From Mesorhizobium sp. M2A.F.Ca.ET.046.03.2.1 (GTDB lineage Bacteria; Pseudomonadota; Alphaproteobacteria; Rhizobiales; Rhizobiaceae): DNA of 64,000 nt. A program made the position numbers and the translations under genes. Numbering within the stretch: position 1 is the first letter of the stretch; each line of letters opens with the position of its first letter. Below the pieces are notes generated by a model. It was not told the origin of the DNA. It saw only the letters and a program-made list of their open reading frames with translations, and ran no database searches. Positions 1 to 64,000 of the stretch are shown piece after piece. The stretch covers positions 1 through 64,000 of the forward strand of contig NZ_CP034449.1 in NCBI RefSeq assembly GCF_003952425.1, in the 5' to 3' direction.

Positions 1-330
1 GGCGAATTCCGAGCCGTCGCCGAGCGTCGCCAGCGTGCGGCCGGCGCCGGTGAACAGGCTCATCGCGTCGACCGGTGGAACGCTCGGGTCGCTCGCGAGC
101 ACGAAGCTGCGCCGCGCCGCCAGCAGCCCGACATCGCCGGTCTCGAAACGGAAGGGTTTTGGCTCGCCTTCGAGGGTGACCCAGCAGCTGCCCTTCACCA
201 CGGCGAAGAACTTGATCTTGTCGCGTCCGGGGAAGCTGATCGCCCACGGACCGCCGGCGGTGAAGCCGCCCGTGACGACCGCCTCGGCATTGGTGAGCGT
301 GAGAACATCGGAGAAGGGATCGACGGTCAT
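1..330 (-). CDS. AraC-family regulator, cupin_6 N-terminal domain (partial)
   Basis: The minus-strand frame starts with ATG at 330 and runs off the left edge, so only the first 110 residues are present. They read as the cupin-like sensor domain of AraC regulators: MTVDPFSDVLTLTNAEAV, then GGPWAISFPG, then a beta-rich stretch ending FETGDVGLLAARRSF. The DNA-binding half would lie outside the window. A complete member of the same family lies at 55948-56850, also divergent from a reductase gene. The reductase at 459 is the likely target; this is inferred from the divergent layout only. Confidence 0.8.
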   Translation of the reverse strand, partial: MTVDPFSDVLTLTNAEAVVTGGFTAGGPWAISFPGRDKIKFFAVVKGSCWVTLEGEPKPFRFETGDVGLLAARRSFVLASDPSVPPVDAMSLFTGAGRTLATLGDGSEFA

Positions 331-458
331 TTCCGTACTCTCGCGCAGAGAATGCGGATTTTCAAGCATTCACAGTTCAGAAGCGCCGTCCTACCTAGCG
401 CCCATCCGACGCATCGCCATTGGATGCGGCGCTCCATTCCAGACCCCAGAGTCATCAA

Positions 459-1490
459 ATGACCGACAAACTCGTCCTGGTGACCGGCGGCACCGACTTC
501 ATCGCGCAACATTGCATGCTGGCGCTGCTGAAGGCGGGCTACCGCGTGCGCACGACCATCCGCTCGCCAGGGCGGGAAGCGGAGGTGCGCGCGCACCTCG
601 AGGTCGGCGGCGTCGATGCGGGAAACCGCCTCTCCTTCGTCATCGCCGATCTCACCGACGACCGCGGATGGGCGGAAGCGGCGGCCGCATGCGACTATGT
701 GATGCATGGCGCCTCGCCGACGCCTTCCGGCGACCAGACCAGCGAGGAGGATTGGATCGGGCCCGCCGTCAACGGCAATTTTCGGGTGCTCAGGGCCGCG
801 CGCGACGCCGGCGTCAAGCGCGTGGTGCTGACATCGGCCTTCGGCGCGATCGGCGTCGGCCACAAGCGGGACCACCGGCGGCCCTTCGACGAAACCGACT
901 GGAGCAACCTCAACGGCAATGTCGCGCCCTACCAGAAATCGAAGACGCTTTCCGAGCGCGCCGCCTGGGATTTCGTGGCGCGCGAAGGCAATGGCTTGGA
1001 ACTGGCTGCGGTCAATCCGGTCGCCGTCTATGGGCCGGTGCTGGGCGCCGACTATTCGCACTCGATCAGGCTGATCGCCAACATGCTGGAGGGGCAGCCG
1101 GGATGCCTCAATGTCAGTTCCTGCTGCGTCGACGTGCGCGACGTGGCGGACCTGCATCTGCGCGCCATGACCGATCCGGCCGCCAAGGGCGAACGCTTCC
1201 TCGCAACCGTGGGCGAGAGCATGTGGATGGTCGAGATCGCCGAACTGCTGCGGCAGCGGCTGGGCAAGGCGGCCGAAAAAGTGTCGACACAGGTGTGGCC
1301 CGACGAGCAGGTGCGCATCGCCGCCGAAACCAACGCGCAGCTCAAGGGCGTGGTACCGCTGCTCCACTACGACATGAGCGCGACGGGCAGGAAGGCCGAG
1401 CGCCTGCTGGGCTGGACACCCAGATCGCGCGAGGAGGCGATCATATCCTGCGCCGAGAGCCTGATCCGGCTTGGCCTGCTGCGCGGCTGA
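459..1490 (+). CDS. NAD-dependent epimerase/dihydroflavonol-4-reductase-like
   Basis: A 343-residue Rossmann oxidoreductase of the extended SDR/DFR type. The N-terminal dinucleotide motif is LVTGGTDFIAQHC, where the usual GxxGFIA has Asp in place of the last Gly. The catalytic YxxxK is present as YQKSK, and the family motif NPVAVYGPVLG follows. Such enzymes reduce aldehydes or ketones with NAD(P)H; the substrate is not predictable here. I chose the ATG at 459 because the residues before it in the longer reading (from 420) do not fit the family start. The truncated AraC-type gene diverges upstream and may control it. Confidence 0.88.
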   Translation: MTDKLVLVTGGTDFIAQHCMLALLKAGYRVRTTIRSPGREAEVRAHLEVGGVDAGNRLSFVIADLTDDRGWAEAAAACDYVMHGASPTPSGDQTSEEDWIGPAVNGNFRVLRAARDAGVKRVVLTSAFGAIGVGHKRDHRRPFDETDWSNLNGNVAPYQKSKTLSERAAWDFVAREGNGLELAAVNPVAVYGPVLGADYSHSIRLIANMLEGQPGCLNVSSCCVDVRDVADLHLRAMTDPAAKGERFLATVGESMWMVEIAELLRQRLGKAAEKVSTQVWPDEQVRIAAETNAQLKGVVPLLHYDMSATGRKAERLLGWTPRSREEAIISCAESLIRLGLLRG

Positions 1491-1592
1491 GTTCCTTGAA
1501 CGGCGCGCGCGGCCGGTGCATGTTCCCCGCGCGCTTTCGGCGAACCGCCTGGAACCGCGATCCTCGAACGAAACCAGCGGAGCCATCGGGCG

Positions 1593-2138
1593 ATGACGAC
1601 CATCCATCAGTTCGCCGTGTCGGAGGGGCAGGAATGGATGCTGCCGGCCGATGACGACGCCTACGAGGAATTCTTCGGCCTCGACGGACGATCGCTCAAG
1701 GGCTGGAAGCCGCCGGTGATGCGGCGCGCCGAGGAAGGCGAGCGGCTCTATTCCGATTTCCCCTGGCTCGGCGAGCATGCGCCGCTGTTGCGCCGGCCGG
1801 CTGTCGAGGCGCTGGCGGCGGCGTTGCGGCCTTATGGCGAGCTTGTGGCGCTGCGCGGCGAGGAGGTCTGGCTGCTCAACGTCACCCATGTGATCGACGC
1901 GCTGGACGAGGCGCGCTCGCAAATCGTGCGGTTCGACGGCGGCGACATATTGGCGATCGAGCGCTACGCCTTCGACGCGGAGAAGATCGGGAGCGCTGAA
2001 GTGTTCAAGCTGCCGATGCGGGCTTCTCCGGTCTTCGTCAATGACGTGTTCGTCGAGCGGGTGCGCAAGGCCGGGTTGCGCAATGTGTCGTTCGAGCCGG
2101 TATGGACATCGGGAACGGCAATCGCGTCAGGCGAATAG
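1593..2138 (+). CDS. Imm11-like (DUF1629) protein, possible orphan immunity protein
   Basis: A 181-residue soluble protein without signal or membrane segment. Its C-terminal part, with PVFVNDVFVERVRKAGLRN followed by VSFEPVW, resembles the end of the Imm11/DUF1629 family, whose members are often immunity proteins next to polymorphic toxins. No toxin-like gene is adjacent: the neighbours are a reductase and a molybdenum hydroxylase operon. It may therefore be an orphan antitoxin or have another role. The family assignment is by eye and moderate; that the gene is real is fairly sure from length and codon use. Confidence 0.65.
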   Translation: MTTIHQFAVSEGQEWMLPADDDAYEEFFGLDGRSLKGWKPPVMRRAEEGERLYSDFPWLGEHAPLLRRPAVEALAAALRPYGELVALRGEEVWLLNVTHVIDALDEARSQIVRFDGGDILAIERYAFDAEKIGSAEVFKLPMRASPVFVNDVFVERVRKAGLRNVSFEPVWTSGTAIASGE

Positions 2139-2209
2139 CAGTTTTGCGGTTTGTGGCGGAGACGGGCAATGACCAGCGCCGGCGCCGCCCCTCATCCGCC
2201 CTTCGGGCA

Positions 2210-2239
2210 CCTTCTCCCCGTATAGAGACGGGGAGAAGG
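2210..2239. repeat. Rhizobial palindromic repeat, 12-bp arms
   Basis: CCTTCTCCCCGT and ACGGGGAGAAGG form perfect 12-bp arms around the 6-base loop ATAGAG. They are preceded by CATCCGCCCTTCGGGCA, itself a small hairpin. This composite is typical of dispersed intergenic repeats of rhizobia. It sits between the Imm11-like gene and the molybdenum hydroxylase operon and could form an RNA hairpin. Confidence 0.7.
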
Positions 2240-2320
2240 AACTGGCCCTGGTCCTGCCTCTGGGCGCATCTGGAGCATGGCTCTGGCCCAACCCGCACAT
2301 GCATGAACGGGATGGCCATT

Positions 2321-2355
2321 ATAACCAGACGCTTTATAACGGGCGATCTGGTTAT
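2321..2355 (+). promoter_or_regulatory. Inverted repeat, probable operator of the Mo-hydroxylase operon
   Basis: ATAACCAGA (2321-2329) and TCTGGTTAT (2347-2355) are perfect 9-bp arms separated by 17 bases, ending 18 bases before the ATG of the first operon gene. Size, symmetry and position fit a dimeric repressor or activator site. No regulator gene is adjacent. The TATAA-containing spacer may overlap the promoter. Confidence 0.55.
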
Positions 2356-2373
2356 GACCTCCAAGGGGAGACG

Positions 2374-3234
2374 ATGCGTTACATACGTCCGCTTTCAATC
2401 GAAGATGCCGTTGGCGAGCTCGCCAAGGCGGTAGGACCGGCCGCCATCCTGGCCGGAGGCAGCGACTTGCTGGTGAGGATGAAGGGCGGCTTCATCGAGC
2501 CCGAGCTGATCGTCGACATCAAGCGCATAGGCGGCCTGGCCGACATCACGGAAACGGCTGACGGCTTCCGCATCGGCGCCGCCGTGCCCTGCGCGGTGCT
2601 GGGCGAGAACAAGGCTGTGCGCAAGGCATGGCCGGGCGTGGTCGAGGCCGCGAACCTGATCGGCTCCAAGCAGGTGCAGGGCCGCTGCACCATCACCGGC
2701 AATCTGTGCAACGCATCGCCCGCCGCCGACAGCGTGCCGGCGCTGGTGGCCGCCGGGGCCAAGGCCGTCGTCGCCGGGCCTTCGGGCAAGCGCACCATTG
2801 CCGTCGAGACCGTGCCGACGGGACCGGGCCGCACGTCGCTCGCCAAGGGCGAGATCATCGAGGCGATCCTGCTCGACAAGCGTCCTGAGCAGGCGGGCGA
2901 TGCCTATCTGCGCTTCATTCCGCGCACCGAGATGGACATCGCGGTGGTGAGCGCCGGCGTGAACCTGACGCTGGACGAGCATGGCGCGATCAAGACCGCG
3001 CGCGTGGCGCTGGGCGCCGCGGCGCCCACGGTGCTTCTGGTCGAGGAAGCGGGCCAGGTGCTGGTCGGCTCGAAGCTCGACGAGGCGACGCTGGAGCGGC
3101 TGGCGAAGATCTGTTCCGGCGCCTGCCGGCCGATCGACGACAAGCGCGGCACCATCGAATTCAGACGGAAAGTGGCGGGCGTGCTGGCAAGGCGCGTCGC
3201 GGCAATCGCCTACAAGCGTGCGGGAGGCAAATAA
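2374..3234 (+). CDS. Xanthine dehydrogenase family, FAD-binding subunit M
   Basis: A 286-residue FAD subunit of a molybdenum hydroxylase. It passes electrons from the 2Fe-2S subunit to the final acceptor through FAD. The N-terminal FAD motif is LAGGSDLLVRMKGG and the second is TITGNLCNASPAADSVPAL, both typical of CoxM/XdhB-type subunits; the C-terminal CO_deh_flav_C region follows. I chose ATG 2374 over an upstream in-frame start because MRYIRPLS is the family-like beginning and follows AAGGGGAG. The stop overlaps the next start by one base, so translation is probably coupled. The gene order is medium-small-large. Confidence 0.92.
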   Translation: MRYIRPLSIEDAVGELAKAVGPAAILAGGSDLLVRMKGGFIEPELIVDIKRIGGLADITETADGFRIGAAVPCAVLGENKAVRKAWPGVVEAANLIGSKQVQGRCTITGNLCNASPAADSVPALVAAGAKAVVAGPSGKRTIAVETVPTGPGRTSLAKGEIIEAILLDKRPEQAGDAYLRFIPRTEMDIAVVSAGVNLTLDEHGAIKTARVALGAAAPTVLLVEEAGQVLVGSKLDEATLERLAKICSGACRPIDDKRGTIEFRRKVAGVLARRVAAIAYKRAGGK

Positions 3235-3710
3235 TGGCCGGTGTAGCTGTATCAACCACGATCAACGGCGATGCCGTCGAATATCTCTGCCAGCCCGACG
3301 AGACGCTGCTGGAAGTGCTGCGCGATCGCCTCGGCCTGACCGGCGCCAAGGAAGGCTGCGGCACCGGCGACTGCGGCGCCTGCAGCGTCATCGTCGACGG
3401 CAGGCTCGTCTGCTCCTGCCTGGTGCTGGGCGCGGAAGCGGAAGGCCGCAAGGTCGAGACCATCGAAGGCATGGCGCATGGCGACCAGCTGCACCCGCTG
3501 CAGCAGAAGTTCCTGGAGCATGCGGCGCTGCAATGCGGCGTCTGCACGCCCGGCTTCCTGATCGCTGCCAAGGACCTGTTGGAGAAGAACCCCTCGCCCA
3601 CCGAGGAGGAAATCCGCTTCGGCCTCGCCGGCAACCTTTGCCGCTGCACCGGCTATGACAAGATCGTGCGCGCCGTCCAGGACGCAGCGAACGTGATGAA
3701 GGGAGCCTGA
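3234..3710 (+). CDS. Xanthine dehydrogenase family, 2Fe-2S subunit
   Basis: A 158-residue iron-sulfur subunit with both expected clusters. The plant-ferredoxin-type site is CGTGDCGACSV with the further Cys in LVCSCL. The C-terminal four-helix site is CGVCTPGF plus LCRCTGYDKIV. It relays electrons from the molybdenum centre to the FAD subunit. Length matches the family. It starts inside the stop codon of the FAD gene and ends three bases before the large-subunit ATG, so all three are one transcription unit. Confidence 0.95.
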   Translation: MAGVAVSTTINGDAVEYLCQPDETLLEVLRDRLGLTGAKEGCGTGDCGACSVIVDGRLVCSCLVLGAEAEGRKVETIEGMAHGDQLHPLQQKFLEHAALQCGVCTPGFLIAAKDLLEKNPSPTEEEIRFGLAGNLCRCTGYDKIVRAVQDAANVMKGA

Positions 3711-3713
3711 TCC

Positions 3714-5977
3714 ATGAATTTCGATCCGCGCTTTTCAGGACGCCAGTTCGCTTCCGTCGGCACGCGCCCGATCCGCCCCGACGGCATCGACAAGGTGACG
3801 GGCCGCGCCCGCTACGGCGCCGACTTCAACATGGCCGGCCAGCTGGTGGGCCGGATCCTGCGCAGCCCGCATGCGCATGCGGTGATCAAGAGCATCGACA
3901 CGTCCAAGGCGGAAAAGCTCGCCGGCGTGAAGGCGGTGATCACGGCGAAGGACCTGCCGGACCTCACCGATGGCGACGCCGCCATGTACGACATCCTCGA
4001 CAACTCGATGGCGCGCAAGAAGGCGCTCTATGACGGCCATGCGGTGGCCGCGGTGGCGGCGATCGACGCCCGCATCGCCCGCCAGGCGCTGAAGCTGATC
4101 GAGGTCGAGTATGAGGTGCTGCCGCATGTCACCGATGTCGACGAGGCCGCGCACCACCACGCGCCGCTGATCAACGACCAGGTCTTCACCGAGGGCCTCG
4201 AGGAAAAGCCGGCCAAGCCTTCCAACGTCACCAAGCGCACGCAGTTCGGCCATGGCGACGTCCACAAAGGTTTGCCGAGGCCGATTTCGTCGTCGAGCGC
4301 TCCTTCAAGACCGAGCAGACGCATCAGGGCTATATCGAGCCGCATGCCTGCGTGGCGAGCGTCAACGCCGACGGCACGGCGGACCTGTGGGTCTGCACGC
4401 AAGGCCATTTCGTCTACCGCCAGCATTGCGCCCAGCTGCTCGGGCTCGAAGCCTCGAAGCTGCGCGTCACCTCGTCGGAGATCGGCGGCGGCTTCGGCGG
4501 CAAGACCCATGTCTGGGCCGAGCCGGTGGCGCTGGCGCTGTCCCGCAAGGCCGGCCGTCCGGTGAAGCTGGTGATGACCCGCGACGAGGTGTTCCGCGCC
4601 TCGGGCCCGACCAGCGCCACCTCGATCGACGTCAAGATCGGCGCGAAGAAGGACGGCACCATCACCGCCGCGGAAGCGACGCTGCGCTACAGCTCCGGTC
4701 CCTATGCCGGCTCTTGGGCCGAGATCGGCGCGATGACGGCCTTTGCCTGCTACAAGCTGGAGAACGTCAAGACGGTCGGCTACGAGGTGCTGGTCAACCG
4801 GCCGAAGACGGCGGCCTATCGCGCGCCGTCGGCGCCGATGGCGGCCTTCGCGGTGGAAAGCGCTGTCGACGAGCTCGCCAAGGAGCTCGGCATGGATGCG
4901 GTGGACTTCCGCATCAAGAACGCCGCGCAGGAAGGCACCCGCGCCTCCTACGGCCCGGTCTATGGGCCGATCGGCATCGGGCCGACGCTGGAGGCGGTGA
5001 AGCACCATCCGCACATGAAGGCGCCGCTCAAGGAAAACCAAGGGCGCGGCATGGCCTGCGGCTTCTGGTTCAATTTCGGCGGCCAGACCTGCACGGACCT
5101 GAACATCGGAATGGATGGCTCGGTGTCGCTGGCCGTGGGCACGGTGGATGTCGGCGGCTCCCGCGCCTCGCTGTCGCTGGTGGCGGCGGAAGAGCTCGGC
5201 ATCGACTACAGCCACGTGAAGGCGATCGTCGCAGACACCTCGTCGCTCGGCTACAACGACATGACCGACGGCAGCCGCGGCACCTTCTCCTCCTCGATGG
5301 CGACGATCTCGGCCGCCCGCAATGCTATCAAGATCCTCCGCGAGCGCGCCGCGCAGATGTGGGACGTGCCCGTGGACGACGTCCATTGGGAAAAGGGCCA
5401 TGCCATCGCCAAGGGCGAGAAATACGGCAACCTCTCGCCGCTGTCGCTGAAGGACATCGCGGCGAAGTCCGGCACCACCGGCGGGCCGATCGCCGGCCAT
5501 AGCGAGCTTGTGGCCGACGGCGCCGGCGTTTCCTTCGCCACGCATATCTGCGACGTCGAGGTCGACCCCGAGACCGGCTCGACCCGCGTGATCCGCTACA
5601 CGGTGGTGCAGGATGCCGGCAAGGCGGTGCACCCGACCTATGTGGAGGGCCAGTACCAGGGCGGTGCGGCGCAAGGCATCGGCTGGGCGCTCAACGAGGA
5701 GTATATCTACGGCAAGGACGGGCGGCTGCAGAATGCGGGCTTCCTCGACTACCGCATCCCGGTCTGCTCCGACCTGCCGATGATCGACACGCAGATCCTG
5801 GAAATCCCCAATCCCAACCACCCCTATGGCGTGCGCGGCGTTGGCGAGACCTCGATTGTGCCGCCGCTGGCGGCGATCGCCAACGCGGTGTCGAACGCGG
5901 TGGGCGTGCGCATGACCCACATCCCGATGTCGCCGCCGCGCATTCTCGCCGCGCTGGACGCGGAACGGGAAGGCTAA
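3714..5977 (+). pseudogene. Xanthine dehydrogenase family, molybdopterin-binding subunit, frameshifted
   Basis: This is the catalytic large subunit, which would be about 754 residues if repaired. The first reading frame (from ATG 3714) is good up to GHGDVHKG near 4270. Family sequence then resumes in another frame with AEADFVVERSFKTEQTH and continues to the stop at 5977. One base is missing around AAAGGTTTGCC (4266-4275). The rest is intact: GGGFGGKTH in the cofactor region, the AYRAPSAPM motif in place of the CO-dehydrogenase CSFR loop, and the catalytic Glu in RGVGETS near the C terminus. So it is a hydroxylase but not a form-I CO dehydrogenase. The lesion is either a recent mutation or a sequencing error; the otherwise perfect downstream frame favours something recent. 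Confidence 0.88.
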
Positions 5978-6036
5978 GGACGAAAGGTGCGCAGCAGCTT
6001 TCGTCTCACCACGCTGCGCTGTGGGAGTTATCCCTA

Positions 6037-6282
6037 ATGGTTGAGGTCACCCTCTGGGGCTCGCTCAGCGCCGTCGCCGGGGGCAAGGCCAGGCACGAGA
6101 TCGAGGCCAAAGACATCAGGGAGCTGTTCCGCAAGCTGGCGGAACAGTATCCCGGGATAGAGCCGTGGATCGACCGCGGCATCGCGGTGGCGATCGACGG
6201 GACGATTTATCGCGATACGTGGAGCAAGGAACTGCCCGAGGGGGCGGAGATTTTCCTGCTGCCGCGGTTGGCTGGGGGGTAG
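6037..6282 (+). CDS. MoaD/ThiS-family sulfur carrier protein
   Basis: An 81-residue beta-grasp protein starting MVEVTLWGSL and ending in the diagnostic Gly-Gly (LLPRLAGG), which is adenylated and thiocarboxylated in this family. It lies 59 bases after the molybdenum hydroxylase large subunit on the same strand. A dedicated carrier for sulfur in molybdopterin synthesis or cofactor maturation is the simplest reading, but the housekeeping moaD would normally lie elsewhere. No MoaE partner is adjacent. Confidence 0.85.
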   Translation: MVEVTLWGSLSAVAGGKARHEIEAKDIRELFRKLAEQYPGIEPWIDRGIAVAIDGTIYRDTWSKELPEGAEIFLLPRLAGG

Positions 6283-6415
6283 CGAGCGAGCGGCCTCCGC
6301 CATCGCTGGGTTCGCCGATCCGCGCCCCCTCGGGGAGCCCCTACAAACGTCACCAGCCAGCGGCGGCTCGTGTGCTCCCCCCGCTTTCGGGCAGGGCCGC
6401 TCCCGGACGGATGGT

Positions 6416-6547
6416 TTACCGGGTTGGCCGGTCTTCACGCATGACGTTGTAGAGCAGCAGGCCCGCCATCAAGGACACCACGGCGCCCACCACGTCATGC
6501 CCGGTCAGCCCGGAATAATACACGAAAGCAAATGCCAGCTCGGCCAT
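6416..6547 (-). CDS. Small membrane protein, 43 aa
   Basis: A short frame beginning MAELAFAFVYYSGLTGHDVV and ending with a charged tail (MREDRPTR). The central part, VVGAVVSLMAGLLLYNV, is a probable membrane helix. The start is preceded by GGTTGGAGCC, a modest ribosome site. No known family. It lies alone between the MoaD-like gene and the DUF768 pair. Real but unproven; the amphipathic-free helix plus charged tail is more protein-like than random GC-rich sequence. Confidence 0.42.
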   Translation of the reverse strand: MAELAFAFVYYSGLTGHDVVGAVVSLMAGLLLYNVMREDRPTR

Positions 6548-6708
6548 GGCTCCAACCCAGGATGCGAGGGACTTCTCCGGGAGAACCTCCAGGGCGCGCT
6601 AATGTTCCTGACGGCCAGCGCCGATCTTCGCCGGCTGCGCCTGGCGCAATTCCAGGAAAAGTGTGAGCGGTTTTCCGTCCGGAAGCGACACGGACGGCCG
6701 TGCGATGC

Positions 6709-6933
6709 TCAGGCTCCGTCGGTTTTCCCGGAGCCGACGATCGCCGCCAGGATCGCTTCGTATGCGCTTCCGGTCTCCTCCTCGATCTCCTCCTCGGAGA
6801 TGCCGGCTGCCTTTGCATCGGCGAACAACTTGCTCGTCAGCTCGGCCACCGAGACGATGTCCGCACCCACCTTGCCGCGCATTACATTATCGGTGATCCA
6901 GCGGCCAAAGAACTCCGCGCCACGTTCGCTCAT
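6709..6933 (-). CDS. DUF768 family protein (short)
   Basis: A 74-residue acidic helical protein. The N-terminal MSERGAEFFGRWITDNV is the DUF768 hallmark (MSxRGxxFxxxW), followed by the family pattern AELTSKLFADAKAAGIS and a Glu-rich turn EEEIEEETG. Function unknown; the family is essentially rhizobial. Its ATG overlaps the stop of the upstream DUF768 gene by four bases, so the two are translationally coupled. It lacks the C-terminal extension of that partner. Confidence 0.88.
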   Translation of the reverse strand: MSERGAEFFGRWITDNVMRGKVGADIVSVAELTSKLFADAKAAGISEEEIEEETGSAYEAILAAIVGSGKTDGA

Positions 6934-7301
6934 CCGCCCTGCTCTTTCAGAAAATGCGCCTCCCGAAGGAGCGCTTCCCAGTCGGTCCCGATCGTCTCGA
7001 TCAGCTCGCTGGCCTGTTCCTGCGTGATGCCGGTTTCCCTCGCCAGGCGCCCTGAGAGCAATTCGAAGACAGCCTGGTCGCCCTCCCCCAAACTGCCTTC
7101 GCGATGTTGCAGCGCCTCGAAGATCACCTCGAAGACGCTGTCGACTTCCTCGTCGATCTCGCTGGCCGCGATGCCTTCGCGCGCGGCCGCCTTCATCATC
7201 TCGTCGGCAAGATCGCCCACCGCCACCGGATCGTCCGTCAGCACATTCGGCAGATGCTCCGCCATCCATTTGTCGAAGAAGTCGAGACCGCGCCTGCTCA
7301 T
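6930..7301 (-). CDS. DUF768 family protein with C-terminal helical motif
   Basis: A 123-residue protein. Residues 1-70 are DUF768 (MSRRGLDFFDKWMAEHLP, DLADEMMKAAAREGI, ASEIDEEVDSV). The C-terminal third carries a second small helical unit, TGITQEQASELIETIGTDW, which recurs in three other small proteins of this window (30359, 33223 and 39762). First gene of a coupled pair. A third, more divergent DUF768-like gene is at 30873-31226. Function unknown. Confidence 0.9.
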   Translation of the reverse strand: MSRRGLDFFDKWMAEHLPNVLTDDPVAVGDLADEMMKAAAREGIAASEIDEEVDSVFEVIFEALQHREGSLGEGDQAVFELLSGRLARETGITQEQASELIETIGTDWEALLREAHFLKEQGG

Positions 7302-7522
7302 GTGGCCATAAGCGCGCGGGGAATATTAGGTTCCGCTGATGGGGACTGAGGTCGCATACGCCGGCGCATTGGTCTATCGCCTGAAACATAAGCCCGGCCA
7401 TCTCATTAGGGCTTCGCTGACGAGCAATCAGTCCCTTCATCGTCAGTGGCTGGATCGCCCGCCACTTGCCCACAGGTGGCGGGCGTCCGATCGAAGAACA
7501 AGAACCGGGGCCGAGGTGAACA

Positions 7523-7720
7523 ATGTCGATTTCCGATGAGCTGCGGGACGCGAGTCTTCGCTATGAATGCCCAAACTGCCACCAGCCGATCATCAGAAAC
7601 GGTTCGTGGTTCAAGGCAGTGAGCACCTTCCGCTGTGAGGCCTGCAAGACCAAGCTCAGGCTTGGCTACTCGGCCAAGCTGGCGCTTTTCAAACAACACG
7701 GCAAGGCGCCGGGGGCGTGA
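7523..7720 (+). CDS. Small zinc-ribbon protein
   Basis: A 65-residue protein with two CxxC knuckles, CPNCHQP and CEACKTKL, 23 residues apart. It should fold as a zinc ribbon. Basic C terminus (KLALFKQHGKAPG). No enzymatic domain is present, so it is probably a nucleic-acid or protein adaptor. A second small zinc-ribbon protein is at 33568. Confidence 0.7.
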   Translation: MSISDELRDASLRYECPNCHQPIIRNGSWFKAVSTFRCEACKTKLRLGYSAKLALFKQHGKAPGA

Positions 7721-7723
7721 CCC

Positions 7724-8071
7724 ATGCGGCTGAGTGCCTGCGAGCCCTTTGGCGAGCAGCAGTTCCTTTTCCGGGAGCGGTTGCCGGCAAACGACAACAG
7801 CGCGCTGGACCATCGCAACCTTTCCCTTCTCAGTCTCATCCCAGCCGACGACGGACCCGCAAAGATTGCCGCGAAAGCGGAGCGGATGAGCATTGCCGCG
7901 GCCGTGGGCATGGCGATCGGCCTTTTCATCGGGCCGGTCTCATGCCTGATGCTGGGCATCCGGAACGGGGCGTTGGACAATGAAGGAGGCAAGCATGATC
8001 ACCACGACGTTGGAAACCAGGGTGGCGGGTTTGCAGGACAGGCTGAGGGCGGCCAAGCTCAGCATGGATGA
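7724..8071 (+). CDS. Hypothetical protein with one membrane segment
   Basis: The frame begins four bases after the zinc-ribbon stop and would encode 115 residues with a hydrophobic segment, MSIAAAVGMAIGLFIGPVSC. The C-terminal tail, rich in Gly, His and Gln, is read out of frame through the start of the next gene, which has a much better ribosome site. So this may be a spurious or shortened frame. Low confidence. Confidence 0.33.
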   Translation: MRLSACEPFGEQQFLFRERLPANDNSALDHRNLSLLSLIPADDGPAKIAAKAERMSIAAAVGMAIGLFIGPVSCLMLGIRNGALDNEGGKHDHHDVGNQGGGFAGQAEGGQAQHG

Positions 8072-8177
8072 CATGCTGGCCTTCCAGAAGGTCGCGGACG
8101 TGCTGGACAATGGCCATGGCGGCATCGACCTCGACGACCTGATCGCGCTGTCGTTCGTGGTGGAGGATGAGGATTGA
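7995..8177 (+). CDS. Small helical protein, 60 aa
   Basis: Begins MITTTLETRVAGLQDRL and is predicted to be all helical and acidic at the C terminus (SFVVEDED). The start is set by a strong AAGGAGG seven bases before ATG 7995; an in-frame ATG at 7980 has none. Unknown function. It is the last gene before the AT-richer module on the opposite strand and is convergent with it. Confidence 0.62.
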   Translation: MITTTLETRVAGLQDRLRAAKLSMDDMLAFQKVADVLDNGHGGIDLDDLIALSFVVEDED

Positions 8178-8225
8178 GGGGCTCCGCAGACCTGGCCCAG
8201 ATAATCGAAGATCCATCTCAAACGA

Positions 8226-10250
8226 CTAGCCAATTTTCTGTAGAATGTATCCAGGGAAGATTACTTCTTGGCATTCGATGGTGGCAGTTATGCGTTGAAG
8301 CGTTTCAAGGTCTTCGCTCGTTGAGAAGATTATTTGCTGATTTGCGCCTTTTGCCTTTGACGCTCGCTTGAGAAGATTCTGGAAACTGGGGCGCGAAGAC
8401 GACTGCTGGCGCGGCTCGTCGAATATTAGCATTCCCGGGTGATTAGTTTGCTTCTCTCTTGCGAGTTCGATCAAGCTTAGCTGGTATGACCATTTCAGCC
8501 GAATAGCATCACTTGCCGATGTCTCGAAACCAATTTCAAACCCTTCCTTTTCGGGTCTGTAGCTATCTTCAGAGATCGACAATTCGGAAGGCGAAAAAGT
8601 ACTGAATCCAAAATCTCTTGCTTGACTTTGAACGAGTTCTGTCAGGTGACTAAGCTTGCTCTGGTCGCTTTGTGATAGCTTCTCCTTCGGAAGATTTGCG
8701 CGTTCTTCAAGGAGCTTTGCATAGGCGTCCTGCAAATCGCGGAGGTGATCAATAGCATCATTGAAAACGGCCTGTAGGCCTTCGATGTCCCGAATTCGTG
8801 CCTCGCTTCGAATTCGCTCTTCGATCACAGCCGCCGAGGGGTTTGATCCCGGCGCAACAAGTTCCGATCGCAAAAGCCGAATTTCTGCATAGTGCTCGGC
8901 AAGCTGTCGACTTATAGCCGACAACTGATCCCTGCGTTCATTTTCGTCAGATCGCTCCCTGGCGAGAATACCCTCAAACATTCTCTTTTGTGACCGAATG
9001 TATTCAATATTGTCCGAGACCGGCATGACTGCCGTTAAAGCGTTTTGCGACAATAGTGTGTCTATAAGCGCCTGCTCACAGGTTGGACATCTGTCTGGCG
9101 TTAACGCAGCCGTGACGCCTGAGTAGCGCTGCAGTCGCTGTACATCAAGATTCTTGGCTAAATCATCATCGAGGCTAGCGATACGTCGCTCTAGCGACCT
9201 GATGTCCGCGATCTTTAACTGTTGAGCGCTATGAATCCTTATCCGCTCCGAATTGAGCTCGTCGACCGTAGCGGCCAATTGTTCGAGTTTCAGTGAGACC
9301 TCTTCAGACTGGTCCTCAACCATTGGGATGGCTTGATCAAGGAGGCTCGCCACCGTCCCTCTCAGTTGAGATAGCACGGCGCCGAGAGTGACCCATTCTG
9401 TTCCCTGTGCTAACTGTATATATGGTCTCGACAACGCATCTGGATCAGCAAGAGGCATATCGCTCAGGGCCGCCACTCTGCCGCCCCCTCGAGCAACATA
9501 AAGCTCCAATTCCTGCCGAATAATGGACCACTGCTTCGCATTGGCTGCGATCAGTTCGGCAAGCCGCTCCCTTTGCATTTCAAGTTTGTGGACGTCGAGA
9601 TCTAAGATGAATTCAACAGCTCGCTTATGAACTTCCCGTATCCTCATGTAAGTAGGGATCGCAGCTGGTATCGCGGACCAACCAAACTTCTGTTCAACCC
9701 AGAACATTGGAAACACGGTTTCCAAGTAAAGTTTCGTTTCAGGCGCGTCGTATCGCCTTACCTGGGGCAGGCGCCATCCTAAAAATTCCTCTAGAAAGTG
9801 ATGGAACCCATCCTCTCGTTGCGCGGCACCCGGATCTAGAACGAAGAAATTCTGCCGCCTTAGACCAACTGACCCTTCTGTTAACAAGGGCCCAAAATCC
9901 ACTGTGATCAATCGCGTGTCAGTTGTACCTTTCACTACTCGGCCAACCGTGATGATCTGCTCTTCTCCGTTGGATATCTCAAGCGAAACGCTCGATTCGA
10001 GAACTTCCACACGTTTATCGCTGTCAGTATTTAGATAACTCGTCATCGCGTGAGGAAGTGGAATTTCACGTCTCGGGCTAAGCATCCGTTCCAACCCGAG
10101 CGCATAGAGCATGCCCTGCATGCACGTTGACTTGCCCTTAGTGTTATCTGCCCACAAAACTGTCAAACCAGAAGCGAAGGGCACATCCGCGCCGTAGACG
10201 CCATCTGTTGTCACTGCGCGAAGCCGCAGAAGCCGAAATCTGAGGGTCAT
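8226..10250 (-). CDS. ABC-3C-type SMC/Rad50-like ATPase
   Basis: A 674-residue P-loop ATPase. The Walker A is WADNTKGKSTCMQGMLYALG (first Gly replaced by Ala). Long coiled-coil arms run on either side of a Rad50-like cysteine hook, RCPTCEQAL. The Walker B is GMLIFDEPRQQ near the C terminus. The motifs FGWSAIPAAIPTYMRI and HKRAVEFIL match the SMC-like ATPases that form the core of ABC-three-component conflict systems. Start ATG 10250 overlaps the upstream stop by four bases and has GGAGG seven bases ahead. The protein likely uses ATP-driven arm movement to gate the nuclease-like partner; this role is inferred from the class. Confidence 0.85.
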   Translation of the reverse strand: MTLRFRLLRLRAVTTDGVYGADVPFASGLTVLWADNTKGKSTCMQGMLYALGLERMLSPRREIPLPHAMTSYLNTDSDKRVEVLESSVSLEISNGEEQIITVGRVVKGTTDTRLITVDFGPLLTEGSVGLRRQNFFVLDPGAAQREDGFHHFLEEFLGWRLPQVRRYDAPETKLYLETVFPMFWVEQKFGWSAIPAAIPTYMRIREVHKRAVEFILDLDVHKLEMQRERLAELIAANAKQWSIIRQELELYVARGGGRVAALSDMPLADPDALSRPYIQLAQGTEWVTLGAVLSQLRGTVASLLDQAIPMVEDQSEEVSLKLEQLAATVDELNSERIRIHSAQQLKIADIRSLERRIASLDDDLAKNLDVQRLQRYSGVTAALTPDRCPTCEQALIDTLLSQNALTAVMPVSDNIEYIRSQKRMFEGILARERSDENERRDQLSAISRQLAEHYAEIRLLRSELVAPGSNPSAAVIEERIRSEARIRDIEGLQAVFNDAIDHLRDLQDAYAKLLEERANLPKEKLSQSDQSKLSHLTELVQSQARDFGFSTFSPSELSISEDSYRPEKEGFEIGFETSASDAIRLKWSYQLSLIELAREKQTNHPGMLIFDEPRQQSSSRPSFQNLLKRASKAKGANQQIIFSTSEDLETLQRITATIECQEVIFPGYILQKIG

Positions 10251-10735
10251 AGCAAATCCTCCAACCGCCAAACCCTCTTCATCAAAGCGTCCGTCATGCG
10301 GGGCGCTACTTCGCTTAGGAATCGCTTTTCCTCTTTTAGTGAGTCCTCCTCTGCGAGAATCGCATCGGCCATTTTCGTTCCTTGATCCGTCAATGACACT
10401 GATGTTCCCTTTTCGATTTGCACTAGCTTCAAAGAGTGGGCGAAAGCCACAGCTCGATTTAGAAACGGCTCGACACGCACGGAAATATCCGCTGGCTTGT
10501 ACTCACCGGACAGGAGGCCGCGCACTTCATTCCGCCCTTCCGCGAGGCGCACCGAATGGGCCAAAAATTGCAGCTTCTGGAAGTTCGACCTTCTTCCACG
10601 GCTATGAAATAGAGCGAGTATTAGTACCGCAATCCCCCACGACATGCGGAGATCACCTGGAAGCGGATCAGGTCTGGCGGTGTACGTGAATGAACTATCC
10701 AGAAGCACACGACGAAAAATAGATTCAGTGGACAT
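10247..10735 (-). CDS. ABC-3C-type middle component
   Basis: A 162-residue protein placed between the nuclease-like gene and the ATPase, overlapping both (11 bases and 4 bases). It has the size and helical, winged-helix-like pattern of ABC-3C middle components: a hydrophobic segment (MSWGIAVLILALFHSRGRRS), KLQFLAHSVRLAEGR, and a wing-like segment (VQIEKGTSVSLTDQGTKM). Middle components are thought to bridge effector and ATPase. No catalytic residues are visible. ATG 10735 is preferred because it is nested in the end of the upstream gene; longer readings lack family support. Confidence 0.72.
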   Translation of the reverse strand: MSTESIFRRVLLDSSFTYTARPDPLPGDLRMSWGIAVLILALFHSRGRRSNFQKLQFLAHSVRLAEGRNEVRGLLSGEYKPADISVRVEPFLNRAVAFAHSLKLVQIEKGTSVSLTDQGTKMADAILAEEDSLKEEKRFLSEVAPRMTDALMKRVWRLEDLL

Positions 10736-11642
10736 CGGGAAAATCCAGCGGGCAACGCATAATCCACTCACAGATCGACCCGTATGCAATTTGCTCCGCA
10801 TTCTCGGTAGAAATGCTTGGCGCCGTGACTTGCACCGCAGCAATGAGGGCATCTAGTTCTGCGTGCAGTATCTCTCCCACCGATCCGCTGGCCTGCGGCC
10901 CGGCAAATTGAAGACGACGAGCCCGGCTCTTAATTGCCGACATAACCTTCTCGTGGAGATCTGGCGCGCCAGATCGCAGCGCATCAAGCAAGGCATTGCC
11001 TTGAAGAAACGACTTGATAGCGTCGGCGACCACATCCTCAATTTGATCGGGAGCGGCCCGCTTTTTTAACTTTCGTGTGACGTTGGCCAGCAGGTCGGAG
11101 GAACCTGCAGCCCAGTTTTCAAGCTCCGTCTTCGAGAGAGCCGGGATGCTGAGAGTTACCTTTGAAAGGGCTGAGATCCCGGCTGCGACTGCTTTGCTGG
11201 GAAAAGCACTCGGGTCCTGAATTGCGACTTCGAAGCTTGCGTCGAGCGCAGCGCAGTTGGCAGCCCGAAGATCACCAGTCTTTTTCGCGCAGTGGAGATT
11301 GACATCTTTGCTGTCGTGCAATGGCGTGAGCAGCACCCAGTGCTTGATCGGCAATCCCAGGAATAACTTTGAAATTTCCGTTTGCTTTAGGACAATTTTT
11401 GCGAGATCTGTAGTTATCTTCTTCTTTTGACGATCGGCCCGCACCACAATATCGACCGGCTCCTCGACAGCGTAGCATTGATAGGCTACCAGCTCCTTCG
11501 GACAATAATAATCAATCCCATAGTCGCCCTTGTGAGCTGCCGGAATTTTGTGCACGTGCAAAGGACCGTGCCGACTCTGAAGGAGACTGAAGGCGAATAG
11601 CTCCCACTCGTCTGGATTCCAGACTTGAACTGCACTCGACAT
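10725..11642 (-). CDS. ABC-3C-type effector with restriction-endonuclease-like N-terminus
   Basis: A 305-residue protein and the first gene of the three-gene unit. The N-terminal 120 residues resemble an Mrr-like PD-(D/E)xK fold: an early acidic helix (DEWELFAFSLLQ), GDYGIDYYCP supplying the Asp, then VAYQCYA, where the usual E-x-K strand is replaced by Q-x-Y. The rest is helical and could contact the middle component. In ABC-3C systems the first gene carries the toxic or nucleic-acid-targeting domain. The nuclease assignment is by motif only; catalytic competence is uncertain. Confidence 0.7.
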   Translation of the reverse strand: MSSAVQVWNPDEWELFAFSLLQSRHGPLHVHKIPAAHKGDYGIDYYCPKELVAYQCYAVEEPVDIVVRADRQKKKITTDLAKIVLKQTEISKLFLGLPIKHWVLLTPLHDSKDVNLHCAKKTGDLRAANCAALDASFEVAIQDPSAFPSKAVAAGISALSKVTLSIPALSKTELENWAAGSSDLLANVTRKLKKRAAPDQIEDVVADAIKSFLQGNALLDALRSGAPDLHEKVMSAIKSRARRLQFAGPQASGSVGEILHAELDALIAAVQVTAPSISTENAEQIAYGSICEWIMRCPLDFPDVH

Positions 11643-11833
11643 ATCAAGCGATCCCCCCGGACCCTACTAGCTTACAACCGAAGCGCCAGAATTCAACACA
11701 TAGCTTGGACCAAGAGAATCATCCATTGTAGACCATTAGAGTATACCGTTCTCCCAATTTCACCTAATCTAGTCATCTAAAGATGCGTATGCACAACTCC
11801 TTCAAACGGAAGGTATGCGTATTCGCCGTCCCC
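11643..11833. other. AT-rich intergenic region upstream of the ABC-3C-like module
   Basis: About 190 bases with much more A/T than the surroundings. It holds the presumed promoter of the minus-strand module and a short repeated word, ATGCGTAT, near 11783 and 11813. It marks the right end of the foreign-looking segment. No gene seen. Confidence 0.5.
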
Positions 11834-12104
11834 TCACACCCCCAGCGTCGGCTCCGTATTCACATCCAGCCTCATCCTCCTCGCCGAGCACTTCGCCATG
11901 CACGCCGAGCGCGCGGCCGATCCAGATCGGGTCGATCAGGTGGTCCCATTTGGTCGTGTTGGGGTAGATGAGGAAGTGGTTCAGCATCAGCCAGGGCACC
12001 AGCGTGGCGAAGACCTCGGTGGCGAAGGAGACCTGATACATGGCCTGCCCGTCCAGGCCGACCGGCTCGTCGCGCCAGTTGCCGAGGCGCAAGCGAAACG
12101 CTCG
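11834..12104 (-). pseudogene. Decayed DOPA 4,5-dioxygenase-like gene
   Basis: The minus-strand reading contains FRLRLGNW, then [20 protein letters not shown], then IDPIWIGRALGVHGEVL, collinear with the intact gene at 18215-18640. The first roughly 45 residues are missing. A frameshift near 11860 separates EDEAG from the proper ending LDVNTEPTLGV, whose stop is at 11834. So it is 5'-truncated and frameshifted. It lies directly beside the AT-rich module, which may have landed in or near it. Confidence 0.85.
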
Positions 12105-12156
12105 GGCCGAATATAACGCTGGTTTCCTTCTACATCGCGACCGCCCTCGCTGCGCT

Positions 12157-12720
12157 CTACTTCGCCTTCCCCTTATCCTCCCCACCACCCTCCTGCGCCT
12201 TCGGCGCCGGGGCGGTCGTCACGCCGATGGCGGAGATGCGCCAGCGGTTGTCGACGTTTTCGAAGGACAGGTCGAAATCGATCTCCAGCGGCTGCGTGGG
12301 AAACAGGCCGACCAGGTGCAGCTGCTTCTGGGGATCGAGAAAGGGCGGCGTGGAGAGCTGCGGGGCGACGACGGCAACCGCCGTCAGGTCGGCGCCGGAC
12401 TGGCGCAGCGCCTGGAACCTGATCGCGAGGTCGGCGGCGGTGTTCTGGGCGCGAAAGCCTGGCGAGCCCATGTCCCTCAGCACGGTGAAGTTGCCTGTTT
12501 CCACCGCCTGCTGGAGAGCCATCATCGTGCTGCGGGCAAGGTAGATGGCCTGCGCGGCGTTTGCCGGCCACGCGGGCGCAGTGGGCGCCGGTGCTGTCGG
12601 CGCCGCCTTCTTCTTGCCCGGCGCCGGCGCCTGGGTCTGCGTCTGGGCAAGACCCGGCCCGGCGTCGCAAACGGCCAGCATCGCCGCCAGGAGAATCGTG
12701 ACTGTTCGCATCGGGATCAT
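12157..12720 (-). CDS. Secreted NTF2-like hypothetical protein
   Basis: 187 residues with a signal peptide (TVTILLAAMLAVCDAGPGLA), a Pro/Ala/Lys-rich linker, and a globular part whose ending (IDFDLSFENVDNRWRISAIGV) is typical of NTF2/SnoaL-like alpha-beta cones. Probably periplasmic or surface-associated. It starts 19 bases after the stop of the trimeric autotransporter on the same strand, so the two probably form an operon and it may aid or accompany that protein. ATG 12711 is an alternative start. Function otherwise unknown. Confidence 0.75.
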   Translation of the reverse strand: MIPMRTVTILLAAMLAVCDAGPGLAQTQTQAPAPGKKKAAPTAPAPTAPAWPANAAQAIYLARSTMMALQQAVETGNFTVLRDMGSPGFRAQNTAADLAIRFQALRQSGADLTAVAVVAPQLSTPPFLDPQKQLHLVGLFPTQPLEIDFDLSFENVDNRWRISAIGVTTAPAPKAQEGGGEDKGKAK

Positions 12721-12739
12721 CCTGGCGCGCCGGCGCTTC

Positions 12740-14779
12740 CTACCAGCTCATCCTCAAGCCCAGCCGTCCGCCGGCCATACTCCGGTTGGGATCGAAGGCG
12801 ATGCCGCCATTGAGCTGGAGCTGCGAGCCGAGCCGGGCGCCCGCGCTGAGCGCAAAGGCATTGGCGCCCTCGAAGGTGCCCCAGTTCAAGGTGGTGACGA
12901 ATTTTTCGTCCGGCAGCACGGTCGGCGCGCCGGCCAGCGCCATCGCCATGGCGACGCCGGAATAGGCACGGCTGCCGACGCTGTCGATGCGGGAATTGAG
13001 GCTGTTGAATTGCGCGGGATCGGAAAAGCCGAGCGAGCCCGGGGTCACGGAGGCGAGATGGCCGCTGGCATCGGTGGTGACGATCTCGATCGCGCCGGTC
13101 TGGGCCGATGAGCTCGCCGCCGACGTCAGGCCGGGCATCGAATAGGTGTTGCCCGCCGTGCCGAACACCTGCTCGTTCTGCCTTGTCGCGACCGCGCCCG
13201 AGCCGTAGGCGGCCGAGCCCGCATAGGCGGCGCTGGCGCCGGTGCCGATCGCAACGGCGTTCAGCCCGGCCGAGGATGCGCCCGACCCCATGGCGATCGC
13301 GTTGGCGCCGGTCACCGTCGTGCCATTGCCGAACGCCATCGCATTGGTGGCGTTGACCGTGCTGCCCGATCCGATCACCACCGATCCCGACGAATTGGCG
13401 GTGCTGGCGACAATGTTGTTCGAGCCGAAGACCTGGATGCCGTTGCCGTTGCCGGCGACGTTCGGGGCGTTGACGGCATTGTCGTCGCCATAGACGAAGG
13501 ACTTGTCGCCATTGACGACATTGGGGTCGCCGATCGCGTAGCTGCCATTGCCCCTAACGGTGTTGCCGGTGCCGAAGGCGCCGCTATCGTCGCCGGTGAC
13601 GCTGTTGTTCGAGCCGATGACGGTGGTGTTGTCGCCCTGCGACTGGTTGTTGGTGCCGCCGGCCAACGCATTGGTGCCGCTGGCGTTGCTGCCCGAGCCG
13701 GCCGCGGTGGAGTTGGTGCCGCTGGCGTTCGGCTGCGCGCCGGAAGCGGTCGTGTCGTAATAGGGCGGATTTCCGCCGCCGCCGCTGATGCAGGTCAGGT
13801 CGCCCGCGGCATTGGTGCCGATGCCGGAGGTGCAGCCCGCAAGCGATGCGAAGCGAACGGTTCCCACGACGTCGAGGCCGGCGGCCGGCGCGGTCGTGCC
13901 GATGCCCACATTGCCGTTTGCGTCGATGGTCATGCGGGTCACGCCGTCGGTGGCAAGCAGAAGCCGGCCGCCCGAGCCGGTGGCCGAATGCGCGTTGATC
14001 ATCGAGGTGCCGACGCCGAAGCTCGCGCCGCTATAGCCGAAAGTCAGCGCATCCGCGTTGGCCGCCGAGGATACGCCGATCGTCTCGAACGTATCCTGCG
14101 TGGCGGTTCCATAGACATGCAGCTTGCTGGTGGGGGAAGCGGTGCCGAGACCGACATTGCCGTTCGCTGCGATGTCGAGGCTGCTCGTCGGCGCGCCCGG
14201 CCGGATGCGGAACGGCATCTGGCTGCCGTTCGTCAAGTCGCGTATGAAGAAATTCGTCTCGTTGCCGCCTACGTCCCAGGTCTGCGCCGTGAAGCCGCCG
14301 GCGTTTGTCTGCTCCAGGCGGATCGCCGGCGTGTCGCTTCGGGTTATCTGCAGGCCGAGAGCCGGGCTGGACGTGCCGAGGCCCAGATTGCCGAAGCTGT
14401 TGACATAGACCGAATTCTCGGGAGCGCCCGCATCGACGCGGAACACCATCTTGTTGCTCGTCGCATCCTGGATCCCGAAGTAATTGGCGCCACCAGAGCC
14501 GGAATCGTTCGCAATCAGCGCCCAGTCATTGGCGGCAAATCCGGCGTTCGTGCTCGTGTCGTCGAAGTAGATGCGTGTGTTGTTTTCCTTCATGACGATC
14601 GTGTTGAACCCGAAGGACTCGTTGTCGACGCAGTCGAGCCCGACGCAGAGGCTTCCTTGAACGACCTGGTCGTTCGCAACGACATTGTCGGCAAGCGCGT
14701 CGGCGACCGGCATGGCGAGCATCGCGGCGCCGAGGCGCAACGCCAGGCATTTCGTCGCGAGCTGTTTTGGTTTCGCCAC
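12740..14779 (-). CDS. Trimeric autotransporter adhesin, YadA-like, with tail-fibre-like repeats
   Basis: A 679-residue surface protein. A signal peptide (residues 1-30) precedes a region with repeated GNVGLGTASP / GNVGIGTTAP units (about residues 130-310), which resemble phage tail-fibre and chaperone-type shafts. A YadA head region with short repeats such as NAMAFGNGTTVTGANAIAMG follows. The last roughly 75 residues are a YadA anchor (beta-barrel, ending GGRLGLRMSW with C-terminal Trp). The anchor trimerises in the outer membrane and exposes the passenger. No long coiled-coil stalk is seen. Likely adhesion to surfaces, hosts or other cells. Confidence 0.87.
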   Translation of the reverse strand: MAKPKQLATKCLALRLGAAMLAMPVADALADNVVANDQVVQGSLCVGLDCVDNESFGFNTIVMKENNTRIYFDDTSTNAGFAANDWALIANDSGSGGANYFGIQDATSNKMVFRVDAGAPENSVYVNSFGNLGLGTSSPALGLQITRSDTPAIRLEQTNAGGFTAQTWDVGGNETNFFIRDLTNGSQMPFRIRPGAPTSSLDIAANGNVGLGTASPTSKLHVYGTATQDTFETIGVSSAANADALTFGYSGASFGVGTSMINAHSATGSGGRLLLATDGVTRMTIDANGNVGIGTTAPAAGLDVVGTVRFASLAGCTSGIGTNAAGDLTCISGGGGNPPYYDTTASGAQPNASGTNSTAAGSGSNASGTNALAGGTNNQSQGDNTTVIGSNNSVTGDDSGAFGTGNTVRGNGSYAIGDPNVVNGDKSFVYGDDNAVNAPNVAGNGNGIQVFGSNNIVASTANSSGSVVIGSGSTVNATNAMAFGNGTTVTGANAIAMGSGASSAGLNAVAIGTGASAAYAGSAAYGSGAVATRQNEQVFGTAGNTYSMPGLTSAASSSAQTGAIEIVTTDASGHLASVTPGSLGFSDPAQFNSLNSRIDSVGSRAYSGVAMAMALAGAPTVLPDEKFVTTLNWGTFEGANAFALSAGARLGSQLQLNGGIAFDPNRSMAGGRLGLRMSW

Positions 14780-15139
14780 AAGCCACCTCCCCCGAGGATC
14801 AATGATCGCAGACGTGCAGGCTTATGTGCCGGCCGTCGGTTTGGCAAGCAGTAGAAGCGCTCGCCGCCGGTCTTTATCGCGGGTGTGTTCCCAGAACATC
14901 ACCAGTAACGGCCGGGCTGTGTTCAGACTCTTTTCCAGCCTGGATTGTGCCGGCCATTGCGCGGCCTCAATGTGAACTGCACAGACCACCGTGTCGCGCG
15001 GTGTATTTTAGTTATACCGAATATATGCAGCTGTCCGGTTGTCCCCTTCCCGGCCCCCGGTTGGACTCGCTCGCGTGGAACCAACATGCCTCTGGCGCGT
15101 AGTTTCGCCATCGTTCCCAGCACAAGAAGGCAGGTGTCC
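14780..15139. other. Intergenic region without a supported gene
   Basis: About 360 bases between the divergent autotransporter and a small plus-strand gene. It should hold both promoters. Open frames here lack family features and good ribosome sites. Around 15003-15025 there is a short AT-rich stretch (TTTTAGTTATACCGAATATA) that could belong to a promoter. Confidence 0.5.
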
Positions 15140-15490
15140 ATGGCCGTCCGCAGAAAACGCAGGAAGCACTCCGGCAGCGACCTCTTGCTGGCGCCGGCGG
15201 TCATCGGCATGCGGGTGCCGCTGCTGGTGCTGGATGCCATGAGCCACGCGCCCAACGGGCGAGAGGCCTTGCAGGCGGTGCAGGAAAAGGCGCTTGCGGG
15301 AACGCAAGGGCTGTTCGCGGCGCAGGCAAAGATGCTCGAGGCGGCGTTGCGCTTCTGGCCTGACGTCCTTTCCGGCAAAAGCCCGTCGCTTTGCGATGGA
15401 ACCGTGGCGATGGAAGCGGCGGCGGCTGCCCTGTTGCCCGCGGCCAGGCAGGTGCGGCGCAATTTCGACCGTCTTTCGAAACGGCGCTGA
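15140..15490 (+). CDS. Hypothetical protein, 116 aa, basic and helical
   Basis: Starts MAVRRKRRKHSGSD after AGAAGGCAGGTGTCC. The rest is Ala-rich and helical (GREALQAVQEKALAGTQGLF, then AAAAALLPAARQVRRNFDRL) and ends in basic residues. The overall look is loosely phasin-like, but no diagnostic motif is present. Function unknown. Confidence 0.6.
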   Translation: MAVRRKRRKHSGSDLLLAPAVIGMRVPLLVLDAMSHAPNGREALQAVQEKALAGTQGLFAAQAKMLEAALRFWPDVLSGKSPSLCDGTVAMEAAAAALLPAARQVRRNFDRLSKRR

Positions 15491-15545
15491 CCGCGCCGCT
15501 TGCAGCAGCCGGGCGCCGGTGCGGGACAGGCCGCTTTGGCGCAGC

Positions 15546-16073
15546 CTAGCCGATCGTTGCGAGGAACCGATCGGTGAAGCCGGCGAGCGCGTTCCAGTCG
15601 GTGAATTCGTGATCCTGCCCGGGGCCTGGATCCTCGCCCTTCATGACGACGAATTTGACGAACTGCTCCTGGAAGTAATCGTATTTGGTGAAGCGCAAGG
15701 CGCCGCCCAGCAGAAGCGTCATGCGCGGCTGCCACCCCGTCACGGAAACGAAGCGGTCGACATATTTCCGGGCAGCGGCCTCGTGGCCTTCCAGCGCCGC
15801 CGACAGGCTGACCGATACCAGCGCCGAAGGCTTGCCGCTCAACAGGTCTCGATGCGCGAATACGAAGGTCGTGACGGCTTCCTGATGGTGCTCCTGGTGG
15901 ACCGACGCGGCAATAACGAAGGCGTCGAAATGCCCGAGCTTCAAATCGGGCGTGAACTTCGCGCTGTCCAGCAATTCGACCTGATGCCCGCGCCCGCGAA
16001 TGTCGGTCGCCATCCGTTCGGCGACTTTCCTGGTCTGCCCTTCAGTCGTTCCATAGACAATCAAGAGGTTCAC
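15546..16073 (-). CDS. Flavodoxin-domain protein, HemG-like
   Basis: 175 residues. The N-terminal LLIVYGTTEGQTRKVAERMA is the flavodoxin FMN phosphate loop (TxxGxT). DAFVIAASVHQEHHQ and GWQPRMTLLLGGALRF match HemG-type protoporphyrinogen oxidases and related flavodoxin-fold dehydrogenases. I prefer the GTG at 16073 because GGAGG lies six bases before it and the flavodoxin strand starts at once; an upstream ATG at 16100 is possible. Whether it acts in heme synthesis cannot be told, though two heme proteins lie next to it. Confidence 0.82.
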   Translation of the reverse strand: MNLLIVYGTTEGQTRKVAERMATDIRGRGHQVELLDSAKFTPDLKLGHFDAFVIAASVHQEHHQEAVTTFVFAHRDLLSGKPSALVSVSLSAALEGHEAAARKYVDRFVSVTGWQPRMTLLLGGALRFTKYDYFQEQFVKFVVMKGEDPGPGQDHEFTDWNALAGFTDRFLATIG

Positions 16074-16509
16074 GACGTCCCTCCGAGGGTGGAAAGGCAT
16101 TGATGGGGACAAGCCAGTGCCGTCTCGACCGGCGCGCCTGCGCCCCACTACAACGGAGCGCATCATAGCGCATGAAAGGGGTTTCACGCAGCGATTTTCG
16201 CGGCGGGGCGGATGCCGGGGTGTCCGCGCGACGGACGGAGCGGGGTAGCGCTGCCTTATGTGACGCGGCTCGACTTCCATCCGCCAAGGCTTATGCGATC
16301 ACGCCATCCCGCGGCGGGTGTTTTTTAGCTACCTTGAATATTGCGGCGGACGCAGGTTCGCCGGGCCGGCGCCGGGGCGGGTGCTCCCATCAGGCAACAG
16401 GCGCCGGCCACCTGGAGCGGCCTGCTGGTCACGCGCCGGCCCGGTGTTGACCGCCGGTGCCGCTTGCGCAGCCGACGCCGGCGCGCCCTTCTGTCCAGCC
16501 CGGGCGCTG
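16074..16509. other. GC-rich intergenic region without a supported gene
   Basis: About 430 bases between the flavodoxin gene and the cytochrome gene. CCCGCGGCGGG followed by TGTTTTTT near 16308-16328 could be a weak plus-strand terminator. Remaining frames are Ala/Pro/Arg-rich noise typical of high-GC sequence. Confidence 0.45.
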
Positions 16510-17046
16510 CTATTCGCGGCTGTCGGCGAGCTCGTTCGAGGCGAGCGGGTTCATGCGCTCCAGCGTTCCGTCCTTCATGACGAACTGGTGCCATATCGCG
16601 ATCAGCGCATGGGCGCCGGCCAGCCACAGGATCAGCGTGCCGCCGGTTTCGTGCAGGTCGGCGATCAGGCCCGGCGCGCCCTGCACGGGCGCGGCGAGCG
16701 CCGGCAGGTCCAGCCCCAGGAAGGAGACCTGGATGCCGAGGCGCGAGGCGGCATACCAGCCGCTCAGAGGCAGCGCGATGAGGAACAGATAGAGCACCGT
16801 GTGCCCGGCGCGCGCGGCAAGGTCCATCCAGCGGCTCTGCGGGTCCTCGACGCGGGGGGCAGCGCCCAGCCAGCGCGCCAGCAGGCGCGGGACGACCAGC
16901 AGCAGCACGGCGAGGCCGAGGGTGAAATGCAAATAGGGCGGGTCGGCGCGCGCATGGCGCCCGCCCTCGGCGGTGAACCAGGCGATGACGACCAGCAGGG
17001 CCGTAAGCCAATGGATCGCGATGGTGATCTGTGAATAGCGCCGCAT
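16510..17046 (-). CDS. Cytochrome b561 family protein (CybB-like)
   Basis: 178 residues with four membrane helices. It starts MRRYSQITIAIHWLTALLVV, where the His of IAIHW is a heme ligand; a second is in LHFTLG, and further His residues are in ADLHETGG and HALIAIWHQF. Such small di-heme proteins move electrons in the inner membrane, for example from quinol or superoxide. A second, divergent cytochrome b lies 120 bases upstream on the same strand, together with a PepSY protein. Confidence 0.88.
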   Translation of the reverse strand: MRRYSQITIAIHWLTALLVVIAWFTAEGGRHARADPPYLHFTLGLAVLLLVVPRLLARWLGAAPRVEDPQSRWMDLAARAGHTVLYLFLIALPLSGWYAASRLGIQVSFLGLDLPALAAPVQGAPGLIADLHETGGTLILWLAGAHALIAIWHQFVMKDGTLERMNPLASNELADSRE

Positions 17047-17169
17047 CGGGCTTGCTCCGTCTTGTCAGGCACGCGCATGCCGAGGTCGGGAACGCCTCGG
17101 CACGCAACGTTCATATGGTTCCGCGGGCGTCCAGGCAGGCGCCCGCAGTTGCCCCGCAGCGGGGCGCGT

Positions 17170-17760
17170 TCAGGCGATGTCGGCCGGCGCGGCTTTGCGC
17201 TTGCGGCCAGTGATCATCGCGCGAACAAGGTTTTCATTGTGGCGAAGGCTTGCCAGCGCCACGCCGCCGATATGGACGAGCACCAGCGCGAGCAGGCCGT
17301 GGGCGGCCAGGCTGTGCGCGTCCTCCACCCAGGATACGCCGAAATACGCGTCCGTCGTCTGCATCCACCCGGTCACCGCCACCGACACCATCATGGCCAT
17401 CAGCACGAGCACCATCGCGCCGCCCGCCGGGTTGTGGCCGATATAGCGGGCCTCGCTGCCTCTCAATATGGCAAGGAGATAGCGCAGCACCGTCGCGGGA
17501 TCGCGCACGAATTGCGAGAAGCGCGCATAGGGCGTGCCGACGATGCCCCACACCAGCCTCATGGCGACAAGCGAGGCGGCGGCGTAGCCGGCCCAGTGGT
17601 GGATGTTCTCGGCGCTTTGCGGCGTAAACCAGGCGATGGCGAAGCTCAGCACCAGCGCCCAGTGGAAGCCGCGCACGACACGGTCCCAGACGCGCACCAC
17701 GTCGCGGTGCGCCTGGGCCTGTGCCGGCAAGGCTCGATCAGTTTTCGCCGGCTTCGGCAT
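17170..17760 (-). CDS. Cytochrome b/b6-type di-heme membrane protein
   Basis: 196 residues. The opening VRVWDRVVRGFHWALVLSFA is the Ni,Fe-hydrogenase-I-type cytochrome b561 start (heme His in FHW). Further candidate ligands are in NIHHWAGY, AHSLAAHG and VLVHIGGV. Four membrane helices and a basic C terminus (GRKRKAAP). Its start overlaps the end of the PepSY gene by 23 bases, so the two are co-transcribed. Likely electron transfer between the membrane and a periplasmic partner. Confidence 0.88.
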   Translation of the reverse strand: MPKPAKTDRALPAQAQAHRDVVRVWDRVVRGFHWALVLSFAIAWFTPQSAENIHHWAGYAAASLVAMRLVWGIVGTPYARFSQFVRDPATVLRYLLAILRGSEARYIGHNPAGGAMVLVLMAMMVSVAVTGWMQTTDAYFGVSWVEDAHSLAAHGLLALVLVHIGGVALASLRHNENLVRAMITGRKRKAAPADIA

Positions 17761-18013
17761 TGTCGAGCTTCTCCAGCGTCTCGGCATTGTAGGCGGTGTT
17801 GACCTTCTTGCCGTCCTTGTCGACCGCATAGATCTCGTAGCAGCCCTTCTCGGTCTTGATCTGGCGCACGGTGAGGCCCTCGCCCTTCAGCTGCGCCTCG
17901 AGCGTCGCCTTGGGCTGGAACTTCGATTTCGCGGCGGTGCTGCAGGTGCCGGCCGCCAGCGCCGGTCCGGCGATCACGCCCGCGAGGGCGGCGATAAGAA
18001 GAGTGCGATACAT
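17738..18013 (-). CDS. PepSY domain-containing periplasmic protein
   Basis: 91 residues with a signal peptide (MYRTLLIAALAGVIAGPALA). The body ends with the PepSY-type segment KGCYEIYAVDKDGKKVNTAY. PepSY proteins beside cytochrome b genes are a recurrent arrangement in proteobacteria. One Cys pair (GTCST and KGCYE) may form a disulfide. First gene of the cytochrome operon. Confidence 0.82.
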   Translation of the reverse strand: MYRTLLIAALAGVIAGPALAAGTCSTAAKSKFQPKATLEAQLKGEGLTVRQIKTEKGCYEIYAVDKDGKKVNTAYNAETLEKLDNAEAGEN

Positions 18014-18214
18014 GGGATATCCATCCGGTTGGGAGGTTGCGGCGCGGCTGAGGATTCAGCCGACAGGCCGTGACGGCTTGCGCGCGTCATTGGCGAGGCA
18101 TAGCTGATCCAAGCTGACAACCGACTGACAGCCTTCCCGAGGGGCGGGCGCGGCGCGGGAGATCCGGGCGGCGTGCCCGATATCGCTGAATTTTTCGGCT
18201 AAGCCGGCAGGCTC

Positions 18215-18640
18215 CTACACGGCGAGCGTCGGCTCGGTGTTGACCTCCAGCGCCGCTTCCGCCTCGTGATCCTCGTCGGGCAGGACCTCGGCATGCACCG
18301 CCAGCGGGCGGCCGATCCAGAGCGGGTCGACGAGATGATCGCGCCTGGCATTGGCGGTGTTGGGGTGAATCAGGATGCTCAAGCCGCCATGGTTCAGCAT
18401 CAGCCACGGAACCAGCGTGGCGAAAAGGCCGGTGGCGAAGGAGACCTGGTACATGGCCTGGTCATGCGGGCCGACCTTCCTGTCGTGCCAGTTGCCCAGC
18501 CGCACGCGAAAACGCTCGCCGATGCGCTCGCGCAGCCATTCGGCGTGCCGGCGCTCGGCCGCATCGCCGAAATAGATATGGGCGTGATAGCTGGCGATCT
18601 CCGAAAGCTGTCTCGGATTATCTGGCGTGGCGTCGTTCAT
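18215..18640 (-). CDS. DOPA 4,5-dioxygenase family protein
   Basis: 141 residues. Family motifs are YHAHIYFG (metal-binding His residues), [20 protein letters not shown], and the ending [14 protein letters not shown] 4,5-dioxygenases cleave catechols extradiol in plants and fungi; the bacterial members are mostly uncharacterised. ATG 18640 gives the family length. A truncated relic of the same family is at 11834-12104, so this is the surviving copy of a duplicated or twice-acquired gene. Confidence 0.88.
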
Positions 18641-18750
18641 CGCGATGCTCCCCTCCCCGATGGTTCGATCCTGAGCGGTGGGACTGTAGGCGGTTCTCCG
18701 TTTCCTGGAAACGGGTGAAGCGCTCCGTTCAGTGTCGGCGAGTTTGGCTG

Positions 18751-18978
18751 GCAATCGCGGACGCTGGCGCTGCCCCCTCTCCGTCTCGGCGCTGCGCGCC
18801 GAGCCACCTCTCCCCCGCCTTTGGCGGGGGCGAGGAAATGCTAACCGCCGAGGGCGAGGAAATGCCAATTGCAGTGGGTGCGGCTTCGGAAAGCTTGGGT
18901 TCCTCGCCCCCGCCAAAGGCGGGGGAGAGGTGGATCGGCGAAGCCGAGACGGAGAGGGGGAGCGACCTCCGCGATTGC
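18751..18978. repeat. Palindromic repeat element, copy A
   Basis: A 228-bp imperfect palindrome. The left arm has CCCCCTCTCCGTCTCGG, then CACCTCTCCCCCGCC, then GGCGGGGGCGAGGAA; the right arm repeats these in reverse complement. Outer ends are GCAATCGCGGA and its complement at 18968-18978. It ends 15 bases before the stop of the ABC transporter gene. The sister copy is at 21114-21303, on the other side of the same gene. Confidence 0.85.
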
Positions 18979-18993
18979 GCTCGGAGCGCTTCC

Positions 18994-21063
18994 CTACCCC
19001 TCGCCGCCATTCGCGCCGCTTCCCCACAGCGCCCGCCGGATCAGGCCGCGCTTCTTCTTCCTCGATACCAGATCGACATCGCTGACCAGCCGCGCGCCGC
19101 CCTCACGCCGCTCCAGCGTGATCTTGCGCGTATGAAAAGCTTCCAGCTCGGCGCGGTGGGCGACGCTGATGATGGTGACGGTGGGCAGTTCCTTCATCAC
19201 CGTCTGCATCATCGTGTCCTGGCTCTTCTCGTCCAGCGCCGAGGTCGCCTCGTCGAGCACGACGATGTCCGGCGCATGCAGCAGGAGGCGCGCGAAGGCC
19301 AGCCGCTGCTTCTCGCCGCCGGACAGCGTCTGGTCCCACGGCGCCTCTTCCTCCAGCCGGTTCTTCAGATAGCCGAGGCCGACCTTGTCGAGGGCAGCGG
19401 CGATCTCGGCCTTCTTCCAATTGTCGGCGGCGGCCGGATAGGCGGTGGCGCGGCGCAGCGTGCCGGACGGGATATAGGGGCGCTGCGGCAGCATGAAGAG
19501 CCGCTTGCCCGGATGGAAATCGACGCGGCCGCTGCCCCAGGGCCACAGGCCGGCGATGGCGCGCACCAGCGTCGACTTGCCGGTGCCGGACTCGCCCGAG
19601 ACCAGCACGCGCTCGCCGGGCTCGATCGCCACCTCGGTTTCCTTCACCACCGAGGTACCGTCGTCGAGCGTCACGGAAAGATTCCTGAGGCTGAGCATGG
19701 CGCCGTCCTCGGTCTCGCCGCGCTGGATGCGGCCCAGCCTGTCATTCGCTTCGGCCCGCTCCAGCCCGTCGAGAGACATCATCAGCGAGGCGATGCGGCG
19801 GGCCGAGGCGTTCCAGTCGGCGAGCCGGGGATAATTGTCGACCAGCCAGCCAAAGGCGCCTTGCACCATGGCGAAGGCGGAGGCCGCCTGCATGACCTGT
19901 CCAAGGCTCATCGAGCCGTCGAGGAATTTCGGCGCGCATAGAAGCACCGGCACTACCGGCGCAAACAGGCTGGAGCCCTGCGAGACGAGCGTGGTGCGCA
20001 TGTGCTGGCCGGTGAGCCGCGCCCAGCGGCCGAGCACGGCAGCGAAGCTGCGGTCGATGCCGGCGTTCTCCTCCTCCTCGCCGCCCAGCAGCGCGATACT
20101 TTCACCGTTTTCGCGCACGCGCGTCAGCACGTAGCGGAACTCTGCTTCCGTCTGGTTCTTCTGCTCGGAAAGCTCGACGAAATGGCGGCCGATGAAGAAC
20201 ATCGAGGTCGAGGTGATGGCGGCATAGATGACGGCGGTGACGACGAGGAAGCCGGGCACGGTGATGACCGAGCCGCCCAGCGAAAAGCTCAGGGCGCCGC
20301 CGATGGTCCACAGCACCACGATGAAGGTCGAGGCCGACAGGAAGGCGTTGAGCACGCCGGCGACGAAATCCACCGGCGATTCCGTGGCGATCCTGAGATC
20401 CTCGGTCAGGCGGGCCTCGGGGTTGGCGTGGTCGCCCTTGACGAGGTTGAGCTGGTAATAGCGGCCGCTGGCCAGCCAGCGCTGGATGACCGCCGTGGTC
20501 AGCCAGGAGCGCCAGCGGCGCTGCATGGTCATGCGCAGATAGACCTGGGCGACCACCAGGCTGATGCTGCCGGCGACCAGCGGCAGGAAGATAGCGCTGA
20601 GCCAATAGACGGTGTGGGCGTCGCGCTGCTCGATAGCGTCGAAGATCGCGCGGTTCCAGCGGTTGATGCCATATTGAAAACCGACATTGACGCAGATCAG
20701 CACGAGCAGCCCGATCGTCAGCGGCCAGGCGAGCCTGTCGCCATGCAAACCCCAGTAGCCGCGGCCGCTGATCCAGAAGCGCCGCAGAAGATACTTCTTG
20801 CGCGCCCGCTCGGCCTCTTCGGGCGAAAGCTGAGGACCCGGCTCGGCGGCCTCGGGCGGCGGCGACCCGGCATGGCCGATGGCCTCGGGCGCGGCATCGG
20901 CGGGGGCTTTTTGCTCCGAAGCCTTGGGCTCGGCATCGCGCGGCCTGGGTCGCTTCTCCTGCCGCGGCTTCGGCTTCTCTATCTGCTTCTGCGGGCGCGA
21001 TTGGCGGACCGCACGCAAAGTGGCGGCGCCTGCGGGCGTCGGTTTGGCTTTGGCCTTGGGCAT
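18994..21063 (-). CDS. ABC transporter, fused permease and ATPase (SbmA/YddA-like)
   Basis: 689 residues. A Pro/Lys/Ala-rich N-terminal tail of about 95 residues leads into an ABC_membrane_2-type transmembrane domain (residues about 110-420, starting [13 protein letters not shown]). The ATPase has Walker [10 protein letters not shown], signature LSGGEKQRL, Walker [15 protein letters not shown] and an H-loop His in VAHR. Half-transporters of this type work as homodimers, and relatives move peptides or coenzymes. The charged tail is unusual and probably cytoplasmic. ATG 21063 is chosen over a slightly longer start. The gene is bracketed by two copies of one palindromic element. Confidence 0.88.
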
Positions 21064-21113
21064 CGCCGCACAACGGCCCAAAAATCAAAAGGTTTCATGG
21101 GTTCGGCGGGGCC

Positions 21114-21303
21114 AATCGCATAGGGCGCTCCCCCTCTCCGTCTCGGCTTCGCCGAGCCACCTCTCCCCCGCCTTTGGCGGGGGCGAGGAACCCAGGCCGA
21201 GGCCGCGCCCGTTCGCGATTGGCGCTTCCTCGCCCCCATGAAATGGGGGAGAGGTGGCTCGGCGCACAGCGCCGAGACGGAGAGGGGAGCGCCCTATGCG
21301 ATT
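21114..21303. repeat. Palindromic repeat element, copy B
   Basis: A 190-bp palindrome whose outer arms match perfectly over 20 bases (AATCGCATAGGGCGCTCCCC and its complement ending at 21303). Inside are the same blocks as copy A (CTCTCCGTCTCGG, CACCTCTCCCCC, CGAGGAA). It lies 51 bases upstream of the ABC transporter start, and so may also influence its transcription. Confidence 0.87.
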
Positions 21304-21408
21304 ACGCACGACATCGGCGCGCTTCCCACCGCCCCTCCACGTCGGCTAACCCCTGCCCTGTCGCCGATCCTTGCCAGCCGAACTACGAAGAATGCCCTTG
21401 ACGGTCTG

Positions 21409-23382
21409 TCAGGCGGCGTTGCCGCTGCGGGGATTGCGCAACGGCTCGAAAATAACCTCAGCGGCAGCCGCGTCGAAGGCGAGCGCGTCGCGCATCGGCA
21501 GTGCGGGCGAAAACAGATAGCCTTGCGCGATCATGCAGCCCAGCGAGCGCAGGATCATGCGGTCGGCATCGGTCTCGACGCCCTCGGCCATCACCTCGAT
21601 CCCCAGCGTGCGGCCAAGGCCGATCACCGCCTCGACCACGGCCTGGTCCTCCACGGATTTCGCCAGGTCGCGCACGAAATCCTTGTCGATCTTGATCTTG
21701 CGGATGCGGCTGTCCTTCAGCGACACCAGGGTCGAGAAACCGGTGCCGAAATCGTCGAGAACGATCGATATGCCGGCATCCGCCAGCCGCCCGACCTTTT
21801 GGCCGACCCGGTCGCGGTCGACCGGCGCCTCCTCGGTGATCTCGATCTCGAGCATCGCGGCGGGCACATTCCTCGCCTTCAGCCCCTCGAGGATCATGTC
21901 ATCGACATTGCCGGCCTCGAGCTCGCGCGGTGAAAGATTCATCGCCACCCGCACATCCGGGCGGCCCTGCCGCACCAGCTCTGCGATCATGGCGCAGCAA
22001 TTGAGGAACACCGTTTCGGTCAGCAGCGAAAGCAGGCCGGTCTCGCGCGCGGCGGTGACGATCTCGGGCGGCGAGATGGCGCCATGGACCTCGTGCTGCC
22101 AGCGCAGCAGCGCCTCGAAGCCGACGACCGCGCTGGTGTCGAGCCGCACCAGCGGCTGGAACCAGCAGCAGAGCGCGCCCGACTCGATCGCGCCACGCAG
22201 ATCGCGCTCGATGCGGTTCCTGCGCTCCAGCGCGGCGTCGAGATCCGCGTCGAACAGGCAGTATTCGTTCCTGCCGCCGCGCTTGGCCGCATAGAGCGCG
22301 AAATCGGCCTTGAGCAGCATCTCCGTCAATTGCGGCTTGTCCGCCTGATAGATGCCGATCGACGCGCCGACGCGCACCGAGTTCAGCTCCGGGTCCGGAT
22401 TGGCGATGGCCGCGATGATGCTTGACGCAAGCTCGCCGGCCGCCTGCGGCGACCTGCATGCGGAGAAGAGCAGCACGAACTCGTCGCCGCCGATGCGCGC
22501 GATCGTGGCACCTTGCGGGGCGTGGTCCTCGATCCGGCGCCCCACCTTGACCAGCAGGCCGTCGCCGATGGTGTGGCCATAGGTGTCGTTGACGGATTTG
22601 AAGCCGTCGAGGTCGATCAGCATGGCCACGAACGGGCCGTCGGAAACGCCGAGCCCGGCGATTGCCTGCTCCAGACCGGAGCGGTTGAGCAGGCCCGTCA
22701 GCGGATCGCGCCTGGAGTTGCGTTCCATCTCGGCGGCGAACTCACGCGCCTCGTATTTGAGGCGGCTCGTCTCGCGGAAGCGGGATTGCCCCAGAAGCGC
22801 TCCTCTGATCATGCCGCCGAGGAACAGCAGGATGGTGAAGCCCAGCACGTCGTTCTCGACGCCGCCTTGCGCCAGCACGCAGGCCGCGGCGGTGAGAAGC
22901 GGCAGCGTGATGAAGTTGATCGAGGCCGGCGCGTGGGAGGTGCAGTAGGTGACCGAGCCGGCCGAGGTGCCGGCGAGCACGATCAGATAGAGCGGCGCCT
23001 GGGCGGTGGTGTATCCGTCGCTGAGCAGCGCCAGGAACGACCAGGCGACACCCGACGCCAGCGCCAGCAAGCCATAGAGGGAAAGCCGGGCGCCGACCGC
23101 CTGCTGCCGCTCGTCGGCCGCGCCCGACTGGGCGAGCGCGAGCACCACGCGAGCGCCATTGACCAGGGCGATGGCGGCAAACCAGGCCACTGCGGCAAGG
23201 CCGCCTCCCGACAACAGCTGCACCGCCAGGATTAGGGCTGCCAGCACCGTGCCGATAGGCATCGAGATGAAGACACCCTTGCTCAGATCGGCGAGCTGAT
23301 CGCGCAGGATGCCGGCGTCCACGGCTCCGCCGCGCTCCCCGGAAGAGGGACCAGCAGCCAGCCGCTCATCATGCCTTGTCAT
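21409..23382 (-). CDS. Membrane-anchored GGDEF-EAL protein (c-di-GMP turnover)
   Basis: 657 residues. N-terminal membrane region of about six helices (residues about 40-205), then a GGDEF domain with intact active site RIGGDEF, then an EAL domain with GFEALLRW, DDFGTGFS and the MAEGVETD segment. Both catalytic sets look complete, so it could make or break cyclic di-GMP, with one activity regulating the other. Likely controls motility versus attachment. Single-gene unit; upstream is a short AT-rich stretch near 23400-23460. Confidence 0.93.
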   Translation of the reverse strand: MTRHDERLAAGPSSGERGGAVDAGILRDQLADLSKGVFISMPIGTVLAALILAVQLLSGGGLAAVAWFAAIALVNGARVVLALAQSGAADERQQAVGARLSLYGLLALASGVAWSFLALLSDGYTTAQAPLYLIVLAGTSAGSVTYCTSHAPASINFITLPLLTAAACVLAQGGVENDVLGFTILLFLGGMIRGALLGQSRFRETSRLKYEAREFAAEMERNSRRDPLTGLLNRSGLEQAIAGLGVSDGPFVAMLIDLDGFKSVNDTYGHTIGDGLLVKVGRRIEDHAPQGATIARIGGDEFVLLFSACRSPQAAGELASSIIAAIANPDPELNSVRVGASIGIYQADKPQLTEMLLKADFALYAAKRGGRNEYCLFDADLDAALERRNRIERDLRGAIESGALCCWFQPLVRLDTSAVVGFEALLRWQHEVHGAISPPEIVTAARETGLLSLLTETVFLNCCAMIAELVRQGRPDVRVAMNLSPRELEAGNVDDMILEGLKARNVPAAMLEIEITEEAPVDRDRVGQKVGRLADAGISIVLDDFGTGFSTLVSLKDSRIRKIKIDKDFVRDLAKSVEDQAVVEAVIGLGRTLGIEVMAEGVETDADRMILRSLGCMIAQGYLFSPALPMRDALAFDAAAAEVIFEPLRNPRSGNAA

Positions 23383-23587
23383 GACCTAAGTGGTTAGGCG
23401 ACCGGGATGAAAATCGTGTTAAGGATTTCAGCGGTTTACGGAGCATTTCCTAATTAGGAACTGACGGCGCCAGAAGCTCGGAGAAAACAGGGCGCCGATG
23501 GCCTAGCGGAATTGATCGCCATGGCACGGCGCGAGAAAAACCCTATCGTGTTTGTGTGACCGGCAAGCCCAAGCGGAGTTCCAACCC

Positions 23588-24736
23588 ATGACCCTCACCA
23601 ATCGAGACATCGTCGAGCTGACCGAATGGCGCCGCAAGCTGCACCGGCAGCCGGAAATTTCCAACGAGGAGGAGAAGACGGCGAAGGAAGTGGTGGACTT
23701 CCTCGCCGATACCGGGCCGGACAAGGTGCTGACGGGGCTCGGCGGCCATGGCGTGGTGGCGGTCTATGACAGCGGCCAGGCCGGGCCGACGGTGCTGTTC
23801 CGCTCCGAGCTCGACGCGCTGCCCATCGAGGAGCTTTCGGGCGTCGCGCATTCTTCGCAAGTGCCGGGCAAGTCGCATATGTGCGGGCATGACGGGCACA
23901 CCGCGATCCTGGCCGCGCTCGGCCGCCAGTTCGGACGTGACAGGCCGGCGCGGGGCCGTGTCGTGCTGATGTTCCAGCCGGCCGAGGAGACCGGAAACGG
24001 CGCGGCCGGCGTCGTCGCCGATCCGCGCTTCGCCGAGATCGCGCCGGACTTCGCGTTTTCGCTGCACAATCTGCCCGGCGTGCCGTTCGGCGAGGTGCGG
24101 CTCAAGGCCGGCACTGTCAATTGCGCCTCGCGCGGCATGCGCATCGTGCTCGAGGGCAAGACCGCGCATTCCTCGATGCCGGAAACCGGCACCTCGCCGA
24201 TGCCGACGGTGAGCGAGCTGATGCCGGCGCTGCCCGCGCTCGGGCGCGGCACTTTCGCCGACGACGATTTCAGCATGTTGACCGTCACCCATTGTTCGAT
24301 GGGCGAAGCCGTGTTCGGCATCGCGCCGGGCTATGCGGAAGTGTGGGCGACGCTGCGCACCAGGCGCGACGAGCGCATGGCGGAACTCGTCGCCGCCGCG
24401 GAGGCGCTCGCGGCAGAAATCGCCGCCGCACATGGCCTTGCCGTGCGCTTCGACTATCACGAGATCTTCGTCGCCAGCGTCAACGCGCCGGACGCGGTCG
24501 AGCATCTCGCCCGCGCGCTCGACGAGGAAGGCGTTGCGCGCAGCGAGGCGGCGCTGCCGATGCGCGCCTCGGAGGATTTCGGCATTTTCGGCCACAGCGC
24601 CAAATCGGCGATGTTCTTCCTCGGCGCCGGCGAAAGGCACCCATCGCTGCACAACCCCGACTATGATTTTCCCGACGACCTGATCCCGATCGGCTCCCGG
24701 ATCTTCATGCGCGCGGCGCGAAATTTGCTTGGCTGA
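23588..24736 (+). CDS. M20 family amidohydrolase (hippurate hydrolase-like)
   Basis: 382 residues. The metal-binding set is visible: RSELDALPI (bridging Asp), SHMCGHDGHTA (Cys-Gly-His-Asp) and QPAEETGNGAAG (catalytic Glu pair). The dimerisation lid carries SRGMRIVLEGKTAHSSMP. Such enzymes hydrolyse N-acyl amino acids or indole conjugates in the cytoplasm. I chose ATG 23588; a longer frame from 23552 adds non-family residues. The next gene overlaps or closely follows the stop. Confidence 0.92.
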   Translation: MTLTNRDIVELTEWRRKLHRQPEISNEEEKTAKEVVDFLADTGPDKVLTGLGGHGVVAVYDSGQAGPTVLFRSELDALPIEELSGVAHSSQVPGKSHMCGHDGHTAILAALGRQFGRDRPARGRVVLMFQPAEETGNGAAGVVADPRFAEIAPDFAFSLHNLPGVPFGEVRLKAGTVNCASRGMRIVLEGKTAHSSMPETGTSPMPTVSELMPALPALGRGTFADDDFSMLTVTHCSMGEAVFGIAPGYAEVWATLRTRRDERMAELVAAAEALAAEIAAAHGLAVRFDYHEIFVASVNAPDAVEHLARALDEEGVARSEAALPMRASEDFGIFGHSAKSAMFFLGAGERHPSLHNPDYDFPDDLIPIGSRIFMRAARNLLG

Positions 24737-24749
24737 TCGAACGCCGACG

Positions 24750-25307
24750 ATGGTCGATCCGGTCGACGCCGATTTCTTCGCCCGCGACGCGCTTGTGGTC
24801 GCCCGCAAACTGATCGGCGCCACGCTCGCGCTCTCCGGTGTCGGCGGCATCATCGTCGAGACCGAGGCCTACCGGCCCGACGATCCCGCCTCACACGCGT
24901 ATCGTGGCCGCACGCCGCGCAACGCGCCGATGTATGGCGCGCCCGGCACGGCCTATGTGTATCGCTCCTACGGCCTGCACTGGTGCCTGAACGCGGTGTG
25001 CCTGCCGGGCAGCGCCGTGCTGATCCGCGCGCTCCAGCCGCAATCGGGCATTGCCGAGATGCACGGCCGGCGCGGCGTAGCTGACGAGCGGGTGCTCTGC
25101 TCCGGGCCCGGCAAGCTCTGCCAGGCGCTCGGCATCGACGGCTCGCACAATCGGCTGCCGCTGACCGCGCCGCCTTTCGAGTTTGCCCCGTCGCGGGCCG
25201 ATCCCTCCGCCATCGTCAGCGGCCGCAGGATCGGCCTGACCAAGGCGGTGGAATTCGAGTGGCGGTTCGGGCTTCGCGGGTCGGCCTATCTCAGCCGGAA
25301 ATTCTGA
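24750..25307 (+). CDS. DNA-3-methyladenine glycosylase (AAG/Mpg type)
   Basis: 185 residues of the alkyladenine DNA glycosylase family, which excises alkylated purines for base-excision repair. Motifs: FFARDALVVARKLIGATL, IVETEAYRPDDPASHAYRG (catalytic Glu), YVYRSYGLHWCLN (base-flipping Tyr), GPGKLCQALGI and the C-terminal FGLRGSAYLS. ATG 24750 follows the amidohydrolase stop by 13 bases; an in-frame TTG at 24729 would overlap it. Pairing with the amidohydrolase is probably positional. Confidence 0.93.
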   Translation: MVDPVDADFFARDALVVARKLIGATLALSGVGGIIVETEAYRPDDPASHAYRGRTPRNAPMYGAPGTAYVYRSYGLHWCLNAVCLPGSAVLIRALQPQSGIAEMHGRRGVADERVLCSGPGKLCQALGIDGSHNRLPLTAPPFEFAPSRADPSAIVSGRRIGLTKAVEFEWRFGLRGSAYLSRKF

Positions 25308-25323
25308 GCGGCGGCGAGCGGGC

Positions 25324-25638
25324 TCAGATTTCCATGCTGTCGAAAATGAAGATCTGAACGCCCGACCCATCAGGCGCGTAGAGCCGGCGATCCGCGCCGG
25401 CCGCTTTTCCCTCCGGGCTCGCCATCCCTTTTTTCATCGCGTCGAGATCGTCGAAATGAAGTGTCCCGATCAGGTAGACGTCAGACGGTCCGGCGAGCAC
25501 CGTGATCGGCCCCCGGCTTACTTCGTATTTCCTCAAGCCCGGTATCTTCTTGGCCAGCGGTATATGCGTCTCGAAATAGTGCTTGTCGAACGCCTGCGCG
25601 TCGGCTGGCTGCTTGTAGATGACGATCATTCCAGCCAT
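25324..25638 (-). CDS. EthD family protein
   Basis: 104 residues, ferredoxin-like dimeric barrel. MIVIYKQPADAQAFDKHYFE and HIPLAKKIPGLRKYEV are the EthD signature. EthD proteins assist or resemble small monooxygenase-like degradative enzymes; the activity is unknown. GGAGAGCCGC precedes ATG 25638. Convergent with the glycosylase gene. Confidence 0.88.
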   Translation of the reverse strand: MAGMIVIYKQPADAQAFDKHYFETHIPLAKKIPGLRKYEVSRGPITVLAGPSDVYLIGTLHFDDLDAMKKGMASPEGKAAGADRRLYAPDGSGVQIFIFDSMEI

Positions 25639-25834
25639 TGCGGCTCTCCTTTTCGGTGCGGACGAGTTAAGGACGAAGCGGCGGGTGGAAACGGAACGAG
25701 GTGTTGAAAAAATTTCGGGAACGCCTCGACGGACGACGACAGCAGTTGTCCGGCTCTCTCCTTTTGCCGCCATCTCGCTTGTGCGAAGAAGCATTCTGTG
25801 GTCTCTCCGGCCTTAAATTAGCGAGGACTCAAGG

Positions 25835-26194
25835 ATGAGAAATGCGGTGATCGCCGCGCTCTGCGCGGGTGTGGCTGGATGCGTGTCCTCTCCAGCCGAC
25901 TATGGCGCCTCGCTGTCGCAACAGGATCCGAAATGGGCATCGCCGGGATGCCAGCAGGCCCGCGCCGCCGCAGCCGACTATGCGCAGCGCGAGAAGGACC
26001 ATCCCGGCTGGGGCATGGGCGTGCTGCTTGGACCTTACAGCATGGGGATGGTGGCGGCAGTGAAGGAGCATGAGCGGCAGCAGCGGCTGCTGCTTGCCAG
26101 GCAGACGCACCTGCAGTGCTCAAGCCGGCCGCTGCCGAAAGAACTGGATTTCAATCCGGCAATCTATGCGCCGAAGAAGGAGCATTATCCGTAG
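25835..26194 (+). CDS. Putative lipoprotein, 119 aa
   Basis: Signal sequence ending in the lipobox VAGC (Cys16), so probably an outer- or inner-membrane lipoprotein. The mature part contains two further Cys (SPGCQQAR and LQCSSRP) and a Gly/Met-rich hydrophobic segment (WGMGVLLGPYSMGMVAAV). No known domain. Single gene, convergent with the cupin gene. Confidence 0.78.
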   Translation: MRNAVIAALCAGVAGCVSSPADYGASLSQQDPKWASPGCQQARAAAADYAQREKDHPGWGMGVLLGPYSMGMVAAVKEHERQQRLLLARQTHLQCSSRPLPKELDFNPAIYAPKKEHYP

Positions 26195-26213
26195 GGGACG
26201 GCCGCGTTGCGGT

Positions 26214-26759
26214 TCAGGCCGCCAACTTACTCCACGCTTTCAGCAGCGGCCCGTCGCTGCCAAAAAGCGGATCCTTGTCGGGACGGCGGACCCCCGGGAT
26301 CGTGCGCAGCGCCTCGGCATGCTGCTCGGGGCTGCGGCACAGATCATATGTGCCGAACGGCGGATAGGCGCCGACCACCAGGAGGTCGGCCGAGCCGGAC
26401 AGGCGCTGGTGGCCAGTGCCTGCCGGCAGCACCGCCACGTCGCCCGCCTTGACCTCGAGCACCTTGCCCTTGTCACCGCCGAAGCGCACCTCGGCGGCGC
26501 CGCGCGCGATGCCCAAAACCTCATGGATGCGCGAGTGGTAGTGAACGAAGCTGTAGATGCCGTTGCGCCAGCTGTCGCCCCAGCCATTCGCGCCGAAAAT
26601 CTCCTCGAAGACCGCGGCCGGATCGACGTCGTCCGGCAGCGGCACCGCGCCGGGATAGACAAGCATGGGCCATCGCGGATGATTGGGCACCAGCCCGTCA
26701 TCGGCGAAGCGAAAGGCGAGAGGCTCCTGCTTTTTGACTTGTTGCGCCATCCTTGCCAT
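26214..26759 (-). CDS. Cupin domain protein
   Basis: 181 residues. The cupin core carries FVHYHSRIHEVLGIARGAAEV (motif 1 His residues and Glu) and VKAGDVAVLPAGTGHQRLSG (motif 2), so it should bind a metal. Proteins of this single-cupin type with a C-terminal extension are common in rhizobia; the substrate is unknown. Start could be 26759 or the ATG nine bases on. Confidence 0.85.
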   Translation of the reverse strand: MARMAQQVKKQEPLAFRFADDGLVPNHPRWPMLVYPGAVPLPDDVDPAAVFEEIFGANGWGDSWRNGIYSFVHYHSRIHEVLGIARGAAEVRFGGDKGKVLEVKAGDVAVLPAGTGHQRLSGSADLLVVGAYPPFGTYDLCRSPEQHAEALRTIPGVRRPDKDPLFGSDGPLLKAWSKLAA

Positions 26760-26888
26760 TCCTGCAGCACTGTCGGGTCTAACGGTTTGCAGCGCGCTTT
26801 GCTCCGGTCAGCAACGTCTTCAGTATGGACTTGGGCGCGCCCAACGGGCCGGTAATCAGCAGTGACCGTAAAGAGCTGGTGGCGGCGG

Positions 26889-27221
26889 TTACTGCGGAAG
26901 CAACCGCGAGACCTTGAGGCGCGGCGCGAAGAAGCAGCGCAGATAGGGCTGGTTGGTGATGACGTATCTGTTCTCGCAGATATGGTATCGGCCGTCCGGC
27001 GATTCCTGCACGCGCTCTCGCGGGATGTTGAAGCCATCGGGCAGATAGACATAGCCGCCGTCCGCCCTGGACTGCACCGAGGACTCCGGTATGGGGCGGC
27101 AATCCGTGCCGCCGCAGCATTTGAGGTTCGTTATCGGATCGACCTTGTTTTGGTACCAGTCGTGGCCGTTGGCGCCTGTCGCGGCGGCAAGGCAGATGAC
27201 GGTGACGATGACCCTTCGCAT
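26889..27221 (-). CDS. Small secreted Cys-rich protein
   Basis: 110 residues with a signal peptide (MRRVIVTVICLAAATGANGH). The mature part has KCCGGTDCRPI and two more Cys (YHICENRY and YLRCFFAP), suggesting disulfides in the periplasm. The pattern HDWYQNKVDPITNLKCCGG is a recurring hypothetical rhizobial family. ATG 27221 is preceded by CGAGGAACGCC. Function unknown. Confidence 0.8.
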   Translation of the reverse strand: MRRVIVTVICLAAATGANGHDWYQNKVDPITNLKCCGGTDCRPIPESSVQSRADGGYVYLPDGFNIPRERVQESPDGRYHICENRYVITNQPYLRCFFAPRLKVSRLLPQ

Positions 27222-27381
27222 GGCGTTCCTCGACGACGCGGAGGCGCTGCTCATTCGAGCGTCATGTATATGAGCGTTCCGCCAGAAACGCCATTGCCCG
27301 ACAAGGGGTCGGAAAGCGAGGCCCGGCCCTTGGGGCCGCGATGGCGGAGCCGGATCCTCGGACAGAGTCCGGCCTTTCCGA

Positions 27382-28110
27382 TCACACCAGCCGCTGCCCG
27401 CCGTCGATATGGACGGTCTCGCCGGTCATGAATTCGTTCTGCATCAGATAGAGATAGGCCGGCGCGATGTCGACGGGCCTGGCGATCCTGCCGGCCGGGA
27501 TGCGGCCGCCCATCTGCCCGAAATAGCCTGTCTTGGCTTCTCCGACGATCTCGTCCCACATTTCGGTGTCGACCCAGCCGGGCGAGACGATGTTGACGCG
27601 GGTTGGCGCGAGCTCCAGCGCCAGCGCGCGAGCGAAATAGCTGAAGGAACCGGCGACCGCCGCGACCACCGCGCCGCCCGGAACCGGCGGGCGGTCCTTG
27701 TTGATGCCGGAGGTGAAGATCATCGAGCCGCCTTTGCTCAATTTGCGCACAGCATGCTTGGCAAGCATCACCGACCCGATCAGCTTGCCGTCGACGAAGC
27801 CGCGCACGAAATCCATGTCGGTCTCGCCGATCGGAAAATTGGGCGGCGGCGTGCCGGCCGTCGCCACCAGATGATCGAAGGCGCCGGCTTGCTCGAACAT
27901 GCGGGACACGTCCGCCTCGTTCGCCATGTCGGCGGCAATGCCTGTCACGTGTCCTGCCCCGAGCCGCTCTTCGGCGGCCTTCAGCTTGTCCTCGGAGCGG
28001 CCGACGATCACGACTTCCGCGCCGTGTTCCAGCGCGGCTGCCGCGACGCCGAAGCCGATGCCGGAGCTGCCGCCGACGACGATGATCTTTTTTCCCGTGA
28101 GACTGGTCAT
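27382..28110 (-). CDS. SDR family protein without the usual Tyr-Lys pair
   Basis: 242 residues with a clear Rossmann start (IIVVGGSSGIGFGVAAA), LVATAGT in place of NNAG, a catalytic-Ser-like TSG, and the ending VHIDGGQ. Where YxxxK should be, the protein reads VAAVA before GSFSYFARALALELAP, so both catalytic residues are absent. A subset of SDRs has this pattern. It may be non-catalytic or use another mechanism. It lies 35 bases downstream of the VOC gene on the same strand and is probably co-transcribed. Confidence 0.9.
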   Translation of the reverse strand: MTSLTGKKIIVVGGSSGIGFGVAAAALEHGAEVVIVGRSEDKLKAAEERLGAGHVTGIAADMANEADVSRMFEQAGAFDHLVATAGTPPPNFPIGETDMDFVRGFVDGKLIGSVMLAKHAVRKLSKGGSMIFTSGINKDRPPVPGGAVVAAVAGSFSYFARALALELAPTRVNIVSPGWVDTEMWDEIVGEAKTGYFGQMGGRIPAGRIARPVDIAPAYLYLMQNEFMTGETVHIDGGQRLV

Positions 28111-28145
28111 GGGTTTTCTCCGTCCTTTCAGGGATGGGTTCAAAA

Positions 28146-28607
28146 TCAGGCGAGCCCGGCGTAGGCGGCGGCGATGTCGGCGAGGATGATCTTCTTCATC
28201 GAATACATCGCCTGGCGCGCCCGGCTGGCCTTCGCGCGGTCCGGATCGTTCATCAGCCGCAAGGCTTCGCCCGGGATGACCTGCCAATAGACGCCGAACT
28301 TGTCCTTCAGCCAGCCGCAGGGCTGTTCCGAGCCGCCGCCGGCGGTCAGCGCGTTCCAGAAATAGTCGGTCTCTTCCTGGTCCCCAGTCTCGATGTAGAG
28401 CGAGATGCGCTCGTTGAAAGGCGGCACCCCGCCGGCATTGAGCGCGGTAAAGCGCTGGCCTTCGAGCTCGAAGTCGAAGATCGCGTGCGGCTTGTCGGTG
28501 AACTCGATCGCGCCGAGCGCGCGGCTGTTCTTGAAGACCGAGAGATAGAAATCCCGCGCGGCTTCGGCATCGAGATTGAACCAGAGGAAAGGATGAACGG
28601 TGGCCAT
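28146..28607 (-). CDS. VOC/PhnB-like protein
   Basis: 153 residues. MATVHPFLWFNLDAEAARDF and the core GVYWQVIPGEAL are typical of the PhnB/3-dmu-9_3-mt branch of the vicinal oxygen chelate fold. Such proteins are widespread, cytoplasmic and mostly uncharacterised. First gene of a pair with the SDR, and divergent from the LysR gene at 28732, which is therefore the likely regulator. Confidence 0.88.
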   Translation of the reverse strand: MATVHPFLWFNLDAEAARDFYLSVFKNSRALGAIEFTDKPHAIFDFELEGQRFTALNAGGVPPFNERISLYIETGDQEETDYFWNALTAGGGSEQPCGWLKDKFGVYWQVIPGEALRLMNDPDRAKASRARQAMYSMKKIILADIAAAYAGLA

Positions 28608-28731
28608 GGCGTCCTCGCACGTTGGTGAGTTTTGATCACAAGTTCTGTGAGGATTTTTGGCTGGAAAAACCACGATGGACAAACCAAAGTTTGGCAATTA
28701 TTTGTTACCATAACTCACAAATGGCTTCGCC

Positions 28732-29619
28732 ATGACCCGCAAACTGCCGCCGCTCAATGCCTTGCCGGCCTTCGAGGCCGCCGCACGGCATTTGAATTTT
28801 TCCAGGGCTGCCGACGAGCTCAACCTCACCCATGGCGCGATCAGCCGGGCGATAAAACATCTGGAGGATCAGCTCGGCGTGCAGCTCTTCGAGCGCGCGA
28901 CGCGCTCGGTGCGGCTCACACCGGTCGGCGAGCCTTATGCGGTTGCCGTGCGCGAGGCGCTCGACCAGCTCGCGCTGGCGACGCAGACCGCGACCTCGCG
29001 CCATTCCGGCTCGACGCTCAATGTCAGCACGTCGGACGGGTTTGCCGGAAAATGGCTGGTGCCGCGGCTCTACCGGTTTCACCGCGCGCATGGCGATATC
29101 GATGTGCGCGTCTCGACCACCGGCCGGCTGACCAATTTCCGCGGCGACGGCATCGACGTCGCCATACGATATGGCGGCGGCCATTATCATGGGCTGACGT
29201 CGGAGTTCCTCACCGGTGAGGAAGTGTTTCCCGTCTGCAGCCCGAAGCTGCTGGAAGGGCCACATCCGCTCAGGCACCCGCAGGACCTCAAGCACCACAC
29301 GCTGATCCGCGACGGCTACCGCATCGACTGGGCGGCGTGGCTGGCCAGCGCCGGCGTCGAAGGCGTCGATCCCAACAGCGGGCTCACCTTCGATTCCGCC
29401 ACCTTCGCGGTAGAATCGGCCGTCCAGGGCGAAGGCGTGGTGCTCGGCCGCACCATGCTGGTCTCCGCCGACCTTGCCACCGGCCGGCTGGTGCGGCCGT
29501 TCGAACACGCGCTGAAGGCGGTCTCCAGCTTCTATCTGGTCTACCCGCCGGAGGCGATCCGCCAGCGCAAGGTCAAGGCGTTTCGCGACTGGCTGTTTTC
29601 GGAGATCGAGCCGGGCTGA
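28732..29619 (+). CDS. LysR-family regulator, GcvA-like
   Basis: 295 residues. The N-terminal HTH (LPPLNALPAFEAAARHLNFS, then HGAISRAIKHLEDQLGVQLF) is the GcvA/AmpR subtype. The effector-binding domain follows from about residue 90. Divergent from the VOC-SDR pair with about 125 bases between, the classic LysR layout. A degraded fragment of the same HTH region occurs at 30190-30282. Confidence 0.92.
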   Translation: MTRKLPPLNALPAFEAAARHLNFSRAADELNLTHGAISRAIKHLEDQLGVQLFERATRSVRLTPVGEPYAVAVREALDQLALATQTATSRHSGSTLNVSTSDGFAGKWLVPRLYRFHRAHGDIDVRVSTTGRLTNFRGDGIDVAIRYGGGHYHGLTSEFLTGEEVFPVCSPKLLEGPHPLRHPQDLKHHTLIRDGYRIDWAAWLASAGVEGVDPNSGLTFDSATFAVESAVQGEGVVLGRTMLVSADLATGRLVRPFEHALKAVSSFYLVYPPEAIRQRKVKAFRDWLFSEIEPG

Positions 29620-29820
29620 TGAGCGCAGCCATCTACACACCGCCTTGCACGCGCGTGCGGCCTCGAGACATGACACTTGACTCGTGCCTCTTGCGGCAAT
29701 CCAACCTGTACGCCGATATATTAGCAATTGCTTCTTTGTAGAGTGGGCACGTGCTATTGTGGTCCTGGGAACGGCGGACGCGCCGTGAGCGCCCCGCGTT
29801 TCCCTTGTGGGAGGAAACCA

Positions 29821-30114
29821 ATGGCTCACTACGTATTGCTGTCAAACTTCACCGACCAGGGTATCAGGACCATAAAGGACACCCAGAAGCGTGCCGAGGC
29901 TTTCAAGGAGATGGCCAGCAAAAGCGGGGTCAAGATTCACACCTTGTTGTGGACGCTGGGCAAGCATGATGTCGTGGCGGTTGCCGAAGCGGAGGACGAC
30001 ATTGCCGCGACTGCGCTGGGCCTATCAATCGCATCGATGGGCAACATCAGAACCGAGACCCTGAGGGCGTTCGATACGGCGGATATGGCCAAGATACTGG
30101 CTAGGATGGCCTGA
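29821..30114 (+). CDS. GYD domain protein
   Basis: 97 residues. YVLLSNFTDQGIRTIKDTQK and the ending IRTETLRAFDTADMAKIL match the GYD family, a ferredoxin-like small protein of unknown function common in rhizobia. A strong ribosome site (GGGAGGAAACC) precedes ATG 29821. It opens a run of very small genes. Confidence 0.9.
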   Translation: MAHYVLLSNFTDQGIRTIKDTQKRAEAFKEMASKSGVKIHTLLWTLGKHDVVAVAEAEDDIAATALGLSIASMGNIRTETLRAFDTADMAKILARMA

Positions 30115-30147
30115 CCGTTAACTTACCAACGCACGTGGCGGATCGAA

Positions 30148-30178
30148 GCCTGCGCCGGGCCGGGTACCCGGCGCAGGC
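30148..30178 (+). terminator. Strong hairpin after the GYD gene
   Basis: GCCTGCGCCGGG and CCCGGCGCAGGC pair perfectly over 12 bp around a 7-base loop, 34 bases after the stop. There is no T-run, so it is either a non-canonical terminator or a repeat. Confidence 0.5.
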
Positions 30179-30189
30179 CGCCTACGAAT

Positions 30190-30282
30190 CCGACCTCACA
30201 CATGACGGAGCAGCTCGGTGTGCAGTTCTTCGAGCGCGACGCTGTCGGTGCGGCTCACCCCTGCCGGCGAGCCCTGTGCATC
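30190..30282 (+). pseudogene. Remnant of a LysR-type DNA-binding region
   Basis: The sequence from 30211 to 30279 is nearly identical to 28870-28939 of the LysR gene (shared words CAGCTCGG, GTGCAG, TTCTTCGAGCGCG, TCGGTGCGGCTCAC, CGGCGAGCC). It has a two-base gap that breaks the frame and a deletion upstream of it. Only this ~90-base piece remains. Confidence 0.75.
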
Positions 30283-30358
30283 GGCCCGGGCTGACGCACG
30301 GGCTCAGGAAACTTTCCTTCGGCTCGGCGGTTGATACCGATCCGAGAGAGGGGCATCC

Positions 30359-30559
30359 ATGCCGGGACGAAATGGAGAGACGGCCAGACACTCCAGACGG
30401 CCGCGCTCGCGTCCGCTGAAGGGCGAAGAGACGGAGGTGAAGCACGTCGTCGAGACGCAGGGACTGTCACCTGCGCAGGCGCGGGAACTTGTGCGGCGCT
30501 ATGGCAATGATTGGCGCAAGATCGAGGAAGCCGCCAAGACCTACAAGGGCGACGAATAA
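30359..30559 (+). CDS. Small basic protein with shared helical motif
   Basis: 66 residues. A basic N-terminal tail (RHSRRPRSRPLKG) precedes the helical unit VETQGLSPAQARELVRRYGN, ending DWRKIEEAAKTYKGDE. The unit matches those in the proteins at 6930, 33223 and 39762 and is reminiscent of DUF3606. GAGAGGGGCATCC precedes the ATG. Function unknown; the tail could bind nucleic acid. Confidence 0.72.
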   Translation: MPGRNGETARHSRRPRSRPLKGEETEVKHVVETQGLSPAQARELVRRYGNDWRKIEEAAKTYKGDE

Positions 30560-30607
30560 GGGCCCGGATATCGGCGCGATCAGTCCCCGCCGGCGTGGGA
30601 TCAAGCC

Positions 30608-30892
30608 TCAACCTGAGCGCATCACGCCGGGCTCGCCGGCCTCGTCCGCCTGACCGGGCCGCTGGGCTTCGGACACCAGATCCTGGAATTCGATGGTCGT
30701 CACCAGGTAGCCTGCCTCGTCGTAGATCTTGGTCACCCAGGATGTCGGGTCCGACCCCGCGGCAATGCCGTCGAGCATGGCTTCCTTCGCAGCCCGCTTA
30801 GCCTCGGCTTTCGCCGTTTCGAGATTTTCCATCTCGACGTGGATCGGCGGCTGCGCCGCGGCTTCGAGAAACTCAAAGCGGAATTTGGGCAT
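30608..30892 (-). CDS. DUF6894-like small protein
   Basis: 94 residues beginning MPKFRFEFLEAAAQPPIHVE. The segment NLETAKAEAKRAAKEAMLDG is the helical core of DUF6894-type proteins, common in rhizobia and of unknown function. Its start overlaps the end of the DUF768-like gene by 20 bases, so the two are coupled. Confidence 0.78.
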   Translation of the reverse strand: MPKFRFEFLEAAAQPPIHVEMENLETAKAEAKRAAKEAMLDGIAAGSDPTSWVTKIYDEAGYLVTTIEFQDLVSEAQRPGQADEAGEPGVMRSG

Positions 30893-31226
30893 TCGTCTCT
30901 CCGTTTCCAGCGGCGGGCGGCGCAGGCGCAATCGATCCATGATCATCGCCGCTGCCGTCTCGTTGCTCCTCCAGCACGGTCTCGGCGATATATTCCTCGA
31001 GGTCGCCCACTTCCTCGTTGATCTCGTCAGGCTCTATGCCTTGGCTTTCGGCGTCGGCGATACATTGGTCGGCCAATTCGGCGGCGACTATCTCGGCCGG
31101 CATCGAGACCCGAGGTTCGGCCTTATGCTCATTGATCCATTCCTCCACGAAATGCGCCGTTTTGTTCACGAGCATGTCGGCCTCCGGCGAGGCTTCGGCT
31201 ACGGGCTGTTCCAGCTTGATATCCAT
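30873..31226 (-). CDS. DUF768-like protein
   Basis: 117 residues. ADMLVNKTAHFVEEWINEHK corresponds to the DUF768 opening without the MSxRG start, and ELADQCIADAESQGIEPDEI matches the second half. The C-terminal tail is Gly/Ala/Pro-rich and probably disordered. Related to the pair at 6709-7301. First gene of a two-gene unit. Confidence 0.78.
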   Translation of the reverse strand: MDIKLEQPVAEASPEADMLVNKTAHFVEEWINEHKAEPRVSMPAEIVAAELADQCIADAESQGIEPDEINEEVGDLEEYIAETVLEEQRDGSGDDHGSIAPAPPAAGNGETNAQIPL

Positions 31227-31417
31227 GCAAGACCATCCTTGAATGATCTTATTCAACGCCGACTGGTCGCAAAGGATGCAGCTCTCGGTCGATGGTGAGC
31301 GGCGGGCCGGGGATCGGCTGACCAAGCGCCGGTCCGAGCCCGCGCAGGCCCAGCCGGGAACCTGAATCACGGTCGAACATTCTTGCTGTTGGGATAAACT
31401 GACCGCAGGCTAAAGAC

Positions 31418-32758
31418 GTGAAGGCTCAGGGCTTTAGAGCGCTACTGGCCAGCAAGACACGCGCTGCCGGGCGCAAGGCCGGCCATTGGCTCGACATCGC
31501 CAAATATGTCGCCGTGGCCGTCGCCGCTGCCGTCGTCACGCTGGCCGCGGTAAACCTGACCCCGGAGCCGCGTGTCATCCGCACGATCGTTCCGCACCGC
31601 TTCGACGCGGCGGATCCGCAATTCGTGCAAAGCATGAGCAGCTATTCGCAAGGGCAGATCTCCGGGCAGAACGCCGTGCAAACCCTCGTCAACGGCGACG
31701 AGATTTTTCCTGCGATGCTGCAAGCGATCGGCGTAGCCCGATCCAGCATCGACATGGAGACCTACATTTATTGGTCGGGCTCGGTCGGCTATCAGTTCGC
31801 CACGGCCTTGGCCGCGAAAGCCCGCGAAGGCGTCGAGGTCCGAGTGCTGGTCGACTGGCTTGGCTCCCTGCCCTTCGACGAGAACCTGATCCACATCATG
31901 ACGGGCGCTGGGGTGCGGTTCCAGCGCTACCGGCCTGTCTACTGGTATACGCTTGACCGAGTGAACAACCGGACCCACCGCAAACTGCTCATCGTGGACG
32001 GGCGGGTCGCGTTCACTGGCGGGGTCGGCATCGCGGACAACTGGCTGGGCGATGCGCGCAATCCGAACGAGTGGCGTGACACTCATTATCGGATTGAGGG
32101 GCCTTCGGTGGGCGCGTTCCAGGCGGCCTTCGCCGAGAACTGGCTGGAGACCGCGGGCGAAACATTGCAAGGAGAGAAGTTCTATCCGCCACCCGAACCC
32201 GCAGGCGCGCTTAGCGCCCAGCTGGTCCTGTCATCGCAACCGAACGGCTCCGAGGATATGGAGCTGATGATGCTGGCCGCGATCGCCGCGGCCAAGGATC
32301 ACCTGCGCATCGGCATGGCCTACTTCGTGCCGGACGAGATCGCGCTGCAGCAGATACTCGACGCCAGGAAACGAGGCGTGGCCGTCGACGTCATCGTGCC
32401 CAATTCGCTGACCGATGTGCCCATCGTGCGAAAAGGCTCGCGGCACTTCTGGGGTCAACTGCTCGAAGCGGGCGTGCGCATCTACGAGTTTCAGCCGACG
32501 ATGTATCATCCCAAACTGCTCATCGTCGATGACGTCTGGGCAAGCTTCGGTTCCACCAACCTGGACGAGCGCTCGTTGCGCCTGAATGACGAAGCCAGCC
32601 TCAATGTCTACGGCAGGGATTTTGCGCAGACGCAGATCGACTTGTTCAACGAGGACCTGAAACGGTCGAGGCAGATCAGCCTGGCGGAGTGGCAGGCGCG
32701 TCCGCTGACCGAGAAAGTCACCGATTGGCTTGCGAGCAAGCTGCACACGCAGCTTTAG
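31418..32758 (+). CDS. Phospholipase D family / cardiolipin synthase-like
   Basis: 446 residues with one N-terminal membrane anchor (ISAKYVAV-type segment at residues about 28-46, rich in Ala/Val) and two HKD motifs: THRKLLIVDGRVAFTGG and MYHPKLLIVDDVWASFGSTN. Two HKDs in one chain form one active site that transfers phosphatidyl groups, as in cardiolipin synthases. It is shorter than housekeeping Cls and has a single anchor. Start is the GTG at 31418; the first Met codons lie after the anchor, so GTG is needed to include it. Flanked by small stress-type genes. Confidence 0.9.
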   Translation: MKAQGFRALLASKTRAAGRKAGHWLDIAKYVAVAVAAAVVTLAAVNLTPEPRVIRTIVPHRFDAADPQFVQSMSSYSQGQISGQNAVQTLVNGDEIFPAMLQAIGVARSSIDMETYIYWSGSVGYQFATALAAKAREGVEVRVLVDWLGSLPFDENLIHIMTGAGVRFQRYRPVYWYTLDRVNNRTHRKLLIVDGRVAFTGGVGIADNWLGDARNPNEWRDTHYRIEGPSVGAFQAAFAENWLETAGETLQGEKFYPPPEPAGALSAQLVLSSQPNGSEDMELMMLAAIAAAKDHLRIGMAYFVPDEIALQQILDARKRGVAVDVIVPNSLTDVPIVRKGSRHFWGQLLEAGVRIYEFQPTMYHPKLLIVDDVWASFGSTNLDERSLRLNDEASLNVYGRDFAQTQIDLFNEDLKRSRQISLAEWQARPLTEKVTDWLASKLHTQL

Positions 32759-32932
32759 GTTCGACACGAAGAGTTTCGCGCTACGATTCACCTGGGTTAG
32801 AGCGGATCATCAACAAACATGCAGGATGGTCGTGCCAAACTTTGGGGTTGGCAGGCCCGGTCGGCGGCCGTTTTGTCACGAGCATGTCCGCCGGTCGGGC
32901 ATCCTTTGGTCTGGGGCACGGAGGAGGAGACA

Positions 32933-33136
32933 ATGCCGATTACGAGACTGTCGAAAGGCGCATTCCTGCCGGACGAGGTGACCTTCCTTGGCCGCGTCCT
33001 TGAACTCAGCGCCGGCGCCGACGAAACCGAGGAGCAGCGCGAGCGGCGGGCCTTGCGCATCATCGCGAACTACATGGCGGGGATCACCGACGAGCGGGAG
33101 CTGGCTGAGCTATCGCGAAGACCGCTGGGCAGATAA
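32933..33136 (+). CDS. Small hypothetical protein, 67 aa
   Basis: Begins MPITRLSKGAFLPDEVTFLG and is helical with a charged C-terminal half (EEQRERRALRIIANYMAG). GGAGGAGACA lies just before the ATG, a strong ribosome site. No recognised family. Part of the small-gene run. Confidence 0.72.
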   Translation: MPITRLSKGAFLPDEVTFLGRVLELSAGADETEEQRERRALRIIANYMAGITDERELAELSRRPLGR

Positions 33137-33222
33137 CGCTCCAGCGGAGCGGCCAGGCAAAGCAGGGCCGCGATGAAACTTTCGACGGTTTTTCCAGTTC
33201 GGTTGCAAGGAGGATCCTCGAC

Positions 33223-33423
33223 ATGACCGAACCCGGTGAAGGCAGTTCTCATGGGCGAATTGACGACAAGCAGCTCGTCATTCTGCTGAAGCAAAAAACC
33301 GGCATCTCCGATGCTCAAGCCAGGAGGCTGATAAAGGCCGTCGGGCGCGACCGGCCGTCGCTTTTGCGAGAAGCCCGGATCATAAGGGCGCGCGTTCAGA
33401 CGTCCGCTTCAGGTCGTATGTGA
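33223..33423 (+). CDS. Small protein with shared helical motif
   Basis: 66 residues. KTGISDAQARRLIKAVGRD is the same helical unit as in the genes at 6930, 30359 and 39762, here followed by a basic tail (EARIIRARVQTSASGRM). GGAGGATCCTCGAC precedes ATG 33223. Function unknown. Confidence 0.72.
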   Translation: MTEPGEGSSHGRIDDKQLVILLKQKTGISDAQARRLIKAVGRDRPSLLREARIIRARVQTSASGRM

Positions 33424-33567
33424 CCGGCGGAATGCGGCGCATGTACTACCGGCTTGCGCGACCGTGAAGGCGCTTCGCGGCTTGCGGTTTCGCAGACGGT
33501 GCCGCCAGCGGCTCATCGAAGTCCGCCGGCTTGCACGGGCATGCCGTTTGCGCGATGCTGAACGGTC

Positions 33568-33795
33568 ATGACCACCCAGTATCTGGACCACAAACTGGAA
33601 TGCCCGTTTTGCGGCGTCATCCGTTTGAACATTCCAGCCGATGCCCAACCCGCAACGCCGATCCACTGCGCCGAGTGCGGCGAATATCTCGGCACGTGGG
33701 ATGAGCTTCAAACAGACTTCGAGCAGCAAGGCGGCACGGATGGCGTTTTCCGGCTGGACGAGGGACGTATCCAAAAGCTCAATTCCAGTCGGTGA
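33568..33795 (+). CDS. Small zinc-ribbon protein
   Basis: 75 residues with CPFCGVIRL and CAECGEYLG, two CxxC pairs that should bind one zinc. The C-terminal half is acidic and helical. Similar in plan to the 65-aa protein at 7523 but not an evident copy. Function unknown. Confidence 0.75.
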   Translation: MTTQYLDHKLECPFCGVIRLNIPADAQPATPIHCAECGEYLGTWDELQTDFEQQGGTDGVFRLDEGRIQKLNSSR

Positions 33796-33994
33796 GAAGG
33801 CCGCCGCCGGCGGCACGGATGCCGGCTGATCGACTGCTCGGCGCGCCGAACATCGGGCCTGAGAAATGGGGCATGAGAGCATCCGCCAGGTCCTTGACGC
33901 TTCAAACCCGTAAACCCATATCGAAGCCGGGCGCAGACCGCCGCGGTCCCCGCCCCTATCAAACTCAAATTGTTCGTTCGACTTGGAGGATCTT

Positions 33995-34297
33995 ATGAAC
34001 GATCGGATGTTCGACAGCCCTGTTTTCGTCAAGAGCGGAAACAGCCTTGTCCAGGAGATCGCGTGCCTCGAGGACGCCCTGGAATTCCTCTATGAATGGC
34101 CGAAGAACCGGCGCGGGCCGATCTATGAAACGGCGCTGCGCGCTTGCCAGAGGGCCTTCGACAGCGGTTTTCCGCTGACGGCCGCCAGAGAGGCATTTTG
34201 CGGTTTCGCAAAATCCGCCAGAATCCATGAAGACGTGAGCACCACCTTGCCCTGGATGGTCGGCCAAGGCCGCAAGGGCGGCGGGCTGACCGCGTAG
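33995..34297 (+). CDS. DUF982 family protein
   Basis: 100 residues. FDSPVFVKSGNSLVQEIACL, then DALEFLYEWPKNRRGPIYET and the alanine-rich end match DUF982, a rhizobial family of unknown function. ATG 33995 is preceded by TTGGAGGATCTT, a good ribosome site. Followed 28 bases later by a second DUF982 gene. Confidence 0.87.
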   Translation: MNDRMFDSPVFVKSGNSLVQEIACLEDALEFLYEWPKNRRGPIYETALRACQRAFDSGFPLTAAREAFCGFAKSARIHEDVSTTLPWMVGQGRKGGGLTA

Positions 34298-34325
34298 CAT
34301 CGCTGCGGATCGAGGGAGTTTTGCG

Positions 34326-34610
34326 ATGTTCGCCAAACCGTTCGAAAAACCAATCCGCGTCTGGGTAGGACTGGGATTTCCGCGTCAGTTGAACACCGTC
34401 GTGGACGCCTATCAGTTCGCCATCGACTGGTGTGGTAACAGCCCCGAGCAAAAAGCGGCCATCCGTGCCTGCAGGGCAGCCCTCGCCGGGGATGTCGATG
34501 CGGAAACAGCGAGGGGCGTTTTCGTCGCCTTCGCGCGCAAGAAGGACATCCTCATCGAGGGTGGCACCATTCCCCCCATTCTGGGAAGTGCGCGGCCGAA
34601 ACATGTCTGA
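34326..34610 (+). CDS. DUF982 family protein, second copy
   Basis: 94 residues, divergent from the first copy: IRVWVGLGFPRQLNTVVDAY, AIDWCGN, and the pattern CRAALAGDVDAETARGVFVA. The WP of the family is replaced by WC. A tandem pair in one transcription unit. Function unknown. Confidence 0.82.
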   Translation: MFAKPFEKPIRVWVGLGFPRQLNTVVDAYQFAIDWCGNSPEQKAAIRACRAALAGDVDAETARGVFVAFARKKDILIEGGTIPPILGSARPKHV

Positions 34611-34946
34611 TGTGACCGAGGCGGCGGGCAACGCCGCCTCCTTCCTCCGACAAGAAGCCAGCTTGGATAGTTGATCCCGAAATGGAGGCAACCGACGGCA
34701 TGGGCGGGGGGCGTTGGGGAGCCGCCGGTTACCAGGACTGGGGGCCATTTAATCGGTCAATGCATAGGCCCTTATGCGATAATGCCACCAATGCGCGTTC
34801 ATGGGAACTGCTTTCCAGCTTAAAATTCAAACGTATATGCGGGAAAGCGCACATTCACGATGACCTTCGCGCGCTGCCCGCGACAGGAACCAGATCGGAC
34901 GTGCCGCGTCATAGAGACAGGTCCTTGTCGCGGTGGAGTGACGTCG
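34611..34946. other. Intergenic region upstream of the L,D-transpeptidase
   Basis: About 335 bases. GAGGCGGGCAACGCCGCCTC just after the DUF982 stop (about 34618-34637) is an inverted repeat (GAGGCGG/CCGCCTC) followed by CTTCCT and may be the terminator. The remainder includes a relatively AT-rich stretch near 34745-34835 that should hold the promoter. No gene seen. Confidence 0.5.
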
Positions 34947-35945
34947 ATGGTCAGGTTCCTTGTTGTCGTCTGGGTGGCGCTCTCGCTCGCGTGCGGCGTC
35001 GCGCAGGCAGCGAGGCTGGAGCCCGACGCCGTCAATCAGGCGCAATTCAGCGAAGGCGAGCCCAAAGGCGTCAGCCCCATGATGCTCAAGGCGCAGGTGC
35101 TTCTGGATCGCGCCCGCTTCTCGCCCGGCCTGATCGACGGCCGCGCGTCGCAGAACTTTACCAAGGCAGTCGCGGCCTTCCAGGCAGCGAACGGATTGCC
35201 CTCCGACGGCAAGCTCACGCGGGAGACCTGGGACAGGCTCGCGGCAACCTTCGCCGGTCTCGTGATGACGAGCTATGAGACTACCGCGAAAGATGTGCGC
35301 GGCCCCTTCACCAGGCGTATCCCGGCCCGCATGGAGAGCATGGCGCATCTCAAGCGCCTGGGTTATCGCAACGCGCGGGAGAAGCTGGCGGAACGGTTTC
35401 ATGTCAGCGAAGAATTGCTGAGGATGCTCAATCCCAAAGCCGGGTTCAGCAAGGCCGGCACGGCCCTGGTGGTGCCCGATGTCGGCCGCGGCGATCCGCC
35501 TCCACAGATAGCCAGCGTCGAGGTCGACAAGGCATCGCGCCAGGTGCGCGCGCTCGATGCATCGGGCAAGGCGATTGCCGTCTATCCTGCCTCGATCGGC
35601 AGCGAGGAGAAACCGGCGCCGAGCGGCGCGGCCGAGGTCAAGCGCGTGGTGCACAATCCGACCTATCACTACAATCCGAAATTCGCCTTCAAGGGGGTGA
35701 AGACCAAGCATCCCTTCACGATCGCGAAGGGGCCCAACAATCCCGTGGGATCGGTGTGGATCGACCTCTCGATCGAGAGCTACGGCATCCACGGCACGCC
35801 AGACCCCGGCAAGATCGGCACCACCTTCTCGCATGGCTGCATCCGGATGACCAACTGGGACGCCGAGGACCTCGCCGCCATGGTCAAGCCGGGAACGAAG
35901 GTCGACTTCAAGGACGAGACCGCGCAGGATGGGCAAGCGCAGTGA
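34947..35945 (+). CDS. L,D-transpeptidase with peptidoglycan-binding domain
   Basis: 332 residues. Signal peptide (FLVVVWVALSLACGVAQA), a PG_binding_1 domain (LLDRARFSPGLIDGRASQNF), a LysM-like segment (LAERFHVSEELLRMLNP), and a YkuD catalytic domain with GIHGTPDPGKIG and FSHGCIRMTN, whose Cys is the nucleophile. It should act in the periplasm on peptidoglycan, forming 3-3 cross-links or anchoring proteins. ATG 34947 fits the signal peptide; an upstream frame adds Cys-rich residues without sense. Confidence 0.93.
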   Translation: MVRFLVVVWVALSLACGVAQAARLEPDAVNQAQFSEGEPKGVSPMMLKAQVLLDRARFSPGLIDGRASQNFTKAVAAFQAANGLPSDGKLTRETWDRLAATFAGLVMTSYETTAKDVRGPFTRRIPARMESMAHLKRLGYRNAREKLAERFHVSEELLRMLNPKAGFSKAGTALVVPDVGRGDPPPQIASVEVDKASRQVRALDASGKAIAVYPASIGSEEKPAPSGAAEVKRVVHNPTYHYNPKFAFKGVKTKHPFTIAKGPNNPVGSVWIDLSIESYGIHGTPDPGKIGTTFSHGCIRMTNWDAEDLAAMVKPGTKVDFKDETAQDGQAQ

Positions 35946-36080
35946 CTGCGGCCAGCCCGCAGGCTGCTGCATAAATCCAGCTTATCATGACCCCTAATTT
36001 TTGAAGACGTTACAGCGCCAATCACCGCCTGTAGCTTCGACCGCGGTTGTTCTCGGCTCGGTAGAAAAACTGGTGATTAG

Positions 36081-38519
36081 ATGCAGACACATGCGCGAGT
36101 GGTGATTGTCGGCGGGGGCTGCGTCGGCGCGGGAATCCTCTATGGGCTCGCCAAGCGCGGCTGGACCGACGTGGCGCTGCTGGAGCGCACGCAACTGACC
36201 GCCGGCTCGACCTGGCACGCGGCGGGGCTGATCCCGTCCTATGCCCGCAACATCAATGTCGGGCGTATGATCAACAAGACGATTGAGATCTATGAGGGGC
36301 TGGAGGCCGAGACCGGGCAGCCGGTTGGCTGGCACAAATGCGGGCAGCTGCGCATCGCCAATTCGCGCGACCGGCTCGACGAATATAAGAGCTATATGAG
36401 CGTCGCCGAGGTGCAAGGCATGCGGGCGCAATTGCTCACGCCCGACGAGGCGCGAAAGCTCTGGCCGCTGCTCGACAACAAGGAGATGCTGGGCGCGCTC
36501 TACCATCCTGACGACGGCCATATCGCGCCGGCCGACGTGACGCACGCCATGGCCAAGGGCGCGCGCGATCTTGGGGCAAAAGTCTATCTCAACACCGAGG
36601 TCACCGGTTTCAAGCGGACCGCCGGCGGCGAGTGGCTCGTCCAGACGAACAAGGGCGACATCACCTGCGAGCATGTGATTTGCGCCACCGGCAACTACGC
36701 GCGCCAGACCGGCGCGTTGCTCGGCCTCGACATCCCGGCGATCCCGATCCTGCACCAGTACTGGATCACCGAAGCGGTGCCGGAAGTGGTGGAGCGCAAG
36801 CGCGCCGGGCGGCCCGAAATGCCGATCCTGCGCGACGAGGGTTTCGAAGGCTATCTGCGCGAGGAAGGCGACGGGCTGATGTTCGGGCCCTATGAGCGCA
36901 CCGAGCACCTCAAGCTGTTCGCCGAGGACGGCGTTCCCGCCTGGTTCGGCGCCGACCTGCTGGAAGAGGATTTCGAGGCGGTGTCGTGGAACTGGGAGCA
37001 GGCCTTGCGGCTGGTCCCGGCGCTCGGGCGCGTCGGCATCAAGGCCAATGTGCGCGGGCCCTTCCAGATGACGGCCGACGAGCTGCCCTTGATGGGACCG
37101 GCCTGGGGCCTGCCCAATGTCTGGCTCGCCGAAGGCGTGCCGGGCGGAATCCTGTGGGGCGGGACAATAGGCTATTATCTGTCGGAGCGGATCGTCGAAG
37201 GCGGCAACAGCCTCGACACGTCCGATCTCGATCCGCGCCGCTTCGGCGACTACGCCAACAAGGAATGGACGCGCCAGAAGGTGCGAGAGGCCTGGGGCAC
37301 CCATGCCGAGCAGAAATATCCGGGGCAGGACATGCCAGCAGCACGGCCGCAGAAGACGGCACCTTCCTACGACCGGCTGACGGAGCTCGGCGCGGTCTGG
37401 GGCGTGCTCAACGGCTGGGAGATGCCCAACTGGTTCGCGCGCGACGGGGTCGAGGCCAAGGACCAGTATAGCTGGCGCTGGACGCCCAAGGGCAACCTCG
37501 TCGGCGAGGAGGTGCTGGCGGTGCGCAACGCCGTCGGCCTGGTCGAGATGACGCCGATGACCAAGTTCGAGGTGTCGGGGCCGAATGCCGTCCGATGGCT
37601 GGACCGGATCATCGCCAACCGTCTGCCCGCGGTCGGCAAGGTGACGCTGGCGCACCATCTGACGGCCAATGGCGGCGTGCAGGCGGAGTACATGGTGGCG
37701 CGTCTCGGCGAGGATCTGTTCTACCTGATCTCGACGCCGCGCGCCGAGCGCTGGAATTTCGACGATCTGTCGAGGCTGCTGCCCGCCGACGGCAGCGTAA
37801 GCCTGAAGAACGTGACGAACGACCGCGGCTGTTTCACGGTCGTTGGCCCCAAGGCTCGCGAGGTGCTGCAGCGGCTGACGGAGATCGATCTTTCGAACGA
37901 AAGCTTTCCGTGGTTCGGCGTCAAGACCGGCAGCGTGGCTCTTGCCAGCGACGTACGGCTGCTGCGCGTCAACTATGAAGGCGAGCTTGGCTGGGAGCTG
38001 TATCACCCCCTGCCCTACCAGCGGCAATTGCTCGACGCGATCCTGAGAGAGGGCGAAAAGCACGGCATGCGACTGGTCGGGCTGCATGCGCTGGAGTCGC
38101 TCAGGCTCGAGAAATCCTATCGCGCCATGTACCGCGACATGAACCCGGAGCTCAACGCGCTGGAGAGCGGGCTGGAGCGCTTCATCCGTCTCGACAAGGG
38201 CGACTTCGTCGGGCGCGACGCGGTGCTGAAATACAAGGAGCGCAACGACCAGCGCCGCTCGGTAACGCTCAGGATCGACACCGACGGCGCCAGCACCTTT
38301 GCCAATGAAGGGCTCTACAGCGACGGTAAGCTGGTCGGGCGCATCACCTCGGGCGGCTATGGCTACGCGGTCGGACATGACGTGGCGCTGGCGCTGCTGC
38401 CCGAGCGTTTTGCCAGGCCCGGCACCAAGCTCGACGTCGCGATCCTGGGCGACTGGAAGGTCGCCGAGGTCATCGCGGATTCGCCTTACGACCCCACCTC
38501 GGCCAGAGCGCGGATGTAA
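36081..38519 (+). CDS. Dimethylglycine dehydrogenase-like flavoprotein (DAO-GcvT fusion)
   Basis: 812 residues. The N-terminal FAD domain starts VVIVGGGCVGAGILYGLAKR, with STWHAAGLIPSYARN, where a covalent-flavin-type His would lie. The C-terminal half is an aminomethyltransferase (GcvT) pair of domains (YSWRWTPKGNLVGEE onwards). This is the build of dimethylglycine and sarcosine dehydrogenases, which oxidise N-methyl groups and pass the one-carbon unit to tetrahydrofolate. The substrate is likely an N-methylated amine; the downstream gene suggests a proline-betaine-type compound. Confidence 0.92.
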   Translation: MQTHARVVIVGGGCVGAGILYGLAKRGWTDVALLERTQLTAGSTWHAAGLIPSYARNINVGRMINKTIEIYEGLEAETGQPVGWHKCGQLRIANSRDRLDEYKSYMSVAEVQGMRAQLLTPDEARKLWPLLDNKEMLGALYHPDDGHIAPADVTHAMAKGARDLGAKVYLNTEVTGFKRTAGGEWLVQTNKGDITCEHVICATGNYARQTGALLGLDIPAIPILHQYWITEAVPEVVERKRAGRPEMPILRDEGFEGYLREEGDGLMFGPYERTEHLKLFAEDGVPAWFGADLLEEDFEAVSWNWEQALRLVPALGRVGIKANVRGPFQMTADELPLMGPAWGLPNVWLAEGVPGGILWGGTIGYYLSERIVEGGNSLDTSDLDPRRFGDYANKEWTRQKVREAWGTHAEQKYPGQDMPAARPQKTAPSYDRLTELGAVWGVLNGWEMPNWFARDGVEAKDQYSWRWTPKGNLVGEEVLAVRNAVGLVEMTPMTKFEVSGPNAVRWLDRIIANRLPAVGKVTLAHHLTANGGVQAEYMVARLGEDLFYLISTPRAERWNFDDLSRLLPADGSVSLKNVTNDRGCFTVVGPKAREVLQRLTEIDLSNESFPWFGVKTGSVALASDVRLLRVNYEGELGWELYHPLPYQRQLLDAILREGEKHGMRLVGLHALESLRLEKSYRAMYRDMNPELNALESGLERFIRLDKGDFVGRDAVLKYKERNDQRRSVTLRIDTDGASTFANEGLYSDGKLVGRITSGGYGYAVGHDVALALLPERFARPGTKLDVAILGDWKVAEVIADSPYDPTSARARM

Positions 38520-38573
38520 CAGGCGGGGCCTGCAACGGCCCGTTGCCGACCTGTCCTTCGGAGTGAAGCCCGT

Positions 38574-39683
38574 ATGCGCATCGAGCGGATCAACGTCTAT
38601 TCGGCCCAATTGCCGGTCAGAGGCGGCGTCTACCGCATGGCCAGCGCCGATGTGGAGGCGCTGGACTCCTCGCTGGTCGAGATCATCACCAATGACGGGC
38701 TCACAGGCTGGGGCGAGACCTGCCCGATCGGCCCGGTCTACCAGCCGCATCACGCGCTGGGCGCGCGCGCCGCGATCGCCGAAATCGCGCCCGGCCTGAT
38801 CGGTGCGGAGGTTGCCTCGATCAGGCTGCTTGCGAAGCGGATGGACGAGCGGCTGAACGGCCACGGCTATGCCAAGGCCGCCTTCGACATGGCCTTCCTC
38901 GATCTGCTCGGGCAGAAGCTCGGCGTGCCGGTCTCGACGCTGTTGGGCGGGGCGCTGACGGATCGCGTGCCGGCCTATTATTCGCTGATCGTCGGGGAGC
39001 CGGAGGAAACGGCAAGGATCGCCGCCGACAAGGTGAAGGCCGGCTATCCGCGCCTGCAGGTGAAGATCGGCGGGCGCAATCTCGAGGAAGACGTCGCCGT
39101 CGTCCACAAGGTCTGGGAAGCGGTCGGCTACAAGGCGCGGCTGGCGGTCGACGGCAACCGTGGCCTGACGGTGGCCGCCGCGCTCCATCTCGACCGGCTC
39201 TGCCAGCAAATCCCCTTCGTTTTCGAGCAGCCTTGCAACACGATGGAGGAGATCGCGACGCTGAGAGGCCGCGTCACGCATCCCGTCTATCTCGACGAGA
39301 GCACCGAGGACCAGAACGCTGTGCTCAGGGCGATCTCGATGGGGATTGCCGACGGCTTCGGCTTCAAGGTCACGCGTCTCGGCGGGCTGACCAGGATGAC
39401 CACCGTGCGCGACCTTTGCGCCATCCGCTCGCTGCCGCATAGCTGCGACGACGCCTGGGGCGGCGACATCATCGCGGCAGCCTGCGTGCACCTAGCCGCC
39501 ACCGTCGAGCCGCGCCGCATGGAAGGCGCCTGGATCGCGCAGGAATACATCAAGGGCCATTTCGACCAGGAGCACCCGGTCGTCATCAAGCAAGGCCATA
39601 TCGCCGTGCCGCAGCGGCCGGGGCTGGGCGTGAAACCCGAGCCCGGCATGTTCGGCAAGCCGGTGGCGATATACGGGCCGTAA
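38574..39683 (+). CDS. Mandelate racemase/muconate lactonising enzyme family protein
   Basis: 369 residues of the enolase superfamily. Metal-ligand regions RLAVDGNRGLTV (Asp), FVFEQPCNTMEE (Glu) and VYLDESTED (Glu/Asp), and the catalytic Lys region GFKVTRLGGLT are present. The ending CDDAWGGDIIAAA resembles the hydroxyproline-type branch (cis-3-hydroxyproline dehydratase and hydroxyproline-betaine epimerase). The first catalytic segment reads LQVKIGG, with one Lys rather than KxK. It follows the flavoprotein by 54 bases in one operon. Epimerase or dehydratase on a proline derivative is the best guess. Confidence 0.88.
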   Translation: MRIERINVYSAQLPVRGGVYRMASADVEALDSSLVEIITNDGLTGWGETCPIGPVYQPHHALGARAAIAEIAPGLIGAEVASIRLLAKRMDERLNGHGYAKAAFDMAFLDLLGQKLGVPVSTLLGGALTDRVPAYYSLIVGEPEETARIAADKVKAGYPRLQVKIGGRNLEEDVAVVHKVWEAVGYKARLAVDGNRGLTVAAALHLDRLCQQIPFVFEQPCNTMEEIATLRGRVTHPVYLDESTEDQNAVLRAISMGIADGFGFKVTRLGGLTRMTTVRDLCAIRSLPHSCDDAWGGDIIAAACVHLAATVEPRRMEGAWIAQEYIKGHFDQEHPVVIKQGHIAVPQRPGLGVKPEPGMFGKPVAIYGP

Positions 39684-39761
39684 GCCGGTCGATCACTTCG
39701 TGAACGGTACGGATCGTTCCGCCCTGTTCCGCGTTCTTGTGACACGCAAGGAGGAACGGCG

Positions 39762-40085
39762 ATGGACGACGATCGGACCGAGAAGATCAGGCAGCGCGCC
39801 TATGAGATCTTTCAACGTGAGGGCGGCATCCTCGGCAATCACGAACGGCACTGGCAACAAGCGGAGATGGAGATCGACCGCGAGGCGGCCCTGCCGCTGA
39901 CCGCGGATGACGCGCTGCCCGAAACGCGCGAGATCGACAGCGCGGATGTGTTGACGGTGGAGGCGCTTGCCATGCGCACAGGCATTTCGGGCGACGAGGC
40001 GCAGGAGCTGCTCGACCGACTGGGCAACGATCGCGCGGCGATCGAGCAAGCGGCGCGAGATCTGAGCGCGAAGCGGCGCAGCTGA
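39762..40085 (+). CDS. Small protein: DUF2934-like N-terminus plus shared helical motif
   Basis: 107 residues. The first half reads TEKIRQRAYEIFQREGGILG followed by NHERHWQQAEMEI, which resembles DUF2934. The second half carries RTGISGDEAQELLDRLGND, the motif shared with the genes at 6930, 30359 and 33223. Ribosome site AAGGAGGAACGGCG. Function unknown; it appears to be a fusion of two small modules. Confidence 0.78.
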   Translation: MDDDRTEKIRQRAYEIFQREGGILGNHERHWQQAEMEIDREAALPLTADDALPETREIDSADVLTVEALAMRTGISGDEAQELLDRLGNDRAAIEQAARDLSAKRRS

Positions 40086-40125
40086 CGAGCCGGCAACCAA
40101 CCTATCCGCGGTGAGAACCACGGGC

Positions 40126-40230
40126 ATGCCCAGGATACGTCCCCCGGCGTCTGCGCCCCGGCGTGCACTAGCAGGTACGCTGGTCGCGCTTATCCTCATC
40201 CTCGTGATGGGATGGGCAGCGCTTCGTTGA
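40126..40230 (+). CDS. Possible 34-aa single-span membrane peptide
   Basis: Reads MPRIRPPASAPRRALAG, then a hydrophobic helix (TLVALILILVMGWAALR). Basic-then-hydrophobic build with the stop right after the helix. The ribosome site is weak. Two other tiny membrane peptides occur at 6416 and 46880. Confidence 0.33.
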   Translation: MPRIRPPASAPRRALAGTLVALILILVMGWAALR

Positions 40231-40311
40231 GCAGCGCTCGCTTTTCGCTCCGTTCCCGGAACCCTCAGCCGCATCAGAGGTTCACCCCTGTACAACCACA
40301 GGAGATGCATC

Positions 40312-40596
40312 ATGGACCACACCAGCCACGTAAGACTGACCAATGCCGAGCTCACGCCCGACATCCTCGAAGGCGCGACCATCTACGGCCCCGATGACGA
40401 GAAGATCGGCTCGGTCGACCACCTGCACGGCAGCCAGGTCGTGATCGATGTCGGCGGCTTTCTCGGCATCGGCGCCAAGCCGGTGGCCGTCACCGCCAGC
40501 CAGCTCGATTTCATGCGCGACGAGGACGGCGACGTCCACGCCGTCACCAGCTGGACGAAGGACCAGTTGAAGGCGATGCCGGAGCATCGCGACTGA
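40312..40596 (+). CDS. PRC-barrel domain protein
   Basis: 94 residues. GATIYGPDDEKIGSVDHLHG and VGGFLGIGAKPVAV are the PRC-barrel core. Single-domain PRC proteins of this kind are common stress-linked small proteins in rhizobia; the role is unknown. CAGGAGATGCATC precedes the ATG. Confidence 0.88.
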   Translation: MDHTSHVRLTNAELTPDILEGATIYGPDDEKIGSVDHLHGSQVVIDVGGFLGIGAKPVAVTASQLDFMRDEDGDVHAVTSWTKDQLKAMPEHRD

Positions 40597-40756
40597 GCGG
40601 CGCGAAGCAGCTGGCGCTCGGGGCTCCACCTGGCGGCCGTGCTCAACGAGACGCTGGCGGTGGAAAAATAGCCGCCGCGCAGAAACCAGGCTGCGGGCAA
40701 ACAAGCCGATGCGCGGCATCGGGTGAAGATGGCAACGAACCCCGGCTCTTCAGCCG

Positions 40757-41714
40757 CTATCGCCCTTCGGTCAAGGCACGAACTTCCGTCGGCGTCATGC
40801 CGTAGCGCAGGCGGAACTGCCGATAGAAGGTGGATGGCTCGTTGAAGCCGACCTCAAAGGCAATGTCGGCGATGCGCCGCAGCAACTGTCGGCGGTCGGT
40901 GAGGCAGCTATGGACATAGGCGAGCCGCTCCCCGTTGACATAGTCGGAAAAGCTTGTGCCCTCCCCGGCAAAGAGCTGGCGGACATAGCGCTCGCTGATA
41001 CCGAACTTGCGCGATATCTGCCCGGCGTTGAGCCCGGGATCGGTCAGATTGCGGGCGATGTGCTGCTTGATGGCCGCAAGTCTTGCGGCGCGGACACCAG
41101 GGGGAATGCGTATGGGCCTCCATCCCACCGAAGGAAACGGCAAGAAGGTCGGTGATATGGCGGGAAGCAAGAGGCGCGAGCGTCTCGGGCTCCTCGATAT
41201 GCAGGAGCGACCAGAGGTAATCGAACAGCAGTCGGTGGGCCGGGAGCGTCCGGCCGAGACTGTCGGGACGCACATCATCGAGGTTCTTCACCAGCGGGAC
41301 CAGCAGCGAGCGCTTGAACTGAAGCGCCATGGTCCATTGCGAATCCTCGCTGGCGACCGAGTAGCGGCGGTCCATCGGCAGGATCGCCGCGGTGCCGGGA
41401 TCGGTGCTGAAATCGCCACGCCCAGGCATGGTGAAGCGGTAGCCGCCCTTGTTCCAGGATAGGATGATATCGTCGTTGCCGTCGGCCATCAGCCCGCTGT
41501 TGCGCTCCCAGACCATGGGAGAGACGTTGCCCTTGGTGAGATTCATCTCGGGCAGGATCAGGGTGCGGGCAGAGAATTTGAGAGGCGTGTCGGCCCGCGG
41601 CGTGATGTCCAACCGCATCTGGATGCGACCGTAGAAATCGCGAATGAACTCGTCCCGTTGATCTTCGGGAATGTCGTCCGCCGAGAACATGGCCACCCGA
41701 TCAGCGCTCGCCAT
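40757..41714 (-). pseudogene. AraC-family regulator, frameshifted
   Basis: The first frame from ATG 41714 gives an AraC_binding_2-type sensor (RFTMPGRGDFSTDPGTAAIL). The family sequence then continues in another frame from GVRAARLAAIKQHIARNLTD through the HTH (ISRKFGISERYVRQLFAGEG) to the stop at 40757. Removing one G from the G5 run at 41100-41104 restores a 318-residue protein. Either an assembly error, a recent null mutation, or slip-strand variation. The divergent beta-barrel gene at 42119 is the nearest possible target. Confidence 0.85.
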
Positions 41715-42118
41715 CGTGCTCCCTGTCGAAGACTGCCTGGGGTTGGACGGCGCCTGCCCGCAATTGGCCTTTGCCTGTCCGTTGGCGCTTGAGAAACACC
41801 ATTTCCGCCCTGGTTTGAGCCCGAATCCAGAATGGCCTCTCAGCTTTCGGAAAGTGAGTTAAGTGTGACAAATTTGCAAGACAGAAATTCCGGAACAACA
41901 ACTGTTCCGTTATTGCAATTTTGACTTCCGTATCCGCCACACGCACCCGGATTTTCTCTGCTAGCGGTGCGTTGAAGGGGTGGTACTCGATTTTCATGTC
42001 CGCAATGCGCGGACATGTCTTCGCAGATTGGCTGACGGCCCCGGAGCCCGCTCATGCATGGGCGGGAAGGAATGTGGACGCAATTTCGAAACTGGCAATT
42101 CAACGAGGAACGTATCCG
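41715..42118. other. Intergenic region between AraC and outer-membrane genes
   Basis: About 400 bases holding divergent promoters. It includes an AT-rich part near 41860-41930 and GCAATGCGCGGACAT around 42001. No supported gene; frames here lack ribosome sites and family features. Confidence 0.5.
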
Positions 42119-42844
42119 ATGAAGATCATACCCACGTCCATGGCCGCCATGGCGATCGTTCTTGCCACCGGCAGCGCTTTCGCGGCCGATGCGCTCGCCC
42201 CGGAAGCGGCCCCGATGCCGCCGACTGAGGAGAGCTTCAGCTGGACGGGGCCCTATCTCGGCGGGTTCGGTTCGTTTGCGGTTGGCGACATGAAGCTCAA
42301 TTCGCGGCAGATCTTTGCCGACGGAAACCCGCCGCCGATCAACGGCGCGTTCGAGATTTCCGCGAGCGGCTTCCTCGGCGGCATCCAGGCAGGCTATGAC
42401 TGGCAGTTCGCCGACCGCTGGGTGATCGGTGCGGTGGCGGATATTGCCGCGTCCAGCTACGGCGCTTCGGTTACGGCCTCGGTGGACGGCACCGAGATCT
42501 TCAATGGCGACGTGGATCTCAAATATCTCGGCACCGTTCGCGCGCGGCTGGGCCACGCTTGGGACCGCACGCTCATCTACGGCCATGGCGGCCTTGCCTT
42601 TGGCAACACCGAGCAGACACTGACGGTCGGCGGGACGACCGTCTTCAACGAGGAGCAGACACGCACCGGCTGGACGATCGGCGCGGGCCTCGAGCACGCC
42701 ATCACCGATCGCATCTCCTTCGGCACGGAGTATGCCTATGTCGACCTTGGCTCGAAGCAGATACTCGACAATGGCGAAGGGTTGACAGTCAAGGACGACG
42801 TGGCTTTCCACACGCTCAAGGCCTTCGTGAATTACCGTTTCTGA
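42119..42844 (+). CDS. Outer-membrane beta-barrel protein (Omp25/RopB-like)
   Basis: 241 residues. Signal peptide (MAAMAIVLATGSAFAADALA), then SFSWTGPYLGGFGSFAVGD, the usual first strand of rhizobial eight-stranded surface proteins, and IQAGYDWQFADRWVIGAVAD. It ends in FVNYRF, the C-terminal Phe needed for insertion. Likely a structural outer-membrane protein. ACGAGGAACGTATCC precedes ATG 42119. Confidence 0.9.
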   Translation: MKIIPTSMAAMAIVLATGSAFAADALAPEAAPMPPTEESFSWTGPYLGGFGSFAVGDMKLNSRQIFADGNPPPINGAFEISASGFLGGIQAGYDWQFADRWVIGAVADIAASSYGASVTASVDGTEIFNGDVDLKYLGTVRARLGHAWDRTLIYGHGGLAFGNTEQTLTVGGTTVFNEEQTRTGWTIGAGLEHAITDRISFGTEYAYVDLGSKQILDNGEGLTVKDDVAFHTLKAFVNYRF

Positions 42845-42892
42845 GCGCCTCGCAATCGTTCAGATTCGTTACCCGCAGTTAAGCCTTGTTTG

Positions 42893-42938
42893 ATGCATGT
42901 CGCTCAGCCGAAACCACGGCGCATTGAGCGACATGCAT
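42893..42938. repeat. 14-bp inverted repeat / hairpin
   Basis: ATGCATGTCGCTCA and TGAGCGACATGCAT pair perfectly around an 18-base loop, about 50 bases after the outer-membrane gene. It may terminate that transcript, or be a dispersed repeat of the GCGACATGCAT type. It is followed by no T-run. Confidence 0.65.
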
Positions 42939-43046
42939 TGGCGTAATTCGCCAAAAGATGTGCGGCGGCGTCCGTCCGGAGCCGCCTGAAAGCGGATATC
43001 CGCGACAGATTCGGCGATTTCGTCGGGCGTCAAACCGATCCGAGGA

Positions 43047-44258
43047 TCAGCGGCCCACGGCCGCAAGCAAGCAGATAGAGAGCCCCACATTCAGCGTCGC
43101 CGCGAGCGCCAGCGTGGTCAGGACGAGATTGCCGCCGCCCGTGCCCAGAAGCAGCGCTCCGATGGAAGGAGCTGCCGCCTGGATGATGAGGCTCGGCGTT
43201 GCGAGCTTGCCCATCAGGACGGCGTATTGCTGCGGATCGAACAGCACCAGCGGCAGCGCGCCGCGTGCGATCGTGTGGATGCCGTTGCCCGCGCCGTAGA
43301 GGATCAGGGCGAGCGCGATGAATGCGTGGCCCACCAGAAGCAGCCAGATCCCGGCCGCGAGCAGCGATACGGACGCCAGCATCGTCCAGATCGGATGATG
43401 CCGGTTGCGGCCGATCAGCAACTCGGCCACGCGCGCGCCGACCTGTGACGGACCGACCAGGGCGCCAAGACCGACTGCCGCCGCCAGGCCGACGCCGCGC
43501 AATTGCAGCAGCGTCAGCAGGTGGACGGAGAGCGTGGATGCGATCATCGCGGCCAATGTCAGGATGGAGGCAAGCAGAATGAAGCGTGCCCGCGTCCTGC
43601 CCGTGGCGGATGCCTCTTTCGACTTGCCTCTCACCGGGGCGGGCGCCGCGGGTGGAGGCGGCGGGATGACCCAAAGGTGGAGCGGCAGGCAGATCGCCAG
43701 ATGGATCGCGGCATAGGAAAGGCAGGCGATGCGCCATCCGCCATGTTCGACCAGGAAGGCGCTGAGCGGCCAGCAGACGGTGCTGGCGAAACCACCGAAG
43801 AGCGTCAGGTTGGTGATGGCGCCGCGCGCGCCTTGGCCGTAGAGCCGGCCCAGCGTGGCGAAGCCGGCGTCGTAGAGACTGCTCGACATGCCGATGCCCA
43901 TCAGCAGCCAGGCAACCTGGTAAAGCGGATAGGCGGTTGCCATCGCCAGCAACGAATGCGCGGCCGCCAGCAGCAGCGAGCCGGCGGCAAGCACCGGACG
44001 GCCGCCATGGCGCTGGATCAGCCGGCCCGTGATGGGGGACACAAGCCCGGCAAGCAGCAGCCCGCAGGATAACCCGGCAACGACCGATGCGAGCGACCAG
44101 CCGGTGTCCTTTGCAATCGGCGCGGCAAGGACCGCGGGCAGATAGTAGGACGATCCCCAGGCGATGATCTGCGTGATTCCGAGGGCCGTGACGAGAACGT
44201 GGCGGTTGCGGGGGACGGGCGCAGGCGCTTCAATCTTCACGGATCGCTCAAAGCCCAC
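43047..44258 (-). CDS. MFS transporter
   Basis: 403 residues with about twelve membrane helices. The opening [20 protein letters not shown] and [15 protein letters not shown] are typical of the oxalate/formate-like or ArsJ-like major-facilitator branch. Start codon is GTG at 44258; a second GTG at 44240 is possible. It diverges from the GNAT gene with only 29 bases between, and the arsenic operon lies next to that, so a link to arsenical export is possible but unproven. Confidence 0.88.
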
Positions 44259-44287
44259 TATTTATCGAGCCTCGAAGGGGAGCGCAC

Positions 44288-44806
44288 ATGCGTATCGCGG
44301 TAATCGACGAGGCCGGAGCAACGGCGCGACTCGACGCCCTCGCCGGGCTCTTGATGCAGAGCATCGAGGACGGGGCGCTCGTCGGCTTCGTACTGCCGTT
44401 CGACGTCGACCAAGCCCGGTCCTATTGGCAAGGCATCTTCCCCTCGCTGACGAACGGGGAACGTCTCCTCATCTGCGCCTATGTCGAGGACAATCTCGTC
44501 GGCACCGTCCAGCTCTATCTGTCGCCGGAACCGAATGCGCTGCACCGGGCGGAGGTTTACATGCTGCTCGTGCATCGAGATTTCCAGCGACAAGGCATCG
44601 GTTCAGCGCTCATGGCATCGGTGGAAGACGAAGCCAGGTCGAGAAAGCGCACCCTTCTCCTTCTCGACACCGCCGAGGGCGGAGCGAGCGAGCGGCTCTA
44701 TCGGCGCATGAACTGGCGGCAAGTCGGCGTCGTGCCGCATCATTTCGTCGACCCGTTCGGCAAACCAAGGGCGTCCATCTACTTCATGAAGCACCTGACG
44801 CCCTAA
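44288..44806 (+). CDS. GNAT-family N-acetyltransferase
   Basis: 172 residues. The acetyl-CoA loop is RDFQRQGIGSALMASVEDEA, preceded by VGTVQLYLSP and AEVYMLLV (strand 4). Substrate unknown. Its 3' end overlaps the arsC end by 23 bases, tail to tail. A role in arsenical modification like ArsN is conceivable because of location only. GAAGGGGAGCGCAC precedes the ATG. Confidence 0.87.
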   Translation: MRIAVIDEAGATARLDALAGLLMQSIEDGALVGFVLPFDVDQARSYWQGIFPSLTNGERLLICAYVEDNLVGTVQLYLSPEPNALHRAEVYMLLVHRDFQRQGIGSALMASVEDEARSRKRTLLLLDTAEGGASERLYRRMNWRQVGVVPHHFVDPFGKPRASIYFMKHLTP

Positions 44807-45206
44807 GCGATGGACGTATTTTCTCGCCATCTTCCTTGACGAATTCGCACACCGGATTGTCCAGCAGCGGCAGCACAGCTTCCGACGGCCGGCAGAGCCT
44901 CGTGCCCTTGGGCGTCTCGACGATCGGCCGGTTGATGAGGATCGGATGGGCGAGCATGAAATCGATCAGTTCCTCGTCGCTCCATTTCGGGCCGGCGAGA
45001 CCGAGCTCGTCGTAAGGCGTGCCCTTCTCCCGGAGCAACTGGCGGGGTGTGATCCCCATCCCCGCGATCAGTTCGAGCAGCCGCTCGCGGCTCGGCGGCG
45101 TCTTCAGATATTCGATCACCACGGGCTCCTCGCCGCTGGCGCGGATCATGGCGAGCGTGTTGCGCGAGGTGCCGCAAGCGGGATTGTGGTAAATCGTGAC
45201 CGTCAT
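44784..45206 (-). CDS. arsC: Arsenate reductase (glutaredoxin-type)
   Basis: 140 residues. YHNPACGTSRNTLAMI has the catalytic Cys of the glutaredoxin-linked ArsC; the anion-binding Arg residues are in LLREKGTPYDELGL and PILINRPIVETPKGTRL. It reduces arsenate to arsenite, which leaves through the aquaporin encoded just upstream. Start ATG 45206 overlaps the aqpS stop by four bases. Last gene of the arsR-aqpS-arsC operon. Confidence 0.95.
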   Translation of the reverse strand: MTVTIYHNPACGTSRNTLAMIRASGEEPVVIEYLKTPPSRERLLELIAGMGITPRQLLREKGTPYDELGLAGPKWSDEELIDFMLAHPILINRPIVETPKGTRLCRPSEAVLPLLDNPVCEFVKEDGEKIRPSLRASGAS

Positions 45207-45937
45207 GGTTCTGCTTTCAGGGGATGGGATTGCTGAACGGTTTCGGGCTTGAGGAGCCAGCCCATCAGCGCAAGCGCGATCAGGGCGCCTAGCAGCTCGG
45301 CGACGATGAAGCCCGGCAGATCGACCGGCCTGATGCCGGAGAAGCTGTTGGTGAGCGACCGCGCAACGGCAACCGCAGGATTGGCGAAGGACGTGGACGC
45401 GGTGAACCAATAGGCCGCCGTGATATAGAGCCCGACCAGCCACGGCACGGTCCGCCGCTCGAAGCGCAGGCCGGCGAGAATGACGACGACAAGGCCGAAC
45501 GCCGCGACGCCTTCGGAAAACCACTGCGCCGGCCCGGTCCGCGGCTTCGTCGCGACCTCCAGAACCGGCAGGGCGAACATGAGATGCGCGGCGATGGTGC
45601 CGGCGACGCCGCCGGCGAATTGCGCGGCGATATAGGCAGGGAGATCGCGGGCAGGCAGAGACCGGTTGAGGCAGAACACCAGCGAAACCGCGGGATTGAA
45701 ATGCGCGCCGGAGATCGGACCGAGGATGGTGATCAACACCACCAGCATGGCGCCGGTCGCGAGCGTGTTGCCGAGCAGCGCCAGCGCGGTGTCGTGCGTC
45801 AGCGTCTCGGCCATGATGCCGGAACCGACGACCGTCGCCACCAGCAGTCCGGTGCCCAGGGCTTCGGCGACGAACCGGCGCAATGGATCGAAGCCGCTCA
45901 TCGGTTTGCCATGCTGGGCCAAGGGCGCGGCAGTCAT
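45203..45937 (-). CDS. aqpS: Aquaglyceroporin of the arsenic operon (AqpS-like)
   Basis: 244 residues, six helices. The two half-helix motifs are GAHFNPAVSLV and FANPAVAVAR. In Sinorhizobium meliloti a channel in the same position lets internally made arsenite flow out in place of an ArsB or Acr3 pump, and none is present here. Start ATG 45937 overlaps the arsR stop by four bases; an internal Met 12 codons on is an alternative. Confidence 0.92.
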   Translation of the reverse strand: MTAAPLAQHGKPMSGFDPLRRFVAEALGTGLLVATVVGSGIMAETLTHDTALALLGNTLATGAMLVVLITILGPISGAHFNPAVSLVFCLNRSLPARDLPAYIAAQFAGGVAGTIAAHLMFALPVLEVATKPRTGPAQWFSEGVAAFGLVVVILAGLRFERRTVPWLVGLYITAAYWFTASTSFANPAVAVARSLTNSFSGIRPVDLPGFIVAELLGALIALALMGWLLKPETVQQSHPLKAEP

Positions 45938-46284
45938 TGCGTGGTCCCCTCGCCCGGCCGGCAGCAAGGCGCGGCAAGCGCCAGCGCGCAGATCTCCGGG
46001 CGGCCCGAGCAGCAATCCTCCATCAGGAAACGGATCAGGCCGGACAGCGCGTCGTACTCGGCGCTGTAGACGATCGAGCGGGCATCACGCCGCGCGGTGA
46101 CGAGGCCGGACCGTTCCAGTTCCTTGAGGTGGAAGCTGACATTGGAGGGCGAGACCTCCACCTGTTCGGCGAGCGAGCCGGCGGAAATGCCTTCCGGTCC
46201 GGCAACGACCAACAGGCGCAGCAGGCGCAGGCGGGTTTCCTGCGACAGCGCGCCAAAGGCGATCAGGGCTTGACGTTCATCCAC
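45934..46284 (-). CDS. arsR: ArsR-family arsenic-responsive repressor
   Basis: 116 residues. Winged-helix core: FGALSQETRLRLLRLLVVAG, then VEVSPSNVSFHLKELERSGL. The C-terminal cysteines are in MEDCCSGRPEIC and the final APCC, candidate As(III) ligands in a place other than the classic alpha-3 site. Starts with GTG at 46284. Represses its own operon and probably the divergent DUF6428 gene through the 42-base intergenic region. Confidence 0.92.
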   Translation of the reverse strand: MDERQALIAFGALSQETRLRLLRLLVVAGPEGISAGSLAEQVEVSPSNVSFHLKELERSGLVTARRDARSIVYSAEYDALSGLIRFLMEDCCSGRPEICALALAAPCCRPGEGTTQ

Positions 46285-46326
46285 GTTTCGATAATCCTTG
46301 AAATATTGAAATGAGGAATAGCCGAC
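46285..46326. promoter_or_regulatory. ArsR operator/promoter region
   Basis: Only 42 bases separate the divergent arsR and DUF6428 genes. The centre, AATCCTTGAAATATTGAAAT, is AT-rich with repeated TTGAAA/ATTGAAA words, as in ArsR/SmtB sites. Shared control of both genes is inferred. Confidence 0.55.
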
Positions 46327-46848
46327 ATGCTGTCTTCTGACAATCATAAAAACGCCGCCCCGATCGACCCCTCCGACCTGACCATCGGCGACCTGCTGGG
46401 CGCGCTGGCCGACTACAAGGACAGGCCGCTGGTGTTCCGCTATGACGGGCAGACGGTTAAGCCAGGCTATCATGTCACCGAGGTGAAGGCGGGCCAGTTC
46501 TCGGCGCTGGATTGCGAGGCCAATCCGGAATCATGGTCGGAGATCTTCGTCCAGCTATGGGACGTGGACGAAGGCGGGCCGGTCCATATGCCGGCCGGCA
46601 AGTTCGCGGCGATCATCCGCAAGGTCTCGGATCACGTGGCTCTCGACCAGTCGGCGAAGCTGACCTTCGAGGTCAGCGACGGGATCCGCCCGATGGAGCT
46701 GCACCGCGCAGCCCAGCCAAGCGTCGTTGGCGGCGCTATCGAGGTCGTGCTTTCGCCACGGCCAGCGAGCTGCAAGCCGCGTGACCGCTGGCTGAAGGAA
46801 CAGGCGGCCGCTGGCAAGCCGTGCTGCGGAGAGAACAGCTGCTGCTGA
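46327..46848 (+). CDS. DUF6428 family protein, arsenic-operon associated
   Basis: 173 residues. LTIGDLLGALADYKDRPLVF and VKPGYHVTEVKAGQFSALDC are typical of DUF6428, found beside arsR in many rhizobia. The C-terminal CCGENSCC carries four Cys that could bind arsenite or a thiophilic metal. Divergent from arsR and probably induced with it. Exact role unknown. Confidence 0.82.
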   Translation: MLSSDNHKNAAPIDPSDLTIGDLLGALADYKDRPLVFRYDGQTVKPGYHVTEVKAGQFSALDCEANPESWSEIFVQLWDVDEGGPVHMPAGKFAAIIRKVSDHVALDQSAKLTFEVSDGIRPMELHRAAQPSVVGGAIEVVLSPRPASCKPRDRWLKEQAAAGKPCCGENSCC

Positions 46849-46879
46849 CCCGGCGAACGGCGCAGAGCGCCGCCGTGCT

Positions 46880-46969
46880 TTAGAATCTGATCATGCCATT
46901 GTGCTGCAACAAATAGAGGGCCACGAGAATGATAGCGATCAGCGCCACCCAAACGGCTGTCCTGCTCAT
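46880..46969 (-). CDS. 29-aa single-span membrane peptide
   Basis: Reads MSRTAVWVALIAIILVALYL then LQHNGMIRF. One membrane helix with short polar ends. The start is preceded by GGATTCGTGC, a weak site. Tiny proteins of this plan are common and often missed. Convergent with the DUF6428 gene. Confidence 0.5.
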   Translation of the reverse strand: MSRTAVWVALIAIILVALYLLQHNGMIRF

Positions 46970-47083
46970 GCACGAATCCCAATTGATCGGCCCCCATGAA
47001 CGCACGCGCCACGGTTGCGTTCCCGATGTGCCGGGTTGCATGCCGTCCGGACAGGATCAAGTCGCGAATTGCTGAGAACCGCG

Positions 47084-47356
47084 TCAGTCCTTCGGCGCGT
47101 TGCTGTAGAGCGCCACGCCGATGCGGTCGTTGCGCCGCCACCGCACCAAGGCGCGATAGGTCATATCGTCGGCTGGGACCTCGAGCAGGAAGCGTTCCGG
47201 GATCTCCGTATCGGCGGCGACGCGCAACTCCGCGCCCTGCTCGTGCTGATTCCTGACCGAGCAGCCGATCCTGACGGCACCGGCAATGATCGTGGCTTCC
47301 TTGAGCACGAATTCGCGCGCATGAAGACGGCGCTCGGTCTCGGGATAATTGGCCAT
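47084..47356 (-). CDS. PilZ-like domain protein
   Basis: 90 residues. ERRLHAREFVLKEATIIAG supplies the RxxxR-type start; the usual DxSxxG is degenerate (NQHEQGAELRV), followed by MTYRALVRWRRNDRIGVAL, the normal PilZ end. Cyclic-di-GMP binding is uncertain because of the changed motif. Confidence 0.75.
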   Translation of the reverse strand: MANYPETERRLHAREFVLKEATIIAGAVRIGCSVRNQHEQGAELRVAADTEIPERFLLEVPADDMTYRALVRWRRNDRIGVALYSNAPKD

Positions 47357-47496
47357 ATCCGGCGGCTCCTAAGGCAAGGCTCTCCTCGCCACTGGGCAGC
47401 ACCATAGCAGCAAGGCGTTTCCGTTCCGTTAGCGGTTGCTGAAACAGCAGGATTCGTCTGCACCGCGGCCCATTAGCAGAAAAGCTGTTTCCGGCG

Positions 47497-48072
47497 CTAT
47501 CTCGCGCCGGCGACCCCGCTCGCGTGCAGCACCCAGCGGCGGCCGTCGTTGCGGAACTCGGTGAGCGACAGCGGCTCGATGTCGATCTTCCAGACCGAGG
47601 AGAGCGGCGCGCCCAGCACATGCACGATGGCGGCGCGGATCGGCACGGCATGGGTGAGCGCGACGGTGTGGCCGCCCCCCTCGCCGGCCAGCCGCTCCAT
47701 CAGCGCGGCACCCCGCCGGGCGACGGCGGCAAGCGATTCGCCGCCATGGGGTGCGGCGTCCGGATCGGCAAACCAGGCCGCCATGCCTGCCGGGTCCTCG
47801 GCCTGCACCTCCTCGAAGCTTTTGCCGGCCCAGCGCGCGAAATCCTGCTCGGCAAGCAGCGGCTCGACGGTCGCGTCAAGGCCAAGCGCCTCGGCCGTCC
47901 TGCGCGCGGCGAGCGCCGGACTTGTCCAGACGCGGTCGGCCCGGCGCAGCGACGAAGCGATCGCGCCGGCGCGGTCGAAGGCGCTCGGCTCCGGCGCCTC
48001 GTCCGATGGAAAGCGGCCCTTGCGCGCGGCCTGCGTCGCGCCGCTTGCGATCATCGTCAGGCGGGCGAACAT
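47497..48072 (-). CDS. Histidine phosphatase family protein (cobalt/cobalamin locus)
   Basis: 191 residues. The family RHG at the start is degenerate (LTMIASGATQAARKG), while the second half has TSPALAARRTAEAL, LLAEQDFARWAGKSFEEVQ and VALTHAVPIRAAI with the second His. The loss of the nucleophilic His at the start suggests reduced or altered activity. It diverges from the cobalamin riboswitch operon, and similar CobC-like genes occur with cobalt transport genes. Confidence 0.82.
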   Translation of the reverse strand: MFARLTMIASGATQAARKGRFPSDEAPEPSAFDRAGAIASSLRRADRVWTSPALAARRTAEALGLDATVEPLLAEQDFARWAGKSFEEVQAEDPAGMAAWFADPDAAPHGGESLAAVARRGAALMERLAGEGGGHTVALTHAVPIRAAIVHVLGAPLSSVWKIDIEPLSLTEFRNDGRRWVLHASGVAGAR

Positions 48073-48157
48073 CCCAAAACTCCGTGGTCCAGTGAAATTT
48101 CGGCCAGGCGAAGCCGCGTTGGCCATTACATGTCGTTGACAGGCGAACGAAGTGCTG

Positions 48158-48262
48158 ACAAGTGTTTTAGCGCTATACGGGATTGGAAGCCGGTGCGAGT
48201 CCGGCACGGTCGCGCCACTGTGATCGGCACCAGCCGAAAGTCAGGCCTTATCCCGCAGCACA
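48158..48262 (+). promoter_or_regulatory. Cobalamin (B12) riboswitch
   Basis: The conserved core is visible: GGAAGCCGGTGCGAGTCCGG, then CACGGTCGCGCCACTGTGA, then AAGTCAGGCC. These are the B12-box and P-helix hallmarks. It ends about 40 bases before the ATG of cbtB. B12 binding should shut off the cobalt transporter genes downstream. Confidence 0.92.
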
Positions 48263-48300
48263 GTTGGATCAACGGGACGCAGCATCCCACAGGAGGTCAA

Positions 48301-48510
48301 ATGTCCGACACCACTTTCGCCCCGACCTACGGCCCGGTTGCGATTCCCGTCCGCGAGCTTCTGCCCTGGGCAATCTTCGCCGGCCTGATGCTGATGCTGA
48401 TGATCTATTTCGTCGGCGCGGAAGAAGGCGCGACCTCGCTGATCCGCGGCACGATGGTGCATGAATTCGTGCATGACGGCCGCCACCTGCTCGGCTTCCC
48501 CTGCCATTAG
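48301..48510 (+). CDS. cbtB: Cobalt transporter subunit CbtB
   Basis: 69 residues with one membrane helix (LLPWAIFAGLMLMLMIYFVG) and the C-terminal His-rich segment MVHEFVHDGRHLLGFPCH, proposed to bind cobalt. Starts after CAGGAGGTCAA. Directly behind the B12 riboswitch; pairs with CbtA. Confidence 0.93.
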   Translation: MSDTTFAPTYGPVAIPVRELLPWAIFAGLMLMLMIYFVGAEEGATSLIRGTMVHEFVHDGRHLLGFPCH

Positions 48511-48514
48511 GATC

Positions 48515-48534
48515 GGTTCAGCGAAGGCTGAACC
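48515..48534 (+). terminator. Hairpin between cbtB and cbtA
   Basis: GGTTCAGC and GCTGAACC pair around GAAG, five bases after the cbtB stop, followed by TCCTAGGTTTTGG. May attenuate or process the transcript between the two genes. Confidence 0.5.
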
Positions 48535-48555
48535 GTCCTAGGTTTTGGTCTGACG

Positions 48556-48600
48556 CGCAATCCCGGACGGAAAACCGTTGCACACTTTTCCTGGAATTGC
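48556..48600. repeat. Imperfect palindrome, copy 1
   Basis: GCAATCCCGGACGGAAAACCG followed by TTTTCCTGGAATTGC. The ends pair (GCAAT..CC with GGAATTGC). Related copies at 48650 and 49546. Confidence 0.75.
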
Positions 48601-48649
48601 TCTGGAGCGGCTTCGGCATCGCTGATGCCGTTCTGAGATTTGGCCTAAT

Positions 48650-48691
48650 GCAATTCCGGGCGGAAAACGCTCAATTTTTCCGGGAAATTGC
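48650..48691. repeat. Imperfect palindrome, copy 2
   Basis: GCAATTCCGGGCGGAAAACG, then TTTTTCCGGGAAATTGC. Seventeen bases before cbtA. Between copies 1 and 2 lies a small hairpin, CGGCATC-GCT-GATGCCG (48614-48630). Confidence 0.75.
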
Positions 48692-48707
48692 TTGAAGGGA
48701 CTCTGAC

Positions 48708-49448
48708 ATGGTCGGAAAACTTTTGCTGCGCGGCATGCTTGTCGGGCTAGTGGCGGGGATTCTGGCGTTCGCCTTCGCCCGCGTCTATGGCGAGCCGCAG
48801 GTCGACAAGGCGATCGCCTTCGAGGAACAGCAGGCGCAGGCCGCCGGCGAGGCGCCGGAGCCCGAGATGGTCAGCCGCGTCACGCAGGCAGGCATCGGTC
48901 TGGCGACCGGCGTGCTGGTCTATGGCGCGGCGCTTGGCGGGCTGTTCTCGCTGGTCTTCGCCTATGCCTATGGCCGGCTGGGCTCGCTCGGCCCGCGCAG
49001 CACCTCGGCGCTGCTGGCGCTGCTCGGCTTCCTTGCCGTGATCGTGGTTCCGAGCCTCAAATACCCGGCCAACCCGCCCGCGGTCGGCAATCCCGAAACC
49101 ATCGCCTACCGCACCGAACTGTTCTTCATCATGATCGTCATCTCGATCGCCGCGATGGTGGCGGCGGTGGGCCTGGCGCAGCGGCTATGGAGCAAGCTCG
49201 GCGCCTGGAATGCCTCGATCGTCGCTGGGCTCGCCTTCCTCGTCGTCTTCGCGCTGGTGAAGGCGGCGCTGCCCGACATCAACGAAGTGCCGGAGAACTT
49301 CTCGGCGACGGTGCTGTGGCAGTTCCGCGTCGCCTCGCTCGGCATCCAGCTGGTGCTGTGGACCGTCGTCGGGCTCGGCTTCGGCGCGGTTGCCGAGCGC
49401 GTGGTCGCCGTGCGCGACCAGCGCGGCCCCGCCCGCCGCTACGCTTGA
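48708..49448 (+). CDS. cbtA: Cobalt transporter subunit CbtA
   Basis: 246 residues, about six membrane helices. LLLRGMLVGLVAGILAFAFA and VYGEPQVDKAIAFEE are the CbtA start. It forms, with CbtB, the putative cobalt uptake system of B12-producing bacteria. Under control of the riboswitch at 48158, together with cbtB. Confidence 0.93.
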   Translation: MVGKLLLRGMLVGLVAGILAFAFARVYGEPQVDKAIAFEEQQAQAAGEAPEPEMVSRVTQAGIGLATGVLVYGAALGGLFSLVFAYAYGRLGSLGPRSTSALLALLGFLAVIVVPSLKYPANPPAVGNPETIAYRTELFFIMIVISIAAMVAAVGLAQRLWSKLGAWNASIVAGLAFLVVFALVKAALPDINEVPENFSATVLWQFRVASLGIQLVLWTVVGLGFGAVAERVVAVRDQRGPARRYA

Positions 49449-49454
49449 ACTCCC

Positions 49455-50180
49455 ATGCGTTGGCCGCCACGGTTCCGTGCCCTGGCGGCCAAAGCGGCTC
49501 AACGGTCGACACGAGGGCTGAGCCGCTTTGGTCTTCTGTTTTCTCGCAATTCCGGACGGAAAACCGCGGCACAATTTTCCTGGAATTGCTCGGTTGCAGT
49601 GCTGCTCGCCCTGCTGGCGGCAGCCTCGGCGCAGGCGCATAGTGGCTCCTCCGCTCCGCCTCCCCCAGGCATCCAGATCCCCAGCCTAACCCACGGCCAG
49701 ATGGCTGTGATCGCGCGCTATCGTGGCGACATCCTGGATTTTGCCCAACGCCAGACCGTGACCGACCCGACCTTCCGGCGGCTCTACAATCACGGCAATC
49801 TGCAATACACCTACTGCCTCTGGGGCTTGATGCCGGGAAGCCTCGGCGACGAGGAGAGCCCGTTCAACGAATGCAGCCACGCCTATCTCGCCACCGCCAA
49901 GGCGCTGCTCACCTATATGGCGACGATGCCCGCAGCCGAGCGCCAGGCGAAAGTGCTGATTTCCGACATCGACGCCGACATGGTGCGCAGCGGCGCGTCC
50001 TGGATCCTGTGCCAGTTCAGCGGTGAGGCCTTCAGCACCGGCGCGGTGATCGAGCCCAGATGGCGGGACATGGTGTTCCACCTGCCGAGCCTGGCGGTGC
50101 TGCTGGTCACGATGGCGGCGCTCGCCGCCGCAAGTTGGGCGATCTTCCGTCTGCCCTCGCCGCGGGCCGGCACCGTCTAG
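49455..50180 (+). CDS. Secreted membrane-anchored protein of the cbt locus
   Basis: Up to 241 residues. A signal-like segment (VAVLLALLAAASAQAHSGSS), a periplasmic domain (IPSLTHGQMAVIARYRGDIL, then YCLWGLMPGSLGDEESPFNE with conserved Cys) and a C-terminal membrane helix (LAVLLVTMAALAAASWAIF). The ATG at 49455 would read through two hairpins and a repeat element; the GTG at 49599 avoids them but leaves a short signal. So the start is open. Possibly a partner of CbtAB. Confidence 0.65.
   Translation: MRWPPRFRALAAKAAQRSTRGLSRFGLLFSRNSGRKTAAQFSWNCSVAVLLALLAAASAQAHSGSSAPPPPGIQIPSLTHGQMAVIARYRGDILDFAQRQTVTDPTFRRLYNHGNLQYTYCLWGLMPGSLGDEESPFNECSHAYLATAKALLTYMATMPAAERQAKVLISDIDADMVRSGASWILCQFSGEAFSTGAVIEPRWRDMVFHLPSLAVLLVTMAALAAASWAIFRLPSPRAGTV
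49462..49540 (+). terminator. Two hairpins after cbtA
   Basis: GGCCGCCA/TGGCGGCC (49462-49490) and AAAGCGGCTCA/TGAGCCGCTTT (49491-49529), the latter with perfect 11-bp arms and followed by GGTCTTCTGTTTTC. A good candidate for the terminator of the cbtBA transcript. Confidence 0.72.
49546..49589. repeat. Imperfect palindrome, copy 3
   Basis: GCAATTCCGGACGGAAAACCG followed by TTTTCCTGGAATTGC. Same element as at 48556 and 48650. Confidence 0.77.
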
Positions 50181-50317
50181 AACGATTCAGCCGTCGCCTA
50201 GCCGATCGCGTTGGACTCTCAGGCGCTGCTCAACTGACTGAGGCCGGCCGACCTCCTACGACACCAGGCGACGTAACGCGGCTCGTTGCGCCGCGCAGAT
50301 CGTGCCAGGCGGCGCGA

Positions 50318-50950
50318 CTATTTCGAGCGTGCCCCATAGGCGGCAAGGAACGCTTCGACCGAGGCATCGGCGTGGCGCTCAAGGTCGGCTTTCGAGCGCG
50401 GGTTGCTTCCGGTGAACATCGCTTCGTTCATCGGAATCCAAAGCAGCATGCCAAAGAAATGGCTGGCCGCCAAACGGGGATCGCCGGTCTGCAACAAGCC
50501 TCGGCTGGTGAGCTTTTCAAAGCACTCCGCCACCGAGGCAAGCATGCGCTCAAAGCCTTTGTCGTACCAGCTACGGCCAAGCTGCGGCATCCGATCGGCA
50601 TTGGCGATAATCAGACGCCGGAGCTTCAGCAACTCGTCGTTCATCAGCGTCGTGGTCAATCGCCGGGCAAGCTGCTGCAGGCCGCCCTCCAGGAATTTTG
50701 CCTCGGAAAGCAGCATCGTCACGGACTCGACAACGTCGTTGACCTGAGAAGCGGTGGACTCCACGACTTCGGTGAAAAGCGTCTCCTTGTCCGTGAAATG
50801 CTTGTAGACAGTCTGCTTCGAAGCGCTCGCCCTGGTGGCGATCTCCTCCATGCTGGTCCCATCGTAGCCCTTGGCGATGAAGGCGGCGGTCGCCGCCTCG
50901 ATGATCTCACGATCCTTACGGGCCGATCTGGTCTCAACAGCAATTTTCAT
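50318..50950 (-). CDS. TetR-family repressor
   Basis: 210 residues. HTH: EIIEAATAAFIAKGYDGTSM, then IATRASASKQTVYKHFTDKE; helical ligand domain follows (TetR_C_33-like). Divergent from the VOC gene at 51054, with palindromic operator-like sequences between. It likely represses both genes. Confidence 0.92.
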   Translation of the reverse strand: MKIAVETRSARKDREIIEAATAAFIAKGYDGTSMEEIATRASASKQTVYKHFTDKETLFTEVVESTASQVNDVVESVTMLLSEAKFLEGGLQQLARRLTTTLMNDELLKLRRLIIANADRMPQLGRSWYDKGFERMLASVAECFEKLTSRGLLQTGDPRLAASHFFGMLLWIPMNEAMFTGSNPRSKADLERHADASVEAFLAAYGARSK

Positions 50951-50963
50951 AGCGCCCCTCTAT

Positions 50964-51026
50964 CAGTACTAGACGGTACCGTTCCCGTATGATAGCCATC
51001 GAGACAGTACTAGACTGACTAGTACC
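50964..51026. promoter_or_regulatory. Two TetR operator-like sites
   Basis: Site 1 (50964-50980) reads CAGTACTAGACGGTACC. Site 2 (51005-51026) reads CAGTACTAGACTGACTAGTA, containing GTACTAG-ACTGA-CTAGTAC, a perfect 7-bp palindrome. The shared CAGTACTAGAC word in a TetR divergon strongly suggests repressor binding. Confidence 0.78.
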
Positions 51027-51053
51027 CGTCAATGAAACGGAGGTTTCAACCCG

Positions 51054-51458
51054 ATGACCCAAATGCTCTTCCTCAATCTGCCGGTGCGCGATCTGCAGCC
51101 AGCGACCAAGTTTTATCTCGCGATCGGCGGCACGCTCAACCCGCAGTTCTCGAACGACCAGGCCAGCTCGATCATGTTCTCCGATTCGATCGGGGTCATG
51201 TTGCTGACGCACCAGCACTACAGCCAGTTCACAGCCCGTCCGATAGGCGATGCCAAGCGCGAGAGCCAATTGCTGATCGCGCTGACCGTCGACAGCAAGG
51301 ACGCGGTCAACGCGGTCATCGAGAAAGGTGTTGCAGCGGGCGGCCGCGCCGATCCCAACCCGGCACAGGATCTCGGCTTCATGTTCAACCGTCACATAGA
51401 AGACCCGGATGGCAATGTCTGGGAGTTCCTGTGGATGAACCCCGCAGCCATGCAATAG
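51054..51458 (+). CDS. VOC/glyoxalase-like protein
   Basis: 134 residues. Opening MTQMLFLNLPVRDLQPATKF and the closing HIEDPDGNVWEFLWM are typical of the glyoxalase/bleomycin-resistance fold. Under probable TetR control from the palindromic sites just upstream. Substrate unknown; antibiotic or toxic-aldehyde binding is usual in this context. Confidence 0.9.
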   Translation: MTQMLFLNLPVRDLQPATKFYLAIGGTLNPQFSNDQASSIMFSDSIGVMLLTHQHYSQFTARPIGDAKRESQLLIALTVDSKDAVNAVIEKGVAAGGRADPNPAQDLGFMFNRHIEDPDGNVWEFLWMNPAAMQ

Positions 51459-51675
51459 ACCGTCCGTATCGCCCTTTGCCGGGAACGACACCCTGGAAGC
51501 GGCGGGGCACCCGCCCCGTCGCTCCCGTGTTCGGGCCAAGCCCGCCATTGTCCTCGACTTGATATCTCGGTGCATGCCCCTGCGGCCGCCGGTCCGGCTG
51601 GCGCATTGCGGCGAGCTGGCGTAAGCGTCGGCGCCTGCCCAATCCTGGGTGGAATCGCCGCAACCGCCAGCAGCC

Positions 51676-52623
51676 ATGCTCCTTTCCGAAGCCCTTGCCG
51701 TCACCGCCGCCTTGTGCAGCGCGCTGAGCTCCATGTTCCTCAGCGAGCTCAAGGGGCGCGTTCCCCTGCTCCAGCTTGCCCGCTGGCAGATGCTCGCGAC
51801 TTTCGTGATGACCGGCTCTGTGTCGCTGGCGATCGGCGGCTGGCACACGATCGGCGCGAGGGAATTCTGGCTGCTCGCCGGGTCGAGCTTCGCCGGCATC
51901 AGCATCGCCAGCACGACCTATTTCGCCACCATCTATTCGGTCGGCCCGCGGATCACGGCGCTGCTCTTCTCGCTCACCTCGCCCTTCGCGCTGGCGCTCG
52001 GCTATCTGGTGCTCGAGGAAACCATCAGCCGCTGGCAGGCGCTGGGCGTGGCGCTGGTGCTGGCGGGCATCGTGCTTGCCATCGGCATGCCGCGGCGCTT
52101 CCTCAAGCGCGGCGAGCTGGCGCCGGCTATGCCGGTCGTCACCCCTTCCACCGTGCCGGTCAGCACCGTGCCGGGCCCGCCGCTCACCGGCCGCATGGGA
52201 CCAGGCATCGTGCTTGGCGTCACGACAGCGCTCGGCCAGGCGATCGGCACCCTTCTGGCCAGGCCCGCCATGGCGGCCGGCGTCGAGCCGTTCACGGCCA
52301 TGGCGCTGCGTTCCGGCCTCGCCGTCATCCTGTTCATCGCGCTCACGGCAACGCCGTTCGGCAAGGGCAAAAGGGAGGCCGTGCAGTTCGGCACGGTGGG
52401 ACTCGCCGTGCTGTCCGCCTTCGTCGGCACCTCGCTCGGCATGTCCTGCCTGATGGCCGCGTTGCGCACCGGCAATGTCGGCATCATCTCGACGCTGTCC
52501 TCGATGACGCCGGTCATCATCCTGCCGATGGTGTGGCTGCGCAGCGGCCAAAGGCCGACCGCGACCGCCTGGGCCGGCGCGCTGCTGGCCATCGCCGGCA
52601 CGGCGCTGATCAGCGTGAGGTGA
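51676..52623 (+). CDS. EamA/DMT-family transporter
   Basis: 315 residues with about ten membrane helices in two EamA halves: LLSEALAVTAALCSALSSMF, then FALALGYLVLEETISRWQAL, which is the end of the first half. Exports or imports small metabolites; substrate unknown. ATG 51676 fits the family; a GTG at 51649 is in frame. Convergent with the nickel/cobalt efflux gene. Confidence 0.88.
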   Translation: MLLSEALAVTAALCSALSSMFLSELKGRVPLLQLARWQMLATFVMTGSVSLAIGGWHTIGAREFWLLAGSSFAGISIASTTYFATIYSVGPRITALLFSLTSPFALALGYLVLEETISRWQALGVALVLAGIVLAIGMPRRFLKRGELAPAMPVVTPSTVPVSTVPGPPLTGRMGPGIVLGVTTALGQAIGTLLARPAMAAGVEPFTAMALRSGLAVILFIALTATPFGKGKREAVQFGTVGLAVLSAFVGTSLGMSCLMAALRTGNVGIISTLSSMTPVIILPMVWLRSGQRPTATAWAGALLAIAGTALISVR

Positions 52624-52632
52624 CGCGTTCCG

Positions 52633-53346
52633 CTACCCGAAGATCTGATGCAATGCCGCGCCAACCAGAATCAGCCCGGTCGCGATCTCCAGAAAGGTGG
52701 CCACACCGGCCGTGCTCGATCCCAGCCGTTCCAGCGCGGCTACCGACCCGCTGCGGAACAGCACCGCCAGCAGCACGACGATACCGAGCGTGATCGCGAC
52801 GCCCACCATCATCGCGACAGCGAAGACAAGTCCGGCCCAGGGTATGCCGCGCGAAATGGCATAAGTCATGACGAACAGCGTCAGCGGGCAAGGGATCAGT
52901 CCAGCCATGAAGCCGACCGCTTCGCCCTCATGGACGTGATGATGATGACGGCCGCGCAGCGCGCGCCAGATTATCCACACGCCGATCAGGCCGAGCAGCC
53001 CACGGCTCAGCGTTTCCAGCGCGGGAGCGCGGCCGACGCTGCCCAGCGAGATCGAGACGAGCGGCAGCGCCAGCACCGCGATAAGCACCGCCAGCGTGAT
53101 ATGGGTGAAGGAAAGGGCGAGCGAGGCGAGCAATCCACGAGCCAATTTCACCTGCGAGCCGGCGATATAGGCGGCTAGCAGTGTCTTCGAATGGCCCGGC
53201 GTCAGCGCGTGAGCCGCCCCGAACACGACGCCCATCGGCAGGACCGCAAGGAGCGTAAGCCAGTTGCCGTCGCCGGCGAACGCCTTGAGGTGCTGCGCCA
53301 CCGCCAGGTAAATCTCGCGTTGGTAGTCAAAGAGCGCCTGTATCAT
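52633..53346 (-). CDS. Nickel/cobalt efflux protein, RcnA/NicO-like
   Basis: 237 residues, six helices. FGAAHALTPGHSKTLLAAY is the NicO metal motif; RGRHHHHVHEGEAV is a His-rich loop. It pumps Ni/Co out of the cell. Its start overlaps the dmeF stop by four bases, so it is coupled to the CDF gene and shares its DmeR control. Confidence 0.9.
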   Translation of the reverse strand: MIQALFDYQREIYLAVAQHLKAFAGDGNWLTLLAVLPMGVVFGAAHALTPGHSKTLLAAYIAGSQVKLARGLLASLALSFTHITLAVLIAVLALPLVSISLGSVGRAPALETLSRGLLGLIGVWIIWRALRGRHHHHVHEGEAVGFMAGLIPCPLTLFVMTYAISRGIPWAGLVFAVAMMVGVAITLGIVVLLAVLFRSGSVAALERLGSSTAGVATFLEIATGLILVGAALHQIFG

Positions 53347-54674
53347 CCATGCGCGTGCTCGTGCTGGTGGCCTTCCGGCTCGGCCATGGCGAAGGGCAGG
53401 TCCTCGCTGTCCTGACCGGCCGCCAGTTGCAGCCTGGCGCTGAACTCATGCGGCTCGGCCGGCGCGACAAGGCTTTGCAGGTAGTGATGATCGCCGCCGA
53501 CCGGCGACAGCGGCAGGCTCTCGACGGCGCCGCCGGCGCGTTCGATGGCGACGTTCGCTTGCAGGCCCTCGGCGTGGCGCGAGAGGCGCAGCCGCATGCG
53601 CTCGCCCTGGGGCGTGTCGACGATCTCGAGCAGCCCGCTGGCCAGCTTGCCCGACACCAGGAAAGGGTCAGGCGCGTGATGGTGACCCCTCTCGCCCTCG
53701 GGCGCGGCAAAGCGCACCGTGGCGACGTCGAGCGCGGGAATGTGCGCGAAGAGCTCCGTCTTCAGCGACGCGGCGATGTTGTTGGCGGCGGCGAGCAGCA
53801 GCCCGTCATTGACCGCGACCTCCACATCGACATGCAGCTTATGGCCGAGCCAGCGGGCCCTCGCGTGGACCACCCTGTCGATCCCGGCGACATGGTCGGC
53901 GGCGTGATGAACCTCGTCGACCAGCCACGGCTCCACGCCGTCGAGCATGCGCGTCAGCACCGAACGCGCCGACTGCCAGACGATGCCGAAAATGGCGATG
54001 GTGATCAGCAGGCCGATGATCGGGTCGGCGAGCGGGTAGCTAAGCCAGACGCCGACCGCGCCGGCAACGACGGCAAGGCTGGTCAGCCCGTCGGTGCGCG
54101 CGTGGTAACCATCGGCGATCAGGGCCGCGCTGTTGATCTGACGGCCGACGCGGATGCGGAAGACGGCCACCGCCTCATTGCCGAGGAAGCCGATGACGCC
54201 TGCAGCGGCGAGCCAGCCCAGGAACCTGACCGGCTGCGGATTGAACAGGCGATCGATCGCTTCGTAACCGGCAACCAGCGCGCTCGCCAGGATGATCAGC
54301 ACGATGACGATGCCGGCAAGATCCTCGACGCGACCTAGGCCGTAGGTGAACGTTCGGGTCGGCCCGCGTCGCGCCAGCACGAAGGCGATCCAGAGCGGGA
54401 TGGCCGTCGTCGCGTCGGCGATGTTGTGGATGGTGTCGGCAAGCAGCGCCACGCTGCCGGAAAAGAGGACGACGGCGAGCTGCAGCGCGGCCGTTATCGC
54501 CAGGATGACGAACGACCATTTGATCGCCCAGATGCCGCGCTCAGTCGTGGCGATCGTCGCATCGATCACGCCATGCGTGTGCCCGTGCGGCCCGTCATGG
54601 CCGTGCCCGCCATGTCTGCCGTGGTCATGCCCGTGCGAGCCGAAGCCGAACCAGTCGAGAATCCTCGTCAACAT
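53343..54674 (-). CDS. dmeF: CDF-family cobalt/nickel efflux transporter DmeF
   Basis: 443 residues. N-terminal His-rich cytoplasmic stretch (GSHGHDHGRHGGHGHDG), six helices with LLADTIHNIADATTA (metal site, HxxxD), and a C-terminal metal-binding domain. Overall like the DmeF of Rhizobium leguminosarum. Cation-proton antiport. Middle gene of dmeR-dmeF-rcnA. Confidence 0.92.
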   Translation of the reverse strand: MLTRILDWFGFGSHGHDHGRHGGHGHDGPHGHTHGVIDATIATTERGIWAIKWSFVILAITAALQLAVVLFSGSVALLADTIHNIADATTAIPLWIAFVLARRGPTRTFTYGLGRVEDLAGIVIVLIILASALVAGYEAIDRLFNPQPVRFLGWLAAAGVIGFLGNEAVAVFRIRVGRQINSAALIADGYHARTDGLTSLAVVAGAVGVWLSYPLADPIIGLLITIAIFGIVWQSARSVLTRMLDGVEPWLVDEVHHAADHVAGIDRVVHARARWLGHKLHVDVEVAVNDGLLLAAANNIAASLKTELFAHIPALDVATVRFAAPEGERGHHHAPDPFLVSGKLASGLLEIVDTPQGERMRLRLSRHAEGLQANVAIERAGGAVESLPLSPVGGDHHYLQSLVAPAEPHEFSARLQLAAGQDSEDLPFAMAEPEGHQHEHAHG

Positions 54675-54682
54675 GAGCGGCC

Positions 54683-54940
54683 TCACAGATATTTGGTGAG
54701 CTGCTTCAGCTCTTTCAGCGTGTCCCTGGTCGGCTCGCCGCCCTCGACAAGGCAATGTTCCATATGGTCGTGGATCAGCTCGCGCTTGGCGTTGCCGACG
54801 GCGCTTTCGACGGCATGGAGCTGTTGCGCGAGGTCAAGGCAGGAACGGCCCTGCTCGAACATGGTGAGCACGGCGGCGAGATGGCCGTGCGCGCGCTTGA
54901 GCCGGGCGATGATGTCGGGATGGGAGCTGTGTATTGTCAT
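54683..54940 (-). CDS. dmeR: Metal-sensing repressor DmeR (RcnR/CsoR family)
   Basis: 85 residues, all helical (DUF156). HPDIIARLKRAHGHLAAVLT, then RSCLDLAQQLHAVESAVGNA carries the Cys and His that bind metal; HDHMEHCLVEGG follows. Divides from dmeF by eight bases. Binds a GC-tract site near its own start and releases it on Co/Ni. Confidence 0.92.
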   Translation of the reverse strand: MTIHSSHPDIIARLKRAHGHLAAVLTMFEQGRSCLDLAQQLHAVESAVGNAKRELIHDHMEHCLVEGGEPTRDTLKELKQLTKYL

Positions 54941-54946
54941 GCTCTC

Positions 54947-54968
54947 ATCCTATCCCCCAGGGTAGGAT
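54947..54968 (-). promoter_or_regulatory. DmeR/RcnR-type operator
   Basis: ATCCTA-(TCCCCCAGGG)-TAGGAT: 6-bp arms around a G/C tract, starting seven bases upstream of the dmeR start. Inverted repeat with a G-tract is the classic site of the RcnR/CsoR family. Confidence 0.78.
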
Positions 54969-55048
54969 ACTACAATCAGGCAAAGAGCTACCTCTCGCTG
55001 AGTGAGCGGATCCGTCGATCGAGCTTGGGCGATCCTATCAGTCGGCGA

Positions 55049-55873
55049 TCAGGCCGACTTGCGGGCAGGCTTGGTTTTCGAGGGCGCCTTGATGCCTTCC
55101 TTGGCGAGACTCTTCCTCAGCACCGAAGCGAGGTCGACGACATTTTCTCTTGGCGGCGGCGCGGCCTTCGGCGGTTTCTTGCCCTTGCGCTTGGCATCGA
55201 TCATCGCGATCAGCGCATCCTCATAGGTATCCTCGAATTTCGAAGGATCGAACTTCGTCACCTTCTTGTCGATCAAAAGCTCGGCAATCTCGAGCAGATC
55301 CTTGTCGTATTTCGGTGACGTCAGGTCTTCGAAAACGCTCTTCTCCGAGACCATCTCGTCGCGGGTGCGCAGTTCGGTGAGCAGCATGCCCTTGCCGAAA
55401 GGCTGGATGACGACCTCGCGGCCGCGCTGGTAGAGCACGACGCAGGACCTTGCGGCGACGCGCTTCTTCTTCATCGCCTCGCGCAGCACGCTGAAGGCCT
55501 CGAGCGCAGCGCCATCGGCGGGGATGAGGTAATAGGGCTTTTCCAGATAGCGGGTGTCGATCTCGTCAAGGGCGACGAACTCGTCAACCTCCAATGTGTG
55601 CGCCGAGGTGAGTTTCAGCTTCTTGATCTCATCCGGCTCGATCTCGATGAAATCATCCTTCTCCGCCTCGAAGCCCTTGGTCTGGTCCTCGGTCTCGACG
55701 ATATCGCCGGTCTGCTCGTCGACATAGCCGCTTTTCACCGGCAGGCCGTCCTTGCGGTTCAGGATCCTGAAATGAACTTTTCCGGTTTCGCTGGTCGCGC
55801 CGACCAGCTTCACGCCACACGAGACCGACCCAACCTTGAGAAAACCCTTCCAGACCGCGCGTGGCGCAACCAT
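55049..55873 (-). CDS. ku: Ku protein (non-homologous end joining)
   Basis: 274 residues, the bacterial Ku core: WKGFLKVGSVSCGVKLVGAT, VHFRILNRKDGLPVK, YYLIPADGAALEAFSVLREA. The C terminus is Lys/Ala/Pro-rich, typical for DNA binding. It holds DNA ends for LigD; no ligD is in this window. Rhizobia often have several Ku copies. Confidence 0.94.
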   Translation of the reverse strand: MVAPRAVWKGFLKVGSVSCGVKLVGATSETGKVHFRILNRKDGLPVKSGYVDEQTGDIVETEDQTKGFEAEKDDFIEIEPDEIKKLKLTSAHTLEVDEFVALDEIDTRYLEKPYYLIPADGAALEAFSVLREAMKKKRVAARSCVVLYQRGREVVIQPFGKGMLLTELRTRDEMVSEKSVFEDLTSPKYDKDLLEIAELLIDKKVTKFDPSKFEDTYEDALIAMIDAKRKGKKPPKAAPPPRENVVDLASVLRKSLAKEGIKAPSKTKPARKSA

Positions 55874-55947
55874 GTGCCATTCCTGTTGTCGTTGCGATCA
55901 ACAGGAACATCTGGCGACCCGCCTGGTTCCGCGCGGCGAAGGCGCCG

Positions 55948-56850
55948 CTAGTGCGCGGTCGCCCTGGCGTAGCGCCCGGGTGGCTGGCCGACATGGCGGC
56001 TGAAGGCGGTGCTGAAGGTGCTGGCCGAGCCATAACCGACACGCTCGGCAACCTCGGCGATATCGGCCTCCCGCCGGCGCAGCAGGTCTTTCGCCAGCGC
56101 CATGCGCCAGGCCAAGAGATATTCCATCGGCGGCACGCCGACGCCGCGAACGAAACGGTCGAAGAAGGCGGAGCGCGAAAGCGCGGCCTCCTTCGCCAGC
56201 TCGGCGATCGTCCAGGGCCGCGCCGGATCGGCATGCATCCGGCGGATCGCCTCCGCCAGCCGCGCGTCGCCCAGGCCGCGCAGCAGGCCGGCCGGCGCGT
56301 CGGACGTCTGCGCCTGCCGAAGGGATTCGACCAGCAGGATCTCGATCAGCCGGGTCAGCACCAGGTCGCGCCCCGAATGCCGGCCCGCCGCCTCCTCGAC
56401 CAGCAGCTTCACTAGGACCGACAGCCGCTCGACGCCACGGACATGGACCTGAGCGGGCAGCAATGAGACCAGCAGGCCGGAATCCTCGCCGTCGAAAAGG
56501 AAGTAGCCGCCAAGCATGCGCAGGTCCGGCGGGCCGTCCTGCTGGCCGTGCCGGACCTCCTCCGTGGCGGCCATGGCAAGGTTGGGATCTATCAGCGTCG
56601 GAACGACCGGCTCGAAGCCGGTCATGGTGAAGCCGGGCGTTTTCGGCAGCAGGACGAAATCGCCGGCTTCGAGCGTCAAGGGCGGCTGGCCATCAACCGC
56701 CAACAGGCAGGCTCCCTCGATGACGACGGCGAAGCTCGGATGGCCGAAATCCGCGTAGCGGACACCCCAGCGCCCGGCGCCGCTGATGCCCTTGGTGAAC
56801 ACGGCGCGCGGCCTGAGCAAGGCTATGACTTCAGAGAGAGGATCGACCAT
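55948..56850 (-). CDS. AraC-family regulator, cupin_6 type
   Basis: 300 residues. Sensor: PSFAVVIEGACLLAVDGQPP, then LEAGDFVLLPKTPGFTM. HTH_18: LAKEAALSRSAFFDRFVRGV and VAERVGYGSASTFSTAFSRH. ATG 56850 starts the family-like MVDPLSEV; a longer frame is not supported. Divergent from the SDR gene at 56948. Same family as the truncated gene at 1-330. Confidence 0.92.
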   Translation of the reverse strand: MVDPLSEVIALLRPRAVFTKGISGAGRWGVRYADFGHPSFAVVIEGACLLAVDGQPPLTLEAGDFVLLPKTPGFTMTGFEPVVPTLIDPNLAMAATEEVRHGQQDGPPDLRMLGGYFLFDGEDSGLLVSLLPAQVHVRGVERLSVLVKLLVEEAAGRHSGRDLVLTRLIEILLVESLRQAQTSDAPAGLLRGLGDARLAEAIRRMHADPARPWTIAELAKEAALSRSAFFDRFVRGVGVPPMEYLLAWRMALAKDLLRRREADIAEVAERVGYGSASTFSTAFSRHVGQPPGRYARATAH

Positions 56851-56947
56851 TTCAGGACTCTTGCAAACAAAATCAGGATCGTCAATCATAGATAGTCCTG
56901 ACTGCTGCCGGTAACTTGCCGCCGTACAAACCGAACAGCGAGGACCA

Positions 56948-57703
56948 ATGAAAACCATCCTGATCACCGGCGCTTCCTCGGGCTATGGCCTGGAGACGGC
57001 GCGCCATTTCCTCTCGAATGGCTGGAACGTCGTCGCGACGATGCGAAACCCGCGCGAGGATGTGCTGCCGCCTTCGCCGGCGCTGCGCATCCTGCCGCTC
57101 GACGTGACGGACGACAAAAGCATCGCGGCGGCGGTCGAAGCGGCCGGGCCGATCGACGCATTGGTCAACAATGCCGGCATCGGCGTCGCCGGAGCTTTCG
57201 AGGCGACGCCGATGGCGCATATCCGCAAGGTCTTCGAGACCAACACGTTCGGCGTCATGGCGATGACCCAGGCGGTGATCCAGCGGATGCGCGAGCGCCG
57301 TTCCGGCGTCATCGTCAATGTGACGTCGAGTGCCACGCTGGCGCCCTTCCCGCTGGCGGCGGCCTATACAGCGAGCAAGCAGGCGATCGAAGGTTTCACC
57401 GGCTCGCTGGCGTTGGAGCTCGCGCCCTTCAACGTCCTGGCCAAGCTGGTCGAACCGGGTTACGGGCCGACGACGAGGTTCACCGCCAATACCGGCGTGA
57501 ATGTCCAGGACCTTATCCCCGAGGCCTATGCCGACTTTGCCAGGGCAGTCTTCGGCAATCTCGCCGATCCGGCGATGGCCGGGGCGCTGACCACCAGGGA
57601 AATCGATGTCGCCGAGGGCGTTTGGCGGGCCGTCAACGACACTACCGGCACACTGCGCTTCCCCGCTGGCGCCGACGCAGTCGCCCTAGCGGGGGCGGTC
57701 TGA
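56948..57703 (+). CDS. SDR-family oxidoreductase
   Basis: 251 residues with LITGASSGYGLETARHFLS, NNAG (VNNAGIGVAGAF), Ser in VTSSATL, and the YTASK catalytic motif. A complete classical SDR, unlike the one at 27382. Probably regulated by the divergent AraC gene (97 bases apart). Confidence 0.93.
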   Translation: MKTILITGASSGYGLETARHFLSNGWNVVATMRNPREDVLPPSPALRILPLDVTDDKSIAAAVEAAGPIDALVNNAGIGVAGAFEATPMAHIRKVFETNTFGVMAMTQAVIQRMRERRSGVIVNVTSSATLAPFPLAAAYTASKQAIEGFTGSLALELAPFNVLAKLVEPGYGPTTRFTANTGVNVQDLIPEAYADFARAVFGNLADPAMAGALTTREIDVAEGVWRAVNDTTGTLRFPAGADAVALAGAV

Positions 57704-57840
57704 CGGGCAGCGTAAGCACCGGGGGCCGATGTGGCCTCCGGTGGAGCTGCGATAGCGCCGATCGTGGCCAAGACGGCAGGCATGGATCGCTGATATGATC
57801 GGTGCAACTGCGGCTCGCGCTCTATGGTTGGGGTTGTTCC

Positions 57841-58743
57841 ATGTCGCTCGTTTACAGACCTGCTCGCGCCGATGACCTGGCCGCGACCGATGCAATGGTG
57901 GTCGCCAGCATCAACGAGCTTACCGTTCGGCACGGCTTCGGCCCGATGGCGGCGACGAGCCCGCCCAATTTCCAGTTGTTCTCACTCGAGGACGACCCCG
58001 ACGGCCTGTGGGTGGCGGAAGACCATGGGGACATTGCGGGCTTCGCCTGGAGTTGGGTCTGCGGCGACATCTGGTTTCTCGCCCAGCTTTTCGTCGATCC
58101 TGGCCGACAAGGCCACGGCATCGGCAATACGCTGCTGGAGCGAACCATGCAGCACGCCCGCAAATCGGGCGCAGCCCACAGGGCGCTCATCACGTTCACC
58201 TTCAACCGTGTCTCGCAGGGCCTCTACATGCGGCACGGCCTGTTTCCCAAAACGCCGATCTACGTTTTCAGCGCCGCGCGCGAACGGGTGACCAAGGCTT
58301 TGCCTCAATCGCCATTGCGCGCCGTCGAAATGGACCGCAGCGCCGCGACAATGGAAAAACTCGTCGCAATCGATGCCAGTGCCCTGGGGGTCTCGCGAGA
58401 GAAGCACCACCGCTATCTGCGCACCGATGCCGCGACGACAGGTGTCTTGCTCCTCGCCGGCAGTGAGGCGATCGGCTACAGCTACCTTAGCGCCGGCGGG
58501 CATATCGGGCCCCTGGCGGTGACGCGGCCCGGTTTTCTTCGCGATGCCTTCGCAACGGCATTGCGGCTGGCGGCAGATCGCTCGGCCGAAAAGGTATCGG
58601 CCTTCCTGCCGGGCACATGCGAGAGCGCGCTCAGCCTTGCGGTCGATCAAGGCATGCGCATCACCTTCCCGATGCTGTTGATGGCATCGCCCGGCTATCG
58701 CGACTGGACGCAGTATCTGCCGCGAAATCCCGGCTTCATGTGA
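57841..58743 (+). CDS. Tandem GNAT-family acetyltransferase
   Basis: 300 residues. The first GNAT domain has the acetyl-CoA loop DPGRQGHGIGNTLLERTMQ; the second half resembles a degenerate GNAT partner (VTRPGFLRDAFATALRLAAD). ATG 57841 is favoured over an upstream frame. Function unknown. Confidence 0.88.
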   Translation: MSLVYRPARADDLAATDAMVVASINELTVRHGFGPMAATSPPNFQLFSLEDDPDGLWVAEDHGDIAGFAWSWVCGDIWFLAQLFVDPGRQGHGIGNTLLERTMQHARKSGAAHRALITFTFNRVSQGLYMRHGLFPKTPIYVFSAARERVTKALPQSPLRAVEMDRSAATMEKLVAIDASALGVSREKHHRYLRTDAATTGVLLLAGSEAIGYSYLSAGGHIGPLAVTRPGFLRDAFATALRLAADRSAEKVSAFLPGTCESALSLAVDQGMRITFPMLLMASPGYRDWTQYLPRNPGFM

Positions 58744-58882
58744 TCGGCGGGCTGCGGGGGCAGGCGGCGCAGAGGCAACCAAACACTTGTTTTCCCGTTA
58801 TTTCAGCAGCTGTCGGCATCCGTCATATCGTCAGCCAATTGGCTCCCGGCCAACGACCGCGCGGAGCAGAAAGGAGGCCGCA

Positions 58883-59218
58883 ATGGCACGGCCCATTGTT
58901 GAAATAGGCGACAGGGTGGCGGTGATCGCCACCGTGGTCGAGCGCACCAACGACCGCGTGACGCTGAGCCTCGACGGCAACGGCCACCGCTATTCGATGG
59001 TCGAGCCAAACGCCAAGGCAGGCGACAAGCTGAGGCTGGAGGGCGACGTCGTCCATGTCGACGAGGATCTCGGACGCACGACGGTGCAGGTGCTGGGGCG
59101 GGTGACCGTCGACACCGGGTCGGTCGAGATGGTGACGAGACGTTGCGACCTCGACCATATCGGCTCGAACGTGGCTGGCCACCCTCGCCCGCGCACGCAA
59201 CCGACGCCGCACGGATGA
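58883..59218 (+). CDS. Hypothetical beta-rich protein, 111 aa
   Basis: Opening IVEIGDRVAVIATVVERTND, then VTLSLDGNGHRYSMVEPNAK: short strands suggesting a small barrel (OB or SH3-like). The tail (HPRPRTQPTPHG) is disordered. AGGAGGCCGCA precedes the ATG. No family recognised. Confidence 0.68.
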   Translation: MARPIVEIGDRVAVIATVVERTNDRVTLSLDGNGHRYSMVEPNAKAGDKLRLEGDVVHVDEDLGRTTVQVLGRVTVDTGSVEMVTRRCDLDHIGSNVAGHPRPRTQPTPHG

Positions 59219-59368
59219 AACCTTCCCGGTGAAACGGCGGCCGCTCCCTGGGCGTTTCCGTACCGACGCTCACCGAATTGTCCTAGTTCCTTAACACAGA
59301 AATTTTGACCGGTTGGCTATGTGTGCATTGGCATGCGTTGGCGATTGGCCGAGACGCCTATCGCGGTC

Positions 59369-59548
59369 GTCATCCACGGGCGGAGCAAGGAGCGAAGCGA
59401 CGCGCGCAGACCCGAGGATCCATGCCGTGACTTGGGAGCGCCGCAGCGGTCCAGAAATTCTGCACCGTTGCACGCTTCGGTCTAAGTAACGGCATGGATT
59501 CTAGGGTCTGCGCGCGTCGCTTCGCTCCTTGCTCCGCCCTAGAATGAC
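59369..59548. repeat. Long inverted repeat (63-bp arms)
   Basis: The left arm (59369-59431) and the right arm (59486-59548) match closely in reverse complement: GGCGGAGCAAGGAGCGAAGC against GCTTCGCTCCTTGCTCCGCC, followed by GACGCGCGCAGACCC and its partner. The loop is 54 bases. No gene inside. Typical of a rhizobial palindromic element. Confidence 0.87.
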
Positions 59549-59655
59549 GAGGTTCAGGAGCCTTCAGCTCATCGCCAGCGTTTGCGCTGACTACCCCAAC
59601 GTTGATGGCCTTGCTCGACAAGTCTGCAATCTTTCAAAATCACTGTGTTGAGGAA

Positions 59656-59805
59656 TTAGTGCCGCTTGAAATACTGCACTTCGCGTTCGTGCTTTTCGGC
59701 GGCTTCGCGCGACTTGAAGGTGCCGAGATTGCGGCGCTTGCCGGTCCTGGGATCGATCTTGCGCGAATAGAGCCGGTATTCGCCGGTTTTCAGTTTGCGG
59801 ATCAT
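59656..59805 (-). CDS. Small conserved basic protein, 49 aa
   Basis: MIRKLKTGEYRLYSRKIDPR, then GKRRNLGTFKSREAAEKHER and a short basic end. AGGAGGTTTCC lies right before the ATG, a nearly perfect ribosome site. Very basic; the repeated Arg/Lys pattern suggests nucleic-acid binding. Function unknown. Confidence 0.85.
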   Translation of the reverse strand: MIRKLKTGEYRLYSRKIDPRTGKRRNLGTFKSREAAEKHEREVQYFKRH

Positions 59806-60047
59806 GGAAACCTCCTGTGCGGGCCATGACTCCAACCCGCCGTGCCTGCCTCGGTTCCGATCACCATGATGCCCGCGCGCGGCCGGCGGCAAAAAACCCT
59901 TCTGTCGGTGAACCATTTCACGGACGCAAACGACCCAATGTCGGAATCGACATCGCAACGACACGATTAAGTCGAATTGTTTGTATTCAAATGACTTTCG
60001 CGACGTTATGCGGATGTTGCGAGCGTGCCGGATCTGAGGAGGGTGAG

Positions 60048-60230
60048 ATGGTGACGGCGAAGCTTCACGGTGTTGAACTCGTCAGGGGACAGAAGTGGAC
60101 GGTGCGCGTCACCGCCTACGGCACCACACTCATCTTCCCCTTCGAAGCCGAGCAATATGCGCGTTCCTACGCCGATGGCCAGGCTTTCCGCCTCGGCGTC
60201 GAGGTTGTCGAGTTGAAGGACTGCGCCTGA
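60048..60230 (+). CDS. Small hypothetical protein, 60 aa
   Basis: MVTAKLHGVELVRGQKWTVR, then VTAYGTTLIFPFEAEQYARS: a small beta-alpha protein. GGAGGGTGAG precedes ATG 60048. No family known; 61 bases before the DUF1232 gene on the same strand. Confidence 0.68.
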   Translation: MVTAKLHGVELVRGQKWTVRVTAYGTTLIFPFEAEQYARSYADGQAFRLGVEVVELKDCA

Positions 60231-60291
60231 GAGGCCAATCCGGTATTCGTCCGTTGGCCTGAAGGCCCATACGGCCCTATACAATGGGCTC

Positions 60292-60672
60292 ATGTCGGCT
60301 CTCGACTCGGCAAAGCAATGGGCGCGCGCCATCAAGCGCGACGTGGTGGCGCTCTGGATTGCGGCCCGTGATTGGCGGGTGCCCTGGTACGCAAAAGCCA
60401 TCGCGGGCGCCGTCGCGGCCTATGCGCTGAGCCCGATCGATCTCATCCCGGATTTCATCCCGATCATCGGCTATCTGGACGACCTGCTGGTCGTGCCTCT
60501 CGGCATCATGCTCGCGGTCAGGTTGGTGCCGCCCGATCTGATGCGTGAATTCCGCGAAGAAGCCGCGCGGCGCGAGAAGCCGGTCAGCAAGGCGGGGCTC
60601 GCTTTCATGATCGCGGTCTGGGTTCTGGCGGCGCTGGCGCTCACCTGGCTGTTCTGGCCGAAGCCGGCCTAA
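60292..60672 (+). CDS. DUF1232 (YkvA-like) membrane protein
   Basis: 126 residues. The family core is AYALSPIDLIPDFIPIIGYL, then DDLLVVPLGIMLAVRLVP; a C-terminal helix (FMIAVWVLAALALTWLFW) follows. Function of the family is unknown. Confidence 0.92.
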   Translation: MSALDSAKQWARAIKRDVVALWIAARDWRVPWYAKAIAGAVAAYALSPIDLIPDFIPIIGYLDDLLVVPLGIMLAVRLVPPDLMREFREEAARREKPVSKAGLAFMIAVWVLAALALTWLFWPKPA

Positions 60673-60818
60673 AGCGGCGTCGCGATCTTTCAGATTCGCC
60701 GATAGCGGTGCACATTCGGCTTGATTAGCGACCCCTTGTATTCGATGCAAATCAGGATCATGCTCAAGGGTGCGCGAAATTACGTGCGCTGCGGGGGGGT
60801 CAAAAGGGGTAAGGCGCT

Positions 60819-60977
60819 ATGGAGTTTGCAGTCTGCTACGATCACAGCGGGTTCGATCTGGCGCGGTCGCTCTTCTTCGATCTCACTGCTTTCCTTGCGC
60901 TGATGACGCCATGGGCGATCGCGCGGCTGATCGAGATCGCGCGCGAGGATGGCGCGGCCGGATTGCAGCTCGCGTGA
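60819..60977 (+). CDS. Small hypothetical protein, 52 aa
   Basis: MEFAVCYDHSGFDLARSLFF, then DLTAFLALMTPWAIARLIEI, one hydrophobic helix, with an acidic-to-polar end. AAAAGGGGTAAGG precedes the ATG. No family known. Confidence 0.5.
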   Translation: MEFAVCYDHSGFDLARSLFFDLTAFLALMTPWAIARLIEIAREDGAAGLQLA

Positions 60978-61006
60978 CGGGCTGAAAGCCCGTTCCTGGG
61001 ATTGTC

Positions 61007-61228
61007 CTAGCCCTCGCGGCCGACCTTTCGGATCGACAGGTCGCCGAACAGGACCGAACAGTCGATCTCCTCCTGGAAATGCGCCTGCGGATCGAGCACC
61101 AGCCAGGAAGCGTGGGTGCGAAGCTCCTTCAGCCTGGCATTCTTTTCCGCACGCGCCAAGCGCTCCGCCTCGTCTGTTGAGGCCTGAAACGGCTTTTCGG
61201 CCTTGTGATGGTGAGGACTCCTCGACAT
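61007..61228 (-). CDS. Hypothetical protein, 73 aa
   Basis: MSRSPHHHKAEKPFQASTDE, then a charged helix (AERLARAEKNARLKELRTHA) and a beta end. Weak ribosome site. No family recognised. Confidence 0.5.
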   Translation of the reverse strand: MSRSPHHHKAEKPFQASTDEAERLARAEKNARLKELRTHASWLVLDPQAHFQEEIDCSVLFGDLSIRKVGREG

Positions 61229-61350
61229 CGCGGCCTAGAACGCGCCCGACCTGCTTTTCGTTCCGCCGCATTGAAATGGCCCACGGCCATTAATTCTTCG
61301 GCGCCGCGTTTCGACGACGCACCAGCCTTGAAGCGTTCAGGGAGCGGGGT

Positions 61351-61406
61351 AGCCCGGCTTGCCTTGGCGGTAAAAGAGTACGGCTCTCTTACAGGCAAGC
61401 CGGGCT
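61351..61406. repeat. Long two-part hairpin
   Basis: AGCCCGGCTTGCCT (61351-61364) pairs perfectly with AGGCAAGCCGGGCT (61393-61406); inside, GTAAAAGAG pairs with CTCTCTTAC at eight of nine positions. It lies in a gene-free stretch (61229-61578) and could be a repeat or a structured RNA. Confidence 0.72.
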
Positions 61407-61578
61407 AAAGCGCCGACCATTGGGTTTCCTTGGGGGGTAGCCGGCGCACGGACACAGTGTCCGTTTCCACCTGCGCCCGCAATTGTCGCTGAGGTCCTAT
61501 GCGCCGGCGCAATGGTCCGAGCGGCCAGGACCGAAACGTTCCTGCCTGGAATCACCCGGATCCCGGACGCACGAACGC

Positions 61579-61764
61579 TCAAGCCCGTGTGAGCCGGCTG
61601 CCTTTTTGGAGCGTGCTCTTGACGAAATGCTCGGCGTACCGCGCCCATTCGGCTTCCGTGACGTCGTTCTCACGAACAGACTGCCTGAAAGCTTCCCGCA
61701 ATGCGTCGAGATCAAAGATCGACAGCCGGTGATTTCTCTTATGGTTTTTTGTGCCTACGTCCAT
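61579..61764 (-). CDS. Small hypothetical protein, 61 aa
   Basis: MDVGTKNHKRNHRLSIFDLD, then ALREAFRQSVRENDVTEAEW and a basic end. Helical and charged throughout. No family recognised; no good ribosome site. Confidence 0.52.
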   Translation of the reverse strand: MDVGTKNHKRNHRLSIFDLDALREAFRQSVRENDVTEAEWARYAEHFVKSTLQKGSRLTRA

Positions 61765-62283
61765 ACTGCGTTGCCACGAACAGCAAGGTAACGTCTATCG
61801 TATAGGCGGCGCGTGTCCGGCCGATCAAGGCCTTGGCCCTGACTTCTTTTGGGGGCAAATGCCGTCGCGACTTCCCGCGTCTTATGCAAGGACAGGGCTG
61901 CCCGGCCCTGGGCTGGGGCATCCGACAGACGTCGTTATATATTCATATCCGCAACGCCCGATGACAGGACCGCGCCAGACCGGACGGCGGCGGCGCGGCG
62001 CTATGTTCTGCGGGGCATACGTCTTTTGGTCTGGACCTGGGGCCGGATTGGTGGTTGTGTCGGCGCTGAAAGAAGTTCAGGTGGCAGCCGGCCCGCGTCT
62101 TCCCCGTCAAACAGGAGCGACGCGGGCATTTGCCATTCGGGGTATGGGCGATCTTGCCGCTTGCGAATCACAGCTGCCCCGCCGGCAAACGGGCCGTCAT
62201 TAACCTTCCTCATCGGCACGGACCAAGGTCGGTGTCGCAATTGCGTCACCTCGCCTATACTGTCGCGAACGGGTGGGTGAACG
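61765..62283. other. Intergenic region without a supported gene
   Basis: About 520 bases upstream of the histidine kinase, with mixed composition. Open frames present have no family features or ribosome sites. It may hold the promoter of the two-component operon. Confidence 0.45.
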
Positions 62284-63693
62284 GTGCCGATGTTTGGGAG
62301 GTATCTGAAGCGGCTTGCACGAATCTGGAGCGGGCTCTCGCTTGCCTGGCAGTTCGTGATCGCGGGCGGCATCGGCCTTCTGGCGGTGATGCTCGTGGTC
62401 GGGCTGTGGGTGACATCTCAGATCCGTGACGGCGTCCTGCACAATTCCGCCGCCACCACCGCGCTCTATGTCGACAGCGTGATCGCGCCGCTGCTGCCCG
62501 ACATGCGCAAGAGCCAGGAGCTGGACGACACCGTCAAACGGGCCCTGGACGAGACGCTCGGCCAGGGGGCGCTCGGGAAAAGACTGGTCTCGTTCAAGCT
62601 ATGGCGGCGCGACGGCACGATTCTCTATTCGAAGGACGCCGACCTCATCGGCAGGCAGTTCAAGCCCAACGCCAATCTCGTCGCCGCTTTCGCCGGCAAT
62701 GTCATGGTCAAATACAACTCCAACAGGCTCGAAGACGAGGAAGACGAGAAGGAACGGTCGATGGGGGTGCCGCTGCTCGAGATCTACAACCCGGTGCGCG
62801 AACCCTGGTCAGGCGAGGTCGTGGCCGTGTCTGAATTTTACGAATTGTCCGGCGATTTCGAGGAATCGCTGCACTCGGCCCTGTTGTGGAGCTGGCTGGT
62901 GGTGGCGGGCGCCACGGCGGCGGCGCTTGCCCTGCTCTCGGGCATCGTTTTCCGGGGCAGCCGCACCATCGTCACCCAGCAGGCGGCGCTCGAGGCCAAG
63001 GTCTCGGAATTGCAGGCGGCGCTGGCGCAGAACTCGACGCTGCGGCAGCGCGTTCAGCGCGCCTCGCGCCGCGCCGCCGCCATCAACGAGCGCTATCTGC
63101 GGCGCATAGGCGCCGACCTGCATGACGGGCCGGCGCAACTTGTGGCGCTCGCCGCGCTCAGGATGGACAGCCCGGCGCTGGTCGACCCGGCCACGTCGAG
63201 CACGCTGCGTGAAGCAGAGATCGCTGGTATCCACAAGACGCTCGGCGAAGCGATGCGCGAGATACGCGGCATCTGCAACGGGCTGGTGCTGCCGCAGATC
63301 GAGACCCAGGCCATCGCCGACATCCTGCGCCTGGCGGTGGCCGAGCATGAGCGCCGCACCAGCACCAATGTGTTGCTAACCCTGCCAGAGCGCTTGCCGG
63401 AACTGGGCACCTCGGAAAAGATCAGCATCTATCGCTTCGTGCAGGAAGGCCTGAACAACGCCTTCCGGCACGGCAAGGGCAAGGGCCAGCAGGTCAGGGC
63501 CACGACGAAAGGCGGCAAGCTTCTCGTCGAGGTCGTGGACACCGGCCCCGGCTTCGACCCGGCCCGAAGCGAGGGACTTGGGCTTGCGGGCCTGAGGGAA
63601 CGTATCGAAAGCATAGGCGGTCAGTTCGAGACACTGACGGGCCCCGGAGGAACGAGACTGGTGATCACCTTGTCTGTCGAGGAGCAACCGTGA
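62284..63693 (+). CDS. Sensor histidine kinase (NarL-system type, HisKA_3-like)
   Basis: 469 residues. Membrane helix near residues 20-40, an extracytoplasmic sensor region, and a second helix near 205-225. The phosphorylated His is in IGADLHDGPAQLVAL; the ATPase has VDTGPGFDPARSEGLGLAGL. Start GTG 62284 or the ATG six bases on. The next gene begins inside its stop codon, so kinase and regulator are one unit. Confidence 0.92.
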   Translation: MPMFGRYLKRLARIWSGLSLAWQFVIAGGIGLLAVMLVVGLWVTSQIRDGVLHNSAATTALYVDSVIAPLLPDMRKSQELDDTVKRALDETLGQGALGKRLVSFKLWRRDGTILYSKDADLIGRQFKPNANLVAAFAGNVMVKYNSNRLEDEEDEKERSMGVPLLEIYNPVREPWSGEVVAVSEFYELSGDFEESLHSALLWSWLVVAGATAAALALLSGIVFRGSRTIVTQQAALEAKVSELQAALAQNSTLRQRVQRASRRAAAINERYLRRIGADLHDGPAQLVALAALRMDSPALVDPATSSTLREAEIAGIHKTLGEAMREIRGICNGLVLPQIETQAIADILRLAVAEHERRTSTNVLLTLPERLPELGTSEKISIYRFVQEGLNNAFRHGKGKGQQVRATTKGGKLLVEVVDTGPGFDPARSEGLGLAGLRERIESIGGQFETLTGPGGTRLVITLSVEEQP

Positions 63694-64000
63694 GCACACC
63701 CATCCGCATCGCAATAGTCGACGACCATCCCCTGTTTCGCGAGGGCGTTGCGCGCAGCCTCGGCGAGATAGGCGGCTTCGAACTCGTGGGTGAAGGCGCC
63801 AGCGCCGAGGACGCCGAAAGGCTGGTGCGCGCCAGCATGCCCGATATCCTTCTGCTCGACATCAGCATGCCGGGCGGCGGCCTCAGCGCGCTTGCCAGCA
63901 TCCTTTCAGCAATGCCCGAGCAGAAGATCGTGATGCTGACGGTGTCGGAGACCAATGCCGACGTCGCCCAGGCGCTGAAGGCCGGCGCGCGCGGCTATGT
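63690..64000 (+). CDS. Response regulator, NarL/FixJ type (partial)
   Basis: Starts with GTG at 63690 overlapping the kinase stop by four bases. The receiver domain reads IRIAIVDDHPLFREGVARSL (acidic pair), DILLLDISMPGG (phosphorylated Asp), and VMLTVSETN with the Thr; it breaks off at AGARGY at the window end. The HTH (LuxR-type, expected) lies outside. Confidence 0.92.
   Translation, partial: MSTPIRIAIVDDHPLFREGVARSLGEIGGFELVGEGASAEDAERLVRASMPDILLLDISMPGGGLSALASILSAMPEQKIVMLTVSETNADVAQALKAGARGY

Follow-up and report, generated by a model that had tools for sequence, protein, structure and literature searches.

What does a compact three-gene operon in the chromosome of this Mesorhizobium strain encode, and what is to be made of a nuclease-type effector that carries a tyrosine where the lysine of its active site is expected? 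We addressed these questions in the window, that is, the whole stretch of 64,000 nucleotides analysed here, and by comparison with related loci from other genomes and from plasmids.

Identity and genomic setting of the operon

The preliminary description had reported three overlapping minus-strand genes, with their order and sizes, and had assigned them to an ABC-3C module. Their coordinates were confirmed. The genes lmuA (which starts with ATG), lmuC and lmuB encode proteins of 305, 162 and 674 aa, and neighbouring genes overlap by 11 bases (lmuA/lmuC, 10725-10735) and by 4 bases (lmuC/lmuB, 10247-10250). All three products were named by PADLOC: LmuA matched PDLC03852 (7.7e-28, residues 5-295), the middle protein LmuC matched PDLC03871 (2.3e-18), and LmuB matched PDLC03863 (6.8e-107, residues 1-653). 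The ORFs are real rather than chance, because relatives of LmuA and LmuB were recovered in separate searches and the three-gene A-C-B order recurs across many phyla. Homologues are also neighbours in other genomes, as had been proposed for checking: 79 of 83 related loci keep the A-C-B order with all genes on one strand. Sigma-70-like promoter and terminator matches were no more frequent than in shuffled sequences, and no sigma-70-like promoter match was seen upstream of lmuA on its own strand.

A review that describes the activity and composition of Lamassu places ABC-3C within the Lamassu superfamily in the passages used here (PMC10586767), so the ABC-3C call is correct. Judged by its sequences, the operon belongs to a known system type, Lamassu (ABC-3C). 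The earlier statement that such systems are hardly tested is outdated, since published accounts give this system type experimental backing (PMC8565338, PMC10586767, PMC12409362). Like Lamassu type II or ABC-3C systems (LmuA-LmuC-LmuB; DdmABC), the operon combines the A-C-B order with a Rad50-like LmuB bearing a CPxC hook, a small middle component and a nuclease-type LmuA with a C-terminal region, and it is likewise sporadic and acquired. It differs from them in that its LmuA has a Q-x-Y motif III followed, 18 residues after Y57, by a conserved lysine, and in that its LmuB retains the Walker B glutamate. Provisionally, this branch appears to depart, at key catalytic positions of both the predicted nuclease and the ATPase, from the more usual Lamassu genes used for comparison.

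The operon lies in an A+T-rich inserted segment between the 3' ends of converging flanking genes. Eight sibling loci were compared, selected from 61 genomes of the genus for a left flank that matched to about 8180. On the left, their alignment extends as far as 8179-8182. It resumes on the other side at 11822-11833 in six of them and at 12138 in another, and only a short piece aligns in the last. The eight sibling genomes carry other cargo at this site, including Upx (8e-214) and a type IIG restriction-modification gene (3.3e-76), and the DOPA-dioxygenase-like element at the right edge is repeated in the window and, as the siblings show, in the genus. The G+C content is 51.3-53.7% per 1-kb step over 8001-12000, compared with 61.5-69.4% in the flanking steps (5001-8000 and 12001-20000). 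Third-position G+C is 0.51-0.58 in the three operon genes against 0.62-0.91 in other ORFs of 1-24000, which were picked mechanically by a procedure that itself favoured high third-position G+C. The earlier observation that the segment is AT-richer than its surroundings thus holds, and the segment occupies a hotspot filled differently in siblings. The preliminary description had remarked on neither this hotspot nor the Walker B glutamate of LmuB. Phage carriage of this copy was considered and rejected: 50,697 phage records gave no match (E up to 0.01), and the flanking proteins tested were not phage-like. Two identical IMG/VR viral contigs (L084, L085) do carry the operon.

Table. Features of the operon and its insertion site, in window coordinates.
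Feature	Position	Strand	Evidence
A+T-rich inserted segment holding the operon	8181..11829		Eight sibling loci
Left flanking 65-aa ORF; its 3' end is the left hotspot edge	7980..8177	+	End kept in 8/8 sibling loci
Right flanking DOPA-dioxygenase-like element	11830..12104	-	Pfam PF08883, 1.2e-08, on ORF 11802-12188
lmuA, effector; N-terminal Mrr-like PD-(D/E)xK-type domain and C-terminal region	10725..11642	-	PADLOC; Mrr_cat profile match with shuffle controls
LmuA D40, motif II acid	11523..11525	-	74/74 distinct rows; 22/23 loci found without the motif
LmuA Q55-C56-Y57, motif III, Tyr replacing the core-clade Lys	11472..11480	-	Q 74/74, Y 72 and F 2; loci recovered independently of the motif, Q 23/23, Y 22 and F 1
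LmuA K75-I-T-T-D79-L-A-K82, candidate motif IV with relocated lysine K75	11397..11420	-	Conservation counts
lmuC, middle component, 162 aa, possibly winged-helix	10247..10735	-	PADLOC; MarR profile aligns weakly over the wing
lmuB, Rad50/SMC-like ATPase, 674 aa	8226..10250	-	PADLOC
LmuB Walker A region, ADNTKGKST	10125..10151	-	G39 72/72, K40 71/72 rows
LmuB zinc-hook-like CPTC, C388 and C391	9078..9089	-	Cys in 69/69 at each position
LmuB Walker B, D611-E612, with its catalytic Glu	8415..8420	-	Glu in 74/75 QxY-associated rows

Predicted active-site motifs of the LmuA effector

Direct searches with LmuA found no nuclease match in Pfam, NCBIfam or PDB sequences, and even at E up to 1 no Pfam family matched it. 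Profile comparison nevertheless places it beside a nuclease family. The N-terminal profile of LmuA aligned with Mrr_cat (PF04471) at an hhalign score of 89.2, whereas 40 column shuffles of the target gave at most 3.1, 40 shuffles of the query at most 1.6, the reversed target 0.4, and an LmuC decoy 0.2 and 0.6. A nuclease-like fold of the first protein, which the preliminary description had singled out for checking, is supported at the level of profiles by this match far above the shuffles. The motif I Glu, the GDGGID motif II and the Q-x-K strand of Mrr_cat align with LmuA; Mrr_cat has the canonical motif III lysine, which LmuA here lacks. Identity with the Cap4 nuclease (PF14130) was rejected. 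Cap4, the effector domain of V. cholerae DdmA, plays the same type of role in Lamassu (PMC12409362), but neither LmuA nor its own genome has a PF14130 match.

The site reads G-D40 ... Q55-C-Y57, and the preliminary description was correct that the Asp is kept and that Q-x-Y stands in place of E-x-K. Its further suggestion of a new variant holds, provisionally, in an extended form: Q-x-(Y/F) is found clade-wide, and it is coupled to a lysine further downstream, K75. Residues K75, D79 and K82 are each present in 74 of 74 effector rows, most of which came from a scan seeded with the QxY motif. Among 23 loci that tblastn or profile searches recovered independently of the motif, they are kept in 22, 23 and 23, respectively; 10 of these loci are also among the 74 rows, some are near-identical, and one further locus (L242) was left out for having a different type of effector. 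The motif I residue E14 is Glu in 64 of 73 rows and Gln in the other 9. The sole locus of the 23 without K75, L245, is also without D40 and yet retains the operon.

The core PDLC03852 LmuA clade (L086-L097), which belongs to the same PADLOC family, provides the comparison. It shares with LmuA the (G/N)D-x-G motif, the Q strand, and an acid and a lysine equivalent to D79 and K82. The canonical Q-x-K lysine is present in 12/12 core sequences, as are the acid at -3 and the lysine at the K82 position, while none of the 12 has lysine where K75 would fall on counting back from K82; LmuA here shows the reverse arrangement. Core LmuA was missed by an hmmsearch with the QxY-clade LmuA profile (E up to 10). 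What connects the two clades is therefore the PADLOC profile together with modest hhalign scores, 49.9 for the N-terminal part and 28.4 for the whole protein, which lack a shuffle control. On these alignments, Q-x-Y is a clade feature coupled to a lysine elsewhere and not a lesion of a single copy; the idea that the site has decayed or been broken only in this copy was rejected because the same residues occur across the clade. The lysine exchange may have happened only once in evolution, in which case the sequences do not count as independent. Migration of the lysine from motif III to motif IV is documented for other PD-(D/E)XK families (PMC1913061). DUF1626, DUF506 and DUF790, as treated there, have likewise lost the strand lysine, and the helix that follows it carries conserved basic residues, although their moved lysine is often arginine and the residue in LmuA is lysine K75.

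The LmuB ATPase and the middle protein LmuC

LmuB had been described as a 674-aa Rad50/SMC-like ATPase with a CPTC hook, which agrees with its PADLOC assignment and with the motif C388-P-T-C391; a CPxC hook occurs in many, but not all, Lamassu or ABC-3C members. PDB sequence searches yielded nothing usable, and a core LmuB weakly matched a DUF3732 chain (9hqu). The Walker B glutamate is generally glutamine in LmuB of Lamassu (PMC10586767), as a general and not a defining trait. This change is absent here, where D611-E612 is kept. In the main set, from which nine named near-copies and all rows not exceeding 620 aa were removed, the glutamate is present in 74 of 75 QxY-associated LmuB rows, compared with 0/12 core rows, all of which have Ser or Thr, and 0/11 other rows (0/23 together); the other set leaves out L138, which has Thr at this position, and the fragment L140. 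The glutamate is not tied to the QxY nuclease, since it is also kept in L140, at whose locus no QxY effector was seen, and in L242, a Lamassu locus with a trypsin-MBL pair (compare PMC12799240) whose effector differs from that studied here, combining an MBL nuclease and a trypsin-type LmuA. In the LmuB tree, moreover, the QxY-associated proteins do not form one clean clade (two label changes).

LmuC sits between the effector and ATPase genes. Its comparison with MarR gave a weak hhalign score of 44.05 that covers 36 columns of the wing only (40 shuffles, at most 0.79), which is only suggestive of a winged helix.

Proposed mechanism, alternatives and meaning

We consider it likely that the genes form a chromosomal A-C-B Lamassu (ABC-3C) defence operon that works as follows, with two steps altered. 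A dimer of LmuB, joined by the CPTC hook and the ATP heads, would survey DNA and engage features of foreign or replicating DNA, such as ends or hairpins. LmuC would link LmuB to LmuA and hold LmuA silent, with a docking role for the C-terminal region of LmuA. Upon activation, LmuA would be released or oligomerised and would cut DNA; release and tetramerisation of LmuA are described in PMC12409362, which quotes preprints. Cutting would end the propagation of phage or plasmid, probably with damage to the cell. The altered steps are catalytic. K75, in the motif IV segment after the third core strand, probably stands in for the lost motif III lysine, and LmuB, since it keeps the catalytic glutamate, should turn over ATP and probably does so rather than only binding it.

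Another reading keeps the Lamassu operon but takes the QxY effector to be no DNase: metal-dependent cleavage would have been lost, and the protein would bind DNA or attack another substrate, such as RNA. The absence of the canonical lysine throughout the QxY clade, the persistence of the L245 operon without D40 and K75, and the lack of any curated nuclease profile matching LmuA favour it. We nevertheless regard it as unlikely, because E14, D40, Q55, K75, D79 and K82 are among the best-kept positions across several phyla, as expected of an active site, and because the described lysine migration offers a precedent. Large, unrelated proteins also carry the QxY domain at their N-terminus, in the manner of an exchangeable effector. 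(An initial indication that Mrr_cat domains lie on the same large proteins was not borne out for L166-L169 and was dropped.)

The distribution bears on two further readings. Separate searches found LmuA relatives in 23 plasmid records and LmuB relatives in 24; the 20 LmuA records listed are all among the LmuB records, of which 16 are typed conjugative or mobilizable. Among the 18 LmuB plasmid loci examined, a QxY effector is present in 17, the exception being L242 with another type. Copies lie on a Ti plasmid, on two pSymA plasmids and beside repABC. The operon might thus serve mainly mobile-element competition or plasmid stability, the chromosomal copy being a plasmid passenger, but we think this improbable: the copy here is chromosomal, and the other cargo of the hotspot includes host-type defence genes. 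Competition between elements and host defence are, in any case, not mutually exclusive. A Rad50/SbcC-like DNA-repair complex without a defence role is highly improbable, even though the Rad50-like LmuB has a hook and an intact Walker B and weakly matches SMC-related NCBIfam models. The distribution is rare and patchy, with LmuA in 3 of 297 genomes of the family, its own included, and a QxY effector and LmuB side by side in at least 5 of 398 genomes of the phylum, on which ground a housekeeping Rad50 was rejected; the A+T-rich operon also lies in a cargo hotspot and includes LmuA and LmuC as partners.

Within the Lamassu defence reading, we raise more tentatively, as a possibility still open to considerable doubt, that the branch is a hitherto undistinguished class that pairs a nuclease whose lysine has moved with an LmuB able to hydrolyse ATP. 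ATP turnover could then proof-read or reset DNA sensing, as opposed to the one-way switch that has been proposed in glutamate-lacking lineages, and the effector domain could be a portable module in other putative defence ATPases. This widespread branch, with its glutamate retained, is a natural point of comparison for asking whether hydrolysis makes the switch reversible. The lysine exchange lends itself to a simple mutational test of whether a catalytic residue has moved within a defence nuclease, and it provides a short sequence rule by which such effectors may be recognised elsewhere. More defence genes of the genus may be sought in the hotspot.

A Lamassu operon and its relatives

The preliminary description had named the module ABC-3C, a class reportedly described by Krishnan and others in 2020. 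Pfam and NCBIfam returned nothing above cut-off for the three proteins, and PADLOC-DB called them LmuA, LmuC and LmuB. Because excerpts of a review place ABC-3C, together with Lamassu types I and II and DdmABC, within one Lamassu superfamily (PMC10586767), these calls bear out the earlier name, and the operon belongs to Lamassu.

Genes of the operon and their PADLOC-DB matches
Gene	Coordinates	Strand	Residues	Overlap	PADLOC-DB match
lmuA	11642-10725	-	305		LmuA, 7.7e-28 (residues 5-295)
lmuC	10735-10247	-	162	11 bases with lmuA	LmuC, 2.3e-18 (residues 17-156)
lmuB	10250-8226	-	674	4 bases with lmuC	LmuB, 6.8e-107 (residues 1-653)

The inserted segment holds no other gene, and within its own genome LmuB matches only itself (E up to 0.001). 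G+C content per 1-kb step is 51.3-53.7% at 8001-12000, versus 61.5-69.4% at 5001-8000 and 12001-20000. Third-position G+C is 0.51-0.58 in the three genes versus 0.62-0.91 in other ORFs within the first 24000 positions, whose selection favoured high values. LmuC gave a weak match to a MarR alignment (44.05, versus a maximum of 0.79 in 40 shuffles); it spans 36 columns in the wing region and is suggestive of a winged helix.

The system is rare across family and phylum genomes. LmuA occurs in 3 of 297 family genomes, this one included, and at least 5 of the 398 phylum-survey genomes have a QxY effector (Q55-x-Y57 in place of the Q-x-K of core LmuA) next to LmuB, as judged from the returned loci that were inspected. 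A tblastn search of 72,556 plasmid records gave 23 with LmuA and 24 with LmuB, the latter including all 20 LmuA records listed. The operon was not found in 50,697 phage records; two identical IMG/VR contigs (L084/L085) carry it. Single plasmid copies lie near Shedu (L250), near BREX genes (L241), and near repABC and mercury resistance genes (L007).

We assembled 83 loci (L003-L085). An alignment-based scan in which two short motifs served as seeds contributed 71 from genome contigs and 2 from viral contigs; eight more were plasmid loci, and two came from family genomes. The set includes sequence-identical copies (L006/L015, L034/L035/L036, L084/L085) and contigs that, judged by length and place, were entered twice (L003/L021, L004/L024). 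Gene order is conserved, with LmuA, LmuC and LmuB following one another on one strand in 79 of the 83. The exceptions are two loci truncated by contig ends (L046, L067), a remnant in which the front of LmuA is fused to the end of LmuB (L048), and L081, which encodes a different, large protein. The hosts belong to Pseudomonadota, Cyanobacteriota, Actinomycetota, Bacteroidota, Bacillota and Thermodesulfobacteriota, with one further plasmid from Gemmatimonadota. At seven loci (L005, L009, L016, L030, L031, L032, L076), LmuA and LmuC are open, and LmuB is either shortened or divided between two or more reading frames.

The predicted active site of LmuA

The N-terminal part of the LmuA-clade alignment (A2) was compared by hhalign with 22 aligned Mrr_cat domains collected by family search. 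The comparison gave a probability of 89.2 and paired the helix Glu, the GD-x-G-(I/L)-(D/E) motif and the Q-C strand. Controls scored far lower: the maximum over 40 column-shuffled Mrr alignments was 3.1 and over 40 column-shuffled queries 1.6, a reversed Mrr alignment gave 0.4, and LmuC against the two profiles 0.2 and 0.6. These figures are single pairwise comparisons and uncalibrated. Against core LmuA, A2 scored lower (49.9 with its N-terminal part, 28.4 over the full length, both without shuffle control), and an hmmsearch run with the A2 profile (E up to 10) failed to retrieve core LmuA.

D40, Q55, C56, K75, D79 and K82 are invariant in 74 distinct rows, with Tyr in 72 and Phe in 2 at position 57. 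Since this set was largely retrieved by the same motifs, we examined 23 QxY effectors from loci found by tblastn or a motif-free profile, 10 of which are also among the 74; locus L242, whose effector is of another type, was left out. In this second set Q55, D79 and K82 were kept in 23/23, D40 and K75 in 22/23, and position 57 was Tyr in 22 and Phe in one, while position 56 varied among Cys, Ser, Met and Ala. A Priestia plasmid locus (L245) is the one exception for both D40 and K75. Its LmuA (2580-3515) has D40 changed (GGGLG) and K75 replaced by Glu, with LmuC and LmuB annotated open.

The twelve core LmuA members found by PADLOC profile (L086-L097) all have the Q-x-K strand, with an acid at -3 and a counterpart of the K82 lysine; none has a lysine at the K75 position, counted back from that counterpart. 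Thus, in the QxY effectors, the strand-end lysine is lost exactly where a lysine in the next segment appears. The i, i+4, i+7 spacing of K75, D79 and K82 would fit one side of a helix. In other PD-(D/E)XK families the lysine of motif III is known to have moved to the motif IV helix, a proposal supported there by correlated changes in the two motifs (PMC1913061); the shift proposed for QxY LmuA resembles this move. The many QxY sequences may represent a single exchange event.

The QxY nuclease domain was also seen at the N-terminus of open frames some 1,262 and 1,130 aa long (L081, identical to L101, and L102), in which an HSP90-like ATPase motif, ELYQNALDA, was recognised by eye; the PADLOC LmuA call for L102 rests on the N-terminal domain alone. 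A 328-aa protein at L103 (898-1881, minus strand) carries QCY and K-M-T-D-D-F-A-K, and the adjoining frame resembles, by eye, the start of another ABC-type ATPase.

The Walker B glutamate of LmuB and the proposed mechanism

The catalytic Walker B position of LmuB is Glu in all 62 main-set rows. Of 13 additional rows associated with QxY effectors, 12 also have Glu, and the remaining one (L241), a reading frame of 404 aa, is poorly aligned there. Core LmuB (n = 12) has Ser in 8 and Thr in 4, and eleven other LmuB-like rows have Gln (5), Thr (2), Ser (2), Gly (1) or Asn (1). The glutamate is also kept by a Shewanella plasmid Lamassu with a pair of MBL nuclease and trypsin-type LmuA (L242:1365-6005), and by a 323-aa LmuB-like fragment (LVMDEP) at L140, a locus where a QxY effector was not seen. 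In a FastTree LmuB tree, the core rows fall into a single group with local support of 99, and the QxY-associated rows require two label changes, with L242 and L144 among or next to them. Because L242 and L140 keep Glu and the tree needs two changes, the residue marks a sensor group somewhat wider than the QxY effector. According to excerpts of the review, the LmuB glutamate is generally replaced by Gln, and low or no hydrolysis with irreversible activation has been proposed (PMC10586767); the Glu-keeping group would not fit that account.

According to an addendum quoting preprints, aberrant DNA is what Lamassu sensors are believed to detect, and LmuA is freed and tetramerises (PMC12409362). 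Published work also reports that a Janthinobacterium Lamassu type II lowered phage plating in E. coli (PMC8565338) and that DdmABC is active against both phages and plasmids (PMC12409362). For the operon described here, the analysis establishes family membership, gene order, residue conservation and the hotspot. In the proposed mechanism, LmuB would turn over ATP, LmuA would cut DNA using K75, and the operon would defend its host cell. We consider this reading, a Lamassu (ABC-3C) operon with a K75 nuclease and an ATP-hydrolysing LmuB, likely; the Glu-keeping fragment at L140 and the ambiguous right edge of the insertion count slightly against it. No description of a QxY/K75 effector or a glutamate-keeping LmuB was found in the accessible portions of the openly licensed literature; as the search was limited to such papers, both are provisionally regarded as new within Lamassu.

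An insertion hotspot in the genus

The operon occupies an insertion hotspot. Flank searches covered 61 genus genomes, and eight sibling loci (L203-L210) were chosen by their left flank. All eight alignments end at 8179-8182, directly past the stop codon of an ORF of 65 aa. On the right-hand side, the match returns in six loci at 11822-11833, where a converging DOPA-dioxygenase-like element ends, and in L203 at 12138; in L210 it is confined to 12016-12076. The element is repeated in the window (11830-12104 and 18217-18518), with several copies in siblings. In five of the six (L205-L209) the sequence past it matches the region of the second copy (about 18.2-18.9 kb), leaving the bounding copy ambiguous there. 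Window genes after 12129 are common to L203 and L204 only, and L208 has fragments from window positions 15-16.5 kb ahead of its element. Recombination between element copies could drive cargo turnover. Within the window, 12740-14779 (minus strand) encodes a 679-aa candidate YadA-like trimeric autotransporter (YadA_head at cut-off, YadA_anchor below).

None of the eight siblings has an empty site. Their cargo comprises an NB-ARC/TPR protein with a SIR2 match below threshold (L203), a type IIG/ISP restriction-modification enzyme (L204, 3.3e-76), a DUF5677 protein (L205), a CoiA-like protein (L206), Upx (L207, 8e-214) and other genes (L208-L210). Cargo G+C is 51-56% in six siblings and 62-63% in L208 and L210. 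Seven cargo proteins submitted to PADLOC gave two strong matches, one weak and four none. The unknown cargo genes of this hotspot are candidates for new defence genes.
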